64,000 nt of DNA. Origin: Pocillopora verrucosa (lineage: Eukaryota > Cnidaria > Anthozoa > Scleractinia > Pocilloporidae). Below the pieces are notes generated by a model, which worked only from the letters and a program-made list of their open reading frames with translations, had not been told where the DNA came from and did not search any database. The position numbers and the translations under genes are program-made. The DNA lies in NCBI RefSeq assembly GCF_036669915.1, contig NC_089321.1, positions 19,783,770 through 19,847,769 of the forward strand, written 5' to 3'. This document shows, piece after piece, positions 1 through 64,000 of this stretch; the stretch's first letter is position 1, and every line of letters begins with the position of its first letter.

Positions 1-383
1 CCAGCGTTTATAAACTCCAGCTGTTTGTTTGCGACAAGTCTCTTGACTTCCCTTTTCATAGCTTTATTTTGTTCGTTCCACCAGCGCTCGAAAAACGCGA
101 TTTCTACGTAGATAAATCGCTTGGTACTATCTGCAGTTAACTGGGGAATGACAGAGTCCAAAATGTACTGAACACCAGCGTGTTGAATGGAATTATTAGC
201 TCCGTAATAATACTCGTCTACCGTTTTCAACCAACCAACATCGTCGTGCGTGTGAGGAACGAGATGGACCTGCAGTTTATCTTCATCTGAATCTGGCCTT
301 TCAGAATCTTTAGATTTACATTCAAAGCCTGATCCAAGTGAAACAAATGCCAAAAAGTAGAGAAACGTTCTCATCACGGCCAT
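1..383 (-). CDS. MAN2B1: Lysosomal alpha-mannosidase, first coding part (runs off the left edge)
   Basis: Glycoside hydrolase family 38 enzyme that removes alpha-linked mannose from N-glycans in the lysosome. The frame opens at an ATG at 383 and stays open for 127 codons to the window edge. Residues 1-20 are a hydrophobic signal peptide. The zinc-site motif [19 protein letters not shown] starts at residue 43; by family knowledge H46 and D48 are two of the four zinc ligands. It is followed by [12 protein letters not shown], then [15 protein letters not shown] and LEFINAG, all in the order of the family and closest to the lysosomal MAN2B1 type rather than Golgi mannosidase II. The catalytic Asp and the rest of the protein lie outside the window. 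No intron is seen in this part. The next gene, FGF A, is 5.7 kb away on the opposite strand, so the two are divergent. Confidence 0.93.
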
Positions 384-615
384 TTCGTTTACGCCGTTTG
401 CAAACCTTCCGTGACACTACTGAACGCAAGTATGACGTCATCTCTAGTCACGGGACTAAGTAGTCACGCCATATGTCACGACGCAAACTTTTTGAAATTC
501 AAACGGAAACTTTAGAATAAAAATGTCTTGTATTTATGGCATTTTCCTCACTACTTTTCTTTTAACGTAGCTTGAAAGTGATTACTGTTTTACAGAATTA
601 ATTGAGCAAGATTTT

Positions 616-1000
616 TTGGCAATTAAATATCTGCACCGATATCGCAGAGGTCATGGGTTCAAATCCCGTACGGGCCTGAATTTTTTTCTTTCAGGTCTTA
701 TTTCAACTTCTAGTTCAGTAGCGTTCATAGCTGTGAGGATCGCTTATATTCGTTTCTTGACCCCAGTACACATTTATAATTTTCATATATCTACAATCGT
801 TATTTATCACTTAGATGATTTATTTGGATCCAACTTAATGACCAGAGCGCTGTACCGGTACCGCAGAGGTCATGGGTTTAAATCCCGTGCGGGCCTGAAT
901 TTTCTTTTTTCAGGTCTTATTTCAACTACTAGTGCATTAGTGTTCATAGCTGCGAGGATCGCTTATATTCTTTTTTTCACCGCAGTGCACATATATAATT
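616..1000 (+). repeat. Tandem pair of tRNA-derived SINE-like units
   Basis: Two units of about 170-220 bases follow each other head to tail, starting near 620 and 838. Each carries a Pol III B-box-like core (GGGTTCAAATCCC at 655-667; GGGTTTAAATCCC from 874), then GGGCCTGAATTT, a CAGGTCTTATTTCAACT segment and GCGAGGATCGCTTATATT. The 128-codon open frame across them is only the repeat read in one frame: its two halves are near-identical peptides. The 5' tRNA-like half is worn, so no functional tRNA is claimed. Confidence 0.7.
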
Positions 1001-1629
1001 GAAGAAATGTAAAATGGTTTCCATGTTTACATAGCCTGATGTAACACTTGGGAGGTTAGGATTTTACATTTCTTTAATAAAATAACTAATGAAGGAGGAA
1101 CGAAAACCGTGTTTACATACGCTCATGTAAAATGGTTTTATGGCCAATCAGGGCGCGCGTACTATTTGAATTATTTTATAATTTCATATATTTAGAATCA
1201 TTATCTTTACTACTTTTTGGTGTAATGTGAAACTCTAGTGAGAACGATAATATTTGTTTTAAATAATGAAGGCAAATTTGCCGACAGAAGATACCAGATT
1301 ACACTTAGATAACTATTTATGGAGGTTATTCAATTATACCTATCCGATTTTCATATTTTGTGATTTTTAGCTCTCTCTTCTCTGATAATTTTCTCTATCC
1401 ATTATAGTAAATAACTTTCAGTCAGATTGCGTGCGTCTTAACTCAAGTACTTTAATTATCAGCAGAAGATAGAATGCTTCTGTTAATGAGAAATTTTGCT
1501 CAGAGGGACAGCTCTGCTGCTAATTGAAGGCCGTTAATTTTCAAAGCTCTCAACTAAATGAATGAAATAAATCATATTTACGTACTGATGATATTAAAGA
1601 AAAGAATGACCCTTGCAGGTGAGTTGCAG

Positions 1630-1841
1630 TTAACCCTTTAACTCCCATGAGTGACCAAGACAGAATTTCTCCTTATAATATCAATACAATATCAACCAGA
1701 TAAGTGATGAGAATAAAGAAAAATATCAATTTGGGGATAATAAGTTGATCCAGTACTAAATTCTCTGAACTAACATGATCAAAAGTGTATGTTTGACAGT
1801 AAGGAGAGTTACAAATTTGATCTGGAAGTTAATGGGTTAAA
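1630..1841. repeat. MITE, family 1 (TTAACCCTTTAACTCCC ends)
   Basis: A 212-base element that begins TTAACCCTTTAACTCCC and ends with a degraded inverted copy (GGAAGTTAATGGGTTAA). The interior has ATTTCTCCTTATAATATCAA and a segment on GTGATGAGAATAAAGA. Two further copies lie in calpain-7 introns at 48990-49170 and 53163-53370, in the opposite orientation. No coding capacity. The terminal inverted repeats and size fit a non-autonomous DNA transposon. Confidence 0.75.
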
Positions 1842-1854
1842 CAAATTGCCGAAA

Positions 1855-1941
1855 AAAAGCCCGAAATTCAGGCTACGACGGGATTCCAACCGTGCCTCCT
1901 TCCTAAAAGTAGACGTTACTGCCAACTGAGCTACAGTGCTA
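1855..1941 (-). repeat. tRNA-derived SINE head
   Basis: Read on the minus strand it shows an intact A box (TAGCTCAGTTGG) and, about 40 bases on, a B box (GGTTGGAATCC), followed by the CCTGAATTTC tail shared with the SINE-like units at 616-1000. It directly adjoins the MITE at 1630-1841. Too imperfect in the acceptor stem for a working tRNA gene. Confidence 0.65.
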
Positions 1942-2074
1942 AATTTTTAAGCAAGGTACACTTGTTAATAGCATTTATTTTGTCATTTTTAAAATTGAAA
2001 TTAGACACTCCTTATGTTTGAAATTAAATGAGTGAGATGAATCATACGCAATGTACCTCGCTCCTAACACTTCG

Positions 2075-2145
2075 TAGCTCCGCAGCTTAGATGACAGTAA
2101 ATTCTCAGTTAGTATCTGGAAGGTAAAGGTTTAAATCCTGTCGAA
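2075..2145 (+). repeat. Decayed tRNA-like SINE fragment
   Basis: A degraded A-box-like stretch (GCAGCTTAGATGA) is followed by the B-box-like GGTTTAAATCC. Same general class as the units at 616-1000 and 1855-1941, but more worn. Confidence 0.4.
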
Positions 2146-2440
2146 AACCTGCGAGGAACATTTCTTTCGCGATACTTTCAAAGCTCCGCGAAAAAAAACA
2201 AAAAAAAAAGCAAGAAGACTTATGCTTCCTTTAATATTTCTTCACTCCCAATGGTCGTCAACCTATTTTTTAATACAGTTTCACTCTCGCAATCACCCTT
2301 TGAAAAATATTTCAAAATATTTCACGTCCCACTGACTTCAAAAACTCACCTAGAAGTGTTACAAGTGCAGGTGAAATGAACTGAAACTGCGAAAAATATG
2401 TGGGTCCTACACTTAACCGCTTCGTAATTTCTGGACTGCT

Positions 2441-2574
2441 TAAAATTCATGTTCGAGGTTAGTTAAACTAGCGTTAAAACACCTATAAAGAGTGTTGCGT
2501 GAGATGTTAAAATTCAAGTTCGAGGTTAGTTAAACTCGCGTCAAAACACCAATAAAGAGTGTTGTGTGGGATGT
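2441..2574. repeat. 67-base tandem duplication
   Basis: Two head-to-tail copies with a 67-base period, each starting TAAAATTCA and ending GATGT, differing at a few positions (for example CTAGCG against CTCGCG and CCTATAAAG against CCAATAAAG). Each copy contains a TATAAAG or AATAAAG hexamer. No coding frame. Confidence 0.85.
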
Positions 2575-2889
2575 TATCTGTTCGCTTGGGCAGCGAACCG
2601 TGAATTTTCTTTTGTTTTCGTAAGTTTGAAAATTTTCCTCAAGATCGTAAAAGTACATGGTTTAAAAATTCCTTACAAAGAGCATTAAGTCGTCACTTAA
2701 AAGCTCCAGACTAATTTGACAAAAAAGGCTAAAAGACATAGCAAAAGGTTTAAGTAATTAAAGCTTTATAATTTAACTATTTGGCTGAACTGATCGAGCC
2801 ATGCAGTTTTATTTTTAGAAGTAATTTTCAATACTTAACTAGCGAATAATTTTATTAAAAACTCTCTATTAATGCAGTTTTTCATGCAG

Positions 2890-3185
2890 GGAATAGTCAT
2901 GGCGCGGTAGATATGGAGTTTTTCTTCGACCGTTGAACTCCATATCTCACGAGTGAGCATAAGGAAAGAGTGAGTCATTGAATTGAACATGAGTAGATAA
3001 TACCATATCTACAAGTAGCCATGTAATATTTTGTTTATTAAAGAAATGCCATTAGCCTTTGCTGACATGAAAAAAAGTCAACTTTATTAATGAATGGACC
3101 CGACAGAGTGGCGCGAAAGGCGAGTGACGTTTAGCGGTTGATTGGCAAAGTCAAACGCACGTGAAAATTATGGTAACTATACACT
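2890..3185. repeat. Dispersed repeat with hairpin, second copy near 61.6 kb
   Basis: Begins with an inverted repeat built on GATATGGAGTTTTTC and GAACTCCATATC, then CTCACGAGTGAGC. The 3' part from about 3093 (GAGTGGCGCGAAAGGCGAGT, then GATTGGC and CACGTGAAAA) matches the reverse complement of 61609-61740. Non-coding. Confidence 0.6.
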
Positions 3186-3508
3186 TCCTCTCAGGGCTGA
3201 AAATCCTTGCAAAACAGCCCTCAGTTTATATCACAAATGGGAATTTTGAACCGAAGGAGGGGGTGGATCAGGTACACTGCGTAACAGAGCAACAGTCTGG
3301 AAACAGAAAATAAATAAGCCAGGCAAACATAAAACATTAAAAAGAATTCAGAAAAAAAAAATGGATTAAGAAGGTATTTTGGATAGAAAAGCGGCCAACA
3401 TTCTGTTGTTGTGCTTGCAGAGTGAATAGTTTGTAAAAGCTCAAGGAAAATGTTACCTTTTGATATTCTTCATGGCTGAAAAAATTAAGAATGACAACGA
3501 CGTGTTTG

Positions 3509-3712
3509 ACCCTTTAACCTCTGAGAGTGATTAGCATCGAATTTCTCCTTATAATATCGCCCTGAACCAAACAATCAGGTCACGACAATAAGGGAAATGA
3601 TCACCAATTAAGAAAGCGCCTGATTGCAAGACAAATTCTCATTGTTATTTCCCTAGGAATGTATAAAGTAGTTTGGAGAATACTCATAGTGTTGTTAGTG
3701 TGTAAAGGGCTA
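3509..3712. repeat. MITE, family 2
   Basis: About 204 bases, starting CCCTTTAACCTCTGAGAGTG and ending GTGTAAAGGGCTA, with ATTTCTCCTTATAATATC just inside the left end. It resembles family 1 at its ends but differs inside. Another copy sits reversed at 52752-52950 in a calpain-7 intron. Confidence 0.6.
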
Positions 3713-6027
3713 GGTACCGGTAAATCATTTTTTCTTTAAGCAGTGTGCTCTTGACATGGAATGAAATGTACTGAGTAGTAGTTTGATATCATATTTAACG
3801 AAACCAAAACACTTTGTTGATCTTGAAAGTTTATTTCAATGTGATTTCATTTTTTTTGCTGCAATCATGATAACTGAGAAAAAAATGCAAAGGAGTGTCG
3901 TAATAGAGTACTCATTGCTGTAAGGCAGACCGCTGGCGAAGGTTTCAACGCCGCCTACCATTCGTATTAACAACCGTAAGGGTTGCGCATGCTTAGATTT
4001 GCCCTTTTGTAAAATGTAAATTGAAGAATTTAAGGTTAAAAAAGATAAATAGCTAGAAAGTTATGAAAACAACTGAAGGGTTAGGCGAGCAAAACCGCTG
4101 ACACAATTCTTTTTACATTCTTATAAATTTTAGAAAAAATAGGTTTTTAACTCTAAATTGCTTAAGAGTAGCTGGGTATAAAATAAACGAGAGAAAATTT
4201 ATTTTCGAAAAACAAAAAAATACTACTGGCGTGAGGATTTTGAAACATCTAAAGCAGGGGTTTTGGTAAAAGTCATTACCGGCGGTCAGTCGCTGCCAAT
4301 ACGATCTCTCCCACTAAGCTCTAGTGTTTGGTGTTTGGGTTTTGCCCCTACAGCACAGCCGTCTATCACACCATCGACAGTCTACATGGAGAGAAATTCT
4401 GAAACTCCTGCTGGAGCAGCTTTTAAGTAAAATATTACGACGATAATGATAAAACAAATATTTTCTAACTTTTTTTATATGATCAAGTTATTAATAAAAC
4501 CCTAACCCTAACCCTAACCCAAAGTTTCAGCTTATTCATACGTAGTACAGCAACACTTAATATCAACTTAAAAAACCAAAGGAAACCTCAAAGTTTGGTC
4601 CCACGGTAAAACGCCACCACAGGGTAAACGGTCTATAATGAGAAAAAGGACAGGAAGCAGGCACTCAATTTTATTGACGAAATTTTATGACGTATGTAAT
4701 TATCATCCCGCAGGATCCCGTTGGTTCAGTCATTGAGAGAAGCCACGATCCCATTAGTTGTTCAAATTGGTCTTTTTTATAGCTGTACTTCTTTGCAAGA
4801 TACTTCGAGAAAAAAAACAAAAAATCATCAATATATGATGTGCGGTTTTTTCCCACGTAAAATCAATATCAAAAGCCACCAGTAAATAATTTACTTCTAA
4901 GAAGAATCCATTTGCAAAAAAGCTAGTGTTTGATACGTAGTAGCAAATATTGATCCCTTCCGCTACCTGAATCACACGGAAGCAACGTGATACTTACATA
5001 AGTGAATATATGTCCGTTCCATTTGCACCTGTATGCTGTAGAATATTTTGTCGGTTCACCGCTAATATGCTGACTCATCTAAGCTGGTTTTGTTAAAAAA
5101 TGAAACTGACGGTATAAAGGTATTCATTCTTTTTAAGCAAACATAGAATTAATGAGAAAAGAATTTTCCCCATCTGCTCGTTGAAAACAGGTGGGTGAGG
5201 ACGTGACCGGAAGCGGAAGTTACCTGAAGAGTTCCACCTCTGTATTGATTGTGGTTGGCCACTTCCGGTGCACTTTCGAAATTTTAAAGACTGGCTTCAG
5301 TTTCTATAGAAGTCGTGTTTTCTCTTCCCGGCTAAAAATATGGAGTTACTTCCTCTTGATTAAAAAAAAAATTAACAGCTATTTCAATATTTAAACTCTA
5401 TTTCAGTCCACCTCTTCTTAGTGCGAAAATAGTTTTCTTGGCAGGTGTTAAATTTTTGTACGAGTTTAATTTTATCATAACATCACGATCACAAATTTAA
5501 TTTGTGCTTCTAAATCTTTGGGTGTTATGAAAACATTTAGGGATATTGACGGATAATTTCACTGGCTTGTTTGCGAATTAAACTTTAACTTTTTCCGGAG
5601 GTAATAGTCAAGATATTCTTTAACTCTAACGTAAAATGCTATTTTTAAAATTTTTTTCCTGCTACTAATATAAATCAATGTGTTAATTGAAAGTTACGAA
5701 ATTGTCACGAGTCCGCAAATGCGAAAGAAAAATGGATCGTTTTCTAAGCTTTGAAACAAGATGCCTTCAGGCCTTTGTTAGTTTTGCTTAATAGGAGAAC
5801 TGAATTCAAGCAAAGTAAACTTGGTCGAGTTAGTTATATTCGAGTTTGATACCTTAATAAATTACATGGTCCACTGCCAACTTTATTTTAATGCAAAATT
5901 TTCCGATTGAGTGAACTCGATTTTCCGACTTAAATTAAATCACTACACCCACTACACGAATTTTTTGTGGATTACAACATCCACGCCAAAAATGGCTGGC
6001 TGCGAGAAATGTGTAAGGGTAGGTGAG
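3713..6027. other. Intergenic stretch without a supported gene
   Basis: Apart from the short telomere-type array at 4498-4520 I see no gene here. The open frames are short and have no codon pattern or family match. The right end forms the upstream region of FGF A. Confidence 0.5.
4498..4520. repeat. Interstitial telomere-type array
   Basis: AACCCT repeated 3.8 times without error, the complement of the TTAGGG telomere repeat used by cnidarians and vertebrates. It lies inside ordinary repeat-rich DNA, not at an array edge. Confidence 0.9.
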
Positions 6028-6036
6028 TATAAAAAG
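6028..6036 (+). promoter_or_regulatory. TATA box of FGF A
   Basis: TATAAAAAG lies 94-102 bases upstream of the proposed FGF A start codon at 6130. This spacing would give a transcript start near 6060 and a leader of about 70 bases. Sequence and position fit a core promoter; no transcript evidence. Confidence 0.5.
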
Positions 6037-6129
6037 GCTTGCAGTTTGGTGCAGTGTATCGAACAGCAAACAGTGACGGAAAAAATACAAGCTTCTTAAC
6101 TGAATTGAATTAACCACTCTCTTTTCATA

Positions 6130-8420
6130 ATGATCAGGACATCTTTGGTAAGTCTTATACCGACTTTAGCTGCAAACATTCCTAAGTAAGTCTTCGATAA
6201 TACTTTTTGCATTTTTTAAAAAAATTTGACCCGCAGTCATGTTAGAACGAATCCGTTAAAGAGTTTGTTTGTTCTAGAACCAAAAACAAACGATTTACTT
6301 CTCACACTCTGAAGTTTATCAAATGAAGAAAAATTGCGATTGAATTCATTTAAAGATCAGTTATACAAATGACTTTAGTTTCAAAGTAACAGTTGTAGTA
6401 ACTGACGGCAAAAAACGTAGTTAGCATGTAAATGAATTATCAAACCCTAACCTATTGCCTGCGTCAGTTTTTTTGTCCTCTGTTCGTATACACCTGGCTA
6501 TCTTAGTGAATGACTAACTGGGTAACAGACTGACTCAGTTCCTCAATGCAGTACGTAAAGAAATCCGCATATAGTTTGAATTTTAAGATTTTATAAGTAA
6601 ATAATTTTTTCTTCCCTTATTTTCATTCTTTTGTCTCGTTCCTTCCTTGCTAAATTATTTAGCTCAGAATCTCATTCATAACTAATGACTTCCATTTTTT
6701 CACTAATCTTATTACTCCCTGACCACTCGAAAGCTTCCGTCATTAATTACTTAATAATAATTATTAACTTATTTATTCACCATTTATGTTTTCTGCCTGC
6801 AGTACACAATTCTTTTGGGAGTCTTCATTTTAAACCTCTGTCGTTCGGCAGTCATAAAGTCAACTGGACAGTCATCATCATCATCAGTTAACCAAAAGGG
6901 AACATGGAGTCTTAACCAAGTTCCCTTGTCCCGACAGCGACGAGATTCTCTTCTTAAAATCAATCCAGATATAAGAACTATTGCGGCGAATATCCCTTCC
7001 ATTCCGATGGCTGTTCGTTTGTTCTGGAAAACGCAGAAATTTCTGCAAATCAGTGACGATGGCGTAGTGAATGGTACCGCGTTTTGTTCAAGTAAATATG
7101 GTAAGACACGCAACATCTTCGAGTTGTTTTCATAACCGTGGCTCAATTATGAATCTGTTTTTCCTAACGCTTACTCATCTACATTCTCATTCCCATTTAT
7201 TTACACAATACTATTCGAAACTTAATTTTCTGGTTTTCTGGGAATTATACTTGTACTGTGAATGATGGCTTTAGAAATTAAATAAAAGGAAAAATTCAAA
7301 GACTTCGTTCAAATTTTCCAAGGTTTAGAAAAACGATTGTACTTTTGTTTGCAAAGAAATTAAAAATAGAGAAAAACGCAACCAATCTAAAAGTAACTGT
7401 TAAAAAGTGATTTTTCTTCAGTTCATTTGTTTCTAATACCAAATTTTGTTCAATGTTTAATGGCATTTCTAAAACGTACATTTAGAAGTGAAGAATTTCC
7501 CAGCGTACAACACGCAAACACTCTCATGTCAAGTATTTGTTCTTTGCTCCCTGGCCGTTATTTAATTTTTATAATCTTTCATTTTTAAGCCAATCTTGAG
7601 CTTGAGCCAATGGGAAGTGGATTTCAGCGTATTAAAGGAATCGAAACCGGTCGTTACGTTGCAATGAACAGTGGGGGTATTGTTTATTCAACGGTAAGTA
7701 AGGGGGTTCAACTTATAACGGACTATGTTATCAGGCACATTCGTTCGAGATTTTTCGAAATAAAATTGAGTGAGATTATCAAAAGACCTTAAGCTTTAAA
7801 AAAAAATTTTTTATTTTGATAAAGTCCCTTTCAGAACAAGACTTTCCACCAATCTCCCACGAGGGAAGGGGTAAGGGCACTTTTTCACGAAATTCATAAG
7901 TCAATGATCGCAAAATCGATGATGCCACATTTTTTCATTACCTTTTCTTACCGTGATATCTAAAAGGGAAAAAATCTCAAAGGAAGAGATTTAAAAATTT
8001 TGATAAAACAATATTTGACACGCAAATGAAATGTACAATAAATTATAACGGACTGTAAGCTGTTTTTGTGGGATGCCGAGTGATCATGGCGTTATGTGAT
8101 ATGTCGTGATGTAAGAAAGGCGAAGTGACTTGCTATGGAGTAACGTTATGTTACGTTACGTGACGTGATAATATGTAAAGTTTTGTGTTCTAATTCGACA
8201 TTTTTCTGTTTAACAGAATTCAACCAATGATGAAACAGTGTTTAAGCTAACAATGGAGAGCACATCATATCATACATTTGCGTCTGCGAAGTACTACAAA
8301 AAATCATTATACGACACATTCATATCCCTTGGACGCAATGGAAAAATCCGCAAAGGAAAAGACACCAAAGTCAGTCAAAATAAAGTAAAGTTTATCATCT
8401 ACACGGGAGACAGCTGTTGA
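6130..8420 (+). CDS. Fibroblast growth factor A (secreted), 4 coding exons
   Basis: Growth factor expected to bind FGF receptors with heparan sulfate. Exons: 6130-6147, 6803-7100, 7590-7693, 8217-8420; all introns are GT-AG and the sum is 624 nt, 207 residues. The 18-nt first exon (MIRTSL) plus the hydrophobic start of exon 2 (YTILLGVFILNLC) makes a signal peptide. A furin-type RQRR (residues 50-53) precedes the beta-trefoil core, which runs from VRLFWKTQKFLQISDDG through GRYVAMNSGG to YHTFASAKYYKK. The usual signature Cys is Thr147 (ETVF). A run of TCA codons encodes five Ser at 30-34. The TATA box at 6028 and the AATAAA near 8849 bracket the gene. The core and exon joins are firm; the tiny first exon is inferred from its ATG, its donor site and the signal peptide it completes. 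Vertebrate subfamily not assignable. Confidence 0.88.
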
Positions 8421-10878
8421 TCACCCTATTTTAAGCTTTAGATGTTGCTTAGCGACTCGGAATTTTTGAAAATATTCTCAATTCTCGAATTTAAATCCCA
8501 TCAAATGGGACGTAAAGTTTGGTAAATTTTTAGAGTTTAATGCCCTGCGGGCTGAAAGTAGCTTTCAGCATGAACCTTGAAGCAATGCAAAATTGTTGGA
8601 AGAGTAATATAATTCTACGGAATAACTCTCAAGCCATTTTAAAAGTGGTTTCTGATATTATTCCTTACAATAAGGACATTTTTAAGGATCCATTTATCAG
8701 TATTATTTATGTACACCACTAATTATTTTTTATCAGATTTACGAAGTGTGAAATCAGTGTTTTATATATTGATGTAAAATTAATTAATATAATCATCGCG
8801 TCTACATTTTATTTATGCAATGTAAAGCAACAAGGCAAAACAAACAAGAAATAAAAGCTTTCTTAATTTTACAAGAAAATGTCGTTTCTATGAAAACTAA
8901 ACGTATTTTTTCTGCAAACGCTTTGTAAAAGGGGATAAAGTTTATGCTCGAGCGAAGTGGCTCATGAGCCCGAGCTTTTCCCGGTTTCCAAAGCATGAAG
9001 CGACTAGGAATATCACCCCTCCCCCCTGGATAGGATGCCAGTCCATCTCAAGGTTGACAATTCGATTTCAAACAGCCACAACATACACCTTTTTTTGCGA
9101 ATAGTTTGGCGTTTTCAAGAGCGTCTTTCGAATGCGCATTGCATAACCAAAGTCAAAGCAACCACAATGACCAATCAGAACGGGGAAAAAGATCGTGGAA
9201 AGAAACTTCATTTGTTCACCTCATAAAACATCCATGAACGACAAAAGAAATATTTAAAAATTATTTTCAGGAAAAAAGAAACATTGACCCTATAATCAAC
9301 TTAAGAGAATTCCCTGTGGAACGAGACCCTACTCCATTAACTTGAACTTCGCTTTAGGAATTAAGCAGGAAATATGTTTAAAGCCATATTCGAAAAATTT
9401 AAAGCCCTCCTGGGTAATATTTACTGCATATGATTGTATGTTTGCCATTAAACATTGTATGAATTCTACAAAACATATTCTGCCTTTGTTTGTCATTGAG
9501 AATCCATGGGATGGGATTCTTAGCCCCAGGTTCAAAATAAACAGATTCCGGAAACAGGAAAAAATATTCAGCCGACTCACGCTATCCACGTTATTTTTAG
9601 ACATACCGAATAGGTTAGATTATCTACTCGCAAAAAATGCGAAAAGTCTTTTTAAGGCACATCCGCGGCCTATCAGTAAACCTATGTACCCCTTCCTAGG
9701 GGGAGGGAATACCTCAGTTTTTGCGCATCTTTAGCGGCCTTGTCACATATCTTTTTTCCCTCTTTGCCATTGTGTTCATCTAGTACTGTTAGTATCGAGA
9801 TTTCTGATTGTTCAGTTAGATACTGCATTTAGGCATGCCAATCATATTGTAGTCGGTCTAGAAAAGCAGTTATGTGTTACGTTCATCCCTTTTTTTTTAA
9901 TAATCAATAAACAATCAGCTTTCCTGTAAAGTCCTTATCATCTTTATCTTTCAATTTCGAACAAAGTCGAAATGGTAACATTTTGGATCTTGAGATCCTC
10001 TTGCGTTCATAGCGGTTCTGTGTCAGTAACAACAGTAAAGAACTTTCTAATTATCGATATTCGCTCATGTTTTCTTTTCTGCCTTCTATTTTCGACATCA
10101 GCAGCTTCGTTTTGCCAAAACTATCACTAGCTATAATCAATGTTGAAAACATCATCTCCTAAAATATCTGAAAATTATTGTTTTGTACGGAACCATGCAG
10201 TTACCTGCTGCAAACACCGAAATAGAGATTACAGAATACAGGAAAAAACAGACATTTTAAACCTGAAGTGATTCTTTTTTAATGCGATTTAAGTCTCCTG
10301 CATAGATTGTTAATTACATTTTGGTTACTAGCAACAACACAAAACAAATGCTTTTTTTCCTAGTTATCGTGTGGAAAATGCATCAAATTGCAATGAAGAT
10401 GTTTACCGTTTGAATCCTAGCAGTGTTTGGTGTTCCCGAAATTTTCAGCGTGTATGGATTTCAATAACGATGTCATAAATTTCAAATTCAGACACTGAAA
10501 ACTTCAAATCGAAATATTATGATTCTAATTTAGCCCACGAAGGAATTTTCTCATTAGAGCAGTTTTTTCTTCCCTTTGGCTAAAGTCATAGAGAAAATAT
10601 CATAAACAAGGCAGCAATCCTGCCCAATTTTGGCCATAGCTATGAGATATTAATTGTTTTGGCGCAAAAGTCAAATCAAATGACCGAGTGCAGTCGAGCT
10701 ATTAGAGGCAACCAATCGTGTTAAGTGTAGTGTGGGTTTTCTCCTTCAATTAAGGAACATATCGAGTCAAAACACATTCTTGATGTTTTTATACTGCCGT
10801 CTGATGATTTTCTAGGCTTCGGGGGTGGTGGCATCTCATTGAAATAAGAACTAAGTTGTTATCTTCCCGGCAGAAAAA
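8421..10878. other. Region between FGF A and FGF B, no supported gene
   Basis: Contains the presumed 3' UTR of FGF A (AATAAA near 8849). Open frames of 91-130 codons overlap on both strands at 9329-9734, but none shows a recognisable domain or splice context. Nothing else identified. Confidence 0.45.
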
Positions 10879-10995
10879 TATAAGATGCTATATTTAATCT
10901 TCGCATGAAAAGCAACGCCTTCAGTTGCTCGCGCATCAGCGTTCAAAGAGGAGAGCTTCTTAACTGCGGGAGCTGTTATTAACTCCGAACAAAAG
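10879..10995 (+). promoter_or_regulatory. Possible FGF B promoter and 5' leader exon
   Basis: TATAAG at 10879-10884 is followed, about 110 bases on, by an exon-like end AAAAG with the donor GTGAGC (exon end 10995). A strong acceptor (TTGTTCTTGCTAG) sits at 14025, 14 bases before the FGF B start codon. A leader exon joined to 14026 is therefore possible, giving a 3-kb leader intron. Suggestive only. Confidence 0.25.
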
Positions 10996-13900
10996 GTGAG
11001 CAAATTTGAACTAAGCTAAAATTTTTTGGATAAAATACATTTCTTTAGTTTAAATCTATTTGATTCTATTTTTTTTTTTTTTACTTTTTACAAGGATTCG
11101 AATTTGGAGCCCACTGCCCTGTTTTAATGCAAGCGGCGTGAACTATTTGATTTTTCTCCAGACTAGTTCAACAGTTTTAGCTTTTGTGTAATTCTGTCTT
11201 TTCGAAGTAAAAATGGTGAACCAGAACTCTCGAGATCTGAAGAAAATTGGTGTTTAATGTTTATTGTCAAACAGAATAGATTAAAAATTCTGAAGCTGAT
11301 TAGCATGGACGAATTTTTTTCGTACTTCATAAAGAAAAATTCACAACAAAAGGAAAAATAATGATAAAAAATTATAGAAAATTAAAGCGCCCAGTTTTCG
11401 TTTTGTCACCATCGATTCAACCAAGAATTAAAGGCAAAAAATCAATCGCACTTCAATTAAAGATCTACGTTTTTAAGTTAACGAGAAACCCCATATTAAT
11501 AAGTTTAAAATCCTATGCAAGTCTGAGAAACGCAGCATTCGATCTCTCAATTGGAGATTGGAGTTGTTTTGCGACATCTTATCTGATCCAGTTGATAAAA
11601 AAAGCAACAGCAGCGACAATAACAGCTTCTTCTGACAATAAGATATAAATCCTTTCTGATGCAAAACCATACCGCGCAATAAGTTTTTCTATAACTCCGA
11701 TTATAATCACATGTCATCTTGGTGAGGACGTTTGTAGCCGGTGAATTCTTTTGAAGTCTAATTCTTGGTCAGCTTCATCCCTGCGGTCAATTAATCTCAT
11801 CTCTACCTTTATTGGAAGAAGGAAAATGGAGAGAAAAGAAAAATTAAAAACGAAAAAAGGAAGAACTGGAGAGAGAATAATTATGTGAAAGAAGAAATGA
11901 AGAAATATTGAATGCTTTTGCCTTCATGAGTTCACCCTAGACGGTTTACCATCGCACTCCGTGAGATATTTATCATTGTCTACGAAATTTTGCAGATTTA
12001 AAACTAACTGAGATTTTCAGCGATCGAGACTAAAGGGCATCGAGAAATCCGGTCAGAAATTGGGCAATCTACGGGGTAGACTTCAGAGCTCTGTTGCTCC
12101 CAAATAACAGAACGACTGTATGCAGGTTTTTTCACCCCGGACGGCAAAATTCAAATTTGATCGGTCGGATTCCGCGGACCAAAAAAATTTACATTTACCA
12201 GAGAAAAATTGTCTATATTTGTTCACGTCAACGTATTACATGTACCGTTCAAAACCAGTTCAACTCTGATTTTAAATTTTTACGGATAAGAAAAATTTTG
12301 AAACATGACAGTTAGGATGATTTGCTGAAACGCAACATGAACTCGCGTGGTTGATGTTAAAAAAGAGTTGCTCTTACTGAGGTAAGCTATTCGTCATTTC
12401 TTCTGTCAAGTGATGTCTTATAGAATGATGTCTGATTTCAAGGGCCAGTTTATGTTCTAAGGTCTCACTGCTAATGAAAAAATCTAATCGTAGGTGACGT
12501 CCAAAAAAATGCCAACATTCTAAAATCCTTCGGTGAATTATGGGTCATTTCAAGCTTTTTAATTTATTCAAGATCAACATTTAGAATGATAAGTTGGACG
12601 CCGTTTCGCAAAGTTGCGCGCTAACTTAAACGTTTTGGAACAAATGGTCATTTAGATGTTCACCTAGAAAATAATGAAAAATTCCGCGTCATTGTATTTC
12701 TTCAAGCAATACTAACCAAATAAAAGTCGTTTAAATATCATTTTTGATTCAAAGTGTTCATGGCTGATTTAGACACCCTAAGCCTCACGGTCAGATTTAT
12801 CAGAGGTGACTTCTTTAATCTTTATCAAAATCACACACTGAAACCAATCCATATCGCTTTTCCTTCGACTGAACAAATTCACAATAATTGATGGCTGTAA
12901 GTTTTTCACCTTTCTCAGCAAAAGAAAAAAAAATCCATAACAGGTATGCAGCTGTTTCGGGTTATTGTGAAAAGAGAACCGTATTCCTACCAAGAAATTT
13001 TCAGTTCATGGTTGGAATCTAACATAAAGCGGTTAAAAGATACTTTTTATTGTTCTATTTTCGGTATCCTTTTTCTTTTTCTTTTTAAGTAGAGGAGCGT
13101 GCATTTGCTCTCACTAAAACAGTACGTGATGAGTGTGAGAGGATTGACTTTTAATCAATAGCTCTCTCCGGAATAACGTGTTCAGCTTCAACCACTTACA
13201 AACGTCACCACAACTTACATGTTCAGACTCACGTCCACAATTTATTTCCCAGCAATTAATTATTTGTCCTCTAGGAGTGTTGGGTCAGGCAATTCTGGTA
13301 GAAGAGATTAATTTTCTTAAAAGCGTCTGGTTAAGGTATAGCGGGGTAATTGCTCCATATCGCCCTACAATAGTAAGAGTTTTACTTAAGTGCATTTCGT
13401 GGTTATTGATATATTGTAGATGAGAACGGATATAAAATAGATTGAAACAAAAGAAGTCGACAGCTCTAAAAGACTGCCACAACTTAATTGTTCACTTTCC
13501 AAATTTGAGTAAAGAATTCGTCGGCAATTAAAACTTAAGCTGCTAAAAAAGATCTCCCATTATTTCAATCGAAATTCTCAACCTCATATACCATTGCATG
13601 GATAAGATTCTTCGCCAAACAAACTGTATTTCACATTTATAAAATAAATCTTGTTAATGGTTCTGAAGAAATAAGTACATAATGGATTTGAAACATAAAT
13701 CAAATGGTACAAAAGTGCTTTTCAGCATTAAATGAGGAACAAACGAGGGCTCACTTTTCTTTGACATTTGGACTTAATGACATCGCGAAGAGGTTTTCAA
13801 CTCACTTATAAATGCAATCATTGAAATGCAGATTAATGAAAGTGCAGTCAAAATTGCAGACAGTCAATTGTGTTTTAAAGTACCCACCACTCACCCGTAT

Positions 13901-14038
13901 CTTCATGAACGTCATGCATTAACTGTCGCATCACTTTACGTCAAGGGGCCTTCCGGTTGAACGCAAATGTACCCAACCTGAACTGATCATGAAAGTTTAA
14001 GTGATGCAATGCTTGTTCTTGCTAGATAAACGACTAAA

Positions 14039-17000
14039 ATGGCGCTTTTACTGGAACAAGAAGTATTTTCCATGGATGCAAAGCTACTTAAAGCACAGAT
14101 AAACGAAATCACGGCCTGTCGAGCGAAAGAGTGGGTCCGAACGAAGTCAGCACTCCTACAGTTAAAAGCCGTGCAATGGTCTGCGGCTAAGATAAACCTG
14201 AATATATTTTCCTTGAGAGATTTCGGTGTCACAGACGAGGAAAGCAGTATTACACAAGTCAAGTTATTTAGTAAAAATAATTGGTTTCTTCGACTACAAG
14301 ATGACGGTAACGTCAGTGGAACAAGAGAGCAGAACAATGATGAAGGTATAGTCAAATGGATTTGTGTATTTTCGCGCGCACGTGGCATATCACAGCATGT
14401 GCATTATCGAACTGCATTTAAATCTAAAGGAAGTTTTAAATTCGAGCATTATAGATAAATTTCAGTGTAGTTTTCGAATTTATCGGAATAAATTCTACCG
14501 AAATAGCCATACTTAGTTAAATAAGAAACGAAAAGATGCATGGAACCCAACTTAATAATACGAAATAAACTGTAGACGATAAAACCGAACAAATGTGTCA
14601 TATCAAATCTTCGATACAACGGAGAGAAAAAAATGAAAGACTTTCCATTATGAATCAAAGAATGGAAAACAATCATCGTATCAAGATTTTTATTTCTTAA
14701 TGCCGAGCATAAGCTATACACACAAAGTTGTAATTATTTCAAGCTTGTGTGGCGGATGAAAATGATTGATTCAGTAATTTGACGCTTCAAAAGAAGAGAT
14801 ATGGACTGAATATCAGAATCTAAATTGTTGGATCATTATTATGACACCTCAAGGCGACTGTGTTTATTATCAAGCAAGCATTGAAAAATGAAAAATGAAA
14901 TATCTGCTTCAGAGAGGACTTATTCTGTGTCTGTTCGGGAAGCCACAAATTAATAAATGTACGCTCTAGTAGACAACATGAGCGTCAACTATTGTCTAGT
15001 TATTATAAAGACCATCTAGAATATCATTTCAGTAGAAAATTTAACAGAAAAAAACAATCTTGTTAATGGAGATTCAAAATGATTCCTTGGCTTTTTAAGA
15101 TGAAAGGAAACTGGAAAGATTAACAAGAAATCATATTTCAAATTCCTGAATAAGAGAACTCCTATATACAGCTAAGTTATTCATACTCACGTATTTTCCG
15201 TTACAGTTTCCTGTTTAAAAAAACCCTCAACTAATCTTCCTATGTCCGCTTTGAGTTCATCAACTTCCTCAGATCATCACAAAAAAAGTGAAAGAGGATA
15301 TTTCTCTAAAAGAGGCCAGGAGGGAAGACGAGGAACCTTTGACCAAAATACTCATGGTTGTTATTCGAATGAAAATAGCTCGCCAACATTCCCTAAGGAA
15401 TGCACACGTATTACGCATTGAGACCGACGCCCCTTTTAGACAATTTTCCACTTATATTTCGGAACCTCAAATTCGAGTACATGCAGTACACACTCAGTCA
15501 AGCTTTCATCAAAGTTGAATCTCTTACTTCTTCTGAAAGCTATCATGAAAATTTGTTATCGCAGAAAAATGTAAAATTTGCTCTCAGTCCGGGCAAGCGT
15601 TTTCCAGAGAAGTAGAATTCGGCTATTTCGCTTACTCGTTTTGTGGAGATGTCTGTCTTCCTTAGTAAAAAGCTTGAGAACGAGTTTAATATCGCACGTG
15701 CAATGCTACTTTACTGCAGACTCGTACCCAGTCGGTCTCTGAGTTAGAAAACCAAAGAATTGATAGCCATTAGGTACGAGTTTCATTGTATCCCTTATTA
15801 ATCACTGTTCATTTGATTGAGAGTTATTCAAAATCTATCACAGAGAAAACGAACTTGTTTAATCACCGCAACGTGAATACATGGAAAAAGTTGAAAAAGC
15901 ATTGAAAAGAGACTAACTTCATCTTAAAGTATGAAACCTGTTTAAAGAAACTGTGCTCACTATCACTTGAACAAAGAAGAGTTTTAGTTGATGACACTTT
16001 CCTTTACGAAGCGCTGAATGGCATGATTAATGGTGATATTCAACCTTATATTGATTTTAATTCAGTACATGACCGTTACCCCTTAGGCATAGCGATAACT
16101 TAACTCTGAAAAAGAAATACGCTAAAACTAACGTACTAAAATATTCATTGATAGAATTGTAAATAGATGGAATGAACAACTTATGGAATCTCGCTTTGAA
16201 ACTAATAAAAGAACATTTAGGTAGAAAGTCAGAAAATTTCTATTGTTATAGTCTTATTTAAGTGTGGGAATGAGGAGGTGTGTTAATGTTATTAATTTCA
16301 CTTAATTGCCTTTTTGGTGGTCTGTTTCTGAAAGGGGTCAAGGACTCCTTTACAGATCTTTCATATGGCCTGTTTTATTTTATTATTTGTCTTTATTCTT
16401 TACTTTTTTATAGTAGCTAGTCGCCATCAAATCGTAATAAATAATGTCCGAGCCTCAAATAGTTTAATATCATTTCAGCTTAACTTATGGGCATCAGTGC
16501 GATGTTATTTGTTGTCGAGCGATCTTTAGCAGACAATCAGTCGAATGGATACATTTTGAGCTTAGACATAGTGAATCAGCGGAAGTTGGAAAGGCGTTAC
16601 TTAGAGAAAGTCCAATTCATTTTAAAAATGGTTCGTTAGGTTTTCAGAGAACAAAGGCTTTTTGTGTTTATGAAAGTCAGTTGCCACAATAAAACTTAAA
16701 ATCCACGCAAATTAGAAAGTTCCAGAAGTATATATTCTAGCCCAGTATTCTGAAGAATTTGTTGCATCTTACATGAATATTTCGAAGGAAAAGTTAATCA
16801 CGCTGCTCCACAGCTACATTTGTTTCGAAGCATCTTCTGTCTAAAGCAGGTAAATGATTGAAGGTTTACCTACTGAGTTGTTATGAAGCCTTACGTGACG
16901 ATTCCAGTGCATTTCGTCTGACAATAATGAAGCCACAAAAATTTTAGTAACTAAGGAGAAAATTTTCTGACTTCAGATGAAGTAAATGTAGATAATGAAA

Positions 17001-20000
17001 ATACCACCGCTAGAAAGGAGAAATTTAGTGTTAATACCGTTACAAAAGCGTCTAACTGTACTGCTCACAAAATAAAGATGGCGGCGGCCCGCTTTCCTCA
17101 AGTCCGAAACCTGACACTTCTTGACTGACTACTTTTGATCACTGAATCAGCTGGTAGAAGTCGAACTTCGTTTAGTAAAAGAACTCAAAATTTGCGGGAA
17201 TTTTACGTTAATATACGATGCACTGTTTCAAATTGAACGATTTAAAGCTATAGGCCGGAACCAGAGAGTTCCAATAATATTATAGGTACTGCTTCGTTAG
17301 GGATTTAACTTCGTTAGGGAGAAGATATGCCCCTAACTTGAACATCTCGACTAAAGAAATCCAAGGCAATATGTTTAATGTTGCTGACTAGGAAACACTG
17401 CATAGCTTTGAAAGCTTCTTAGGCAGCTCAATTTCGTTTGGTTGAGCTGTGATTTCATTTAACTCGAAAGCGCCGTGTGTTCAAATATACACCTAATATG
17501 TACCACAGCCGCTTCTGCCTTGATACCAGCCTAAATTAAAGATACACGACTGCGTTTTCGCAAACCCTTTGTTATATGTGCTAACTGTTGAATGAGTCTT
17601 GTAATTTATATTCTTTCATCGTTTACAGTCAATCTGCAGTTGCAGTCGATTGGGAAAGGATTGATTCAGATTTACAGCCCTGCTGTAGGACGATATCTGG
17701 CAATGGATAGCAATGGACGACTGTTTTCAATGGTAAGCTTAATACATTTTTCAATTTAGTAACCATTCTCCAACTCATTACTGAATTTTGGTAGAAGTAT
17801 CAGACCTTGTACCTCCTACTAAGCGTTTTCACTGGAGGCTGTTCAACTTTCCCAGTAACTACTTACTTCTTGGAGACAATTTTATGATGTTTATGCCACG
17901 ACTTTGTCAAATTAATTGCGTGCAGACATTAAGGTCCCCCAATACATTTGTATGGAACAAATCTCATTGACAGCCGTGTACATTTTAAACTTGCACGTAT
18001 ACTTTGACGAATGTACAATAGTGCCGCACGAACTCTACCACAAACTGACTACATAGCACAGCCCATTACAGGCCAGCCCTGACAAGAAACAGAGTATCAG
18101 GAATTATTGAACTAAGGCCATATTTTTTTACTGGTCTGATTGCTGTATGCCAGGCTCCGAAAGAAAAAGAAAACAATGCACCTCTTCTTCGAATACCTGA
18201 TCTTTACCATAATTATAAAAGACCAAAGATGAAGTTTCTTCATATAATAATTTTAATGACTGTCGATGATTGTTCCAAAGAAAATTTCGATATTGCTGAT
18301 TAACAGCGTTGACTTGAAAAAGTCACAATTTCTATCGGGGTATATCAACGTTACAAGATGACTACTTGGTACCAATCGGTCAATGACCCTCTCTAATCGC
18401 TATAGAAATTCTCCTGACAAAGCAAATATACTTTTACAGCACACAACAGGACCATTTTAGAGAGGGAAGTAGTTTTTAATCTTAAAGAAACCCAAGTATC
18501 AGTTTATGAGCGATCGTTGGGTTGGAAATTAGCGCGATGTGATCCTTAAATAACAACTTATCGGATTCCGTTACTTGCACAATAGATAGATTCTACAATT
18601 TTTTCCATAAAATAACCTTTTAACTCATATGATATCAGTATAATCATTTAGCATTTTAGAATGTCCTCGACTCTTCGGTTGAGGCATTTCGTTAATTCTC
18701 GGTTGATTGTTTGTTGTTGTGAAACGTGATGGAATAAAATTCAGAAATAAGATGGCTGAAGTTGTCCAAGTTTCCTCTCCTAGGAGATAGCTTTGGTCTA
18801 CTGTTGGTTTTTGCTGAATAATTTTGGTGATTGAAGTATTTTGTCACCGTCACAGCAAACCCAGATAAACAATTCATCTATAACCTTTAGGAATGCACAT
18901 CTGAGATCTGACATCCACGTGTCTTTTTCTTTCCTACTGCTTCTTTCGACTTAAACAACTAAGGACCTAAATAAGGTGGAAAGTAATAATGAAGGAAGAC
19001 GAAAATAATGACAATTCCTTCTTTAAAACCAAATATGTAACTGTCTAAAATCTTAAAAAAGCAGAGGAATATGGCGTTTGACTCGTCTAACACTGGATTG
19101 AGTATGGTATGGTTATTATGTTTCATTATCTTTTCATATTAAATGCACAAGGATCATTTAATATCAACAGAAAAATTGCCAAATTTCTCCTATGTTGGGT
19201 ACAATTTCTGGCTACTGAAACTGCACGTAACATCACTGAATCGAGTGGGACTCAGCGCAGTAAGACACGAGACGCACTGGGAGTTGACTTTCTGGAGAAG
19301 ATTAACTGGACATTTTTCTGTTTAGATATTGCCTAAGTTCACAAACAGCATATTACACCTATTTTAGAGCTCTACGATATTTGATTTTCGATTATGACTT
19401 GACAAAAAAAAAAATGTTTAAATCATTTTCTCACTGTGACCATTTTAAGTAATAACTAAGAAAATATAATTCTTAACTGCTGCGATGATGCTCACCGTCA
19501 CTAAAAAGCGACGTCGTGAAATGATAATCAAAAATCATTTCTAAATAGTTACTTTGCAGAGCAAGTTTTTATGGTCGAATAAAACCTTAATGATATGTAA
19601 ATTATCACATTTTCCTTCATGATGATTAATATTGGTATGCCGGTAGACAAAAGCCGCGATATTAATTCTTCTTTCAACGTAATGAACTTTATATCATGAT
19701 TTTGTTTTTGACATCAAGCATATGTATATATTTATAGCGAACAATATATTAACTAAAGTTAACCGAACTGACAAGCGAGACCTGTGTGCTCATGCAAGTA
19801 ATTTTCCAATATAACTGACAAAATACGTCAGGGTCAAGGACTCGAACTGCTTCAGATGATTACTGTAAATTTTATAGCGCAAAAAAAACAGAATAACATG
19901 GTACACTTATGACCTGCCAAAAATATATTATCTTGCGCGGTCGGAGAGTCGCCTTTTCAAAATGACTCAATCCGAAAGCAACCAAATGCATTACATACTT

Positions 20001-20908
20001 TCAGGCAATGATGTGCATTTGAGTTTGACGCGAGTTTCAAATCCTGTCCGTCTTTCATAACATCAAGTTTCACGTAGAAGTCACAATTAAATTCTCGAAA
20101 AATCCTTAGATTTCAGCGAATTCCGTGTCAAATTCCTTTGAAAATATTTCACCAATTTTACAATTAAATCTATTTAAATGAAATGAGATATAAATTAAAT
20201 TGCTATTCCAAGAGTAACTTAACGATAATTAAAGTCAGTTTGCAATTTTCGTACTATGATTATTTGCTATGTTTAACTTATGTTTTATTCTGTTCAGAAT
20301 TGAAACTGATACGGCTTGCCGAATCATATCATATCATTGAAATAGATAGTTTATAAAGTCTTTCTACTGCTTCAATAAAAAGGAAACAACTTTGTTAGAA
20401 TGGATGCCATTTTGATGAATAAACCAAACGAATTTCTTTTCATGGCATCTGAGCCCTATTTTTATCGAATGACTATTTTAGTTTGTTACTGGACCAATAT
20501 GACCTTATTCAGGCTCAAAACATGTTCAAAATATTTAAATTATTCAATTTCGTGTTATTTTCCTTCCTCTGTTTCGCTTCTGGTAACACACGACGGAATG
20601 TTAAATGAAGAATGCTCTTGAATTGGAATTGAGATCAATCTAAGCACATCACATAAACAGAACTGAGTAAGATTTTCTTCAAATTTTTCAACGTCGACCC
20701 TAATTTTGTATACTATGCCATACACTATTATTGTAACGCTTCAAATGATCCCTCTGCGAGAAAAAACAATAATAGAAAACAAGTGAGACGATGACTGGTA
20801 TGATTTAGCCGATGTTCGTTATAGGGATTGAAATAGATAAAGTCAGAGTAAGTAAATATAGGGTTAGATATATTATAAATATATATATTATAAATATATA
20901 CATATATA

Positions 20909-20982
<74 letters not shown>

Positions 20983-21589
20983 TATCAACATATCAGGTTT
21001 TATTCCCATATTTTTTAGTTTTGGGATTGAACATAGGATGGGAGGGGGGAGTCCTTTGCATTTTTAGAGGGAGGGGTTTGGAAACGGATCCAGAAGTCCA
21101 AAGGCCAAAATTTGGTCGTAATGCAAAGCTAATAAATAGACAGATTTTCTTGGATGACACCTCGGTTAGTTTCTTTGCTGTTAAGAAGCCCAGTTTCGAT
21201 TTTTAATTAAATAAGGCTTCGAGGAATTATTATAAAGTTTGGGGTTTTATTCTTCAAAGCCTTGCCATGGTGTCTATCATTCAAAGCTGAAGTTTTAAAA
21301 TATCAAAATTGGGCTATTCCAATCCGGCTTTGTCAACGAAAACACTATCCCTGTCCAATAAAATAGGGATTTGCACTTATACAAGTTTCTTTACTCACAG
21401 AAAAGCAAGACAGACAGCACAATTTTCAAACACGTTCAAGGAATCAACGGTTTTCACACGTTCTCCTCGCACAAGTACTACAGAGACACAGCTCATGACA
21501 TGTACATAGCCTTGAGGAAGGATGGTCTTCCAAGGAAAGGAAACAAGGCTTGTTCACTTCATAAAGGTTCTCAGTTCCTGATCATCTGA
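14039..21589 (+). CDS. Fibroblast growth factor B, no signal peptide, 3 coding exons
   Basis: Exons: 14039-14345, 17629-17732, 21401-21589; GT-AG introns in phases 1 and 0; 600 nt, 199 residues. The ATG has a good context (AAAATGG) and an in-frame TAA lies four codons upstream. The core starts near residue 72 (ITQVKLFSKNNWFLRLQDDG), continues through NLQLQSIGKGLIQIYS and GRYLAMDSNG, and ends with GFHTFSSHKYYRD and LRKDGLPRKG. The first 70 residues are charged and mixed, without a hydrophobic signal, so it may be exported unconventionally, like FGF1/2-type factors, or act inside the cell; this is inference. The signature Cys is replaced by Thr144 (STIF). The second intron (3.7 kb) holds a long TA microsatellite. 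AATAAA occurs at 21967. Same exon plan as its neighbours A and C, so a local duplicate. Confidence 0.88.
20868..20980. repeat. TA-rich microsatellite
   Basis: About 110 bases of almost pure TA with TATG/TGTG interruptions, in the second intron of FGF B. It creates spurious open frames coding for Tyr-Ile runs. Confidence 0.95.
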
Positions 21590-24500
21590 ACCATTGATAC
21601 CCTGTACATCTTGGCACTTATTTAAAACAAATGTCGAGTAATAGTTATTATGGAAATTCCAAGACATAAACAAACAGCCTACAGTTCTACATGACACACA
21701 AAAAAACTACGGAGTCTCCTAAGGCAAAATGAGATAAATACTTGCTGACATTAATACTGAGTGAAATGACGATTTTACACTCAGTTATTTATTGTTATCT
21801 AAGAAAACCATATTCAAGTTAAGACGAACAAAGAGAAAACAAGAATACTTATTTCAAATCCAGTTTGAATTTATGAGTGAGGAACTAAGATGTGTTCACA
21901 GCGAAATTGCAGAAAAAGAAAAATTTAATGAATTATTTACTAATTTTAGAGTTCCTCTCATTTGAAAATAAACCTTATCATATTGTGAACTTAACAAATG
22001 CTTGAAAATAAATGGTATCTAGTTGTCGTCATTGAGAGATCTTGAGAGATATTTAGAGAAATTAGCCCCCACCAAACTTTACACTCGTCGCCAAATACTG
22101 ACTGCCCCGAACAGACCACATTGATATAGGCTTCAGTACTGACAGCATTTCTAGAAATTACATTTAACACCGCTAACAAACTTGATCCATTTTCAGCCTA
22201 AAAAAAAAAGGTTAGGAATTGCATTGGCATAGAATTTGCTGAAGCCAAAGAGTCGTGCCTCATCGGGTGAATTTACTTTCGATACGTATGATTTTCTGGG
22301 CTAGGGATTTAAATACAGATTTTCAGGCACAAGTAGCTTTTGCAAATTTTAAGTTAAAAAATGTTTTTCAATCTCAGTTTTGATTAACTCTTTTGGTATA
22401 AGGTTTGGCTGTATAACAACTACAAGCTATAAGTCTGAGCAAAACTCGGACTGACCTCTAGTATTTCATCCAAAGAAGTTCCAAGCGTTCGCTTTCAGCG
22501 AACTATTTCTCGCAATTAATTTTCGAAATGAATTAACTTTTAGGCAAAAATTTATTGGCTATACTCTGTTGAAATACTCACCAAGAAGACGCAGTTTGTC
22601 TCGCTTAAGTCTTCAAGCTGTCGTAATCTGAAATTTATCTGAGAAACTCCAAATATTTATGACTTGAAAAGCTGAAAAACGTAATTTGATAGCAAGAAGT
22701 CATAAGCCTTCCGTCGCTCTTCTTTTTCTACTAGTACGTGTTGTCTAAGAAAGAGCGGGAAAAAAGGGAACGCAGTACTTCACGGACAGAATGTGAGGCT
22801 GCTTCAGCCTTTTCGAATGCCCATAACACTCTGTGCGCCTTGTTTCGACTCCGAATTGATCTTAGACTTCGTGAGGATACGAAAGCTAGCTCGGAGAAAT
22901 ATGTTTTAACATATATCGTCTGGGTTTTAACGTTTAAACTGTAACAATATCAGAAATTTGCGATGAATAAACCGAAGCCTGAGTGTGCTTTGTTTTCCAT
23001 CCATTAACATTGCCTAGCTCTTATGATAATGACGATGATGCTGACGAAATTTAAGACACTCAGATTCACTAATTACAATCTACCTATCAATTCTCAATTT
23101 CGTTTGCATGTTATCTTAACTCATCACGTAACTTCTCTTAGGTTTTACTAAGTTAACAGAACCTACTTTGAGGATATTTTAACAAAATATTGCAAAAGTT
23201 GAACAGTTCAATAAGTGTGTTTTCTATCGCGCTAGAAAGATACAAAGCAAAACCTAATGTGATTACATGCACGTAATTTTTTCTGGCGCTTGCGTGCCAT
23301 TACCCAGATTTTTTAGTATAGCAATTATGAAAAGTTTACATATAACGATATTCCTAAGAAAACCACTCAAAGCTAGTGCCTCCCGTAGCGTCCAAGTGTT
23401 TCTAAACAAAACGGTTCAATCTTTACTTTTTAAAATAGCATTTCTTCACTTCATTTTTTCATCGCAATGAGCATGTAGCACCCTACAGGCGCAGAATGTA
23501 ATTTACACGTTCAACTTATGAAAAAAGGTTCACAATTGTATTGAATGTCCAAATTTTTAATGGGTAATAGTTACCTCATATTCATATCATTGCATTTTAC
23601 TATCATCATCACAGCTGATAAAAAATTCCTTTTACTTCACCATTAAACTAATGTTTGTCTCCTAATGAGTGAGAAGAGTGCTAAACTAAATAGTTTAAGA
23701 GTACCTCTTCCGCGTCTAATGGATTTTAAACACTTTCTTCATTCTTTACTTAAGGCGAACATGACAGAGCATTCTTTAATGTCTTTCTTTAAGAGACACT
23801 TGTTCAAGTTAACGAGTTCCTCTTCGAAATTTGCTTTTTTTACTCATGCTAAATCTCACGCGATTCTTTTGCATAAATCTGGGCACTTATATCTTGAAAG
23901 ATTTGTGGTTTTGGATCTTGGTGAGCACAATTACGATGACCGTTTCGTGTTCATGACCTGAGGAAGACTGTTGGGGGTGCAGTCGAAACGGCACCATCCA
24001 CATCGTAACTGACTACATCCACGAACTTGCTTTGTGAATTTCCGCGTGCATCCCATCAGTGTAGAAATTTCTAAACACAGTTACTTCAGTATCAAACTAA
24101 GTTTCCTTCTTGATAAATTTTCTTGTATGCAAAACGTTCATTCAAAACGTTAATTGGTTGAGCAAAGCAGAGCGTTAATGAAAAAAATTTTCACTTGTAT
24201 CTCGTCAGTAGACTGGAGGCAAAATCGTACTAAGTTGAGAATTTTCTGTAAGCGGTAAATAAACATTTTCCTGCATGTTAATGCAACTAAGCTTTTATTC
24301 TTAGTTTTTGTTTATGAAGAACAAAAACTGGCCGTGAATAGTTTGCACTCGTACATTGTTTGTATGAGCAGAAGATTAATGTTTTTATTTTTGACATCAA
24401 GTGGTTATCTGCATTTTGCGCGTATTTAAGTTTCACATTGGGAGTGAAAAAAAGTCGTCGGATTAAGATCATAAAATTATATAAAGGAAGAGAGCATAAG

Positions 24501-25706
24501 AGTTTCAATTTATAACAACGAAAAAAAAACCTTTTAGAAGGACATTATGCTGACGTCATCACGTTTTTGCTTCCGTCGCTGACACAGTATGTCATTAAGG
24601 TCCCTTAAGACATTGATAAGAGTCAGGAAAATCGAAGTTATCGATTATTTAGGTACCTGGGCATTCATTGCCGGCCAGAAGTGCCCGTTTCAAATCGTTA
24701 AAATACACAGTAAGTCTAGAACAACATGTTTCAGCTTTCATACACTAAGTTTATTTCCATTGGAAAATCCTAACTAGCATTACAAAGATACATATAACAA
24801 TATTAATTCTATAAACATTCATTAGGCTGTTATGGATTTTTGTCTGAACTTTAAAAAACTTTATTGTAACCCAAATAGAGCTATTAGCGTTACGTTGGGC
24901 AAGATAAGGAGAAATTAAAGAATTTATATTTAATCTGTTACAAAAACTTAAGAGCTTGAAGTTTGTGCTGGAGTTTTTTTGTAGTCACAGTGCCATTCCC
25001 TGGGAATCAAGGATATTGCTTCCATTCTGGAATACTGTTTAATGAGAGGGTCTTAAAAAGTGAAGAACAGACAGATGGGGTTATGACGGGCCCTCTCCGA
25101 GCTGTGGTGAATTATCATGCTACAGTGGCCGTCAGAAGAATCATATATATATACCATCCACGTTTTCAACAAGTTAGGGGGAATGAAAAAGTAAGTCGAA
25201 TTTCAAAGAAGGTAACCAGGGTCTTTCCTTGCAAACAATCCTTGTTCATAGCTACCTTTGATTTTTTTCTCTGGAATTTTTAAAAAGTCCCCGAGGCAGG
25301 AAAATATGATCAGTTTTACCTCGAAACGTTTTATTTTTATGTTGTATCAAAGAGATCTAGGGATTTATAGAATGACAACCATAACATGTTTGTTGGAAAG
25401 AACTCGTTATTCGTAAAGAACCCGTACTGTTTAACAGTTACGCCGAGCCACTAAAGGCCACAATATTCGCCAAGCGGTACTCTATGATCGAACAACTTTA
25501 TTTATAAATAACCTCTTTTTCTCATTTAATTCTTAAATTCGCTGTTGCGACAATATATAAATAGATAGCTTATCTTACTTACTTTCGTAAAAAATAAATA
25601 TCTAAATATTTAAATTTTCAACATAAATCTTCACTTGGTACTCGTTCTGAAGACCTGCTTTCAGACGAAATAAATATTTTGAAGATATTTTGACTGTCAG
25701 CAGTAT
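21590..25706. other. Region between FGF B and FGF C (converging genes)
   Basis: Holds the presumed 3' ends of FGF B and FGF C. At 23660-24000 there is a retroelement-like piece ending in the ribozyme-like motif at 23958. A pair of frames with good splice sites at 24589-24701 and 24991-25190 is discussed under findings. No other gene seen. Confidence 0.45.
23958..23992 (+). other. Hammerhead-like hairpin relic of a retroelement
   Basis: CTGAGGA is followed by a hairpin with the perfect 5-bp stem GACTG/CAGTC, then GAAAC. These are the core boxes of a hammerhead ribozyme, in order. The expected cleavage triplet GTC after GAAAC is GGC here, so activity is unlikely. Compare the better copy at 43347. 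Confidence 0.3.
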
Positions 25707-27519
25707 TTAGCTTATTTCCCTGCTTTCAATCACTGAAATAAGCGTAGTCTTGTTGTGTCTCGTAGTCCTTTTGCCATTTTTCATATGACCGTTCTTTCTC
25801 ATGGACAAAAACAGGTATTTTCTTGTCTTATCATTCGCATGGAAGTGATGGTGAGAGGCAAACGTTTGGAAGCCATTTGCTTCATGCGTTTGTCGAAATA
25901 CCGTTTCCCTTGTGGGTTCCTTCTGTAGATATAAACAAACAACACTTTATTAGGAATGAAGATATTGGTAAACAGCAACCAAATAACTCTTGAGCCTTCA
26001 CTTCGAAGTTCACTTAAAGGAATGGCTGTGTATTAATATAACTTAGATTTTAAGCAGTAATTTGTAATGCGGCTTGGTGAAAATTGCGCAAAGTCTATTA
26101 ATTTTGTTTTGACACGAGTTTTCATTAATTTTAGGTCTCGCTGCACTGAACACTTATTTCAATCAAGCCAGATCGATTGTTCTTTTGATGACCGCAGGAG
26201 AATATTAAACGTGGGAACAGTCAAATCTCCAAAGCAAATATTCGCCCGAGAAAGAATACCGTCACATACACACGAATTGCTGAATAAAATAAATCTCAGG
26301 ACGATCAAAAATCTTTGGCCGCGAAATGCACAAATCCAGTAGACCAAGACAACTAGGAAAGATATAGCTTACTGAAAGTTTTTATGAAGGTGCATTTGAA
26401 AAGCAAGGACATAAAGAAGCCATATTCTTCGCTTTGTCGGTGAACATTCGATTTAATATTCTTGTAACAAAGTGGTGTATGATCACACATCATTAGAAAT
26501 GCTTCCACGTATTAGAGGTGGCAATAACAGAGAGACCTTGGACTGGGCTAATTTAGTCACTCCTTCAAAACAATCGACTTTTTCACTTAAGCATTGTTGC
26601 CACTTAAAACACTATCCCCTAAGTCTGATTTCAAGTGCCCGGTAACTGTCGAATCCAGCAAAAGAACATCTTAATTTCTTATAAAATTTTGCCAGAAAAT
26701 CACTTGACGGCCGAAGGAAAGTGCCCAGTTGTAAGCGTGTAACTTATTTCAATGTGACACAGTTTATCCTTTTTCCCAAGTGAGACAAATGAATCGTAAA
26801 TAGTTGTGTTAACTCACCGTTGTGTAAACTTTTCCCGATGACTGCATAGCGACATACAGACAAGTTTGCTTGCTAAAGATCCGAACCAAGCTGCTTCCAA
26901 CAGACTGAAGTTGGAGCTCAACTGCAAAAATAAGTAATGAGCGTGTTAAGTAGCAAATAAACAATTCAGCTGGTTTTCTTTCATTGGAGAGCTAGCTAGG
27001 AAGAAAAATGAAACTAATTTAAGTAAAAGGAAAACATTTCGGACCGGTTCTTTGGACTTGTCATTTCTTTTCGATTATCCTTGGATGCTAATTGGGTCCA
27101 GCCACAGCGTCTTAACATTCAACAAAAGACATACTTGAATCATAAAAGCTTACTAACTTTGGACTACTTGTATGCAACTCTACAAGAGAGACATACAAAA
27201 CTACTGACAAAGCAATATTCATTAATCGCTAATACAAGGTGTGTATCTGTACTTACTGTCGCGGCTGCGCGCATCTGAAGGTCCTTTTATATTACCATCT
27301 TGTGTAACAGCTAAGACCCTCCCTTTTTGTACCAAAAGACACGTCTTAAACAGATGTATGTCCGTATTGAATTGCGGTTTGATTGCACACTGGGAACTGG
27401 CCCTCAAAGCTCTCCTTTCCCGTCGTAGACTATTTCCTTCGAATCCTTTTTTGCAAGGGAAGAGCTGGTGTGATACTCAACAAGCAGAAAGCAAACAGGA
27501 CAAATATAGCCTGAAACAT
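25707..27519 (-). CDS. Fibroblast growth factor C, 3 exons, frame shift in exon 1
   Basis: Exons (minus): 27519-27257, 26921-26818 (104 nt), 25922-25707; donors and acceptors are GT-AG, with the same phases as FGF A and B. Core: HLFKTCLLVQKGRVLAVTQDG, then ELQLQSVGSSLVRIFS and YVAMQSSGKVYTT, then GFQTFASHHHFH and SMRKNGHMKNGKR. The signature Cys is Thr (ETVF). A RERR processing motif precedes the core. An ATG at 27519 opens a clear signal peptide (MFQAIFVLFAFCLLSITPA), but that frame ends at TAG 27432-27430. The core frame joins it only if the run of six A (27447-27452 on plus, as T) were one shorter; with that single change the ATG-to-donor length would be in the expected phase 1. So this is a recent pseudogene, a null allele or a sequencing error. 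An alternative start at 27685 is considered under rejected items. Confidence 0.8.
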
Positions 27520-30500
27520 CAAGGATATTTAGTTGAAAAAAAGTCCCAATTCTCTTTAGTTCCTGCGTTAATAGCCACTGCCTCGAGCGACGTTTCGTGA
27601 TTTCTCCCCTTGTCCCACTATCAATATTTTTCGAGTCTAATCTTCCAAACAATAAACACAAAATACAGACAACTACTTGAACCATTGTTACTGGTCACAA
27701 CTCAGGTACGCTTTTTTTTGGTCGCTATCTATTCTTGTATCATTTTGCCCCTTCACCAGCCACCATCGTTTCGCTGCGCTATCAGCAAGATGCTCACAAT
27801 CATAAAATCAAGAACTACGATATGGTGAGTAGATGAGTACCCCTACTTTTGATATTGCGATTAGAAAATTTACGTGGATAAATTCCTGCCTTTAATCAGA
27901 AAGTTTCCAGATTCTTCTAGGCAAAAATAGCTATAACCGATTTTCCACTTTTCACATTGATGCTCCCATACAATTTCCATGTTTAACTTCATTCCCGATT
28001 CATGCCCGTTATATTTTAAAGCTTCAGGGCTCCCTTACATCACAACCGAATCCCAAAAATAGCCATTGGAGCAATTTTAAGGACTACAAGCCAAAGCGTT
28101 TTGAATTGGCTTGAAACACTAGTACTGGAAATCCCATACTTGTTACCTCACAACTCCAACCTTTATTATGTCAGACGATAACATCACGTTGTAGTATTCT
28201 TCGACATGAAATATGCCATGCCCCCAAACCAGAACGCCCTTCAGTCAGAGTGTGTCTATATGCATCTAATATTGCTTTTTACTACCACAAAAAGCACCCC
28301 TACTTAAACACTGAGCGAAGTGTTATCAACTTTCCTTTTTCAGCGAAAAGTTGCTGATTCGCAACTTAATTGAAAATTTGTCAACATCAACAAAATCTCC
28401 TCAAATCCGCGTATTTTTTAATAAAAATTCGCTGGCAAAACTATATAAGCGCTGAAACACATTGATTTGAAAACAAAAAATAAATAATCAAATTGATATA
28501 AAATTAAGTCTTCTTGATCTACCAACGTCTTGGTGGGAGCAGAATTTGATCGCTAAATATCTACGCTCTCGGAAAAATCTATGAAAATTCTTCACCTGTA
28601 ATAGATCCATTCACAATCATTTTATTCTTCGTCATAACTGATGATAAGTTGGGATTTTAGAGAGGCAATCGACGTAGTTTGTTCAAACTGCTAAAACCGA
28701 TTTTCCCGCCGCTTTCAGCTGCCCACGGAATCGCTTCTCACGTGTTGATGTCGTTATTAATAATATTCTAAACTGCTTCAATGCCCCTTACTATTTTTTT
28801 TGCGGGTTTCCGGGCAACCATCGATGTAACCAAAGACCGAGTTTTACGTAATGTTCAACGATCATGGAAATTTTCCGCCATGTTGTAATGTATATGGAAT
28901 GTCCTTGGTGATCTTAGATTTTTTAACTTTCTGCCAAGGAAAACCACCCAAACCACAAAGAGATGTCGAAAATGTAACACCCGCCGTACACCTCCTGCTT
29001 CACACTTCCACGCATTTCTGCTATAAAGCTCCAGCTCTTTTATAGCCCAACGCGATCTCCAAGTTCTACAAATGGACAAAAACTACCAGTCCCCTGGGAA
29101 ATTTCCTTGAACATATCAATCACAGTGGTTTGTCGCTTCACAATAACTTAACCGTTTTGAAGGCCAGCGAGTGTTGGTTTTACGTTGTACGATTAGGTTG
29201 CTAAAAGTAGACAGAGCTTCGTATTTTCCTCTGACAATATCAATTCAGATGAAAAGGGTCACTGGTATTGAATGGAAGGCTCTGACGAGTCAAAATTTGA
29301 GCCCCGAACCATTATGACATCATCTTTGAGGTTTGGAGGTATTTCAATGCAAAACAACTAGTCATTAGTTTTGTACACATTTGCTCCAAATTGCACTGAT
29401 CACGCCTCTTCTACACAAACCCATTTGGCTTTTCTCACGTGCAGCATATTCGGAAATATCCTTGTTTGTGGATCCCGTACCTAGTGACGAAGTATTTACG
29501 GCGTTGTTGAGCCGAGATGATATTAGGAGTTCTAGCTTGCCTGAAAAGGAATCTTTGTTGTCAGAGATTCAACGCGCAATTAGCAATTACAACTAAGGGA
29601 ACGACAAAAATTCTTGTTAAACGAAGTCCGTAAAGCTCGTTAAATTAATCGCCCACTGTCGCGGTTTTTGCGTGAGTTTTTGTTCTTCTTCCTCGGCGCT
29701 GAAACGCGACAAGGGTTTTCATTCTGCTTGCTGTGAGAAATTTCCTCATTGAACTAGGCCTGACTTCACTGCACGTGAAACGGAGCTTTGATTTCAAATC
29801 ATTTCTGGATTTCCGAGCGCGTTATATGAAAGAATAGACTTGTGTATCTTTAACTAATCCAGAGCTGAACAAGCTGCTTTTGTTATTAACGAGATAAATG
29901 CGTCTTAAGTCTTGCGCGCCATTTCTGTCTATTCACTTCGGTTGTCGAAAAATATGCACATAATAGAAGGCCCATTGCAATAAACACCGAACAGCCCCTC
30001 AAAATTGATTAGTAACTCTGACGTGCTCGTTTACGAAAAATTTCAGCTTGCGCTTAAGGCCAACCCATTAAATGGGTTTCAACTTGTCGTATAATTTCCA
30101 GCTCTAAAACATTGTATCATATAGCATAGTTCCGCTTCTCAACCTACACCTAGGCTAAGGAAGTTAGACGTACTTTAATCCTTCCTATGGAAATCGCGGT
30201 TTCCCTAAAACGAAAATATCGTTCAAGAATTGTGGCTCAGGACTTCACGGTGTGTCCGTCACAATGCTGATAACAAAACGACAAAAGACGAAACCGATTG
30301 TCGGTACGCTGCAGTTAAAACGAATATAAACATTTGATCTGTACTAAAACTTTTTCCGGTATCATACAATAAGCGAATATCACTACGCTTCAATTGAATC
30401 TCTGCATAGTTCACATTTTATCTGTCTCTTCTCTCTCTTGTTTCGTTTGACTAGAAATTGCCATTTCGGATAAATCAAGTAGAAGACTCATTTGAATTTA

Positions 30501-33170
30501 GCTCAGGCAAATTTAAAAATCGAAGTAGTTTGCTTGACCGTGACATGTACGGTGTGCTCCAAAGAGAAATCTCTCATGAAAAAATAAACCTTTTGTCATT
30601 TACATACTAATTTCAAAGATTGATTTCGGACAATGTCTTTTTTAGACCGCTCACAGACGTTCTACATATTTTCACGCACACAGCCAAAGGGCACCGAAAA
30701 GTTCGTAACTTTTTGTTAGTTTTAAAACAGTTCGTTACAAGATTTTACGAACATTTGCAACTGTGTCACGCATGAGGGCATCAGGCACGTGCAATGATAA
30801 AGACACACCCTTAATGTAAATCGTCGACTTCCGTTCTAATTGTCTAGGGTATAAAGCTAAAATCTTGTCGAAGACAAAGAAGTAAAATTTATCCACAAAA
30901 TATTTTGCAAAATGATGATAATTCTGGTTCACTGAGATCCTCGATAAGCGTTTACTCGTGTCAGATTTTTGCGATAAAAAACTTCTTCATTTTCTAAATT
31001 TCTCGAATTCCTAAGCGTCAATTTATGCCTACAAGAACTGTGAATTTGATTTGAATTTTCCCACATGAATTTCTATTTTATTCTCCAACACTCGAAATTG
31101 ATGTCATCCATGAAGTTTTTTCGAGGACTTAGAACATAGAAAATTAAGTAAAATCGCCCACATTTCGTGCGCGTAAATTAATGGAGCCTCACGCAAACGG
31201 ACTATGGGGGAAAATTATAGAAAAATGCCTTTTTTTTACGTAATTCAAGAAAAACCACCAACCTTTCTAAATCAGGTAAAAGACGCAAGACCTTCGGACC
31301 GAAGAACAATATAGTTTTTCCTTGAAAACGCAACGATGGAAAAACGTGAGTTTGCAAACGCAACCCCTACCAAAGCACTTTTGATTTGTCACGAAACATT
31401 AGGCGGACTTCCCACGAAATGTCAGGTGCAGACCTCACGAAACTGGACAGCATGTGCAATATCTTTGAAATGGCTCAGTGTATGATTCAGAACAAATTTG
31501 TGTGTCCATATTGCAATTTCTGAAGGAAAGCAAGTTCTTTCTTAGATTGAAGTGAAATTGCCATCTATGTGTTCTAGACCATGGATTTTAGATCTGCGTC
31601 ATTTTTGAGACGAATTAAATAAAACTGAAAAAGGAAAATGTAAAAGTAATTCCAGGACAAGTGGCTTTCATTTGCATGATATCCTCTTAGAATTCACAAC
31701 AAATCGTTATTCATATGTATCACACACAGTCCTTCTTTAAGTGTGGCTTACATTACAAGCTTTTATTTCACTGAGAAGAATTGATTAGCTTAAAGCCAAG
31801 ATAGGGAAATGCGCTTTTCATGGCCAAAGGGAAGTGATGGTATTAGCATACATGTCCGCCTGTCTGTCTGTTTGTCTGTCTGTCTATGAGTCAGCCTATC
31901 TGTCAGTCAGTCTGTCCTCACCACTGCCAGGTGCATGCGCAATTAAATTATATTACATTGCCACTATAACTCAAATTCCACAAACTCCGGTTTAAATTGC
32001 GTCATTACTTGTCCACATTAGTAATATCTTCAGAGTAGAATGATATATATCAGGACATGCCGGCGAGTCGGTGTTAGTGCTATATATAAGTCTTTGATGA
32101 CCCGATTCGATATTCAGCAGGTGAGATATTTACCCTCGTCCAACCCTCAAACAGCCGTAAGGCCTGTTGAACAAAGCAATGACATAAGTAATTAAAAATT
32201 ACTCAGACAGTCATTATCTGTATTTTAGAAATTAACTCAGTTGGAAAAATTTTCGATAATAATTCCACGGATTAATCAGCAATATTGCACGAAGTATACG
32301 CAATTATTTCTGAAATACTTTGCGCTGCAACTTAATATCACTTGCTCTAAATTTCATCCCTTATGCTCACGTTTGCTGCAAGTGACGTGGAATTGAGTAG
32401 ACTATATCGAGATATTACTAGAGAATTACGTATACCTGCCAACCATAAGTGTGAGAAAATCATTCAAAACGCGATGGCACGCTTTTTGGCAGGGCTGCAA
32501 AAAACTCGCGAAGCAAGTAATATGTAAGTTATTCACTGACTGGGAGGTCAGACTAGAGGCTGTGTTCAAGTTATCAATAATGGAGCGCCAAAATACGGTA
32601 TCATGTTTCTGCAGAAGGTGTTTCTTAAACATTGGACATGCATGGAATATATATATAAGGCACTTAAACTCGCCATATTTGGTCCTTTCGAGACCCTCTT
32701 CGGGAGATCAATTTTGGAAGGAAATATAACCATTATTACATCATATGGTGTGTAATCTAAAGGCAAGCGAAACAAAAATATCGACAGAGATTTTTTAATT
32801 AGTAAAGAAAGTAACAGAATTTATTATATGTCCCATATGGCCCCGCGCGCGTAGTCCCACAAAAAACCATAGCCAAATTTGTGTCGTGTAAGGCCGGACG
32901 GAAAAACCTGCCCAGCATTGCACTTACACGGATTTGTTGCAAATACTTAAAGCAAAAACCAAGATCCTATTTTAAAAACCGCATTTTTTGATGATTTGTG
33001 AGTATAACGCTGTGACTAGAAAAAAAAAAAACTTTTATGTTTTTACTGTAGAATCATTCTTTGTGGTTGTAACGTGTGCGCCCATCTATTGTCATTGCGT
33101 GCTATTTCGTTTAAAACAAACATTTCGAAATATTCAATTTCTTTGTGCTCGGTTCGTACGTCACGATCTC

Positions 33171-33204
<34 letters not shown>

Positions 33205-33405
33205 ATCATTAAGTACGCGATACTAAACCAAGTATTTCGATCGTTAGTAAGACAATTTGAGACGTTTTCTTATTCCAACCTGTCTTTTAGAAAGTTTAAT
33301 TTTTTGTGGCTTCTGACCACCTTTATCAAATCCCTAATGTCAGGTAATGTTCTCATTTTTTTTTCTTCATTTGTTATTCAAAACTTTCATTAAGTAATCT
33401 ATCAC
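27520..33405. other. Intergenic region without a supported gene
   Basis: Nearly 6 kb with only short open frames (none above about 75 codons with any family likeness). Contains the TGTC microsatellite at 31861. The stretch near 32450-32730 is more GC-rich and repeat-like. I see no exon series, RNA gene or transposase. Confidence 0.45.
31861..31916. repeat. TGTC tetranucleotide microsatellite
   Basis: Imperfect array of TGTC/TGTT units grading into CAGTCAGTCTGTC. Intergenic. Confidence 0.9.
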
Positions 33406-35463
33406 TCACCTCCTGTCCTCTTCAATTTCGTCCTCTTCGCTTTTCAAACATTCTCCTTTGTAGAGCTCTACAATCTTAGTTTCGGCAAAGCAGTTTTCCC
33501 GCTCTAACCTACACATGTTCTTGTACGTTTTGCCATTACTGGCGCATACGGGGTCATAGGCAATGCCACATCTTTCAGGGCACTCCTTCGATAATGACAA
33601 AAACGCTATGAAAAGGAAAAGTGACACACCGGTATTAGAAAAAGTGTAGAACTGTCAAGACAACAGACGAAAAGACATCCCTAAGTTTTTCAATTCATTA
33701 TCGAGCTTGATATTTACCATCCATCTTATTTTTTTGACCAACAGGGGGCTTTCGACTTTGCCGATCCAGACAATGTGTGCGTGACACGTTTTATACATGA
33801 TCCTAATAGAGTGATTTTTCAATTGAGTCTCGAAAGTAATCCCAGACTGCCTTGATTTTGCTTTACTTCGCTACGTGATTGGTTCAGAAACTCGCGCCTT
33901 CCTCTCAACCAATCAGATTGAAAACAAAAAAGCAATCGTGACTTGGCCACTCGCCTTTTCTCGCGCTTCAGACAATTCAGTTTCTTTTACTTTGCGGCCT
34001 CATTGGCTCATTGTGATATTTTCCTGCCCTCTGATTGGCTGATGTGGTTACTTTGGTTTTGGTTTTGCGACTTTCAATCGAAATGCATTGTAATGGCCTA
34101 CTCTAGCTCAACGAGATTTTGTGTGGCTCAGTGTTAGAGCAAAGGATCTGAGATTTGATTCCTCACGAGAATTTCGAAGTTTTCTATGTCCCACGCTCGT
34201 GAGAGGAAGAAAACCATTCCCTCTTTATGTTGCATTAGTTTTGGTATTTTGTGTGTTAAAGCCCTCACAGTTGAAAAGTAATACCTCCCAGCGGACCTGA
34301 GGAAGACGTGACTGACCACAAATGTTTTGCAACGACAGTAAAAGTAAAAGTAAAAACAACAGCAGAAAAATAATCGTGACGCCGACAGTTTTATAATCTT
34401 GATCAAACCCCACGGGAACCCTGGACAGGAGTTTTGACAAAAAAAAGAAACTATGAAGTCCACCCTCTCTTCTCTTAGGAGGGGTCGCTCGGGTATTTGA
34501 GGGAAGATTTATTTATTATAAAGGTAAACCATGACGTTTCCGGCAAAAGGTAAACGACAGAGATGACCACCTGACCAATTTTTTCCCGCCATTTTTGACA
34601 TTTGCCGTTTGCTCTCCACCGTTTTCAAGGAGAAGGGTGGAGGTTTCACTTGTGTAAAAACTCGAGTAAAAAGTGTACTTCTCTATGCTGTGTTAAAACA
34701 TAAGCAATCGTGTGCTTCGAGAAGAAGCTTCTCTATTCCTTCTTTTTTATTGAATTTATCCATAAATTAACAGAAAAAAACGTACTGTTCTCTCTTAAAG
34801 TGCTCTGCCAAGTTTAAAAAATAAAGAAGTTCTGTGCCGCCATGGTGGCTGTTAAAGTGGGAAAATCTGAAGTCTTTTATTTAAGTAGCAGCATACTGCT
34901 TTGATTAGATATAAAGCGCACGTGTCGAGTTTTTAGAACTTTTGAAAATTTCTTTCGTAACATAAGTCGATGAAACCTTTAACTATTTTTTCTCAAATAT
35001 ATTCATCCAAGGGAGTGTTACGGCAAGACTAAAAAAAAATCGGTTTTTTGGGACAGTCTATCGATTCTCGTTTTTCTCGGTAGAAATACGCTCTTAAGTG
35101 CACGAAGTAAAGACAGCAAACGCCAATGTCAAGTGGCTGTTTCCCGTTTGCTGCAAAAGTCATACTTAACCTCTCTACTAATTCTCAACCCTCCCCTCTC
35201 CTTCCCACTATTCCACCGGTTGACCCCTCGCACTCATCACCCGGCCTTACCACAGAGAAATGCTATTGTTTTGACAAGGTGACGCCCTTTAGCATTCAGG
35301 TTTTGTATTCTCATCACTTTTTAGCTGGACAATAAATGGAAATTATAAGGAGAGGATACATGTTGACCAATCTTAGGATTTGGAAGTTAAGCGAACACAT
35401 AACTCACTTACCAAAATTGAGTTCCGCCAGTAATATGCAAACAAAGAGTATTACAGTGTTCAT
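33406..35463 (-). CDS. Secreted single-domain Kazal-type protease inhibitor, 2 exons
   Basis: Exons (minus): 35463-35412 and 33605-33406; phase 1 GT-AG intron; 252 nt, 83 residues, complete. Exon 1 is a signal peptide (MNTVILFVCILLAELNF). Exon 2 carries one Kazal domain whose six Cys have the spacing C-x3-C-x7-C-x10-C-x6-C-x13-C, with DPVCASNGKTYKNMC in the middle. The short gap between the first two Cys is the non-classical type known from sea anemone elastase inhibitors. By alignment the P1 residue is the Ile two places after the second Cys, suggesting an elastase- or chymotrypsin-like target (inference). The tail is acidic (SEEDEIEEDRR). The stop TGA overlaps a donor-like GGTGAGTG, so a longer splice form cannot be excluded, but I found no further exon. 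The intron holds two repeats (33815-34350). Confidence 0.85.
33815..34100. repeat. Dispersed repeat, family 3 (ATTGGTT-rich), copy 1
   Basis: In the Kazal intron. Starts TTTTTCAATTGAGTCTCGAA, has several GATTGGTT or CCAATCA motifs and AAACTCGCGCC, and ends with CTTTCAATCGAAATGCATT, a degraded inverted copy of its start. Two other copies lie in calpain-7 introns at 41430-41710 and 48205-48480. Confidence 0.65.
34120..34350 (+). repeat. tRNA-derived SINE-like unit
   Basis: A box TGGCTCAGTGTTAGAG at about 34124 and B-box-like GAGATTTGATTCCTC at about 34149, followed by a tail with CTGAGGAAGACGTGACTG. Directly downstream of the family 3 repeat in the Kazal intron. Confidence 0.5.
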
Positions 35464-38400
35464 TTCGCAGCCGACAGATTCTAGAAAACGAGCGAAAAAA
35501 AATACACTTCCACTATATGTTGATACCAGTTGGGCCAACAAGGTTTACACAGAGGGTCTACAAATACTAAAATGTAAGACGGCTAATCACCCTCGAACTA
35601 AGCGCGTCATATGCACAATGTGTGCCCAAATCATGGGCGCACTTCAAATTTTAGCTCATTTTTTAACCAGCAGTAAACTCTGCTAATCTCAGTAATGATT
35701 ATTTTCAACGAGTGAATTGGACGTACGATTATCGTTTTTGAGAGAATTTTGCGAGAATGATTTAAGAGACGATTGGTATTAGCGCCAGATATATTGAATT
35801 TTATCGCACTAATAAAACCTTAATGCAAAAATTCAGTTTATGGTTGCGGCAATCTAAACAGTTGTGTCGAACACATCCTAAAATAAAATTTTGGCAGCTT
35901 TATAATGCGACACAAATTTTCAGGCCGGACTTCCGTAAAACGTTGCACACAATCGGTTTTCCAAAATAATTGAATATCAAATAAACCCATAAAAACTGTA
36001 CGATAAGGAACCTGGATTTAAACTTACTTTGTCGTTTTACATTTGCGGAATATTCTTTTTCTAACTTCTTTCCAGCGACGAACTGACATCTCGCTCATTC
36101 ACAAATCAAATCCAGGTACGAATACCAACTGATCACAACTGAATAGAAAATTATAAATATCTCACAAACTTACCTTTAAATAGGTCCAGTTTGTGAATTA
36201 TATTTCAAAAGCCATCGCTTGATGGAAAAGTAGACGAGACCACGACGAGAAATCAAATGTACTGTTTGCGTGCTAGGAACAAATGTCAACTTTCACAGGA
36301 AATAAAATGAAATGGTAATCAATATGTTTACTAAGCCACTTGCAAATTCTAATCACTTCTACTGATTGATAATTGGCCACTGAGTCGGTAAATTTTGAAA
36401 GAAAATTCCACACATGCTAATTTTATATTCAAAGTATAGAAGTTTACAAGCAAACAAATTCAAATCAATTGAACTGGCGATATTTAAAAGGATTTGTTCA
36501 TGTGTTGAACTCCCACGCACACCAAAATAAGTCAATAAATGGACGAGGGGAACTAGCCTGCTGCCTACTTCTTTCTTTTCTGTTTTTGTTTGATTTTGTT
36601 ATAATTTATTCGAAGAAACCCATGGCTATTTCACTGAGAACGGTTCAACTCTTGTCTTTCAGCAAATGGTGGTTTTCTTTACTCTTTACTTTACCCAAAC
36701 TTAAGAACATGATTTCACAAATATTTGTAAAGAAACATAATGAAATACAAACATAATAACCTCTTAAACTTCAAATGCTTTTTTTGGGCTCAGTGTGTAA
36801 TATGGCTAAACAGGTCGTATTCCATCCATTTAAAATTAATATTTACATCATGTAGACATTGAATTTTTATTCATGGCGTCGTCTAGTTAAATGTTTCATA
36901 CATTGTTACAGAAAAATAATTCACATGTAACATTTAACGAAACGGCGACATTTTAATGTGTACAATTTCTTTTAGTAATTAAAAGGAAAAAAGGAAATAG
37001 AATTTCATATTTCCCTGTCGGTTCTGTGTGCAAAGATCAAAGATCAAAGATAGCAGCCTCCAAAATACAACAATTAAACAAAGTTCACCGCGTCAGTTAT
37101 TTTCATCACTCACGTAGGGAAGAGTTCAAAATCATATTTATACTGCTTTGTTACAGCTATACCGATATATATATCGATATAAGTAGACTGGAAATTTATG
37201 CTATTGCAAAAACGTAGACACCTGAAAAGCATGATTAACGAGCAATGAGACAACGGCGTTATGGCAAAACGGCCTTATTTTTATCCATTATTCATGGATT
37301 ATTTGTCTATGACAATTCTTTTCATTCGGGAAAGTGTGGATGGCTTCTATCATTTACTATGTGCAACTAATTGTTGTTGGTATGATTGTTCCGATGATTA
37401 TGAAGATGCGCACGATTAGTCGAGGATTGCGTCATATCTCGTTATAGTCACCTCGGGCGAGATGACTATAGCAGCAGCGCTAAATTTCAAAATATCTGCC
37501 CTGCGTTTTGTCAATGTTACCGAGGAAGAAAATTCAATTCCGAAGAATCCAAAAGATGTTATTAAGTTTGGCGTAACATTATTCAAAAGAAAGATATGAA
37601 GTTTTTGCTGGTTCAATTAAAAAAAAAAAGTTAAATTCTTGTGGAGACTTGCCGCCTATTTAATCATATCAATTGTAACAGAATGGTTTCAACAATAAAA
37701 CGAATTTACAACAGAATTTGAAAACACCTGAGCAATTATACTACACCAATTATTCGTCCCAGGCCCAGAGAATATTGTTGAATAATCCCGTCGACATCGT
37801 GTGGGGGATTACTCAACAATATTCACTTTGCCTTCGGCGAATAATCTTTAATCATCGTGTACATGTCTACCCATAAAGTCGTTGGGTCTCATCGTTTATT
37901 ACTGACGCTTTAAGGTGTCACGTTTTTGCAATTGGGTGTATACTCAAAATGAATACTACATCCTGTTTCGCATAAAAGATGCAAAGGTTGATGCGCATAT
38001 TTATACGAGGTTATTGGCTGCAACAATATGTTAGTGTCACCTCAGAATACTTTCTCCCTAATACATGTTTAGTTTGATCTCCTTTTCAAACCTACCAGTA
38101 TTACTCAGATAAGTTCACTGTAAGATAAAGCGTTTATTCACCAATTTAATTCCACACATTTCTACAAAGATAAAAAGCATTAGCTATACCAGGACTTTAC
38201 AGAGTTAAGTTAATCATCTTTTTAAAGATGATTTCAATCTGTATCCTTGAGAAAGGTATGAAATTTCAAAATTCATTTCGAGAAATTTCAATATTTTACT
38301 ATCATTTTCCGCTTTCAGTATTTTTATCAAATTATCAATTGAATTAAAAAACGACTGCAACAGCTGTGCATTCGTATTAGGCATTATCGCCTTCTATCAA

Positions 38401-38674
38401 AATTCTCTTACTTTTCAAGATCTGACTTTTTAGGAATTGTGAATTTCCTTATTTGGCGGCTTTCAGCCTTTAGTTGCATTCTGTCCTTATTTCAGATTCT
38501 CAACCAATAGTTTTCCTCTAAATCCATTGAACCTACTTTTCTCCAAATCCACACTTAACTCGCTGGAAAGAAAGCAATACCAGTGAGAGAGTGAGGAAGA
38601 GCCAATCTTTCCTCACCAGTGACAAGACCGCAGGCTCATTTTACCGCTCTAAGAAAAGTGAACTGTAAGACTGT
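35464..38674. other. Between the Kazal and calpain-7 genes, no supported gene
   Basis: Upstream region of the Kazal gene and 3' flank of calpain-7. Open frames up to 116 codons near 35336-35686 lie across the Kazal start on the other strand and look like chance. The only recognisable structure is the hairpin repeat at 37735. Confidence 0.45.
37735..37860. repeat. Hairpin repeat (foldback element)
   Basis: Inverted arms GAATATTGTTGAATAATCCC and GGATTACTCAACAATATTC surround about 20 bases, followed by TTGCCTTCGGCGAATAATC, itself a small hairpin. Size and shape suggest a foldback MITE. Confidence 0.6.
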
Positions 38675-41600
38675 CTACTTTTTTCCCAGTGCCATTTTAC
38701 AGCTTGCTGATATCGTCATTATGAAAGGCCCCTCTTGTCCTGGGTGAAAAGTCGAAGGAATCACATCATATGTGCCCGTGGGCACTTTGGTCAGCTGCTG
38801 AACGTAAAAGCCAGGCCTACGAAAGTAAGAAAAAAAACTCAAATCCATAAAAATTAGCCTCCCGTGCAAAGGCCTCGTTATTCCTCATTTCATAAAACTC
38901 CAAAGGCCTTGCGAAGTAAGAAGTAGCATATACACCTTTGAGGAACAGATTTAAAAGCTTCCGCTAATTTTCCCACATAATCAGAGACAGCCGGTAGATT
39001 TTCGAGTTCATTAAATGTTTCAGGTAGACTCTGAGTACGGGAATCTACATTTACTTACCTGTAGGTTTCAGAGTACGCCTCGTAAATGGGTCTCCCATCC
39101 GAGGCGAGCTCTACAGAACGAAATATGGCTCCAACTGAAAACTGCCTAAATATCGAAGGAAAATAAAAATACAAAAAAACCTTGGTATTACATTCACTTG
39201 AAATGGCGATGAGAAATTTCAAAACTCAAACAGTAGATCAAAACAATTTTAGAGCCGGTCAACGACATGAACTTACTTGGGCCCTCGCAGTTTTAGTAGA
39301 ACTTCAGCAGTTTCTGAGGGTGAAGTTGTCTTGATTTGCAGGCGATACACGGGATTATTGGAATGTGAAGAGAAGTTAGGGCAGCCACCGGCTAATTTTC
39401 CCCTCCATTCACCGGTCACCTTCAAAAAAAACGAAAAAGAGAGGGTGTTTGTCTAATCCAAAGGTTAGTAGATGCGACGACTTAACTTCGAACACTGAAT
39501 TTTAAGAATCAGTGTGCGACGAGAATCAAGATCAGGTTATGGCGTCTGCAGGAACTTACCTGCTTTTCAACTGTGTAGGGGACAGGAACTGGAGATAAAC
39601 GGAATTCAGTTGAAGAAAAAACCTACGATAAATAGAGAAATAATGCACGGTGGTCAACACAGGATTTCAAACTAAACAGACGCACGACAACATGAAATCT
39701 ATTTGAAATCTTACACTGGCAATTTAACCACTGGTTTTCTTCGCAGCAGGATTTTGGGGTGTTACGCGTTCAACGCGCCAAAGACAAGCCTTCAAGAAGC
39801 CAGTCAGAGTTATAGGTAAAGAGATGGTTGTGGAAAGGGCATTTAAGAAAGAAGAACGATACACGATACACGATACACATACCTTCAGCGTGTAGTGAAT
39901 TGTATTTGTTTTTTCATACTGAGAGACAACAAGTGTGAAGCGGTTTGTTCCTTTCGGGGCATTTAGTTTAGCGAGGTAAAATGGACTGTTTATTTTAGTG
40001 CCTTCCAAGAGTGGGTTGTCTGAAGCAAGAAAAAAAAAGTATGTATCCTCTCTCTATTGTTAAAAACAAAATAAAACTAGTCAAAGAATTCTCAGTACTG
40101 TTAACAATTATGACATCTCTGAAATTTTCGGTTATTGCGGGGATAGTCGAAGCCCAAACTAGGAAAAAAGGTTTTGAAAACAAAACAAAGGAAAAAAGAC
40201 TAGATAAATAAAAACGCCGAACAAAAAGCGAAGAAAAATTATTAACACATGCTCGGTTTCCGCGTCAACAACCCCTTCTCTCCTAATTTAAGTAGTATTT
40301 TATATTCTTACATTATTCACTAACCCGGATAAAACACCCTTCCGCCATCTGACTTATACACATGAACGGTTATGAACTCCTTGTTTTCTGCAAAATCATC
40401 CTAAAATATAGCAGATTAACATCAATTCGCTTGCTTCTCGAGATAGAAACCAGAAACCACACTCGTCCGCAAAATATTCTTCTTTGTTATAGACAGATAA
40501 TACATGAAGGGTTCATACACCTGGTTGACTGGCATAGCTGTCAGACTTTTGAGGTATGAAGTTACTGAGAGCGTTGACTGGAGGTTTCGCCCATAGCAAG
40601 TTCGCCCCTTACTAGTTCGTCCTACCTCGCCGAGTACGTAAGGAAATGAGTTAACGATTTGGAGGCGAACTCGTCGTATTTGAACAGCCGACCTCGTCGT
40701 ATTTGAACAGGCGACCTCGTCGTATTTGAACAGGCGACCTCGTCTTAGTGGGGGCGAACTGGTAAGGGGCGAAATTGCAATGGGGCGAAAAATCCATAAA
40801 CCCTTGAAGATATTACTACTGGCTGGGGTGAAAGTCAATTGCCAGCATCCTCTCGCATTTCTTCAAGTTTCTGTGACAATTCACTTAAACCTATCTTTAC
40901 TTCCTGGGGGACATGACGCAGGGCAATGTGAAAGTAAGATGCCTAACCAGAGATGGAAGACCATGAACCGGTCATGGCTCGAACTCAGACCTTTCGACTC
41001 AGAATCCAGCGCGCTAACAAAACCAACATGTCCTCCACGACCCTGGTAGACAATGTGTGTTCCTTTTTCGAAGGTTAGCGAATGAATTTTTAAAGGTGTT
41101 GAAATGTGGCATAACGTGTGAGTGATAGAAGATCGAATCACTCTAAGCTACGCGTTTTTTACATCAAACCGTGATATGGCGAAACCGGTAATCTTCTCTC
41201 GAAGTGTTCACAAAAGGGCAAAAAGTCACTATTATCTATCGCAAGTGTACCTTTTGTGTGATGTGCCGAGTAAGAAGGATCCAGACCACAGTATCTCTGT
41301 CAGAGGAAAGTAACTCCAGTTTGTACTGCGGATTGTCTCCTGTTAAACAAAAGCACTGATAGCACCAATAACAACTCCACACCGATATCCTTACATTCAT
41401 TGTAGCACACGTTGAAAGAGTTTATGAGCAATTTTCCATTGAGTATCGAGAGTAAATTGGGATTGCTGTGGTTTTGCGTAACTTCGCTCCGATTGGCCAA
41501 TAAAACTCGCGCCACTTTCTCTCCCCAGCACTAAAACCAATCGCAACTTGGTCACCCGGGTTTCCCCGCGCTAAGCGCAGTTCACTTGTTTTTTCTTTTA

Positions 41601-44600
41601 GTTCTGATCGGCTCCTTATGAAAATTTTCCTTTCCCGATTGGCTGTTGTGATTACTTTAATTTGGGTTTAACAAAACTTGAACGAAAAGCACTCTATGAT
41701 GTAGTTACACTGCTGGCCTTGTAGTCGCTCCATACAGGAATCCATATTTTTGCCACAATGTTACTGAGGATAACTGATGACATGCACCGGAAAACCAAGT
41801 CACTTTATCCCCGCCATTAAAAAAGTAAATAAGTTACCAGTAACCGCGGGTTGGGCGGCCAAAATACGACCTGACCGTTCGAAAACTATCTTTAAAAATG
41901 TGCTAATAATGTTGACCATGGACGCTGCCACTTTGAAGCTACTCAGTAACCTGGCGGCATGGGCCCAAATGGCTGTTATCACAATCCACGGTTTAAAAAC
42001 CGCCGACTGGGAAAAAGAACCGTAATAAAGTAACTGTTTGTATCAAGTATGCCTTTCTAACGTTCGAGATCAGTTATATCGTGAGAATGCCATACGCGGC
42101 TTTTAAGCGTTCGGTACGCAAAGCTAACGTCCTGTCATGGCCTTTCTCGTATAAATAAACGAAGTAAAAATAAGAGTTAGACGAAGGCCGAGGTCAAGCA
42201 CGCTCTTTTCGCGTTACATCTGACATCATGGACTATCTATTTATATTTGTACGTACAATCAATGAAATCGTTAAGTCAAAAATGCCAGCAGAATATTACT
42301 TAATAACGATCATTTGGTCTAAGCCAGGACACAGATTACCTCCAAAACAGAACTACGCATCATTGATGATTATATTTCACCTCCTACCGAAAGACTTTTA
42401 AACGCGCAGTATTTTCATTATCTCACGGAAATATCAGGCGACTGTTAAAGTCAATAACGAAGCATTCAAGCGAATTTCAATGACCAAAAAAAAATAAAGA
42501 AACAGTGTTTTGTTCACACAGGAAAATCTCTTCATTTCCGCTTCTTCACAGACGACTAATATGAGACAAATATATTATACATCTCTTTCAATCATCTGTT
42601 TCTATTTGTTCAACTTAATTACATCCACTTTGAATTAAATGGTCATCCTGTCAATTTGAAATAGGTACAAATACTACACTGATATACACTTTTTTCAATA
42701 GATCGCAAAGAGGGAAAAAAACTTATTGAAGATGAAAAAGATCTTCGCAGTAATAAAAACTACTTAATAAAAACTACTTAAGCAGTAATGAAAATATCAT
42801 TAATCCGTAGTTCAAATATATGATATTCTTTTATACACAGCGTTCAGAAATTGAAACATAAACATAACTAAAGTGGCGACCCCTGACAATACAGAAAAAT
42901 GTTGAAAATTCTCAAACTTCAAATAGACGATCCGGCACTCTCAAAAGTAAAAAGGCCAAATGGACAATTTGGCTCGAAACAAAAAAATTCGTGGAGTTTG
43001 CTAAAATGCTTTCAAGAGGATGGCAAGCATAAAGGATTTAAAAAAGGTGCAAGCCCATCCTATTGTTTAATGGAAGTTTTCTGCATAAAATAAAGTCTTC
43101 TTTGATACATTTGTCTGTGCTCAGTCGTACGCCTCTCAAAGTGGGTGAAAGCTAAATTGGCGTAATGCTTGATATCACAGAGATCGAAGGTCAAAGAACT
43201 TACCGATATTATAAACGTCTTTCTTGGGTCCTTCAGCAGATGTCCAGGTCCTAGGAGACGAAACAATACCAGTAATTAAGCCTTTCTTACATTTATTAAC
43301 CAAACCGTGTCTATGGCGACCATATCATATTACCTTCAATTTCGCTCTGAAGAAGGGTTGACGCTCGAAACGTCAGCTCAAGAAACTGTACCTAAGTGAA
43401 AAGCATGCAGTAAAATACTAATAAAAAATATCGAGAAACCTTTCACTTAAGTACGTCGACGTTCAAATTTGTTTCTGGTTGAAAAATGTTCAAGTTATAT
43501 AGATTTTTGGTTCATTGTGTGTCAGATAATGGTGAATATTCTGAGAAAAAAGAAAAATCACATTTACATTATCAAGGATTAATTTGGCCCAGAGCATGTA
43601 TAGCCGCCAGAACGAGAAATTCTGTCTCTTGTTGATACTCAGTTCCTATGATTATCTCGGCGTTGAGAGATTTTCTCAGGGAAATTAAGAGTTTTCCCTC
43701 TCAGCAATACCTTTCTTGTTGGTCCAACTTTTTTACGCTTAAAATCACTTTACAGGTATTGTTATTATTTTTGTTGCAAATCAAAGCAAATAAAAGATGC
43801 CGCATGCACGCATACTTATATTTCACACGAGTTAACTAGCAGTTAGCACAGACGCTCGATATTCATGATGGGGTCAGTAGCATTTCTGAAAAATTTTACA
43901 TGAAGATTAGAACACGAGCTAGAATTCCTTTTCAAATAATTTCAGCATGTGCTGGCAGTAAGGCCTGTTACATTAGTGAAACCACTCGCTACATTTGTAC
44001 ACGCAATAATGAGCACCATCTGTCGGACAAGGCTTCACATGTAGACAAGTACTTACAATCTTCCAAGGCTTGTCATAACTCATGCTCAGTAGAGTCTTAA
44101 ACGAATTGATTCTGTTGTCTTAGTTTTTCAAATGAATGTAAACGAGGTCATGTTTATCAAATGGAAAAATCCGACTCAAAACCAACAATTAAAACACTTA
44201 GATCTATCTTTTCCTTATTAGCTTTTTTTTTAAGTCTTATTTTGTCACACATTTATTATTACTAAATTGCTTATTTTTAGTAGTATCATTTTGGTTTTTC
44301 CTTGGTTACTTTAAAATACCATAATTGGTTTTTTGCCATTACATTTTAATCACATAGTTTACGAATATGTATAGCTCAATCTTACGATTAGGCATTTATA
44401 AACGTTTTTGTTAGGATTTGGGCATTTGATATAACATATAAATTATCATAACTAATTTACAAAGAAATGTGTAGCAGCTTGAGGGAGGAAGTCAAAAGGC
44501 CTGAATGACACTTACGAGTGCAGAGAAAAGCGATATTTGAAGAGTTTGGGGTTCCAGTTCATGTAGATCACGTCGAAAAACTGCATAACGCATTCCCAGC

Positions 44601-47600
44601 TGATCCAAAATACTCCTGATGAGAGAGAAACAGAGAAGCATTTAAGGAAAGGGAAAAAATACTACAACATACATCTGATCTGGGTGCCGCCCCTATTTAT
44701 TGAATACAGTCTATAGTATGCATTTTTTTGAGGTTCTAAAACGGCCACTAACCCTGGCTATCCAAATACATGTTGACTTGAGCCATATTGCTACCTAACC
44801 CCACCGAATAACAATAATATTTGTTTGTGAGTTTTTAGTCAGAGAAGGGAAGGGTAGGGAGACGAACCTGACGCCCTCAAGGGGAGGATAAAGGAACGCT
44901 TAATGACATACAATGCTCCACATTTTTACCATTGTCAATCTGTATAGCACTTTTCCTGTCGTAGTTCAAGGCTCTCTGAAGCTCCGGCGTCCAACTAGTT
45001 GAGTCCATTTCGGAGAATTTTCCCTGTTAAATCATAATTACCTGGTTTCAAGAAATGTTGAGACTGTTTAAATATAGGATACGCTTGCCTTTTCCTGCAA
45101 AGCGCATTGAGTGGAGAAAAAGCGATCGAATCTGATCTCAACAGTCAAAGTTGAGATGTCGCTGTCTCAGCCAATCAGGTCTGGAAATTTTCCCGACATT
45201 CTGTTTACAAAAACACTCAACAAATAACTGAGAATGATAAGGTGAGGTGCATACTTTCCATCTCAAATGACTCCAAGGATTTTTGAGTTGAAGAAGACGA
45301 TGTCCCTGCATATAAAAAAAGAAAAAATTAAAACTTGATATTCACGCACTGCTCAAGAAAAGTAAGTCACCCAACAAATAAATCATTCGCTGTAAATGCA
45401 TACTTATCCAACAGACCTTGCTAACAAGGCCTCACTAAAGGACACACCGGCGCTAGAGTAGAATTTCCGTTCAAATCTTTACAATTTTCTCGTTTAATGT
45501 CCTCCTCAAGTTATCTCCAAAACCAAACTTCGTCCTTTGTAATTTTTCATGACAATGCTTTTCAGTGTATTGCGTGAGAAGTTTAAAGAAAGACCAACGT
45601 GCTCTACGTCCTACAACGCGTGGCAATACCAAGGTAACGACAGAAAAAAAGGGAGTGCAGGCATACCTTGACTTTCCTGATGTCTAACAATGCATAGGCA
45701 TGAGTGGGCACAAGTCCCGCTCGGTCAGCCTCGCTTTCGCTCATTGGGCCTGTTGCGACCGTGACGAGACAGTCCCCTGGGACACAAATGAATGATGTGG
45801 TTGGTTACATTTTTTCCATTGCGTCAGATGTAAAAACCCGCAGCCATGTTCAATCGTTTACATCTTTCCAGTATTTAACATTGAAACACTAATCTGGCGA
45901 CAGTTGAGAAGAGTTTGAGTCAGCATGACACAGTTTTGATATAGATATCTTCTTTGAGGATTTGAGGTAATAATTTAGTGTTTTTTCTCACGGTTTCACG
46001 ATTTAAGATGCGATGATCTCCAGATGGGAAACTCAAGCAGACGGGCTTAAAGAAGACGATTTCCCATCTGTGCAAACGACACTTTCGAAAATTGAGATAA
46101 AAATTAATTGAGTCGATTCGGGTCGAAAATTTTAAACTTGATTGATATCAATTGATCGGTCAGATGTAGCCCAAAATGCCTTTTTTCGCAATTGTCTTTT
46201 CTGTCATTCATTCCAAGTCCTCTCCAATTCTGTGCCAGCACTATAATGTAACGGACATTTGACACTAAAAATCAGAAAAAAAGCGGTCACTGTTTCCTGC
46301 ATTTTACCCATACAAGGGTTTGTACAAACAAATATAAGGAAAAGTCTTACCACTTCTCACTCCATTCAAGAGACGATCGAAATGCATACTCTCATTAAAC
46401 GTTGGATTGTTTCGTTTTATCGACATTCTCTCGGGAATCCAGCCTGTAAGAGCGTGTAGGTCAATGCTCTGAAACGAAATAGAAAACTTATCAAAACTTC
46501 AGCAAAAAATCCCTCTCTCTGTACTTCATTGGAAGACCAAACTCAAAGTCTACATTCCTACTCTGAGTCTACTTCCTTAAGAGACGCTTTAGACCACAAG
46601 CGAATCACACTGTGAGTCTGCTAACACACATAAGACAAAATATAGAGATTTAGCCAAGCCTAAAAGCGGAGCTCGCATTTTTTTTCCCGCACGTCTCAAG
46701 GGCACAACGCCTTTCCCGGGCCGGGACTAGAACCCGGGTCGTCCGACTCGGAGCCCAGTACACTGACCACTGGACTACTGGACAAAGCCGTGGCGTTGGC
46801 ATGCCCGCGGTACAGTTGACCACTTAGCTTTCTAAACTCGGAACTTTGAATAATTATATTCCAGGAGGACACTGCAAGAGTGGAGTGACTTGTCTAACAA
46901 CACAACAGAATGACCGGTCGAGAATCGAGCCAGGACCTCTCGACTTGGAGTCCAGCGTATTGACCACTGAGCACTTTGTATATTACTGCGAATTTACTTA
47001 CGGAGTTGGACCCGGGGAAATCGTATCCTCCCATCACCTGTCCAAAACAAAACATTAAATACAAACAAATCATCAAACTCACGGATCACGCAAATCAACT
47101 TCAACAGGCAAAGTCTCCCCCCTTACCCCCTCCATGAGGACATACATGTGCGAGTCCGGTTATCAAAAGTCCAATAAAAGATGTGTTACCACAGGATGGG
47201 TGGGAAGCTGAGATTTTCCCGTAGAGATAAGAAAATGTGAAGTAAACAAAGAAAACGTCAACTACACAGTAGAAGTTAACTTTTGAACGGGAAGTAACCT
47301 ACCTTTAAATAAGCCTTTTCAATAAGACTGACCCACATTTCATTGCGATTGTTGGAGTAGGAGCAGAGCAGTTCTCCATCTCTTCCAACAGGAAGGGTAT
47401 CATCAATAATCACCTGGGAAAAGAAGTAAAGAAATTAAAAATTAAAAAATTAAAGATGAAAAGTTTACGAACTTAGTCATTGAATGAGGAAGGGCGTTAT
47501 TTGTTTTGTCACGAGCGTAAAACGGAAAAATATGTCATACCAACGGGAAACCAACCACACACCGTTGGATTTTAGGGTTCCATACTCTACTGTTGAGCTA

Positions 47601-50600
47601 AAGAGACCTCAGAATTTAAAATTCATCATCTGTTATATTCTATCTATGAACACATTGCTTTCGTCTATACTCATCCAGTGGTATGTAGGAATGTTGTCAC
47701 CTATGAACCTTGCGAACAACTTTCAATGGTATTGCATCAGACCAGGGAAAAAGACAGTGTGGGGTTCGATTCCTAGTGTGGCAATCAGACTTTTCTATTT
47801 TTCTCACGGTAGAGACGAGACAAGTAACAACTTTTTTTCAGGAACAAATCTTATACCATTATCTGCAACAATACGTTAACGAAAGCCAATGGCCTTCAAA
47901 CAGTGAACAGAGCACTGAATTTTTGCAAGTAATTAAGAATGAAAAAATAATGCGTGGATTGTCAAAGATGGCTAAATACATACACCGTAAGTTTACCTTT
48001 CTTGAGACTCCATTGATTCGCAGCTTAATCATGTATTTACCAGATGGATTAATAACTGGTTTTCCCGCGCGATTTTGTGGGTAAATGATACTATTTGGAA
48101 CAAGAATACAGACACCCAGTTCAATTAACGTGAGAAAACGCAAGACACCTGCAAAAATTCTATCATAATTTTCCTTGTAATTGTAACCTCAGTATATTAA
48201 ATAATGTTTCCACTCAAATACTTTTCGATTGAACATCGTGAAAGTAAAACAAAAGCTATCATAACAGCCAATCAAAACGAAGGTAGATCACACAGGGAGC
48301 CAACGAGAACGTAGTAAAATACACTAAACATGCTTCAAGCGCGGGAAACGCGAGTCTTCACCTGGTTATGTGATTTACTTTGGTATCTGATTGGTTGCGA
48401 GGGAGGCGCGAGAATTTTGGACAGAGAGAAAATAAGAATACCTCGGTTGCTCTTCATAAAATTGCTGTATATAAGCATAAGAGATATGCCCTTGTCCCGT
48501 GGTTTGTAGAGTGAACTCAAAATGAAAAAAAGCCAGTCTGAGACCCGCAAGGAGACTAAAAATCACTGGCACACGGTTCTAGTTAGAAATTTCGTAGCAT
48601 AAGCGCCGGCTCTCCAGTCAATCGAGTTAAGTTCTTTCTTGAGCCTTCTCATCGGACTGCACTATTTTAAAAATGGGCGTATCATTAATTTCAATTCAAT
48701 AAGTAGTGATTCATTGAGGCCGCCTTACTGATTTAAATCATATATCGCCCAAACGTGCCAAAAACAAAATGGAAGACGCACCTAAGACTGCTTTGTCTTT
48801 ACGATTTTATGTTATGGAGCAATACTTATGGCGAGCAAGAAAGAAAAGCTTGAGAGAGAATTGAATTTTATCTAAAAAAAAATGGAATTATCTCGTCTCA
48901 TCTTCTCTCCGTCCACTATGGTCTGTTCTATGAACCTAAACCATATATAACAAGTTTGTAACGCCATCTCGCCTTCCGTAATCTTTTCATTCCCAAGAAC
49001 TTATTGGAAAATCTCCTTACTGTCTGCCAGAAAATTTTTATGATGTTAGTTCGGAGAATTTGGTATTGGATCAACTAATAATACCCCAAGTAATATTTGT
49101 CTTCATTCTCATCTTTTGTCTGCTTAATGTTGTATTGATATTGTAAGGATAAAGGGCTAAAAATGAGATAAAGGGCTAAAAAGTAACCTGCACTACAGGC
49201 TATGATACTTTAAAATTACAGTATTACCTTGTAATAAGAGTCTTTTTAAAGTTTCTCTCGTAAGCAGCACTGATCGCCAGCGAGGCCAGAAAAGAGCAAT
49301 CTGACACAATGGTCTGAGAAAAGAGAAGGAAAGAACTTTTTGCTTACAATACGTTTGAATAATTATTGAGACTTTGAGGGTTAATCAAAAACATAACAAA
49401 ATTCTCGATTAGCGTTAGTCACCAGCGGCGTAATGGGAATTCTGGGATTGAGAATGAGAATGGGGAATTTTTTAGTGGTGGACATTACATGAAGTGGCTC
49501 TTCTTGTCCACTGTTTCCACGTAAAAATGAAATTTAGAATGTTTATTGATGCGGAAGGAGCAAACCCGGAGGACCCCCCATGTGACGTCAGGTCCGGGAA
49601 TCGACCCCTGGCCACAGTGGTGGGAGGCGAACACTCTCACTACCACGGCATCCATGCTCCCCAAGCGGACAGTAAGCATCATTTCCTCTCGCTGTGGTAT
49701 AGATTATTGCGTTCAATTATTTTTGTGGTGGAAGATAAATGTTTTTTTTTTTGTTTTTTTTTTCAATTTAGTAAAGACCATGTTCAAACGTTGGGCATTT
49801 GTTTTGTTTTATTTTGTTTTGTTTGTTTTCTTTAATTCGTCATAGTTTCCATTCATTGGTGGGAAGACTATGTGTCGTCCATTTCTGTGTGTAATCAGTC
49901 TTAAGTTTTATTTCTGGCGACCACTTCATGATTTTAGGTAGTCAAATGACGACTTTGAAAATATTCGAGCTTGAACTGTTGTTTGACGTAATTTGGCGTT
50001 AAATTGTTGGGAATGTATGACCTTTTAAAATCTAAGATTAAGATTTGCGTTTCAGATGATTTTACAGCGTTTTTTTTTCTCAGTATTCATAATAATTTAC
50101 CTGTTTGATACTGAAGCTTGATATAGCATAAATCATTTCTGGGTTTTCACACAACTCTGTTGGCCTGACAAAGAATTTAAAGTTACAGTCACGATAACGA
50201 AGTGATATGGGAAATGTTAAGCATGTTAATGCTGATTTCATGTTTGGAAATTTAGCTCTACTTCGGACAAGTATCTATTCAGTAGATATGAATTTAAGTG
50301 ATATGTAATGTTGATATATTGGACATACCTTAACCATTTAGTAAAGCGAGCTTTCTGTTTCTGTGACAGGGCAAGCTGACCATCTTTATCACTACAGTAA
50401 CAAATGTTAAGATACATTATTAAAATGTGAGAATGTGAGTAGATATGTGTTCATTGATTCAAAGCTTCAACACCACCCATGGGCAACCCCCTTTCCCACC
50501 CCACACTTGAACTTTAAAAGATTGTTTGTTCAAATTCCCACCCCTAGGGCCAAAATCAAAATTAGCAACCACAACTTTCTACTCCAAGCTTTAAAACCTA

Positions 50601-53600
50601 CACCTTATTTTAGACCTTTTCTTCTGAGCTATTCACTCACAAAAGTGAACTTTTTATCTTTAAATACCTCCATATTAAGAAATAAAACACCTACATTCTG
50701 CTAGAAAGACTTAGCACTTCTTATTCAAATTTCTCACCCCAGAGAGGCAAGGTTTAAACCCCCCCCCTTCATGGACAACGGTAAAATGACCATTGGTGGA
50801 AGAAATGTTGAAGGCTCCTACTGCTGGAGCTTTCTTGAATCTCTGAAGTACAAAAGGACAAGGAACACTTTTACCCCCACCCCCTCCCTGACAGCATGCT
50901 TAGCCATTATAAGTCTCCTCCAGCCCTGAAATTTGCCAACTTTCTCTAACGGTTTGCCAGTACCTGTTCATACTTCTGAGAAAAGAGACTACTTCTGAGA
51001 GCAAAGTGTCTTGCTCAAGATGAACACATAACCAAAGCCAAAGTTTACACTTGCACCTCTCAATTGAGAAATGTCTCCACTCTAGGCAAGCCCATCCAGC
51101 TGGATTCAGTGTCTTACTTCTCCCTGCATGGATGAGATCACAGCCCCTCCCACCAGCATGAGAGTTAAGCACCTTGCCCAAGAATGCAAGACAATGACCC
51201 AGTCTAGTTGCAAACCCAGAGTCCAGGGCCAGGTTGTTCAAAGCTAGGTTAGGGTAACCAAGGGTTTGTGTTAGACCTGATTTCAAATTTGAAAGTTTTT
51301 GAAGAAAATCCAGTGTAATTCTTTCTGTCTTCAATCTGATAATGGCATGCTTTAAAAAGAAAAGGAAAAATTGCCTCAATAGAGGCTTTTGAACAGTAGT
51401 AAAACCTGGATTCAAATTTAACCCTTGGTCAGCACTAATCAGCCTTTGAACAACTGGCACCAGTAGATCAACTGTTAGGCCATCACTGTGATCTCCAAGA
51501 CAAGAGACAATGTTTTAATTTGGATTAAAGGTCTAAACATTAGGTTACCATACCACATCTTCCATAGTTAATAGTATACAACTAAAAAACCTCTTGTCAC
51601 ATTATTTACTGTATCAAAATTGACAATGTGTACACATTACCTATAACAGTCAGGATAAGCAAATCTTTCTTTCAGGTCAATATCCAGCCAGGGAGGGTAC
51701 AGCTTACCATTTATATAAGAAGTTCTCCTGAGAAAAGTATAAACACATTCTCACTCAAAATTTACATTGCTACACTGTGTATGATGCTGACAGTCAAAGT
51801 TTTCCAGTTTGCAATACTGGCATACCTGTACTCCAAATGAATGCATACAGTATATATTGGTAAAAGAAAAATCAAAAGCATAAAGTTCTTAATATTCAAA
51901 TATTAAATCCTCAAGTAAGATCATTTGAACATGTTTAACTTCAGGCAGATAGTTGAAATAAACTCTAGTTACATGTAAAATCATCTCAATGCTTCTCAAT
52001 TTCAGAAGAACAATTTTTTCATGCCTTAAGCTTGAAACAAGGAAACAAACTCTTTGAATTTTCATAGTAAGAGTTATAGACAAATGTGTCCATCCAGTTA
52101 AAATTCTGTAACAAAATTCCTAATTTTGAACATTGCAAGCCAATTTATTTTGATTTTCTATTTTTTTATATTCCATAAGGTAAGAAAAGGAAAAAGAAAA
52201 CTCATCTGAAAGACATCAAGCTATGAAAATGTTGCACCACAACATATACAAATGCAGGTAATATTGTTGCATCTCATCTTCACTCAAAATAGCAATAAAA
52301 AAGGGTTAAAAATAAAGATGCAACAAAGATGTCTTACTTTAAAACTTCCAATTCCTTGACTGTGAGATGAGGTCTCTTGTCCCCAGTGCTTGTTCCAGGG
52401 GTTGATTCTCCAGACGACATTAAGGAAAGGTCCTTCACACCTCTAGTGATTGTCATTGAATCTGACCCAGCGCTTTCGGGCTTAGAACTTAATGTTGCCT
52501 TAATTGCCTCAGCTCTGAGAATAGAGGATTAAAAGTCTGTGTAATTTCTTTAGTATACTTTATATACCCAACGTATTCTGGAGAATCTGCACAATTCATC
52601 CCTTGTCAAACTTCATCATCCGGATTGAAAGACTAAAGAATGAGGGTTGTACATTGGTTGGCCATTACCACATAAAAATATCAAAAACTATTTTATGTGC
52701 AAGTACAATATATACATGTAATGTAGGAGAGATTTTAAAGTTCAATGAAAATGAACCCTTCACACCCTAACATCAGCATTCATATTCTCCATACTGATCT
52801 CTTTACATTTACAAGGTGCTGAAAAAGAGAATTTGTTTAACAATCAAGAATTTTCTTTAGTTGTTGATCATTTCCTTTGTTCTCATGACATCAATGCATG
52901 ATTCAGTGGTGATATTGTAAGGAGAAAATTAATTAGATGCTAGTCACTAGATATCAATATCTTTATCTTGCTTGTAATTTGCCAAATCTGAAACCGTTTA
53001 CCTCTCTATTGCTTGCTTGGCAAGACCATGGAGTTTTTTCTTTAAATTATCACTATCTGGTAGACTGCTGCTCTACAAATGAAAAGGCAATAATACATAA
53101 TGCAAATTACATTGTACATAAAACAAGAATTTAAAGGACGTACTACATGATGGGCATTGTGCTTAACCCTTTAACTCCCAAGATCTCATTAGTAATTCTC
53201 CTTACTGTCTGCCAAATGATTCTCATTATGTTAGTTTGGAGAATTTGGTATTGGATCAATTATCACTCCCATAATTGATATTTTTCTTTATTCTCATCAC
53301 TTGTCTGCATGATATTGTATAGATGTAGTAAGGACAAATTCTGTCTTGGTCACTCACAGGAGTTTAAGGGTATTCATTTGGATATATGGGACAGGAAGAC
53401 AGAAGTTACAGGAATCACTGCAAGACAGAAAAGCTTATTAAGTAAAGCAAAGATTTTGCAAAGCACCCCTGCCAAAAAGGCTATGGGAAAAAGCTTAATG
53501 TCTTCAGAAAAAAAGGTCATCGCCAATTAGCTTAATTACATTGTAAATAAGCTAGTAGAAATTATAATACTTGTGGCAACAGTGAAAACAGTAAGTGCTA

Positions 53601-54648
53601 GCAATAAAAAGCTAATTCAGTCTTAACAGAATACCAACTCACAGTTTTGATGCAAAGATCGGCTGCATCAGTGTAGAGAGGTAAAGCATCGATTTGTCTG
53701 CCTCTTTCATCTTCATGTAGTGCTTGCTTCAGAAGAAATTCTGCTCTCTCCACACCATTCTACACACATAATGAATGAATATTATTTCAAATATCTCTCA
53801 TCTTCCTTAAGGTTATTAGAAGACATAGAAAGGCTACTTGAACAATGAAATGATAAATCAGTTGATCAAAAATTATTTCATTGCCTGTTGTGAAGTCTTG
53901 AAAGAAGTAGGTGCGTGAGATGAACCTGAGGAAACACAGTTGAAGAAGACTAAATTTAATAAAATATTCACTACATATAGTTTTTGATATTCTGTCTGAT
54001 ATCTGTTACAAACTAACTAATCTCGTGAACTACATGTGCGTTGTACATGTATGATAACTAATAAGTTGTAGATTGTTGTAAAATTGATGGTTCGTAAAGC
54101 TGATCTTCATTCAACCATATTTAAAATGTCTCTACGATTCTCTAATTTAGAGCGTATACGGTATTAACCGGAATATAGAAATATCGTAATCAATATAATA
54201 CTTTCTTGATATGCTTTTGACAATTTTGACTAAAAAGTTCCTAGGAAATCCCGGAAGTACATTTAGAGTATTTAAAAAAGTAACAACAAATAATTTTGTT
54301 CTTCAAGAATACAGATAAATTGACATTTTGACCTAATTTCATTATATCTACCAGCAACGTCCCACCCACAATGAAGACGTATATAAATATTCCAGCGACA
54401 TAAGATCGAAGCTAAGTTATGTGAAGTTTACCTTCTTCCAGCGCTCGGAGCTCCTCGGCTCGCCTGACATACTGCGAAGCTTTATCTCTCACCTCTAAAC
54501 TGGGATCATATGATAGTGCTTTGATGAGAGCTTCGGCAGCTTCAATGTAGAAAAAAGCAGCTGCACCTCCGCTTCCCATTTTGTCTAAATCTACAGCCTG
54601 TATTGCCAATCTGTAGCCATCTTCGCAGAGTTCCGTCACGTCCACCAT
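38675..54648 (-). CDS. CAPN7: Calpain-7, 25 coding exons, complete
   Basis: Cysteine protease with two N-terminal MIT domains that, in known orthologues, bind ESCRT-III proteins. Exons (minus, high to low): 54648-54432, 53925-53885, 53759-53643, 53072-53002, 52514-52338, 51727-51641, 50391-50329, 50164-50101, 49313-49228, 48090-47997, 47413-47303, 47037-47002, 46468-46351, 45776-45667, 45305-45255, 45023-44930, 44615-44516, 43250-43204, 41339-41251, 40400-40325, 40019-39883, 39622-39560, 39419-39277, 39145-39059, 38816-38675. They sum to 2421 nt (806 residues; human about 813) with every phase matching. MIT 1 about 5-75, MIT 2 about 87-165, protease core about 200-515, two C2-like domains to the end. 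Triad: C285 (SDCSFLASL), H453 (PTHAYALLD), N473 ([10 protein letters not shown]). The start is [11 protein letters not shown]; ATGs just upstream are less likely. Exon 2 (41 nt) has a GC donor. Introns hold many repeats. Confidence 0.95.
39856..39880. repeat. 7-base tandem repeat abutting a calpain-7 splice donor
   Basis: ACGATAC repeated 3.4 times, ending two bases from the donor of the exon ending at 39883. Read on the minus strand the intron starts GTATGTGTATCGTGTATCG. Confidence 0.85.
40578..40795. repeat. MITE with inverted GCGAAC ends and a 23-base internal array
   Basis: Left end TTTCGCCCATAGCAAGTTCG, then CCCCTTACTAGTTCG; the right end, reverse-complemented, reads TTTCGCCCCATTGCAATTTCG-like, then CCCCTTACCAGTTCG. 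The interior at 40667-40745 is three and a half units of a 23-base repeat built on GACCTCGTCGTATTTGAAC. In the calpain-7 intron 41251-40400. Confidence 0.7.
40860..41045 (-). repeat. SINE-like repeat
   Basis: Minus-strand reading gives TTAGCGCGCTGGATTCTGAG, then GGTCTGAGTTCGAGCC (B-box-like), then a tail ending GCGTCATGTCCCCCAG. In a calpain-7 intron. Same class as 46850-46985. Confidence 0.5.
41430..41710. repeat. Dispersed repeat, family 3, copy 2
   Basis: Same layout as 33815-34100: TTTTCCATTGAGTATCGAGA at the left, GATTGGCC and AAACTCGCGCC inside, AACTTGAACGAAAAGC at the right. In a calpain-7 intron. Confidence 0.6.
43347..43376 (+). ncRNA. Candidate hammerhead ribozyme motif of a Penelope-like element
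   Basis: CTGAAGA at 43347-43353, then a stem-loop GGGT-TGAC-GCTC (with wobble pairs), then GAAACGTC at 43367-43374. Order and content match the minimal type I hammerhead core (CUGANGA, stem II, GAAA, cleavage after GUC) reported in the terminal repeats of Penelope-like elements. Stem III would be the self-complementary ACGT, which needs a dimer to form. A GIY-YIG relic of such an element lies 0.5 kb further. Degenerate copies of the same end are at 60010-60060 and 61185-61215. Activity untested. Confidence 0.45.
43900..44215 (+). pseudogene. Penelope-like element, GIY-YIG endonuclease relic
   Basis: A frame from 43900 reads [20 protein letters not shown], then [16 protein letters not shown], which fits the zinc-finger-linked GIY-YIG endonuclease at the C-terminus of Penelope-like reverse transcriptases. 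The frame breaks at a TAA near 44098; after a shift, about 44125-44215 reads [20 protein letters not shown], matching the end of that domain. Clearly dead. It lies in the calpain-7 intron 43251-44515 in the opposite orientation. Confidence 0.6.
46690..46985 (-). repeat. Two adjacent tRNA-derived SINE copies
   Basis: First (46690-46800): minus-strand GTCCAGTGGTCAGTGTACTGG, then B box GGTTCTAGTCCCGG. Second (46850-46985): GCTCAGTGGTCAATACGCTGG, then TCCTGGCTCGATTCTCGA, then a tail CATTCTGTTGTGTTGTTAGA. Both lie directly upstream of the 36-nt calpain-7 exon at 47002-47037, in the downstream intron. Confidence 0.6.
47690..47860 (+). repeat. SINE-like repeat
   Basis: B-box-like GGGGTTCGATTCCTAGTGTG, then TTTTTCTCACGGTAGAGACG. 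In a calpain-7 intron, antisense to the gene. Confidence 0.45.
48205..48480. repeat. Dispersed repeat, family 3, copy 3
   Basis: Contains CTTTTCGATTGAACATCGTG, CAGCCAATCAAAACG, GCGCGGGAAACGCGAG, GATTGGTTGCGAGGGAGGCG; reverse orientation relative to copies 1 and 2. In a calpain-7 intron. Confidence 0.5.
48990..49170. repeat. MITE, family 1, 5'-truncated copy
   Basis: Shares CTCCTTACTGTCTGCCA, GGAGAATTTGGTATTGGATC and TTGTCTGC with the copy at 53163-53370; one end is eroded and the other has a short duplication of GATAAAGGGCTAAAA. In a calpain-7 intron. Confidence 0.65.
49545..49680 (-). repeat. tRNA-derived SINE
   Basis: Minus-strand GTGGTAGTGAGAGTGTTCGCC is followed by AGGGGTCGATTCCCGG (B box) and a tail GACGTCACATGGGGGG. 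In a calpain-7 intron. Confidence 0.6.
50860..51224. repeat. SINE-like repeat block
   Basis: Contains AAGTGTCTTGCTCAAGATGA and AAGCACCTTGCCCAAGAATG, the tail pattern of the SINE at 46850-46985, preceded by C-rich low-complexity sequence (50755, 50875). In a calpain-7 intron. Confidence 0.5.
51225..51463. repeat. MITE, family 4 (CAGTTGTTCAAAG ends)
   Basis: Left end CCAGGTTGTTCAAAGCTAGG, right end reverse-complemented CCAGTTGTTCAAAGGCTGAT, with a shared inner CCAAGGGTT. Between them lies AT-rich sequence. It accounts for much of the 186-codon open frame at 50900-51460, which I do not regard as a gene. Confidence 0.7.
52752..52950. repeat. MITE, family 2, copy 2
   Basis: Reverse-oriented relative of 3509-3712: starts ACCCTTCACACCCTAACATC and ends ATATTGTAAGGAGAAAATTA, with GTTGATCATTTCCTTTGTTC inside. 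In a calpain-7 intron. Confidence 0.55.
53163..53370. repeat. MITE, family 1, full copy
   Basis: Starts TTAACCCTTTAACTCCC and ends GGTCACTCACAGGAGTTTAA; interior CTCCTTACTGTCTGCCAAAT and TCTTTATTCTCATCACTTG. Full length and less worn than the copy at 1630. In a calpain-7 intron. Confidence 0.75.
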
Positions 54649-55914
54649 GTTGTTATGATGAGAACGCATGCGCAATTTTCTTACTCAAAAGACATGACTG
54701 CATACGGGCTCAGCGTACATTTGCCTCCCAGGTCTGCGAAGCGTACTGAGTGAAACTCAAACAAATTTCAGTCGAATTTAGAAGTATTTTTCACCATGAA
54801 TTAATAAGGAGGGCTCCTTGCTACAGCATAACATCCTTTATCCATTGTTCACATAGCATCTATCAAGGAACAGCTAAACTATGATGAATCAGTCATTAAA
54901 TCTTGCCGTAGTACTGCAATATGAACTTTTTATTGAGAGACATACATCAGCTCTTAACTGAAGCTTGCAAGAGTCAAATTACAGTCTAATAATAAAGTCT
55001 TGGTGTTATATGAATTCAAGTATATTTATATCTGAAGTCAGATCTACTATTCCACGTATGGATTTCGTAATTAATTGATTGGTTAAAATTATTTCATATT
55101 CACTGATAACTGCGTGCATAGTGTAAATGACAGATGTGACGCAGGTTAGTTCGTTTTCATGAAAATTTTGGGCATCAAAGGTATTCGGAATTTTTGTGAA
55201 AAATTTTCGAAGCAGTCGGAGTGCTAACAGTGCCTTTTTACTTTTGAAGATTGTCAGCACTCGTAGGAGGTTATGTCAAGAAGTTCACAAAGTATTTAAC
55301 AGACTACAGATGTTTTCACGGGCACTGAACCGAAACAAAAGTTCACAGAGAAAAACTTACCTGCCTGAGGTTATCACAAATTACAAAGTGAAGTATTCAG
55401 AGTGTGTAGTGACGCGTATTAGAGGCGAAAAACATTTCTTTTGATCCTTTGCGATCTCAACATGGACTGCAAATAACAAGGGTATCGGCTCGGACCAAAT
55501 CCTCTTCTTGAAAACTAATTCAAAGTCATAATTTTCAAAGCACAAAACATGACCGCATTTCCTCGAATAAGTGTCCACGCTCTTATATGCGTCCTCCCCC
55601 GAATATGAACCCAAACCCTTCCTGATCAAAAGCATAACAAAATTCGTGATTGTGATTGGTCGTCAGCTCCGCGACTTTGGCACCACTAAGAAAGTAATAA
55701 GCATTTTCGTTTTTCAATTTTTCAAAATTTCCCTAATTGTTTTACTGGACATTGTGTCGCGCAACTCTCCCATATGAAGAAGAGTAATGAAAATGTACAG
55801 ATCATTAAGGCCGGAAGCATTCGGTAGTTCGAGCATAACTTCTGAGTGCTCTAGAATATTTAAAAAAGTTATCATCAAAACACTAAAAAGTGCCTAATTG
55901 CATTCAATTTGACT

Positions 55915-56410
55915 TTTAGTGAAAGCGTCGGCATATTGCCAGGATCAGCGATATTGAAAGCATCTCACAGAGCACACCAGTTTCAAGTCGGCAGGCAAGT
56001 AAATCCTTGAGCATCCCGTTCCCAACACTTTTCTTTGAATCAAACTTAAAGTCATAACATTCATAGCATAAAATGCGCACTATGGGACAAATTAGGCTCT
56101 GCACTTAACGATAAAACTGCGAAGAGAGCTGAAACATAGCCACTTTAAAAATGTTTAGTTACAAAAATGCAATCCATAACCAAAATGAGTGTGTAATGCA
56201 CGAACTGAGATCATCTGCTTTTCTGCTCTCGCAAAAAATTTTTCTCCTCTATTTCCTACAAGAAGATCTGTTATATTTAAGAAAGAATTTCTCCGAAATA
56301 AATCTGATGTTTCCGAAATTACATTCTTAATATGATCGACAATGACAAAAGTTTGCGCAAATTCATCATTAATAATCTTTATCCAGGCCAAACAGTTATT
56401 TAAATTGACT
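55915..56410. repeat. Diverged duplicate of 57585-58075, copy 1
   Basis: Aligns over its length with 57585-58075: shared GAAAGCGTC, AGGATCAGCGAT against AGGATTAGCGAT, CAGTTTCA, AACTGAGATC, GCTCT, and ATATGATCG near the end. No intact frame is shared, so this looks like duplicated non-coding or pseudogene DNA. Confidence 0.65.
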
Positions 56411-56525
56411 CTTCATGTTAGGTGTAACCATGCATCTGATAAGGCAGGACATCGGCCATTTCATTCCATGACCCATGGTCGAAGAAAAAGTCGGGTCACT
56501 CCTAGATGTAGCGTGGGTAAATAAA

Positions 56526-56562
56526 GTATTGTATTGTATTGTATTGTATCGTATTGTATAGT
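56526..56562. repeat. GTATT pentanucleotide microsatellite
   Basis: Seven or so units of GTATT with one GTATC. It follows GTAAATAAA, as in a retroelement 3' tail, and interrupts the GPCR relic just beside it. Confidence 0.9.
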
Positions 56563-56564
56563 AC

Positions 56565-56746
56565 CCACAATAAAGCGTAGGAGACCATATACAGAACCTG
56601 GAAACAGGCAAAATATAATGGCACTAACTAAGAACATTGTTGTCTTAAGTGCCTTGCCATCGCTGACTGTTTGTTTCACTTGTTCTTGAGGCATCTGCTG
56701 AGTTTTTATCTTTATCTTTACGCGTCGTGTTTCATCGAGCATTGAA
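56565..56746 (-). pseudogene. Fragment of a class A GPCR (third loop to helix 6)
   Basis: The minus frame reads DETRRVKIKIKTQQMPQEQV, then KALKTTMFLVSAIIFCLFPG, close to the intact receptor at 62526-63398 (HETRRHRRKIKTQQLPQREV, KALKTTVFVVGAVIVSLLPA). Only the stretch from the third intracellular loop through helix 6 is left; helices 1-5 and 7 are absent and the 3' side is cut by a GTATT microsatellite. Confidence 0.75.
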
Positions 56747-57167
56747 ACATGACAGTTTGTACCGGCGTCATTTGTACACACTCTACATAAATATAGGCGT
56801 TCATCTTCTCGTGAAAAAAAAAAACGGCACTGATTTTTCTTTTCTTTTAAACGACTAGCCGTAAGGTATTTTGTTTCTTAACGTGTCATAGGTTTTTAAA
56901 TTATAAATAGACATATGCATTGTGTCGTGCAAGGTTCGAATATGAAAAAGAGGTGGGGAAATGGAGAGCACATTTAGGCCGCGTATCAAGAAATGGTCTA
57001 TTGTTCAAGGTCAACTTTTCACATTAAGTATTAAACAATAGTCCTTTTGTTCTTTGTAGCGCTGAGGGACTTTGGCCGAAGCGACGCGAAAAAGTTCGCG
57101 AGTAATCGGAAAAAAATTTTCGGTGTATCTTCAACCTCTTTATGCGTACTTTTTTTTATCGGACAGT

Positions 57168-57245
57168 TTGTTATCATACTCGTGATAAACAAATCGAACT
57201 TCCGCTGCGCGGTCGTCCGATTTTGTTATCACTCGTATGATTACA
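57168..57245. repeat. Foldback repeat
   Basis: Imperfect inverted arms GTTATCATACTCGTGATAAA and the reverse of TTTGTTATCACTCGTATGAT around a GC-rich centre (CGCTGCGCGGTCG). Non-coding. Confidence 0.55.
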
Positions 57246-57584
57246 GATCGAATTGGACTCCACTCAGTCCTATTACCATTACTTATTATGCACACAAAGA
57301 ATTAAGTCTCAGTTAGTGACTGCGTAGCGCGCGCGAGATTTGAACTGCTCTCATACTATGAAAGATAAATCTGAGAGCGGGGAAGTCATGATTCGATGGT
57401 CCGTCGAGCGAGAAAATGAAAGTTTCCCCCTCCAACTTTCTCGCTGCTATTTTCTCCTCTCAAATGTTCTTTTCGCTACCTTTACTTCAGTCGAAGTTCG
57501 AGCAAACCTTCTGAATGAGTACCCAGACTCCATTACTCAAATCGAACAGTTGAAAATCTTTCAAAAAACACGAAATAGGTTCTA

Positions 57585-58075
57585 ATAGCCTTCATTTCGA
57601 CTTTTGGTGGAAGCGTCTGCATAATGCAGGATTAGCGATGTCGAAAGCGTCATAGAAAGCATAGGATATCAGTTTCAGGTTTGAAGACAAGTAAATTCTT
57701 GACCATTCTACCTATAATCCTTTTAGTGTCAGTAATGAAAGTTCCCAGTTATAACATCCAAAGTAAAAAAAATGCGAAAAAAGAATAAATCAGGTCCAAA
57801 CTTGATGAAAAAACTCTAACTGAGGAGGGCCGAAAATGTATGTATGGCTACAATACAATCCTTAATCAATGTGAATATGTAATGCGGAAACTGAGATCCT
57901 CAACTTTTTTGCTCTTGTAAATATATTTTTCGCTGGAGTTTCCTTTTATAATATTTGTTGTATTTAATGATATGCATTCTTATTATGATCGTCGATGAAA
58001 AAAGTTTCCGGCGATTCATTTTTAAGAATATTTACCAGAACCAAAGTTATTTGAAATTACTCTTTACTTTTGTTA
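57585..58075. repeat. Diverged duplicate of 55915-56410, copy 2
   Basis: See 55915-56410. The copies lie 1.2 kb apart in the same orientation. The flanks differ (58081 onwards has no match beside copy 1). Confidence 0.65.
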
Positions 58076-58079
58076 TGGT

Positions 58080-59379
58080 TGAAAGTTGAAACAGATTATT
58101 GAATGAGTAAACGTTATTATTTGCAAAGCAGTGGCTTCAAACTTGGAATTATTTGGTGAGTACAGCGTGTAATTATCTGAAACCTTCTCGCTGTTGAACT
58201 TCAAAATGAAATTAGGATCTTTTGGATCACAGATCAAAGTTCGATCGTACGTGCCTAAGTGCATTTTAGCCAGTGAAAAATCAATTTTTACCTTGTCTAT
58301 AACTGTACTCCAACATGTGCTTTGTGATCGTTTCAAAATTTACCTTTCCGTTAAGAAATTTTCTAAAAGACTGATAGGCTATTTTGGAGTACAAGCTACG
58401 ATCAGCGTCAAAATCAGTTAAAAGAGCCCTATCTATATATGTAGAATAACACTCCTGTCTTTACCACACTCCATTGACAAAACCCCCCTCCCCTCCCCCA
58501 TTCAATGTTGTCTGCATGTAGCTAAAAGTTCATGGAATCACAGTACAACTTTGTTTTGGGAGAGAAGAGGGCGAATAGGTTTACTTAACAAGGGCAAAAG
58601 AGATCCAATTGAAGTGACAGGGGGTTGAAAAGGTCATTGTGTCAACAGTTTTGTCACCGATCAGAGTTAATGGCATGTGGCTTATTCTATAGGAGAATTC
58701 TATGTTCAGAATGTTGTAATCTCGTTGAATGTTTTTCACAAGGAAACACATAGAGTAAAGTGCAGCTCACCTTAGGACTCATTAGAGGAAGAGTCCTCAC
58801 GAGGATAAATTCACAACTTTCAGAAGAGTACCACGTGGGATGCTAACTGGAATTTTGTAGAGCATGTTTAGTATCCCCAGCCGGGATCTCACCTGGGACT
58901 GTGGAGAGTGTTGTGTTTAAGCAAAGAACACCCCAGAGAGCATCCCGTGTAGGAAAGGCAAGGTCCCACCGGGGATTGTAAGAATTCCGTTAAAGTTTGT
59001 AGGTGGGATTGGCAGGTTCCCCATGTGTAATTGCAGGTGGTACCAATCAGAATTTCAAAAAACATAAAAAGAAACGATATCAGTATGATACCTATAACAG
59101 TGAAACAAATATACATTTCCCTTTGTTGATTCCTTATTTCTGTGTATGAGGGAGTCTAAATTGCCATGAAATCCTTGTTTGTTCAATTTCTATTACTTTA
59201 CTCTGATCATGCGCGGCGTTCTATATTGCCCTTCTTCCAGCTTTCCTCCAAAATGTACTATGTAAATAAAGTGGTTCATGGAATGCTATCGCACAGATAT
59301 ACACATAAGCTATAAGAAATATCAGTGTCTATATAGTGAAGGAACTATAGCTAGCACAGCATGGGGCCCTAATATTAAA
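58080..59379. other. Stretch without a supported gene
   Basis: Short open frames only. A C-rich run at 58484-58500 and a GGGATC/CCCACC-rich part at 58790-59060 look repeat-like. No splice-consistent coding series seen. Confidence 0.4.
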
Positions 59380-59790
59380 TTTATCTGATCATTATAATTA
59401 GTTTCTCTGAGATAACATATATGGTCAAAACTGGATAATAAATTTAAAGGCTCCTTGAATATTGAATCCTTAAAAAAAAACATTAGGAAAAAAGACCTAT
59501 CGTCACTCTTAAACACAACAATAGCTATTGTAACCTGTGCAACTCTTAGAGACCACCTTTTATATATACCTACTGTTTATTGCGCAATTTATACATGTTA
59601 TTCATATGAATTATATAAACATCCTTCGTAATTTCCTGTTTGGGAATAATTCTATTTTATCTTATCTATTTTTTATTTATTTATTTATTTTTTTGTGTCC
59701 CCAATTAGTTGTGAAAACTAAATGCATTGACACATTAATAAAGCTTTTACTTTACTTACTTGCTTACTTTCTTACTAGTTATAAGGGAAA
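59380..59790 (+). mobile_element. Possible LINE 3' end
   Basis: A frame near 59435 reads IWSKLDNKFKGSL, then LKKNIRKKDLSSLL, resembling the C-terminal tail typical of LINE ORF2 proteins. About 300 bases on, TTAATAAAGC is followed by TTTACTTACTTGCTTACT, a simple-repeat tail. A TTTA microsatellite lies at 59671-59690. No reverse transcriptase part is visible. Confidence 0.3.
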
Positions 59791-59995
59791 ATCTACGTTT
59801 TCCTGGGAATTTGAATGTTATAAAGTCACGCTATCTGGCAATTTATAGCAGATGTCTATTTTCCGGCAAAATAACGAATCTAAGATCTTCCTTTAAAAGA
59901 ATATAGGGGGTAAGTTTCTGAAGAAACTGTGGTGCTACGTCGGTGGGAGTGTATAACAGGGTAATTTAGCATTATCAACCAAGTTGATAACGTAG

Positions 59996-60029
59996 ATTGG
60001 CTACCGTAAAGGTTTAAAAAAGCTGGCGT

Positions 60030-60061
<32 letters not shown>

Positions 60062-61247
60062 GGAATTGTGTGTTGTTTGTTTATATTCAGAAAAAGGTGC
60101 TATGCTATTGATTTGAACATGGTGACGAAAGAAATTTCCGAGGTATATTTCTGAGCCGTTTGAAAGGAATTGACAGGGGTTATAAATTGAGTGTGCTCCT
60201 TTCTAGGAGAGACGCAATTGTCAATTTAGCGACAGTAGAGTTCAGCTTTGGGGCCGTTGGGTTGACTGAAAAATGAGTGTTCGATAAAACCTACGAAAAG
60301 ATTGGCGTAACTGGGTCCCATTTCAGTACCTATGGCTACGCCAACAGTTTTGTTTGTAGTAGTTGCCACCGAATGAGTTACAATTGAGTGATAGTACTAG
60401 TTTGACTAGATAGAGTAGTGTTTCAGAGCTAGGTTCCTTAACAGTTCGTTGATCGATAAAAGGGTTGAGGGCTTGGAAACCTTCGCCATTGGGAATGACA
60501 GTATAGAGAGATATAGTATCCATAGTGAAAAGAAGTTTGTTTTGGCTAAGGAAATTTAAGTCGTGAAAAATTTCAAGTGCCTGTTTGCTGTTCTTTATGT
60601 ATGATGGTAACGTTTTGACGATAGGTACCGGCATAATTTTGTCTAAATAGATAGGTCAATAGGTCGACCTGGGTTGATAGGCTTGTGGATTTTAGGTGAA
60701 TAGTATATACACGAAGTTCTAGGAGTGGTGATGGTGAGATTTTTTGCTATGGCGGGCAATTCTTATTTAGCTAGAAGATCGTTAATCGTGTTTTTGACAA
60801 TGTTTTGATTGATAGAAGTGGGATCTCTGTCGACTTTTGCATAATAATAGGTGTCAGAAAGCTGCCGCAAAGCTTCTTTTCGGTAGAGGTCGGCCCGCCA
60901 AAGAACGACTGCGCCGCCTTTTTCGGCCGCTCTACACTAATCTCCCTAATCATTCTAAGCAGCTTATTGCAGTTTGCGGCCTTTCTCTACATCTAGGCAG
61001 TTCGGAGAGCCGCAAAACCCTAGGAAAAAAAATTATCTTTGACATCGGCACACTTAATCTCCACGGTATCAACGAGCGCTTTTCATTTAACTAATTTATT
61101 CTTGTTTTCTCGTCATCATATTCCCACCAATTGCGTAGTTCCATTTTTTGCATATAAACACAACCCACAATTTCTCCAGTCGCTCTGACGAAGGGCTAAC
61201 GCTCGAATCGTCAGCTTTTAAACTCTTTACGGCGGCCAATCAACGTT
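59996..61247 (-). mobile_element. Decayed Penelope-like retroelement with inverted ends
   Basis: Reverse transcriptase pieces on the minus strand: EKGGAVVLWRADLYRKEAL (about 60930), a YYSPKIHKP motif (about 60710), a finger/palm piece with SLYTVIPNGEGFQAL and RTVKEPSSETLLYLVKLVL (60634-60323), then VGVAIGTEMGPSYANLFVGF (about 60350-60290). In-frame stops and frame shifts separate them, and the endonuclease is missing. The ends are inverted copies: 59996-60078 and 61170-61247 both carry (in opposite strands) CTCTGACGAAGGGCTAACGC, then TCGAA. This inverted terminal arrangement and the reverse transcriptase motifs point to the Penelope-like class. Related remains lie at 43347-44215. Confidence 0.8.
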
Positions 61248-61608
61248 AAAAGGCTTTAGATTGTATAGAATAACCTTCCAGTTTCCGTTATGGGTTTGAA
61301 TTTTATTCACCAAATTTTCCCTCCCCAATGATTTGATCTTTAGTTTCATTCAAGTAAGCATTAAACCCGAAAATCAACATGTCAAGTGGGTGGCTATTTT
61401 GAAACTTTATCCAACGGTAAACTGAGCGCCTTTTATTCCAGCTAACTCTTTTTTACTTCCTCGGTTTCCTTTTTCTTTGCTCTGATTGTTCACCGTGGAT
61501 ACTTAATTTGGAGTGGGCTCACTCACTTCGAATGAGCTCCAGTTAAAAGTAATTATCACATAAACTGCAGTGTTATACAGGGATTCCTGGCCCTAGGAAA
61601 AGCCGTAA

Positions 61609-61760
61609 CAACACACGTGAAAAAATATCGTATTTTTTCACGTGTGTTGATATAGCCAATCAGCTGCTGACACGTCACTCGCCTTTGGCGCCACTCGGTC
61701 AGGTTGATGAATGAATAGCAAAGCCTTCACGATTCTTAATACAAGTTGTTTGTCGGAGCT
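61609..61760. repeat. Repeat with perfect 19-bp palindrome; relative of 2890-3185
   Basis: Arms CAACACACGTGAAAAAATA (61609-61627) and its exact complement (61631-61649) around the loop TCG. To the right lie GCCAATCAGCTGCTGACACG and TCACTCGCCTTTGGCGCCAC, the reverse of the unit at 3093-3170. The overlapping 102-codon minus frame is judged repeat-borne. Confidence 0.7.
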
Positions 61761-62525
61761 TTCTCGAATTATGGCGGCTAAAACACTAAAAAATCTGTAT
61801 CTTTGCAGGGCGCGACTCCAAACAATATTCAGCGAAGGGGTTCTATTTCGTCCAACGTGACCCATGCCAAAAGTGCTAGCTCCAGTCCTAAGGCTACTGT
61901 AAAGGTCAACCGATAGTAAACATACCGCCCGTTTCTCTCGTTTCAAAACGTTTTTCCTTATTAGGACACAGATATAGGATTTTTTTGTTAAATTTATAAA
62001 GTTTTGTAGCAGAAGATAAATCCACTAAGTTAATTGGCAGTCACTAGCATGGAAATGGCATGTAACCAACGGTTGAGTGAAGGTATCGCCACCTTTGAGC
62101 CATCTAGATTATCGATCATTTTCACAACTAGTCAACGAACTTTGAACGGAGTATTCCAGCATCTTAACAGAATAAGGATTGGCGTTAGGAGAGCGATCAA
62201 TCGGGAAAACGATAATTTTTGTCTATAAAGGGTTTATTCTGATATCAAATCTGCTACTTTTCCAAAGGGTTAAGAACTTAATCTCATCACCAGAAAACAC
62301 AAACCATGGTCACAAACATTTAGCAGTCCTTTGAGAATCAGCCTTTGCAGGCGATAATCGATTCAGATATCCAGTTGAAAAAAGCAATCGTCATATAAAG
62401 CACTGACAAAGGAATTTCGTCCATAGGTGAATGAAAAATGCAAGTAAAGGTTAGCAAAGTGTACATAAACAATTCTAGTTATTATTATCATTAGCACTTT
62501 CTGAAATCTTTTTACCCATTACCCT
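61761..62525. other. 3' flank of the GPCR gene, no gene seen
   Basis: Short open frames only; includes the likely 3' UTR of the GPCR at 62526. No recognisable repeat or RNA gene. Confidence 0.4.
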
Positions 62526-63398
62526 TCAACACTGCATGGCTGGATATATGACCTGTGTTCTTTTTCTAAATACAACCTTTCTCATTTCTTTTTGTCTAAA
62601 GCAGTAGATCAGTGGATTAACAAGTGAGTTCAACATCACACAGGTTTGCCAGAGTGGTTCATTGATGGGGCAGGTATCAAAAAGATCTTTAGCTAAACCG
62701 ATGAAACAGAAACCAGCTGGAAGAAGGCTCACAATAACAGCACCAACTACAAACACTGTTGTCTTGAGGGCCTTGTTCTCTTTGGTAGATCTTTCCACTT
62801 CCCTTTGGGGCAGTTGCTGTGTTTTTATCTTCCTTCGATGGCGGCGGGTTTCATGATACAAAATCACATATGCGAAGGCAACAAACACGACACATGAAAT
62901 TGTGATGAGGCTTCCGATATAATAAAGCGCTAGGTTTATTTTTAACGCTGTAAAAATACCATTTATGAAACCAAAGATCCAGATTGCTGACACCGCTATC
63001 TTCAGGTTGTTATTTGTCATGACGTTTGAGTATTGCATTGTAAATTTGATCGCTATGAGCCTCTCGAAAGTAATCAACATCAGATGAAGGCACGAAGCAG
63101 TTGCTAAAATATGCATAACATTAGCATGGAAGTGTTTAGCTGTTTCACTGCTACTGAAACCGAATATAAGTAATATCCTCCATAGAACATACGAAGGTTG
63201 GCCAAAGAGACCGGTCAATGTGTCAGTCACCGCCAAACAGGCCAGCAAGAAATTACAGTTGATTCGGAGTCGAGGACTCGTCAGCACGGCCTTAATGATC
63301 AGCACATTTAGCAAAACTGTGAAGGGACAAGAAACGCTATTGATGATTATAGTGATAATGTAACTAACCTCTAGTGGGACACTTGCTGCACTAGTCAT
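62526..63398 (-). CDS. Intronless class A (rhodopsin-family) G-protein-coupled receptor
   Basis: 290 residues from an ATG at 63398 to a stop at 62526, with seven hydrophobic helices. Markers: N31 in helix 1 (LLNVLIIKAV), D59 in helix 2 (LACLAVTDTLTGL), E112-R113-L114 in place of the DRY box at the end of helix 3, a basic third loop (HRRKIKTQQLPQREVERSTK), a helix 6 with LLPAG instead of CWxP, and N261-P262-L263-I264-Y265 in helix 7. The N-terminus is short (about 12 residues) and no helix 3 Cys for the usual extracellular disulfide is obvious. The ligand is unknown; single-exon receptors of this shape are numerous in cnidarians (family knowledge). A truncated relative lies at 56565-56746, so local duplication is likely. 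The TATA-like CTATATATAG is 40 bases upstream. Confidence 0.93.
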   Translation of the reverse strand: MTSAASVPLEVSYIITIIINSVSCPFTVLLNVLIIKAVLTSPRLRINCNFLLACLAVTDTLTGLFGQPSYVLWRILLIFGFSSSETAKHFHANVMHILATASCLHLMLITFERLIAIKFTMQYSNVMTNNNLKIAVSAIWIFGFINGIFTALKINLALYYIGSLITISCVVFVAFAYVILYHETRRHRRKIKTQQLPQREVERSTKENKALKTTVFVVGAVIVSLLPAGFCFIGLAKDLFDTCPINEPLWQTCVMLNSLVNPLIYCFRQKEMRKVVFRKRTQVIYPAMQC

Positions 63399-64000
63399 CT
63401 TTTTAGCGTTTTTAAACTAAGCCCAGAAAAAATCTGCTATATATAGGTTGAGTTGGTTGCCTAATGAAGACCATACGAACTTTCTGATCAATGCGTTCGA
63501 TCTGTGCTGTTTTTCAGAAGCTTTTATAGACACACTCTACTCTAGTGTGCATGTGTTTCCACTTGTCTTTTTCTCGCATATCAATTACAGCAATTCCTAA
63601 TTATACTGTTAAAGAGGTTACGAAATTTTGTTTGCCACGGTGAGTTCAAAGCCCGATGAGGATCAAGTCAACCTCATGGAGCGACTTTTTGAATATTACT
63701 ATATTTTCATTGGGAGAATGCCTCTTGTTCTCGCGACATTTAATTGCTGTGGCGAAAATAATATATTTATATCTGAAATATTGGCGGCGAAGCATAAACA
63801 GTTCAATTTTATTGACCGTTACTTCCATACTTATTGATGTGCTCCCGCTTGACTTTTCACGCGGATATATCAATTGTTTAATTGATGAAGTTGTTTATTT
63901 GGTTGAAAATCACAAGATATAACTTTGGGTAGATTTTCATCAAAATAACTAAAAAGAGTTGGAGTGGGGGACAATGGAGAAGAATTGCTTGAAACTCCTA
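63399..64000. other. Upstream region of the GPCR, no gene
   Basis: Only overlapping short frames on both strands (63628-63922), without family likeness. Contains the TATA-like element at 63438. Confidence 0.45.
63438..63445 (-). promoter_or_regulatory. TATA-like element of the GPCR gene
   Basis: TATATATA within CTATATATAG, 40-47 bases upstream of the GPCR start codon. If used, the leader would be only about 10-15 bases. AT-rich surroundings make a chance match possible. Confidence 0.3.

Follow-up and report, generated by a model that had tools for sequence, protein, structure and literature searches.

The window analysed here, a 64,000-nucleotide stretch of the Pocillopora verrucosa genome, contains three FGF genes, FGF-A, FGF-B and FGF-C, in the order plus, plus, minus. 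Taken as a whole, they are quite probably an ancient cluster of three paralogous anthozoan FGFs, for which the sequences make a tandem origin possible. FGF-A and FGF-B have clean open reading frames and look intact, FGF-B has no visible signal peptide, and the second exon of FGF-C is broken. The locus is overall of an ordinary kind. The features are as follows.

3..416, minus strand: left neighbour, a GH38 alpha-mannosidase gene of which the 5′ end lies in the window and the rest runs off it (Pfam Glyco_hydro_38N, 8.6e-26).
6130..8420, plus strand: FGF-A, coding exons 6130-6147, 6803-7100, 7590-7693 and 8217-8420 (splice sites, translation, Pfam, relative P0001).
14039..21589, plus strand: FGF-B, coding exons 14039-14345, 17629-17732 and 21401-21589 (splice sites, translation, Pfam, relative P0018).
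25707..28610, minus strand: FGF-C, exons 28610-28596, 27510-27257 (broken frame), 26921-26818 and 25922-25707 (frame-aware alignment to relatives P0006 and P0007, translation, tblastn).
28596..28610, minus strand: FGF-C exon 1, coding MDLLQ as in P0006, then GT (single fuzzy-pattern match on the minus strand of 27512-36000).
27257..27510, minus strand: FGF-C exon 2, broken relative to P0006 (frame shifts near 27450, 27401, 27339 and 27319, in-frame stop at 27348).
26818..26921, minus strand: FGF-C middle exon, 104 nt, intact (33/34 residues as in P0006).
25707..25922, minus strand: FGF-C last exon with stop, intact (alignment to P0006/P0007; Pfam FGF, 2.6e-9).
45500..54684, approximate limits, minus strand: right neighbour, a calpain-7-like gene (Pfam MIT, 1.5e-7, and motif scan).

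The E-values obtained with the PF00167 profile were 7.4e-29 for FGF-A, 8e-29 for FGF-B, 2.6e-9 for exon 4 of FGF-C alone and 6.5e-23 for a rough, single-frame translation of FGF-C, which bears out the three genes and their orientations as proposed in an earlier note on this DNA. No further FGF place was found in the window by tblastn with 37 related proteins (E <= 1e-3), and a genome-wide Pfam FGF search gave the same picture, matches in the window being confined to the three genes and a stretch just upstream of FGF-B. Among solved structures, the best sequence matches were a designed consensus FGF, followed by FGF1 for A and FGF2 for B, and for C, FGF1 forms and FGF9. AlphaFold models of relatives (mean pLDDT of 36.9 for P0018 and 46.6 for P0006) were too poor for judging the beta-trefoil fold. 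The two flanking genes had also been named correctly, as seen from the Pfam Glyco_hydro_38N and MIT matches and the motif scan. In the right-hand gene, which we take to be calpain-7 from what is generally known of that protein, the MIT domain lies at 54418-54684, and frames with DCSF and HAYA motifs are found near 49301 and 45702, respectively. A Kazal-domain exon sits between FGF-C and this gene.

FGF-A codes for a product of 207 amino acids, with a hydrophobic signal peptide that intron 1 interrupts, a basic RQRR site and an FGF core. The relative P0001 is full-length and 98% identical to it, and has the same junctions on a contig of 1077 bp, compared to a gene span of 2291 bp. For FGF-B, the product is 199 amino acids long, and P0018 is likewise 98% identical with the same junctions (contig of 1456 bp, gene span of 7551 bp). 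The outer limit given for FGF-C, 27519, was not borne out: the ATG located there overlaps the exon 2 acceptor, and the gene begins 1.1 kb further out. A start at 27519 was rejected in favour of the exon at 28610-28596, which fits P0006. The short first coding exon had been missed in both A and C; its intron falls inside the signal peptide.

All three genes follow a common core plan, as the earlier note had stated. The exon before the middle one ends in phase 1, the middle exon is exactly 104 nt long (7590-7693 in A, 17629-17732 in B, and 26921-26818 on the minus strand in C), the last exon begins in phase 0, with GT..AG splice sites throughout the core. The single mismatch of the FGF-C middle exon to P0006 is its split first codon, read without the upstream base. 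The note had taken this structure, together with the location, as indicating tandem duplication. The location is real, but the plan is not diagnostic. Besides the three genes, 24 last-exon FGF matches were found in the P. verrucosa assembly, and at 14 of these 24 loci, on other contigs, the middle exon is likewise 104 nt long and of identical phase. By length, the plan is also seen in elephant FGF5, where exon 1 contributes 364 coding nt and exon 2 measures 104 bp, and exon 2 of mouse FGF2 is 104 bp as well. The plan is therefore general to FGFs and is no sign of tandem duplication; we rejected it as a proof, and caution that a 104-nt exon is ancestral and does not attest to recent duplication.

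Sequence comparisons place any duplication far back. In the core, the three proteins (C being taken as P0006) are 33.6 to 37.6% identical to one another, barely above the 28.3-36.7% found with human FGF1 and FGF2, so that any duplication must be old. The same follows from a small tree, in which each gene falls into a coral clade of its own (A 100/99, B 98/99, C 100/100), and from a larger one including 19 other FGFs of this genome, where these clades were found again (A 100/99, B 99/99, C 98/94). The grouping of A, B and C was obtained in the small tree (91/75). In the best larger tree, a gene from the unlinked contig C13 stands beside C (89/79), B, C and the C13 gene group together (82/90), and A comes next at only 40/38. 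Deep forks are weak in this tree, and holding A, B and C together was not rejected (p-AU 0.28). The tree of cores, proposed in the note as a check, thus did not place the three genes in clearly unrelated subfamilies, but did not yield their grouping in its best larger form either. B and C would probably have a closer common ancestor, and A may have arisen from the same local copy.

Alternatively, the three genes may be old FGF types that were kept or brought together, rather than local duplicates of one another. We had given this little credit and, after the larger tree, give it somewhat more, while still holding it unlikely. Low mutual identity, an exon plan common to 14 of 24 other loci, the unlinked C13 gene beside C and the poorly supported link of A to B and C all speak for it. 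Against it, the three genes held together are compatible with the data by the AU test, the C13 gene, aligned without a middle exon, forms a long branch, and the adjacency of an A-type and a C-type gene seems to be kept in Oculina. There, the neighbour evidence consists of the gene numbers (G024385, A type, and G024387, C type) and of the equal size of the longest contigs listed for the two.

The most marked difference among the three products lies at the N-terminus. A signal-type stretch was found in 4/4 A and 7/7 C-type proteins (hydrophobicity 2.40-3.28), versus 0/10 for B (0.26-1.26), that is, FGF-B and its 9 full-length relatives. Nine further B-type pieces were scored, 8 of them between 0.11 and 1.23; the ninth, P0032, reached 2.18, with the stretch located in an upstream extension. 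An in-frame stop is found just upstream of the FGF-B ATG, and the true start may be a later ATG, at 14072, near the start of some relatives. In A and in the intact relatives of C, the signal-type stretch and a basic site precede the FGF core. Such products (FGF-A, and FGF-C where intact) would take the conventional secretory route, be cleaved at the basic site and serve as ligands of FGF receptors over short distances. FGF-B probably lacks the short signal-peptide exon present in A and C. FGF1 and FGF2 leave the cell without a signal; the FGF-B product might exit in the same manner, or else work inside the cell.

FGF1 and FGF2 are among the best solved-structure sequence matches, and resemble FGF-B in lacking a visible signal peptide. 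In the small tree, whose root is arbitrary, the human proteins stood next to the coral sequences as a whole (90/83); in the larger, weakly resolved one they were placed elsewhere. Unlike them, FGF-B is placed with coral FGFs that have signal-bearing relatives in A and C. A more far-reaching proposal, which we find rather improbable, is that FGF-B is a coral-wide leaderless FGF, derived from signal-bearing FGFs of the cluster by loss of the short exon for the signal peptide, separately from vertebrate FGF1/2 and FGF11-14. Corals would then combine, in one linked set and as part of a greatly expanded repertoire, secreted FGFs with others that act inside the cell or are exported unconventionally, the secreted gene C having just been lost here. 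Linked signal-bearing and signal-less FGFs would offer a compact system for the evolution of leaderless FGFs.

FGF-C had been read as an intact protein. Compared to Pocillopora damicornis, its exon 2 contains four frame shifts and one stop, and FGF-C as it stands is predicted to give no secreted FGF. Changes found in the window only amount to 13 of 70 shared positions in exon 2 (4 of the 13 being the shifts), versus 0 of 90 in exons 3-4 (Fisher p = 1.1e-5). A relaxed decay of the whole gene does not agree with this contrast. The great N-terminal divergence reported for the cluster holds for B, where no signal peptide was seen; for C it came in part from the wrong frame having been read in a frame-shifted exon. 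Such an exon can pass for fast protein divergence, which calls for caution. No second, intact exon 2 was found in the window (tblastn, 37 proteins) or in the animal's own genome, where a search with P0006 gave 4 matches, all at this locus, among the best 11 candidates scored; nor was a relative found in scans of genomic-contig and viral-contig collections with P0006.

What befell this exon is a matter of weighing two readings, and we think a local sequence fault somewhat likelier than a real recent loss. For the fault, an assembly or sequencing error with the C gene intact in the animal, the chances are about even. Indels and substitutions are dense within about 190 bp and the exons on either side are clean, and nanopore reads underlie some Pocillopora assemblies, though not necessarily this one (PMC10236652). 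Yet A and B, whose exons were the only others compared with close relatives, show no similar patch, the GC content of the patch is ordinary (44%), contiguity of the assembly is high (52 contigs for 353 Mb), and any cause would have to be restricted to a single exon. The second reading, to which we give somewhat less than an even chance, is that FGF-C is really dying, and so recently that only the frame of exon 2 is lost, the rest being too young to have decayed. This accounts for the four shifts and the stop relative to P0006, for the clean frames of A and B, and for the failure to find an intact copy elsewhere among the best 11 candidates; but all counted window-only changes fall in exon 2, where decay of a whole gene should be even, and the splice sites of FGF-C look intact. 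That FGF-C still works, with its N-terminal segment remodelled, is very improbable. On this reading the later shifts would cancel, so that one frame, starting ahead of the basic site, stays open through the rest of exon 2: the frame first read is indeed open over 27476-27257 and still scores as FGF, but the signal-peptide part lies in another frame, leaving no single frame through exon 2 as it stands, and the altered region is conserved among coral relatives.

The FGFs of the window are one of several FGF clusters in this genome, and such clusters bear on how corals gained so many FGF genes. The assembly has 27 last-exon FGF matches, compared to the 13 (PMC3420111) or 15 (PMC10781443) FGF ligands given for Nematostella. 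These ligands, which share with A, B and C an FGF core of anthozoan type, include FgfA1 and FgfA2, which PMC10781443 counts among eight genes whose subfamily could not be settled with confidence. No statement on their gene arrangement was found in the portions read of either source. Clustered paralogues of a different subfamily are known in chordates, where an old tandem duplication was proposed for the pair FGF3 and FGF4/5/6 (PMC3420111). Among the papers listed, as judged from titles and abstract openings, we found none dealing with clustered FGF genes in a coral genome, although one may be in print; coral FGF8 is the subject of PMC8764167, and the main text of PMC10236652, on coral tandem duplications, contains neither 'FGF' nor 'fibroblast growth'. 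Another coral FGF, FgfA1 of Astrangia poculata (PMC12085026), also has a hydrophobic N-terminus. It does not correspond to any of the three genes: in the core, its identity to them is 27-33%, and its counterpart in this genome (99/99) is part of a different FGF trio, which lies on contig C9.

The three FGF genes of the window, their strands and their common core plan, as given in the earlier note, were borne out by exon models and by Pfam FGF matches (E-values of 7.4e-29 for A, 8e-29 for B and 2.6e-9 for exon 4 of C alone). Genes and neighbours are as follows:

6130-6147, 6803-7100, 7590-7693, 8217-8420, plus strand: coding exons of FGF gene A, 207 residues
14039-14345, 17629-17732, 21401-21589, plus strand: coding exons of FGF gene B, 199 residues
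28610-28596, 27510-27257, 26921-26818, 25922-25707, minus strand: exons of FGF gene C
left of the cluster, minus strand: start of a GH38 alpha-mannosidase gene
33409-33654, minus strand, right of the cluster: Kazal-type protease-inhibitor exon, with a possible hydrophobic leader
right of the cluster, minus strand: calpain-7-like gene
62529-63416, minus strand, right of the cluster: open rhodopsin-type GPCR frame

The neighbours named earlier in a mannosidase-FGF-calpain-7 block are thus right, except that the Kazal exon intervenes. The middle exon measures 104 nt in A, B and C, with entry in phase 1 and exit in phase 0. Exon limits of A and B are backed by apparent transcripts, since P0001 (98% identical to A) and P0018 (98% identical to B) cross the same junctions; from the shortness of their contigs (1077 bp for a gene spanning 2291 bp, 1456 bp for one spanning 7551 bp) we infer that these are RNA-derived. 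Intron 2 of B holds a long AT microsatellite (20868-20985).

The common exon plan had been taken as a sign of tandem duplication. Screened with the FGF profile, the own genome (52 contigs totalling 353 Mb; the window corresponds to C10:19783770-19847769) yielded 36 matches, 27 to last exons (3 in the window, 24 elsewhere) and 9 to middle exons. The DNA around the 24 other last-exon loci was scanned for an AG/GT-flanked exon of precisely 104 nt that has an open frame in the correct phase and also scores like the middle exon of an FGF; 14 loci have one (10-51 bits), and none was found in the stretches examined around the remaining 10. In elephant FGF5 the first exon is described as contributing 364 coding bp (3 x 121 + 1, phase 1) and the second as having 104 bp (PMC2754481); for mouse FGF2, which agrees by length, a 104-bp coding sequence is described in exon 2 (PMC11496435). 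Such a plan is either ancestral or, at the least, very common among FGFs, and descent of A, B and C from one another cannot be shown by it.

Homologue searches returned 5 proteins for A, 20 for B and 12 for C; A relatives include Montipora and Oculina, and those of C come from Pocillopora damicornis, Desmophyllum and Oculina. A first tree, with 29 rows (17 of the 37 fetched proteins, the window's own A and B proteins, Astrangia FgfA1 and nine human FGFs, the window's C protein being excluded), gave one clade per gene (A 100/99, B 98/99, C 100/100), placed A, B and C together at 91/75, and separated coral from human rows at 100/97. When 19 further FGF genes of the own genome were added (41 rows), the clades persisted (A 100/99, B 99/99, C 98/94), and coral and human rows interleaved, several genes of contigs C1 and C7 adjoining human FGF8 (93/81, 93/92). 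An unlinked gene on contig C13 (1258 kb) fell beside C (89/79), B, C and this gene grouped at 82/90, and A was linked to them at only 40/38. The position of the C13 gene is unsure because it has a long branch (1.27) and lacks the middle exon in the alignment. The group of all three genes was absent from the best larger tree; constraining A, B and C together cost 4.8 log units and was not rejected (p-AU 0.28). On these trees a joint tandem origin is no more than possible, and less well supported than the small tree implied. Tandem duplication is described as frequent in corals: in two genomes it accounts for close to one third of the predicted genes (PMC10236652).

Core identities, with C represented by P. 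damicornis P0006, are 37.6% (A-B), 35.2% (A-C) and 33.6% (B-C); the same coral proteins share 28.3-36.7% with human FGF1 or FGF2. Since the A and C clades each contain several named coral genera and members of the B clade reach down to about 70% identity, the duplications predate the split of the sampled corals. Oculina ACROYT_G024385 (A type), ACROYT_G024387 (C type) and P0004 (a second A-type protein) each list a longest contig of 33,308,145 bp, a match in length which suggests that A-C linkage was kept there.

Gene C, as this sequence stands, is damaged. Frame-aware alignment of its exon 2 with P0006 revealed an in-frame stop at 27348 and four frame shifts (near 27450, 27401, 27339 and 27319); a second C-type protein, P0007, gave the same lesions, except that the second shift falls at a slightly different position. 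The remaining three exons and the splice sites appear intact. The frame taken earlier is open, yet partly out of register, so part of the strong divergence claimed for C is not real. Counting only positions where P0006 and P0007 agree, window-only differences amount to 13/70 in exon 2 (9 substitutions, 4 shifts) versus 0/90 across exons 3-4 (p = 1.1e-5, Fisher's test). This contrast favours a local sequence fault, which fits best; a very recent local lesion fits next. Slow decay of the whole gene is argued against, because the lesions are confined to exon 2 and exons 3 and 4 are clean. With P0006 as query, the own genome yielded 4 matches, each of them at the C locus, and no intact second copy among the best 11 candidates scored.

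N-termini were compared by the best 10-residue Kyte-Doolittle mean in the first 40 residues. A signal-type hydrophobic stretch is present in 4/4 A and 7/7 C-type proteins (2.40-3.28) and in 0/10 B-type proteins (0.26-1.26). Nine more N-terminal pieces of B type were scored: eight lie at 0.11-1.23, and the ninth, P0032, reaches 2.18 in an upstream extension whose window counterpart is interrupted by stops. A phase-0 intron splits the signal peptide after codon 6 in A and codon 5 in C. For B, no signal-peptide first exon was seen, and an in-frame stop lies directly upstream of its ATG; loss of the signal exon would be a simple reading. Before the core stand basic sites, RQRR in A and RRERR in C, which we take to resemble proprotein cleavage sites. 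A would be secreted, trimmed and then act on FGF receptors, as would an intact C, and B may act inside cells or exit without a signal. FGF signalling is known to matter in corals, knockdown of FgfA1 in Astrangia being described as abolishing the apical tuft (PMC12085026).

The own-genome counterpart of that gene sits elsewhere, in a trio on contig C9 (17259709-17272265, L016 and L017; +, -, + in 12.6 kb), where support for its grouping with Astrangia FgfA1 is 99/99. The genome holds several such FGF clusters, the trio of the window among them. Eight last-exon matches lie on a single strand within 404 kb of C5 (9315088-9718910; L018, L021, L027-L029, L033, L034), several incomplete and one with an internal stop, an array that looks to be expanding and decaying. 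A near-identical pair 28 kb apart on the same contig (L022 and L023, at 26768354 and 26796098) is probably a recent duplication, and C1 carries three last-exon matches in 40 kb (16.728-16.768 Mb).

Elsewhere in the window, a shorter stretch 6 kb from the GPCR frame (56464-56877) has similar wording (KTQQ.P, NKALKT / GKALKT); it gave no Pfam match and looks like a decayed GPCR paralogue. Frames at 60326-60655 and 43840-44097 resemble, by eye, pieces of a Penelope-type retroelement. A short interstitial telomere-type repeat (CCCTAA, three units) lies at 4500-4517, and an open frame at 571-999 with an internal duplication (YRRGHGFKSR.GLNF repeated) is perhaps part of a local repeat.
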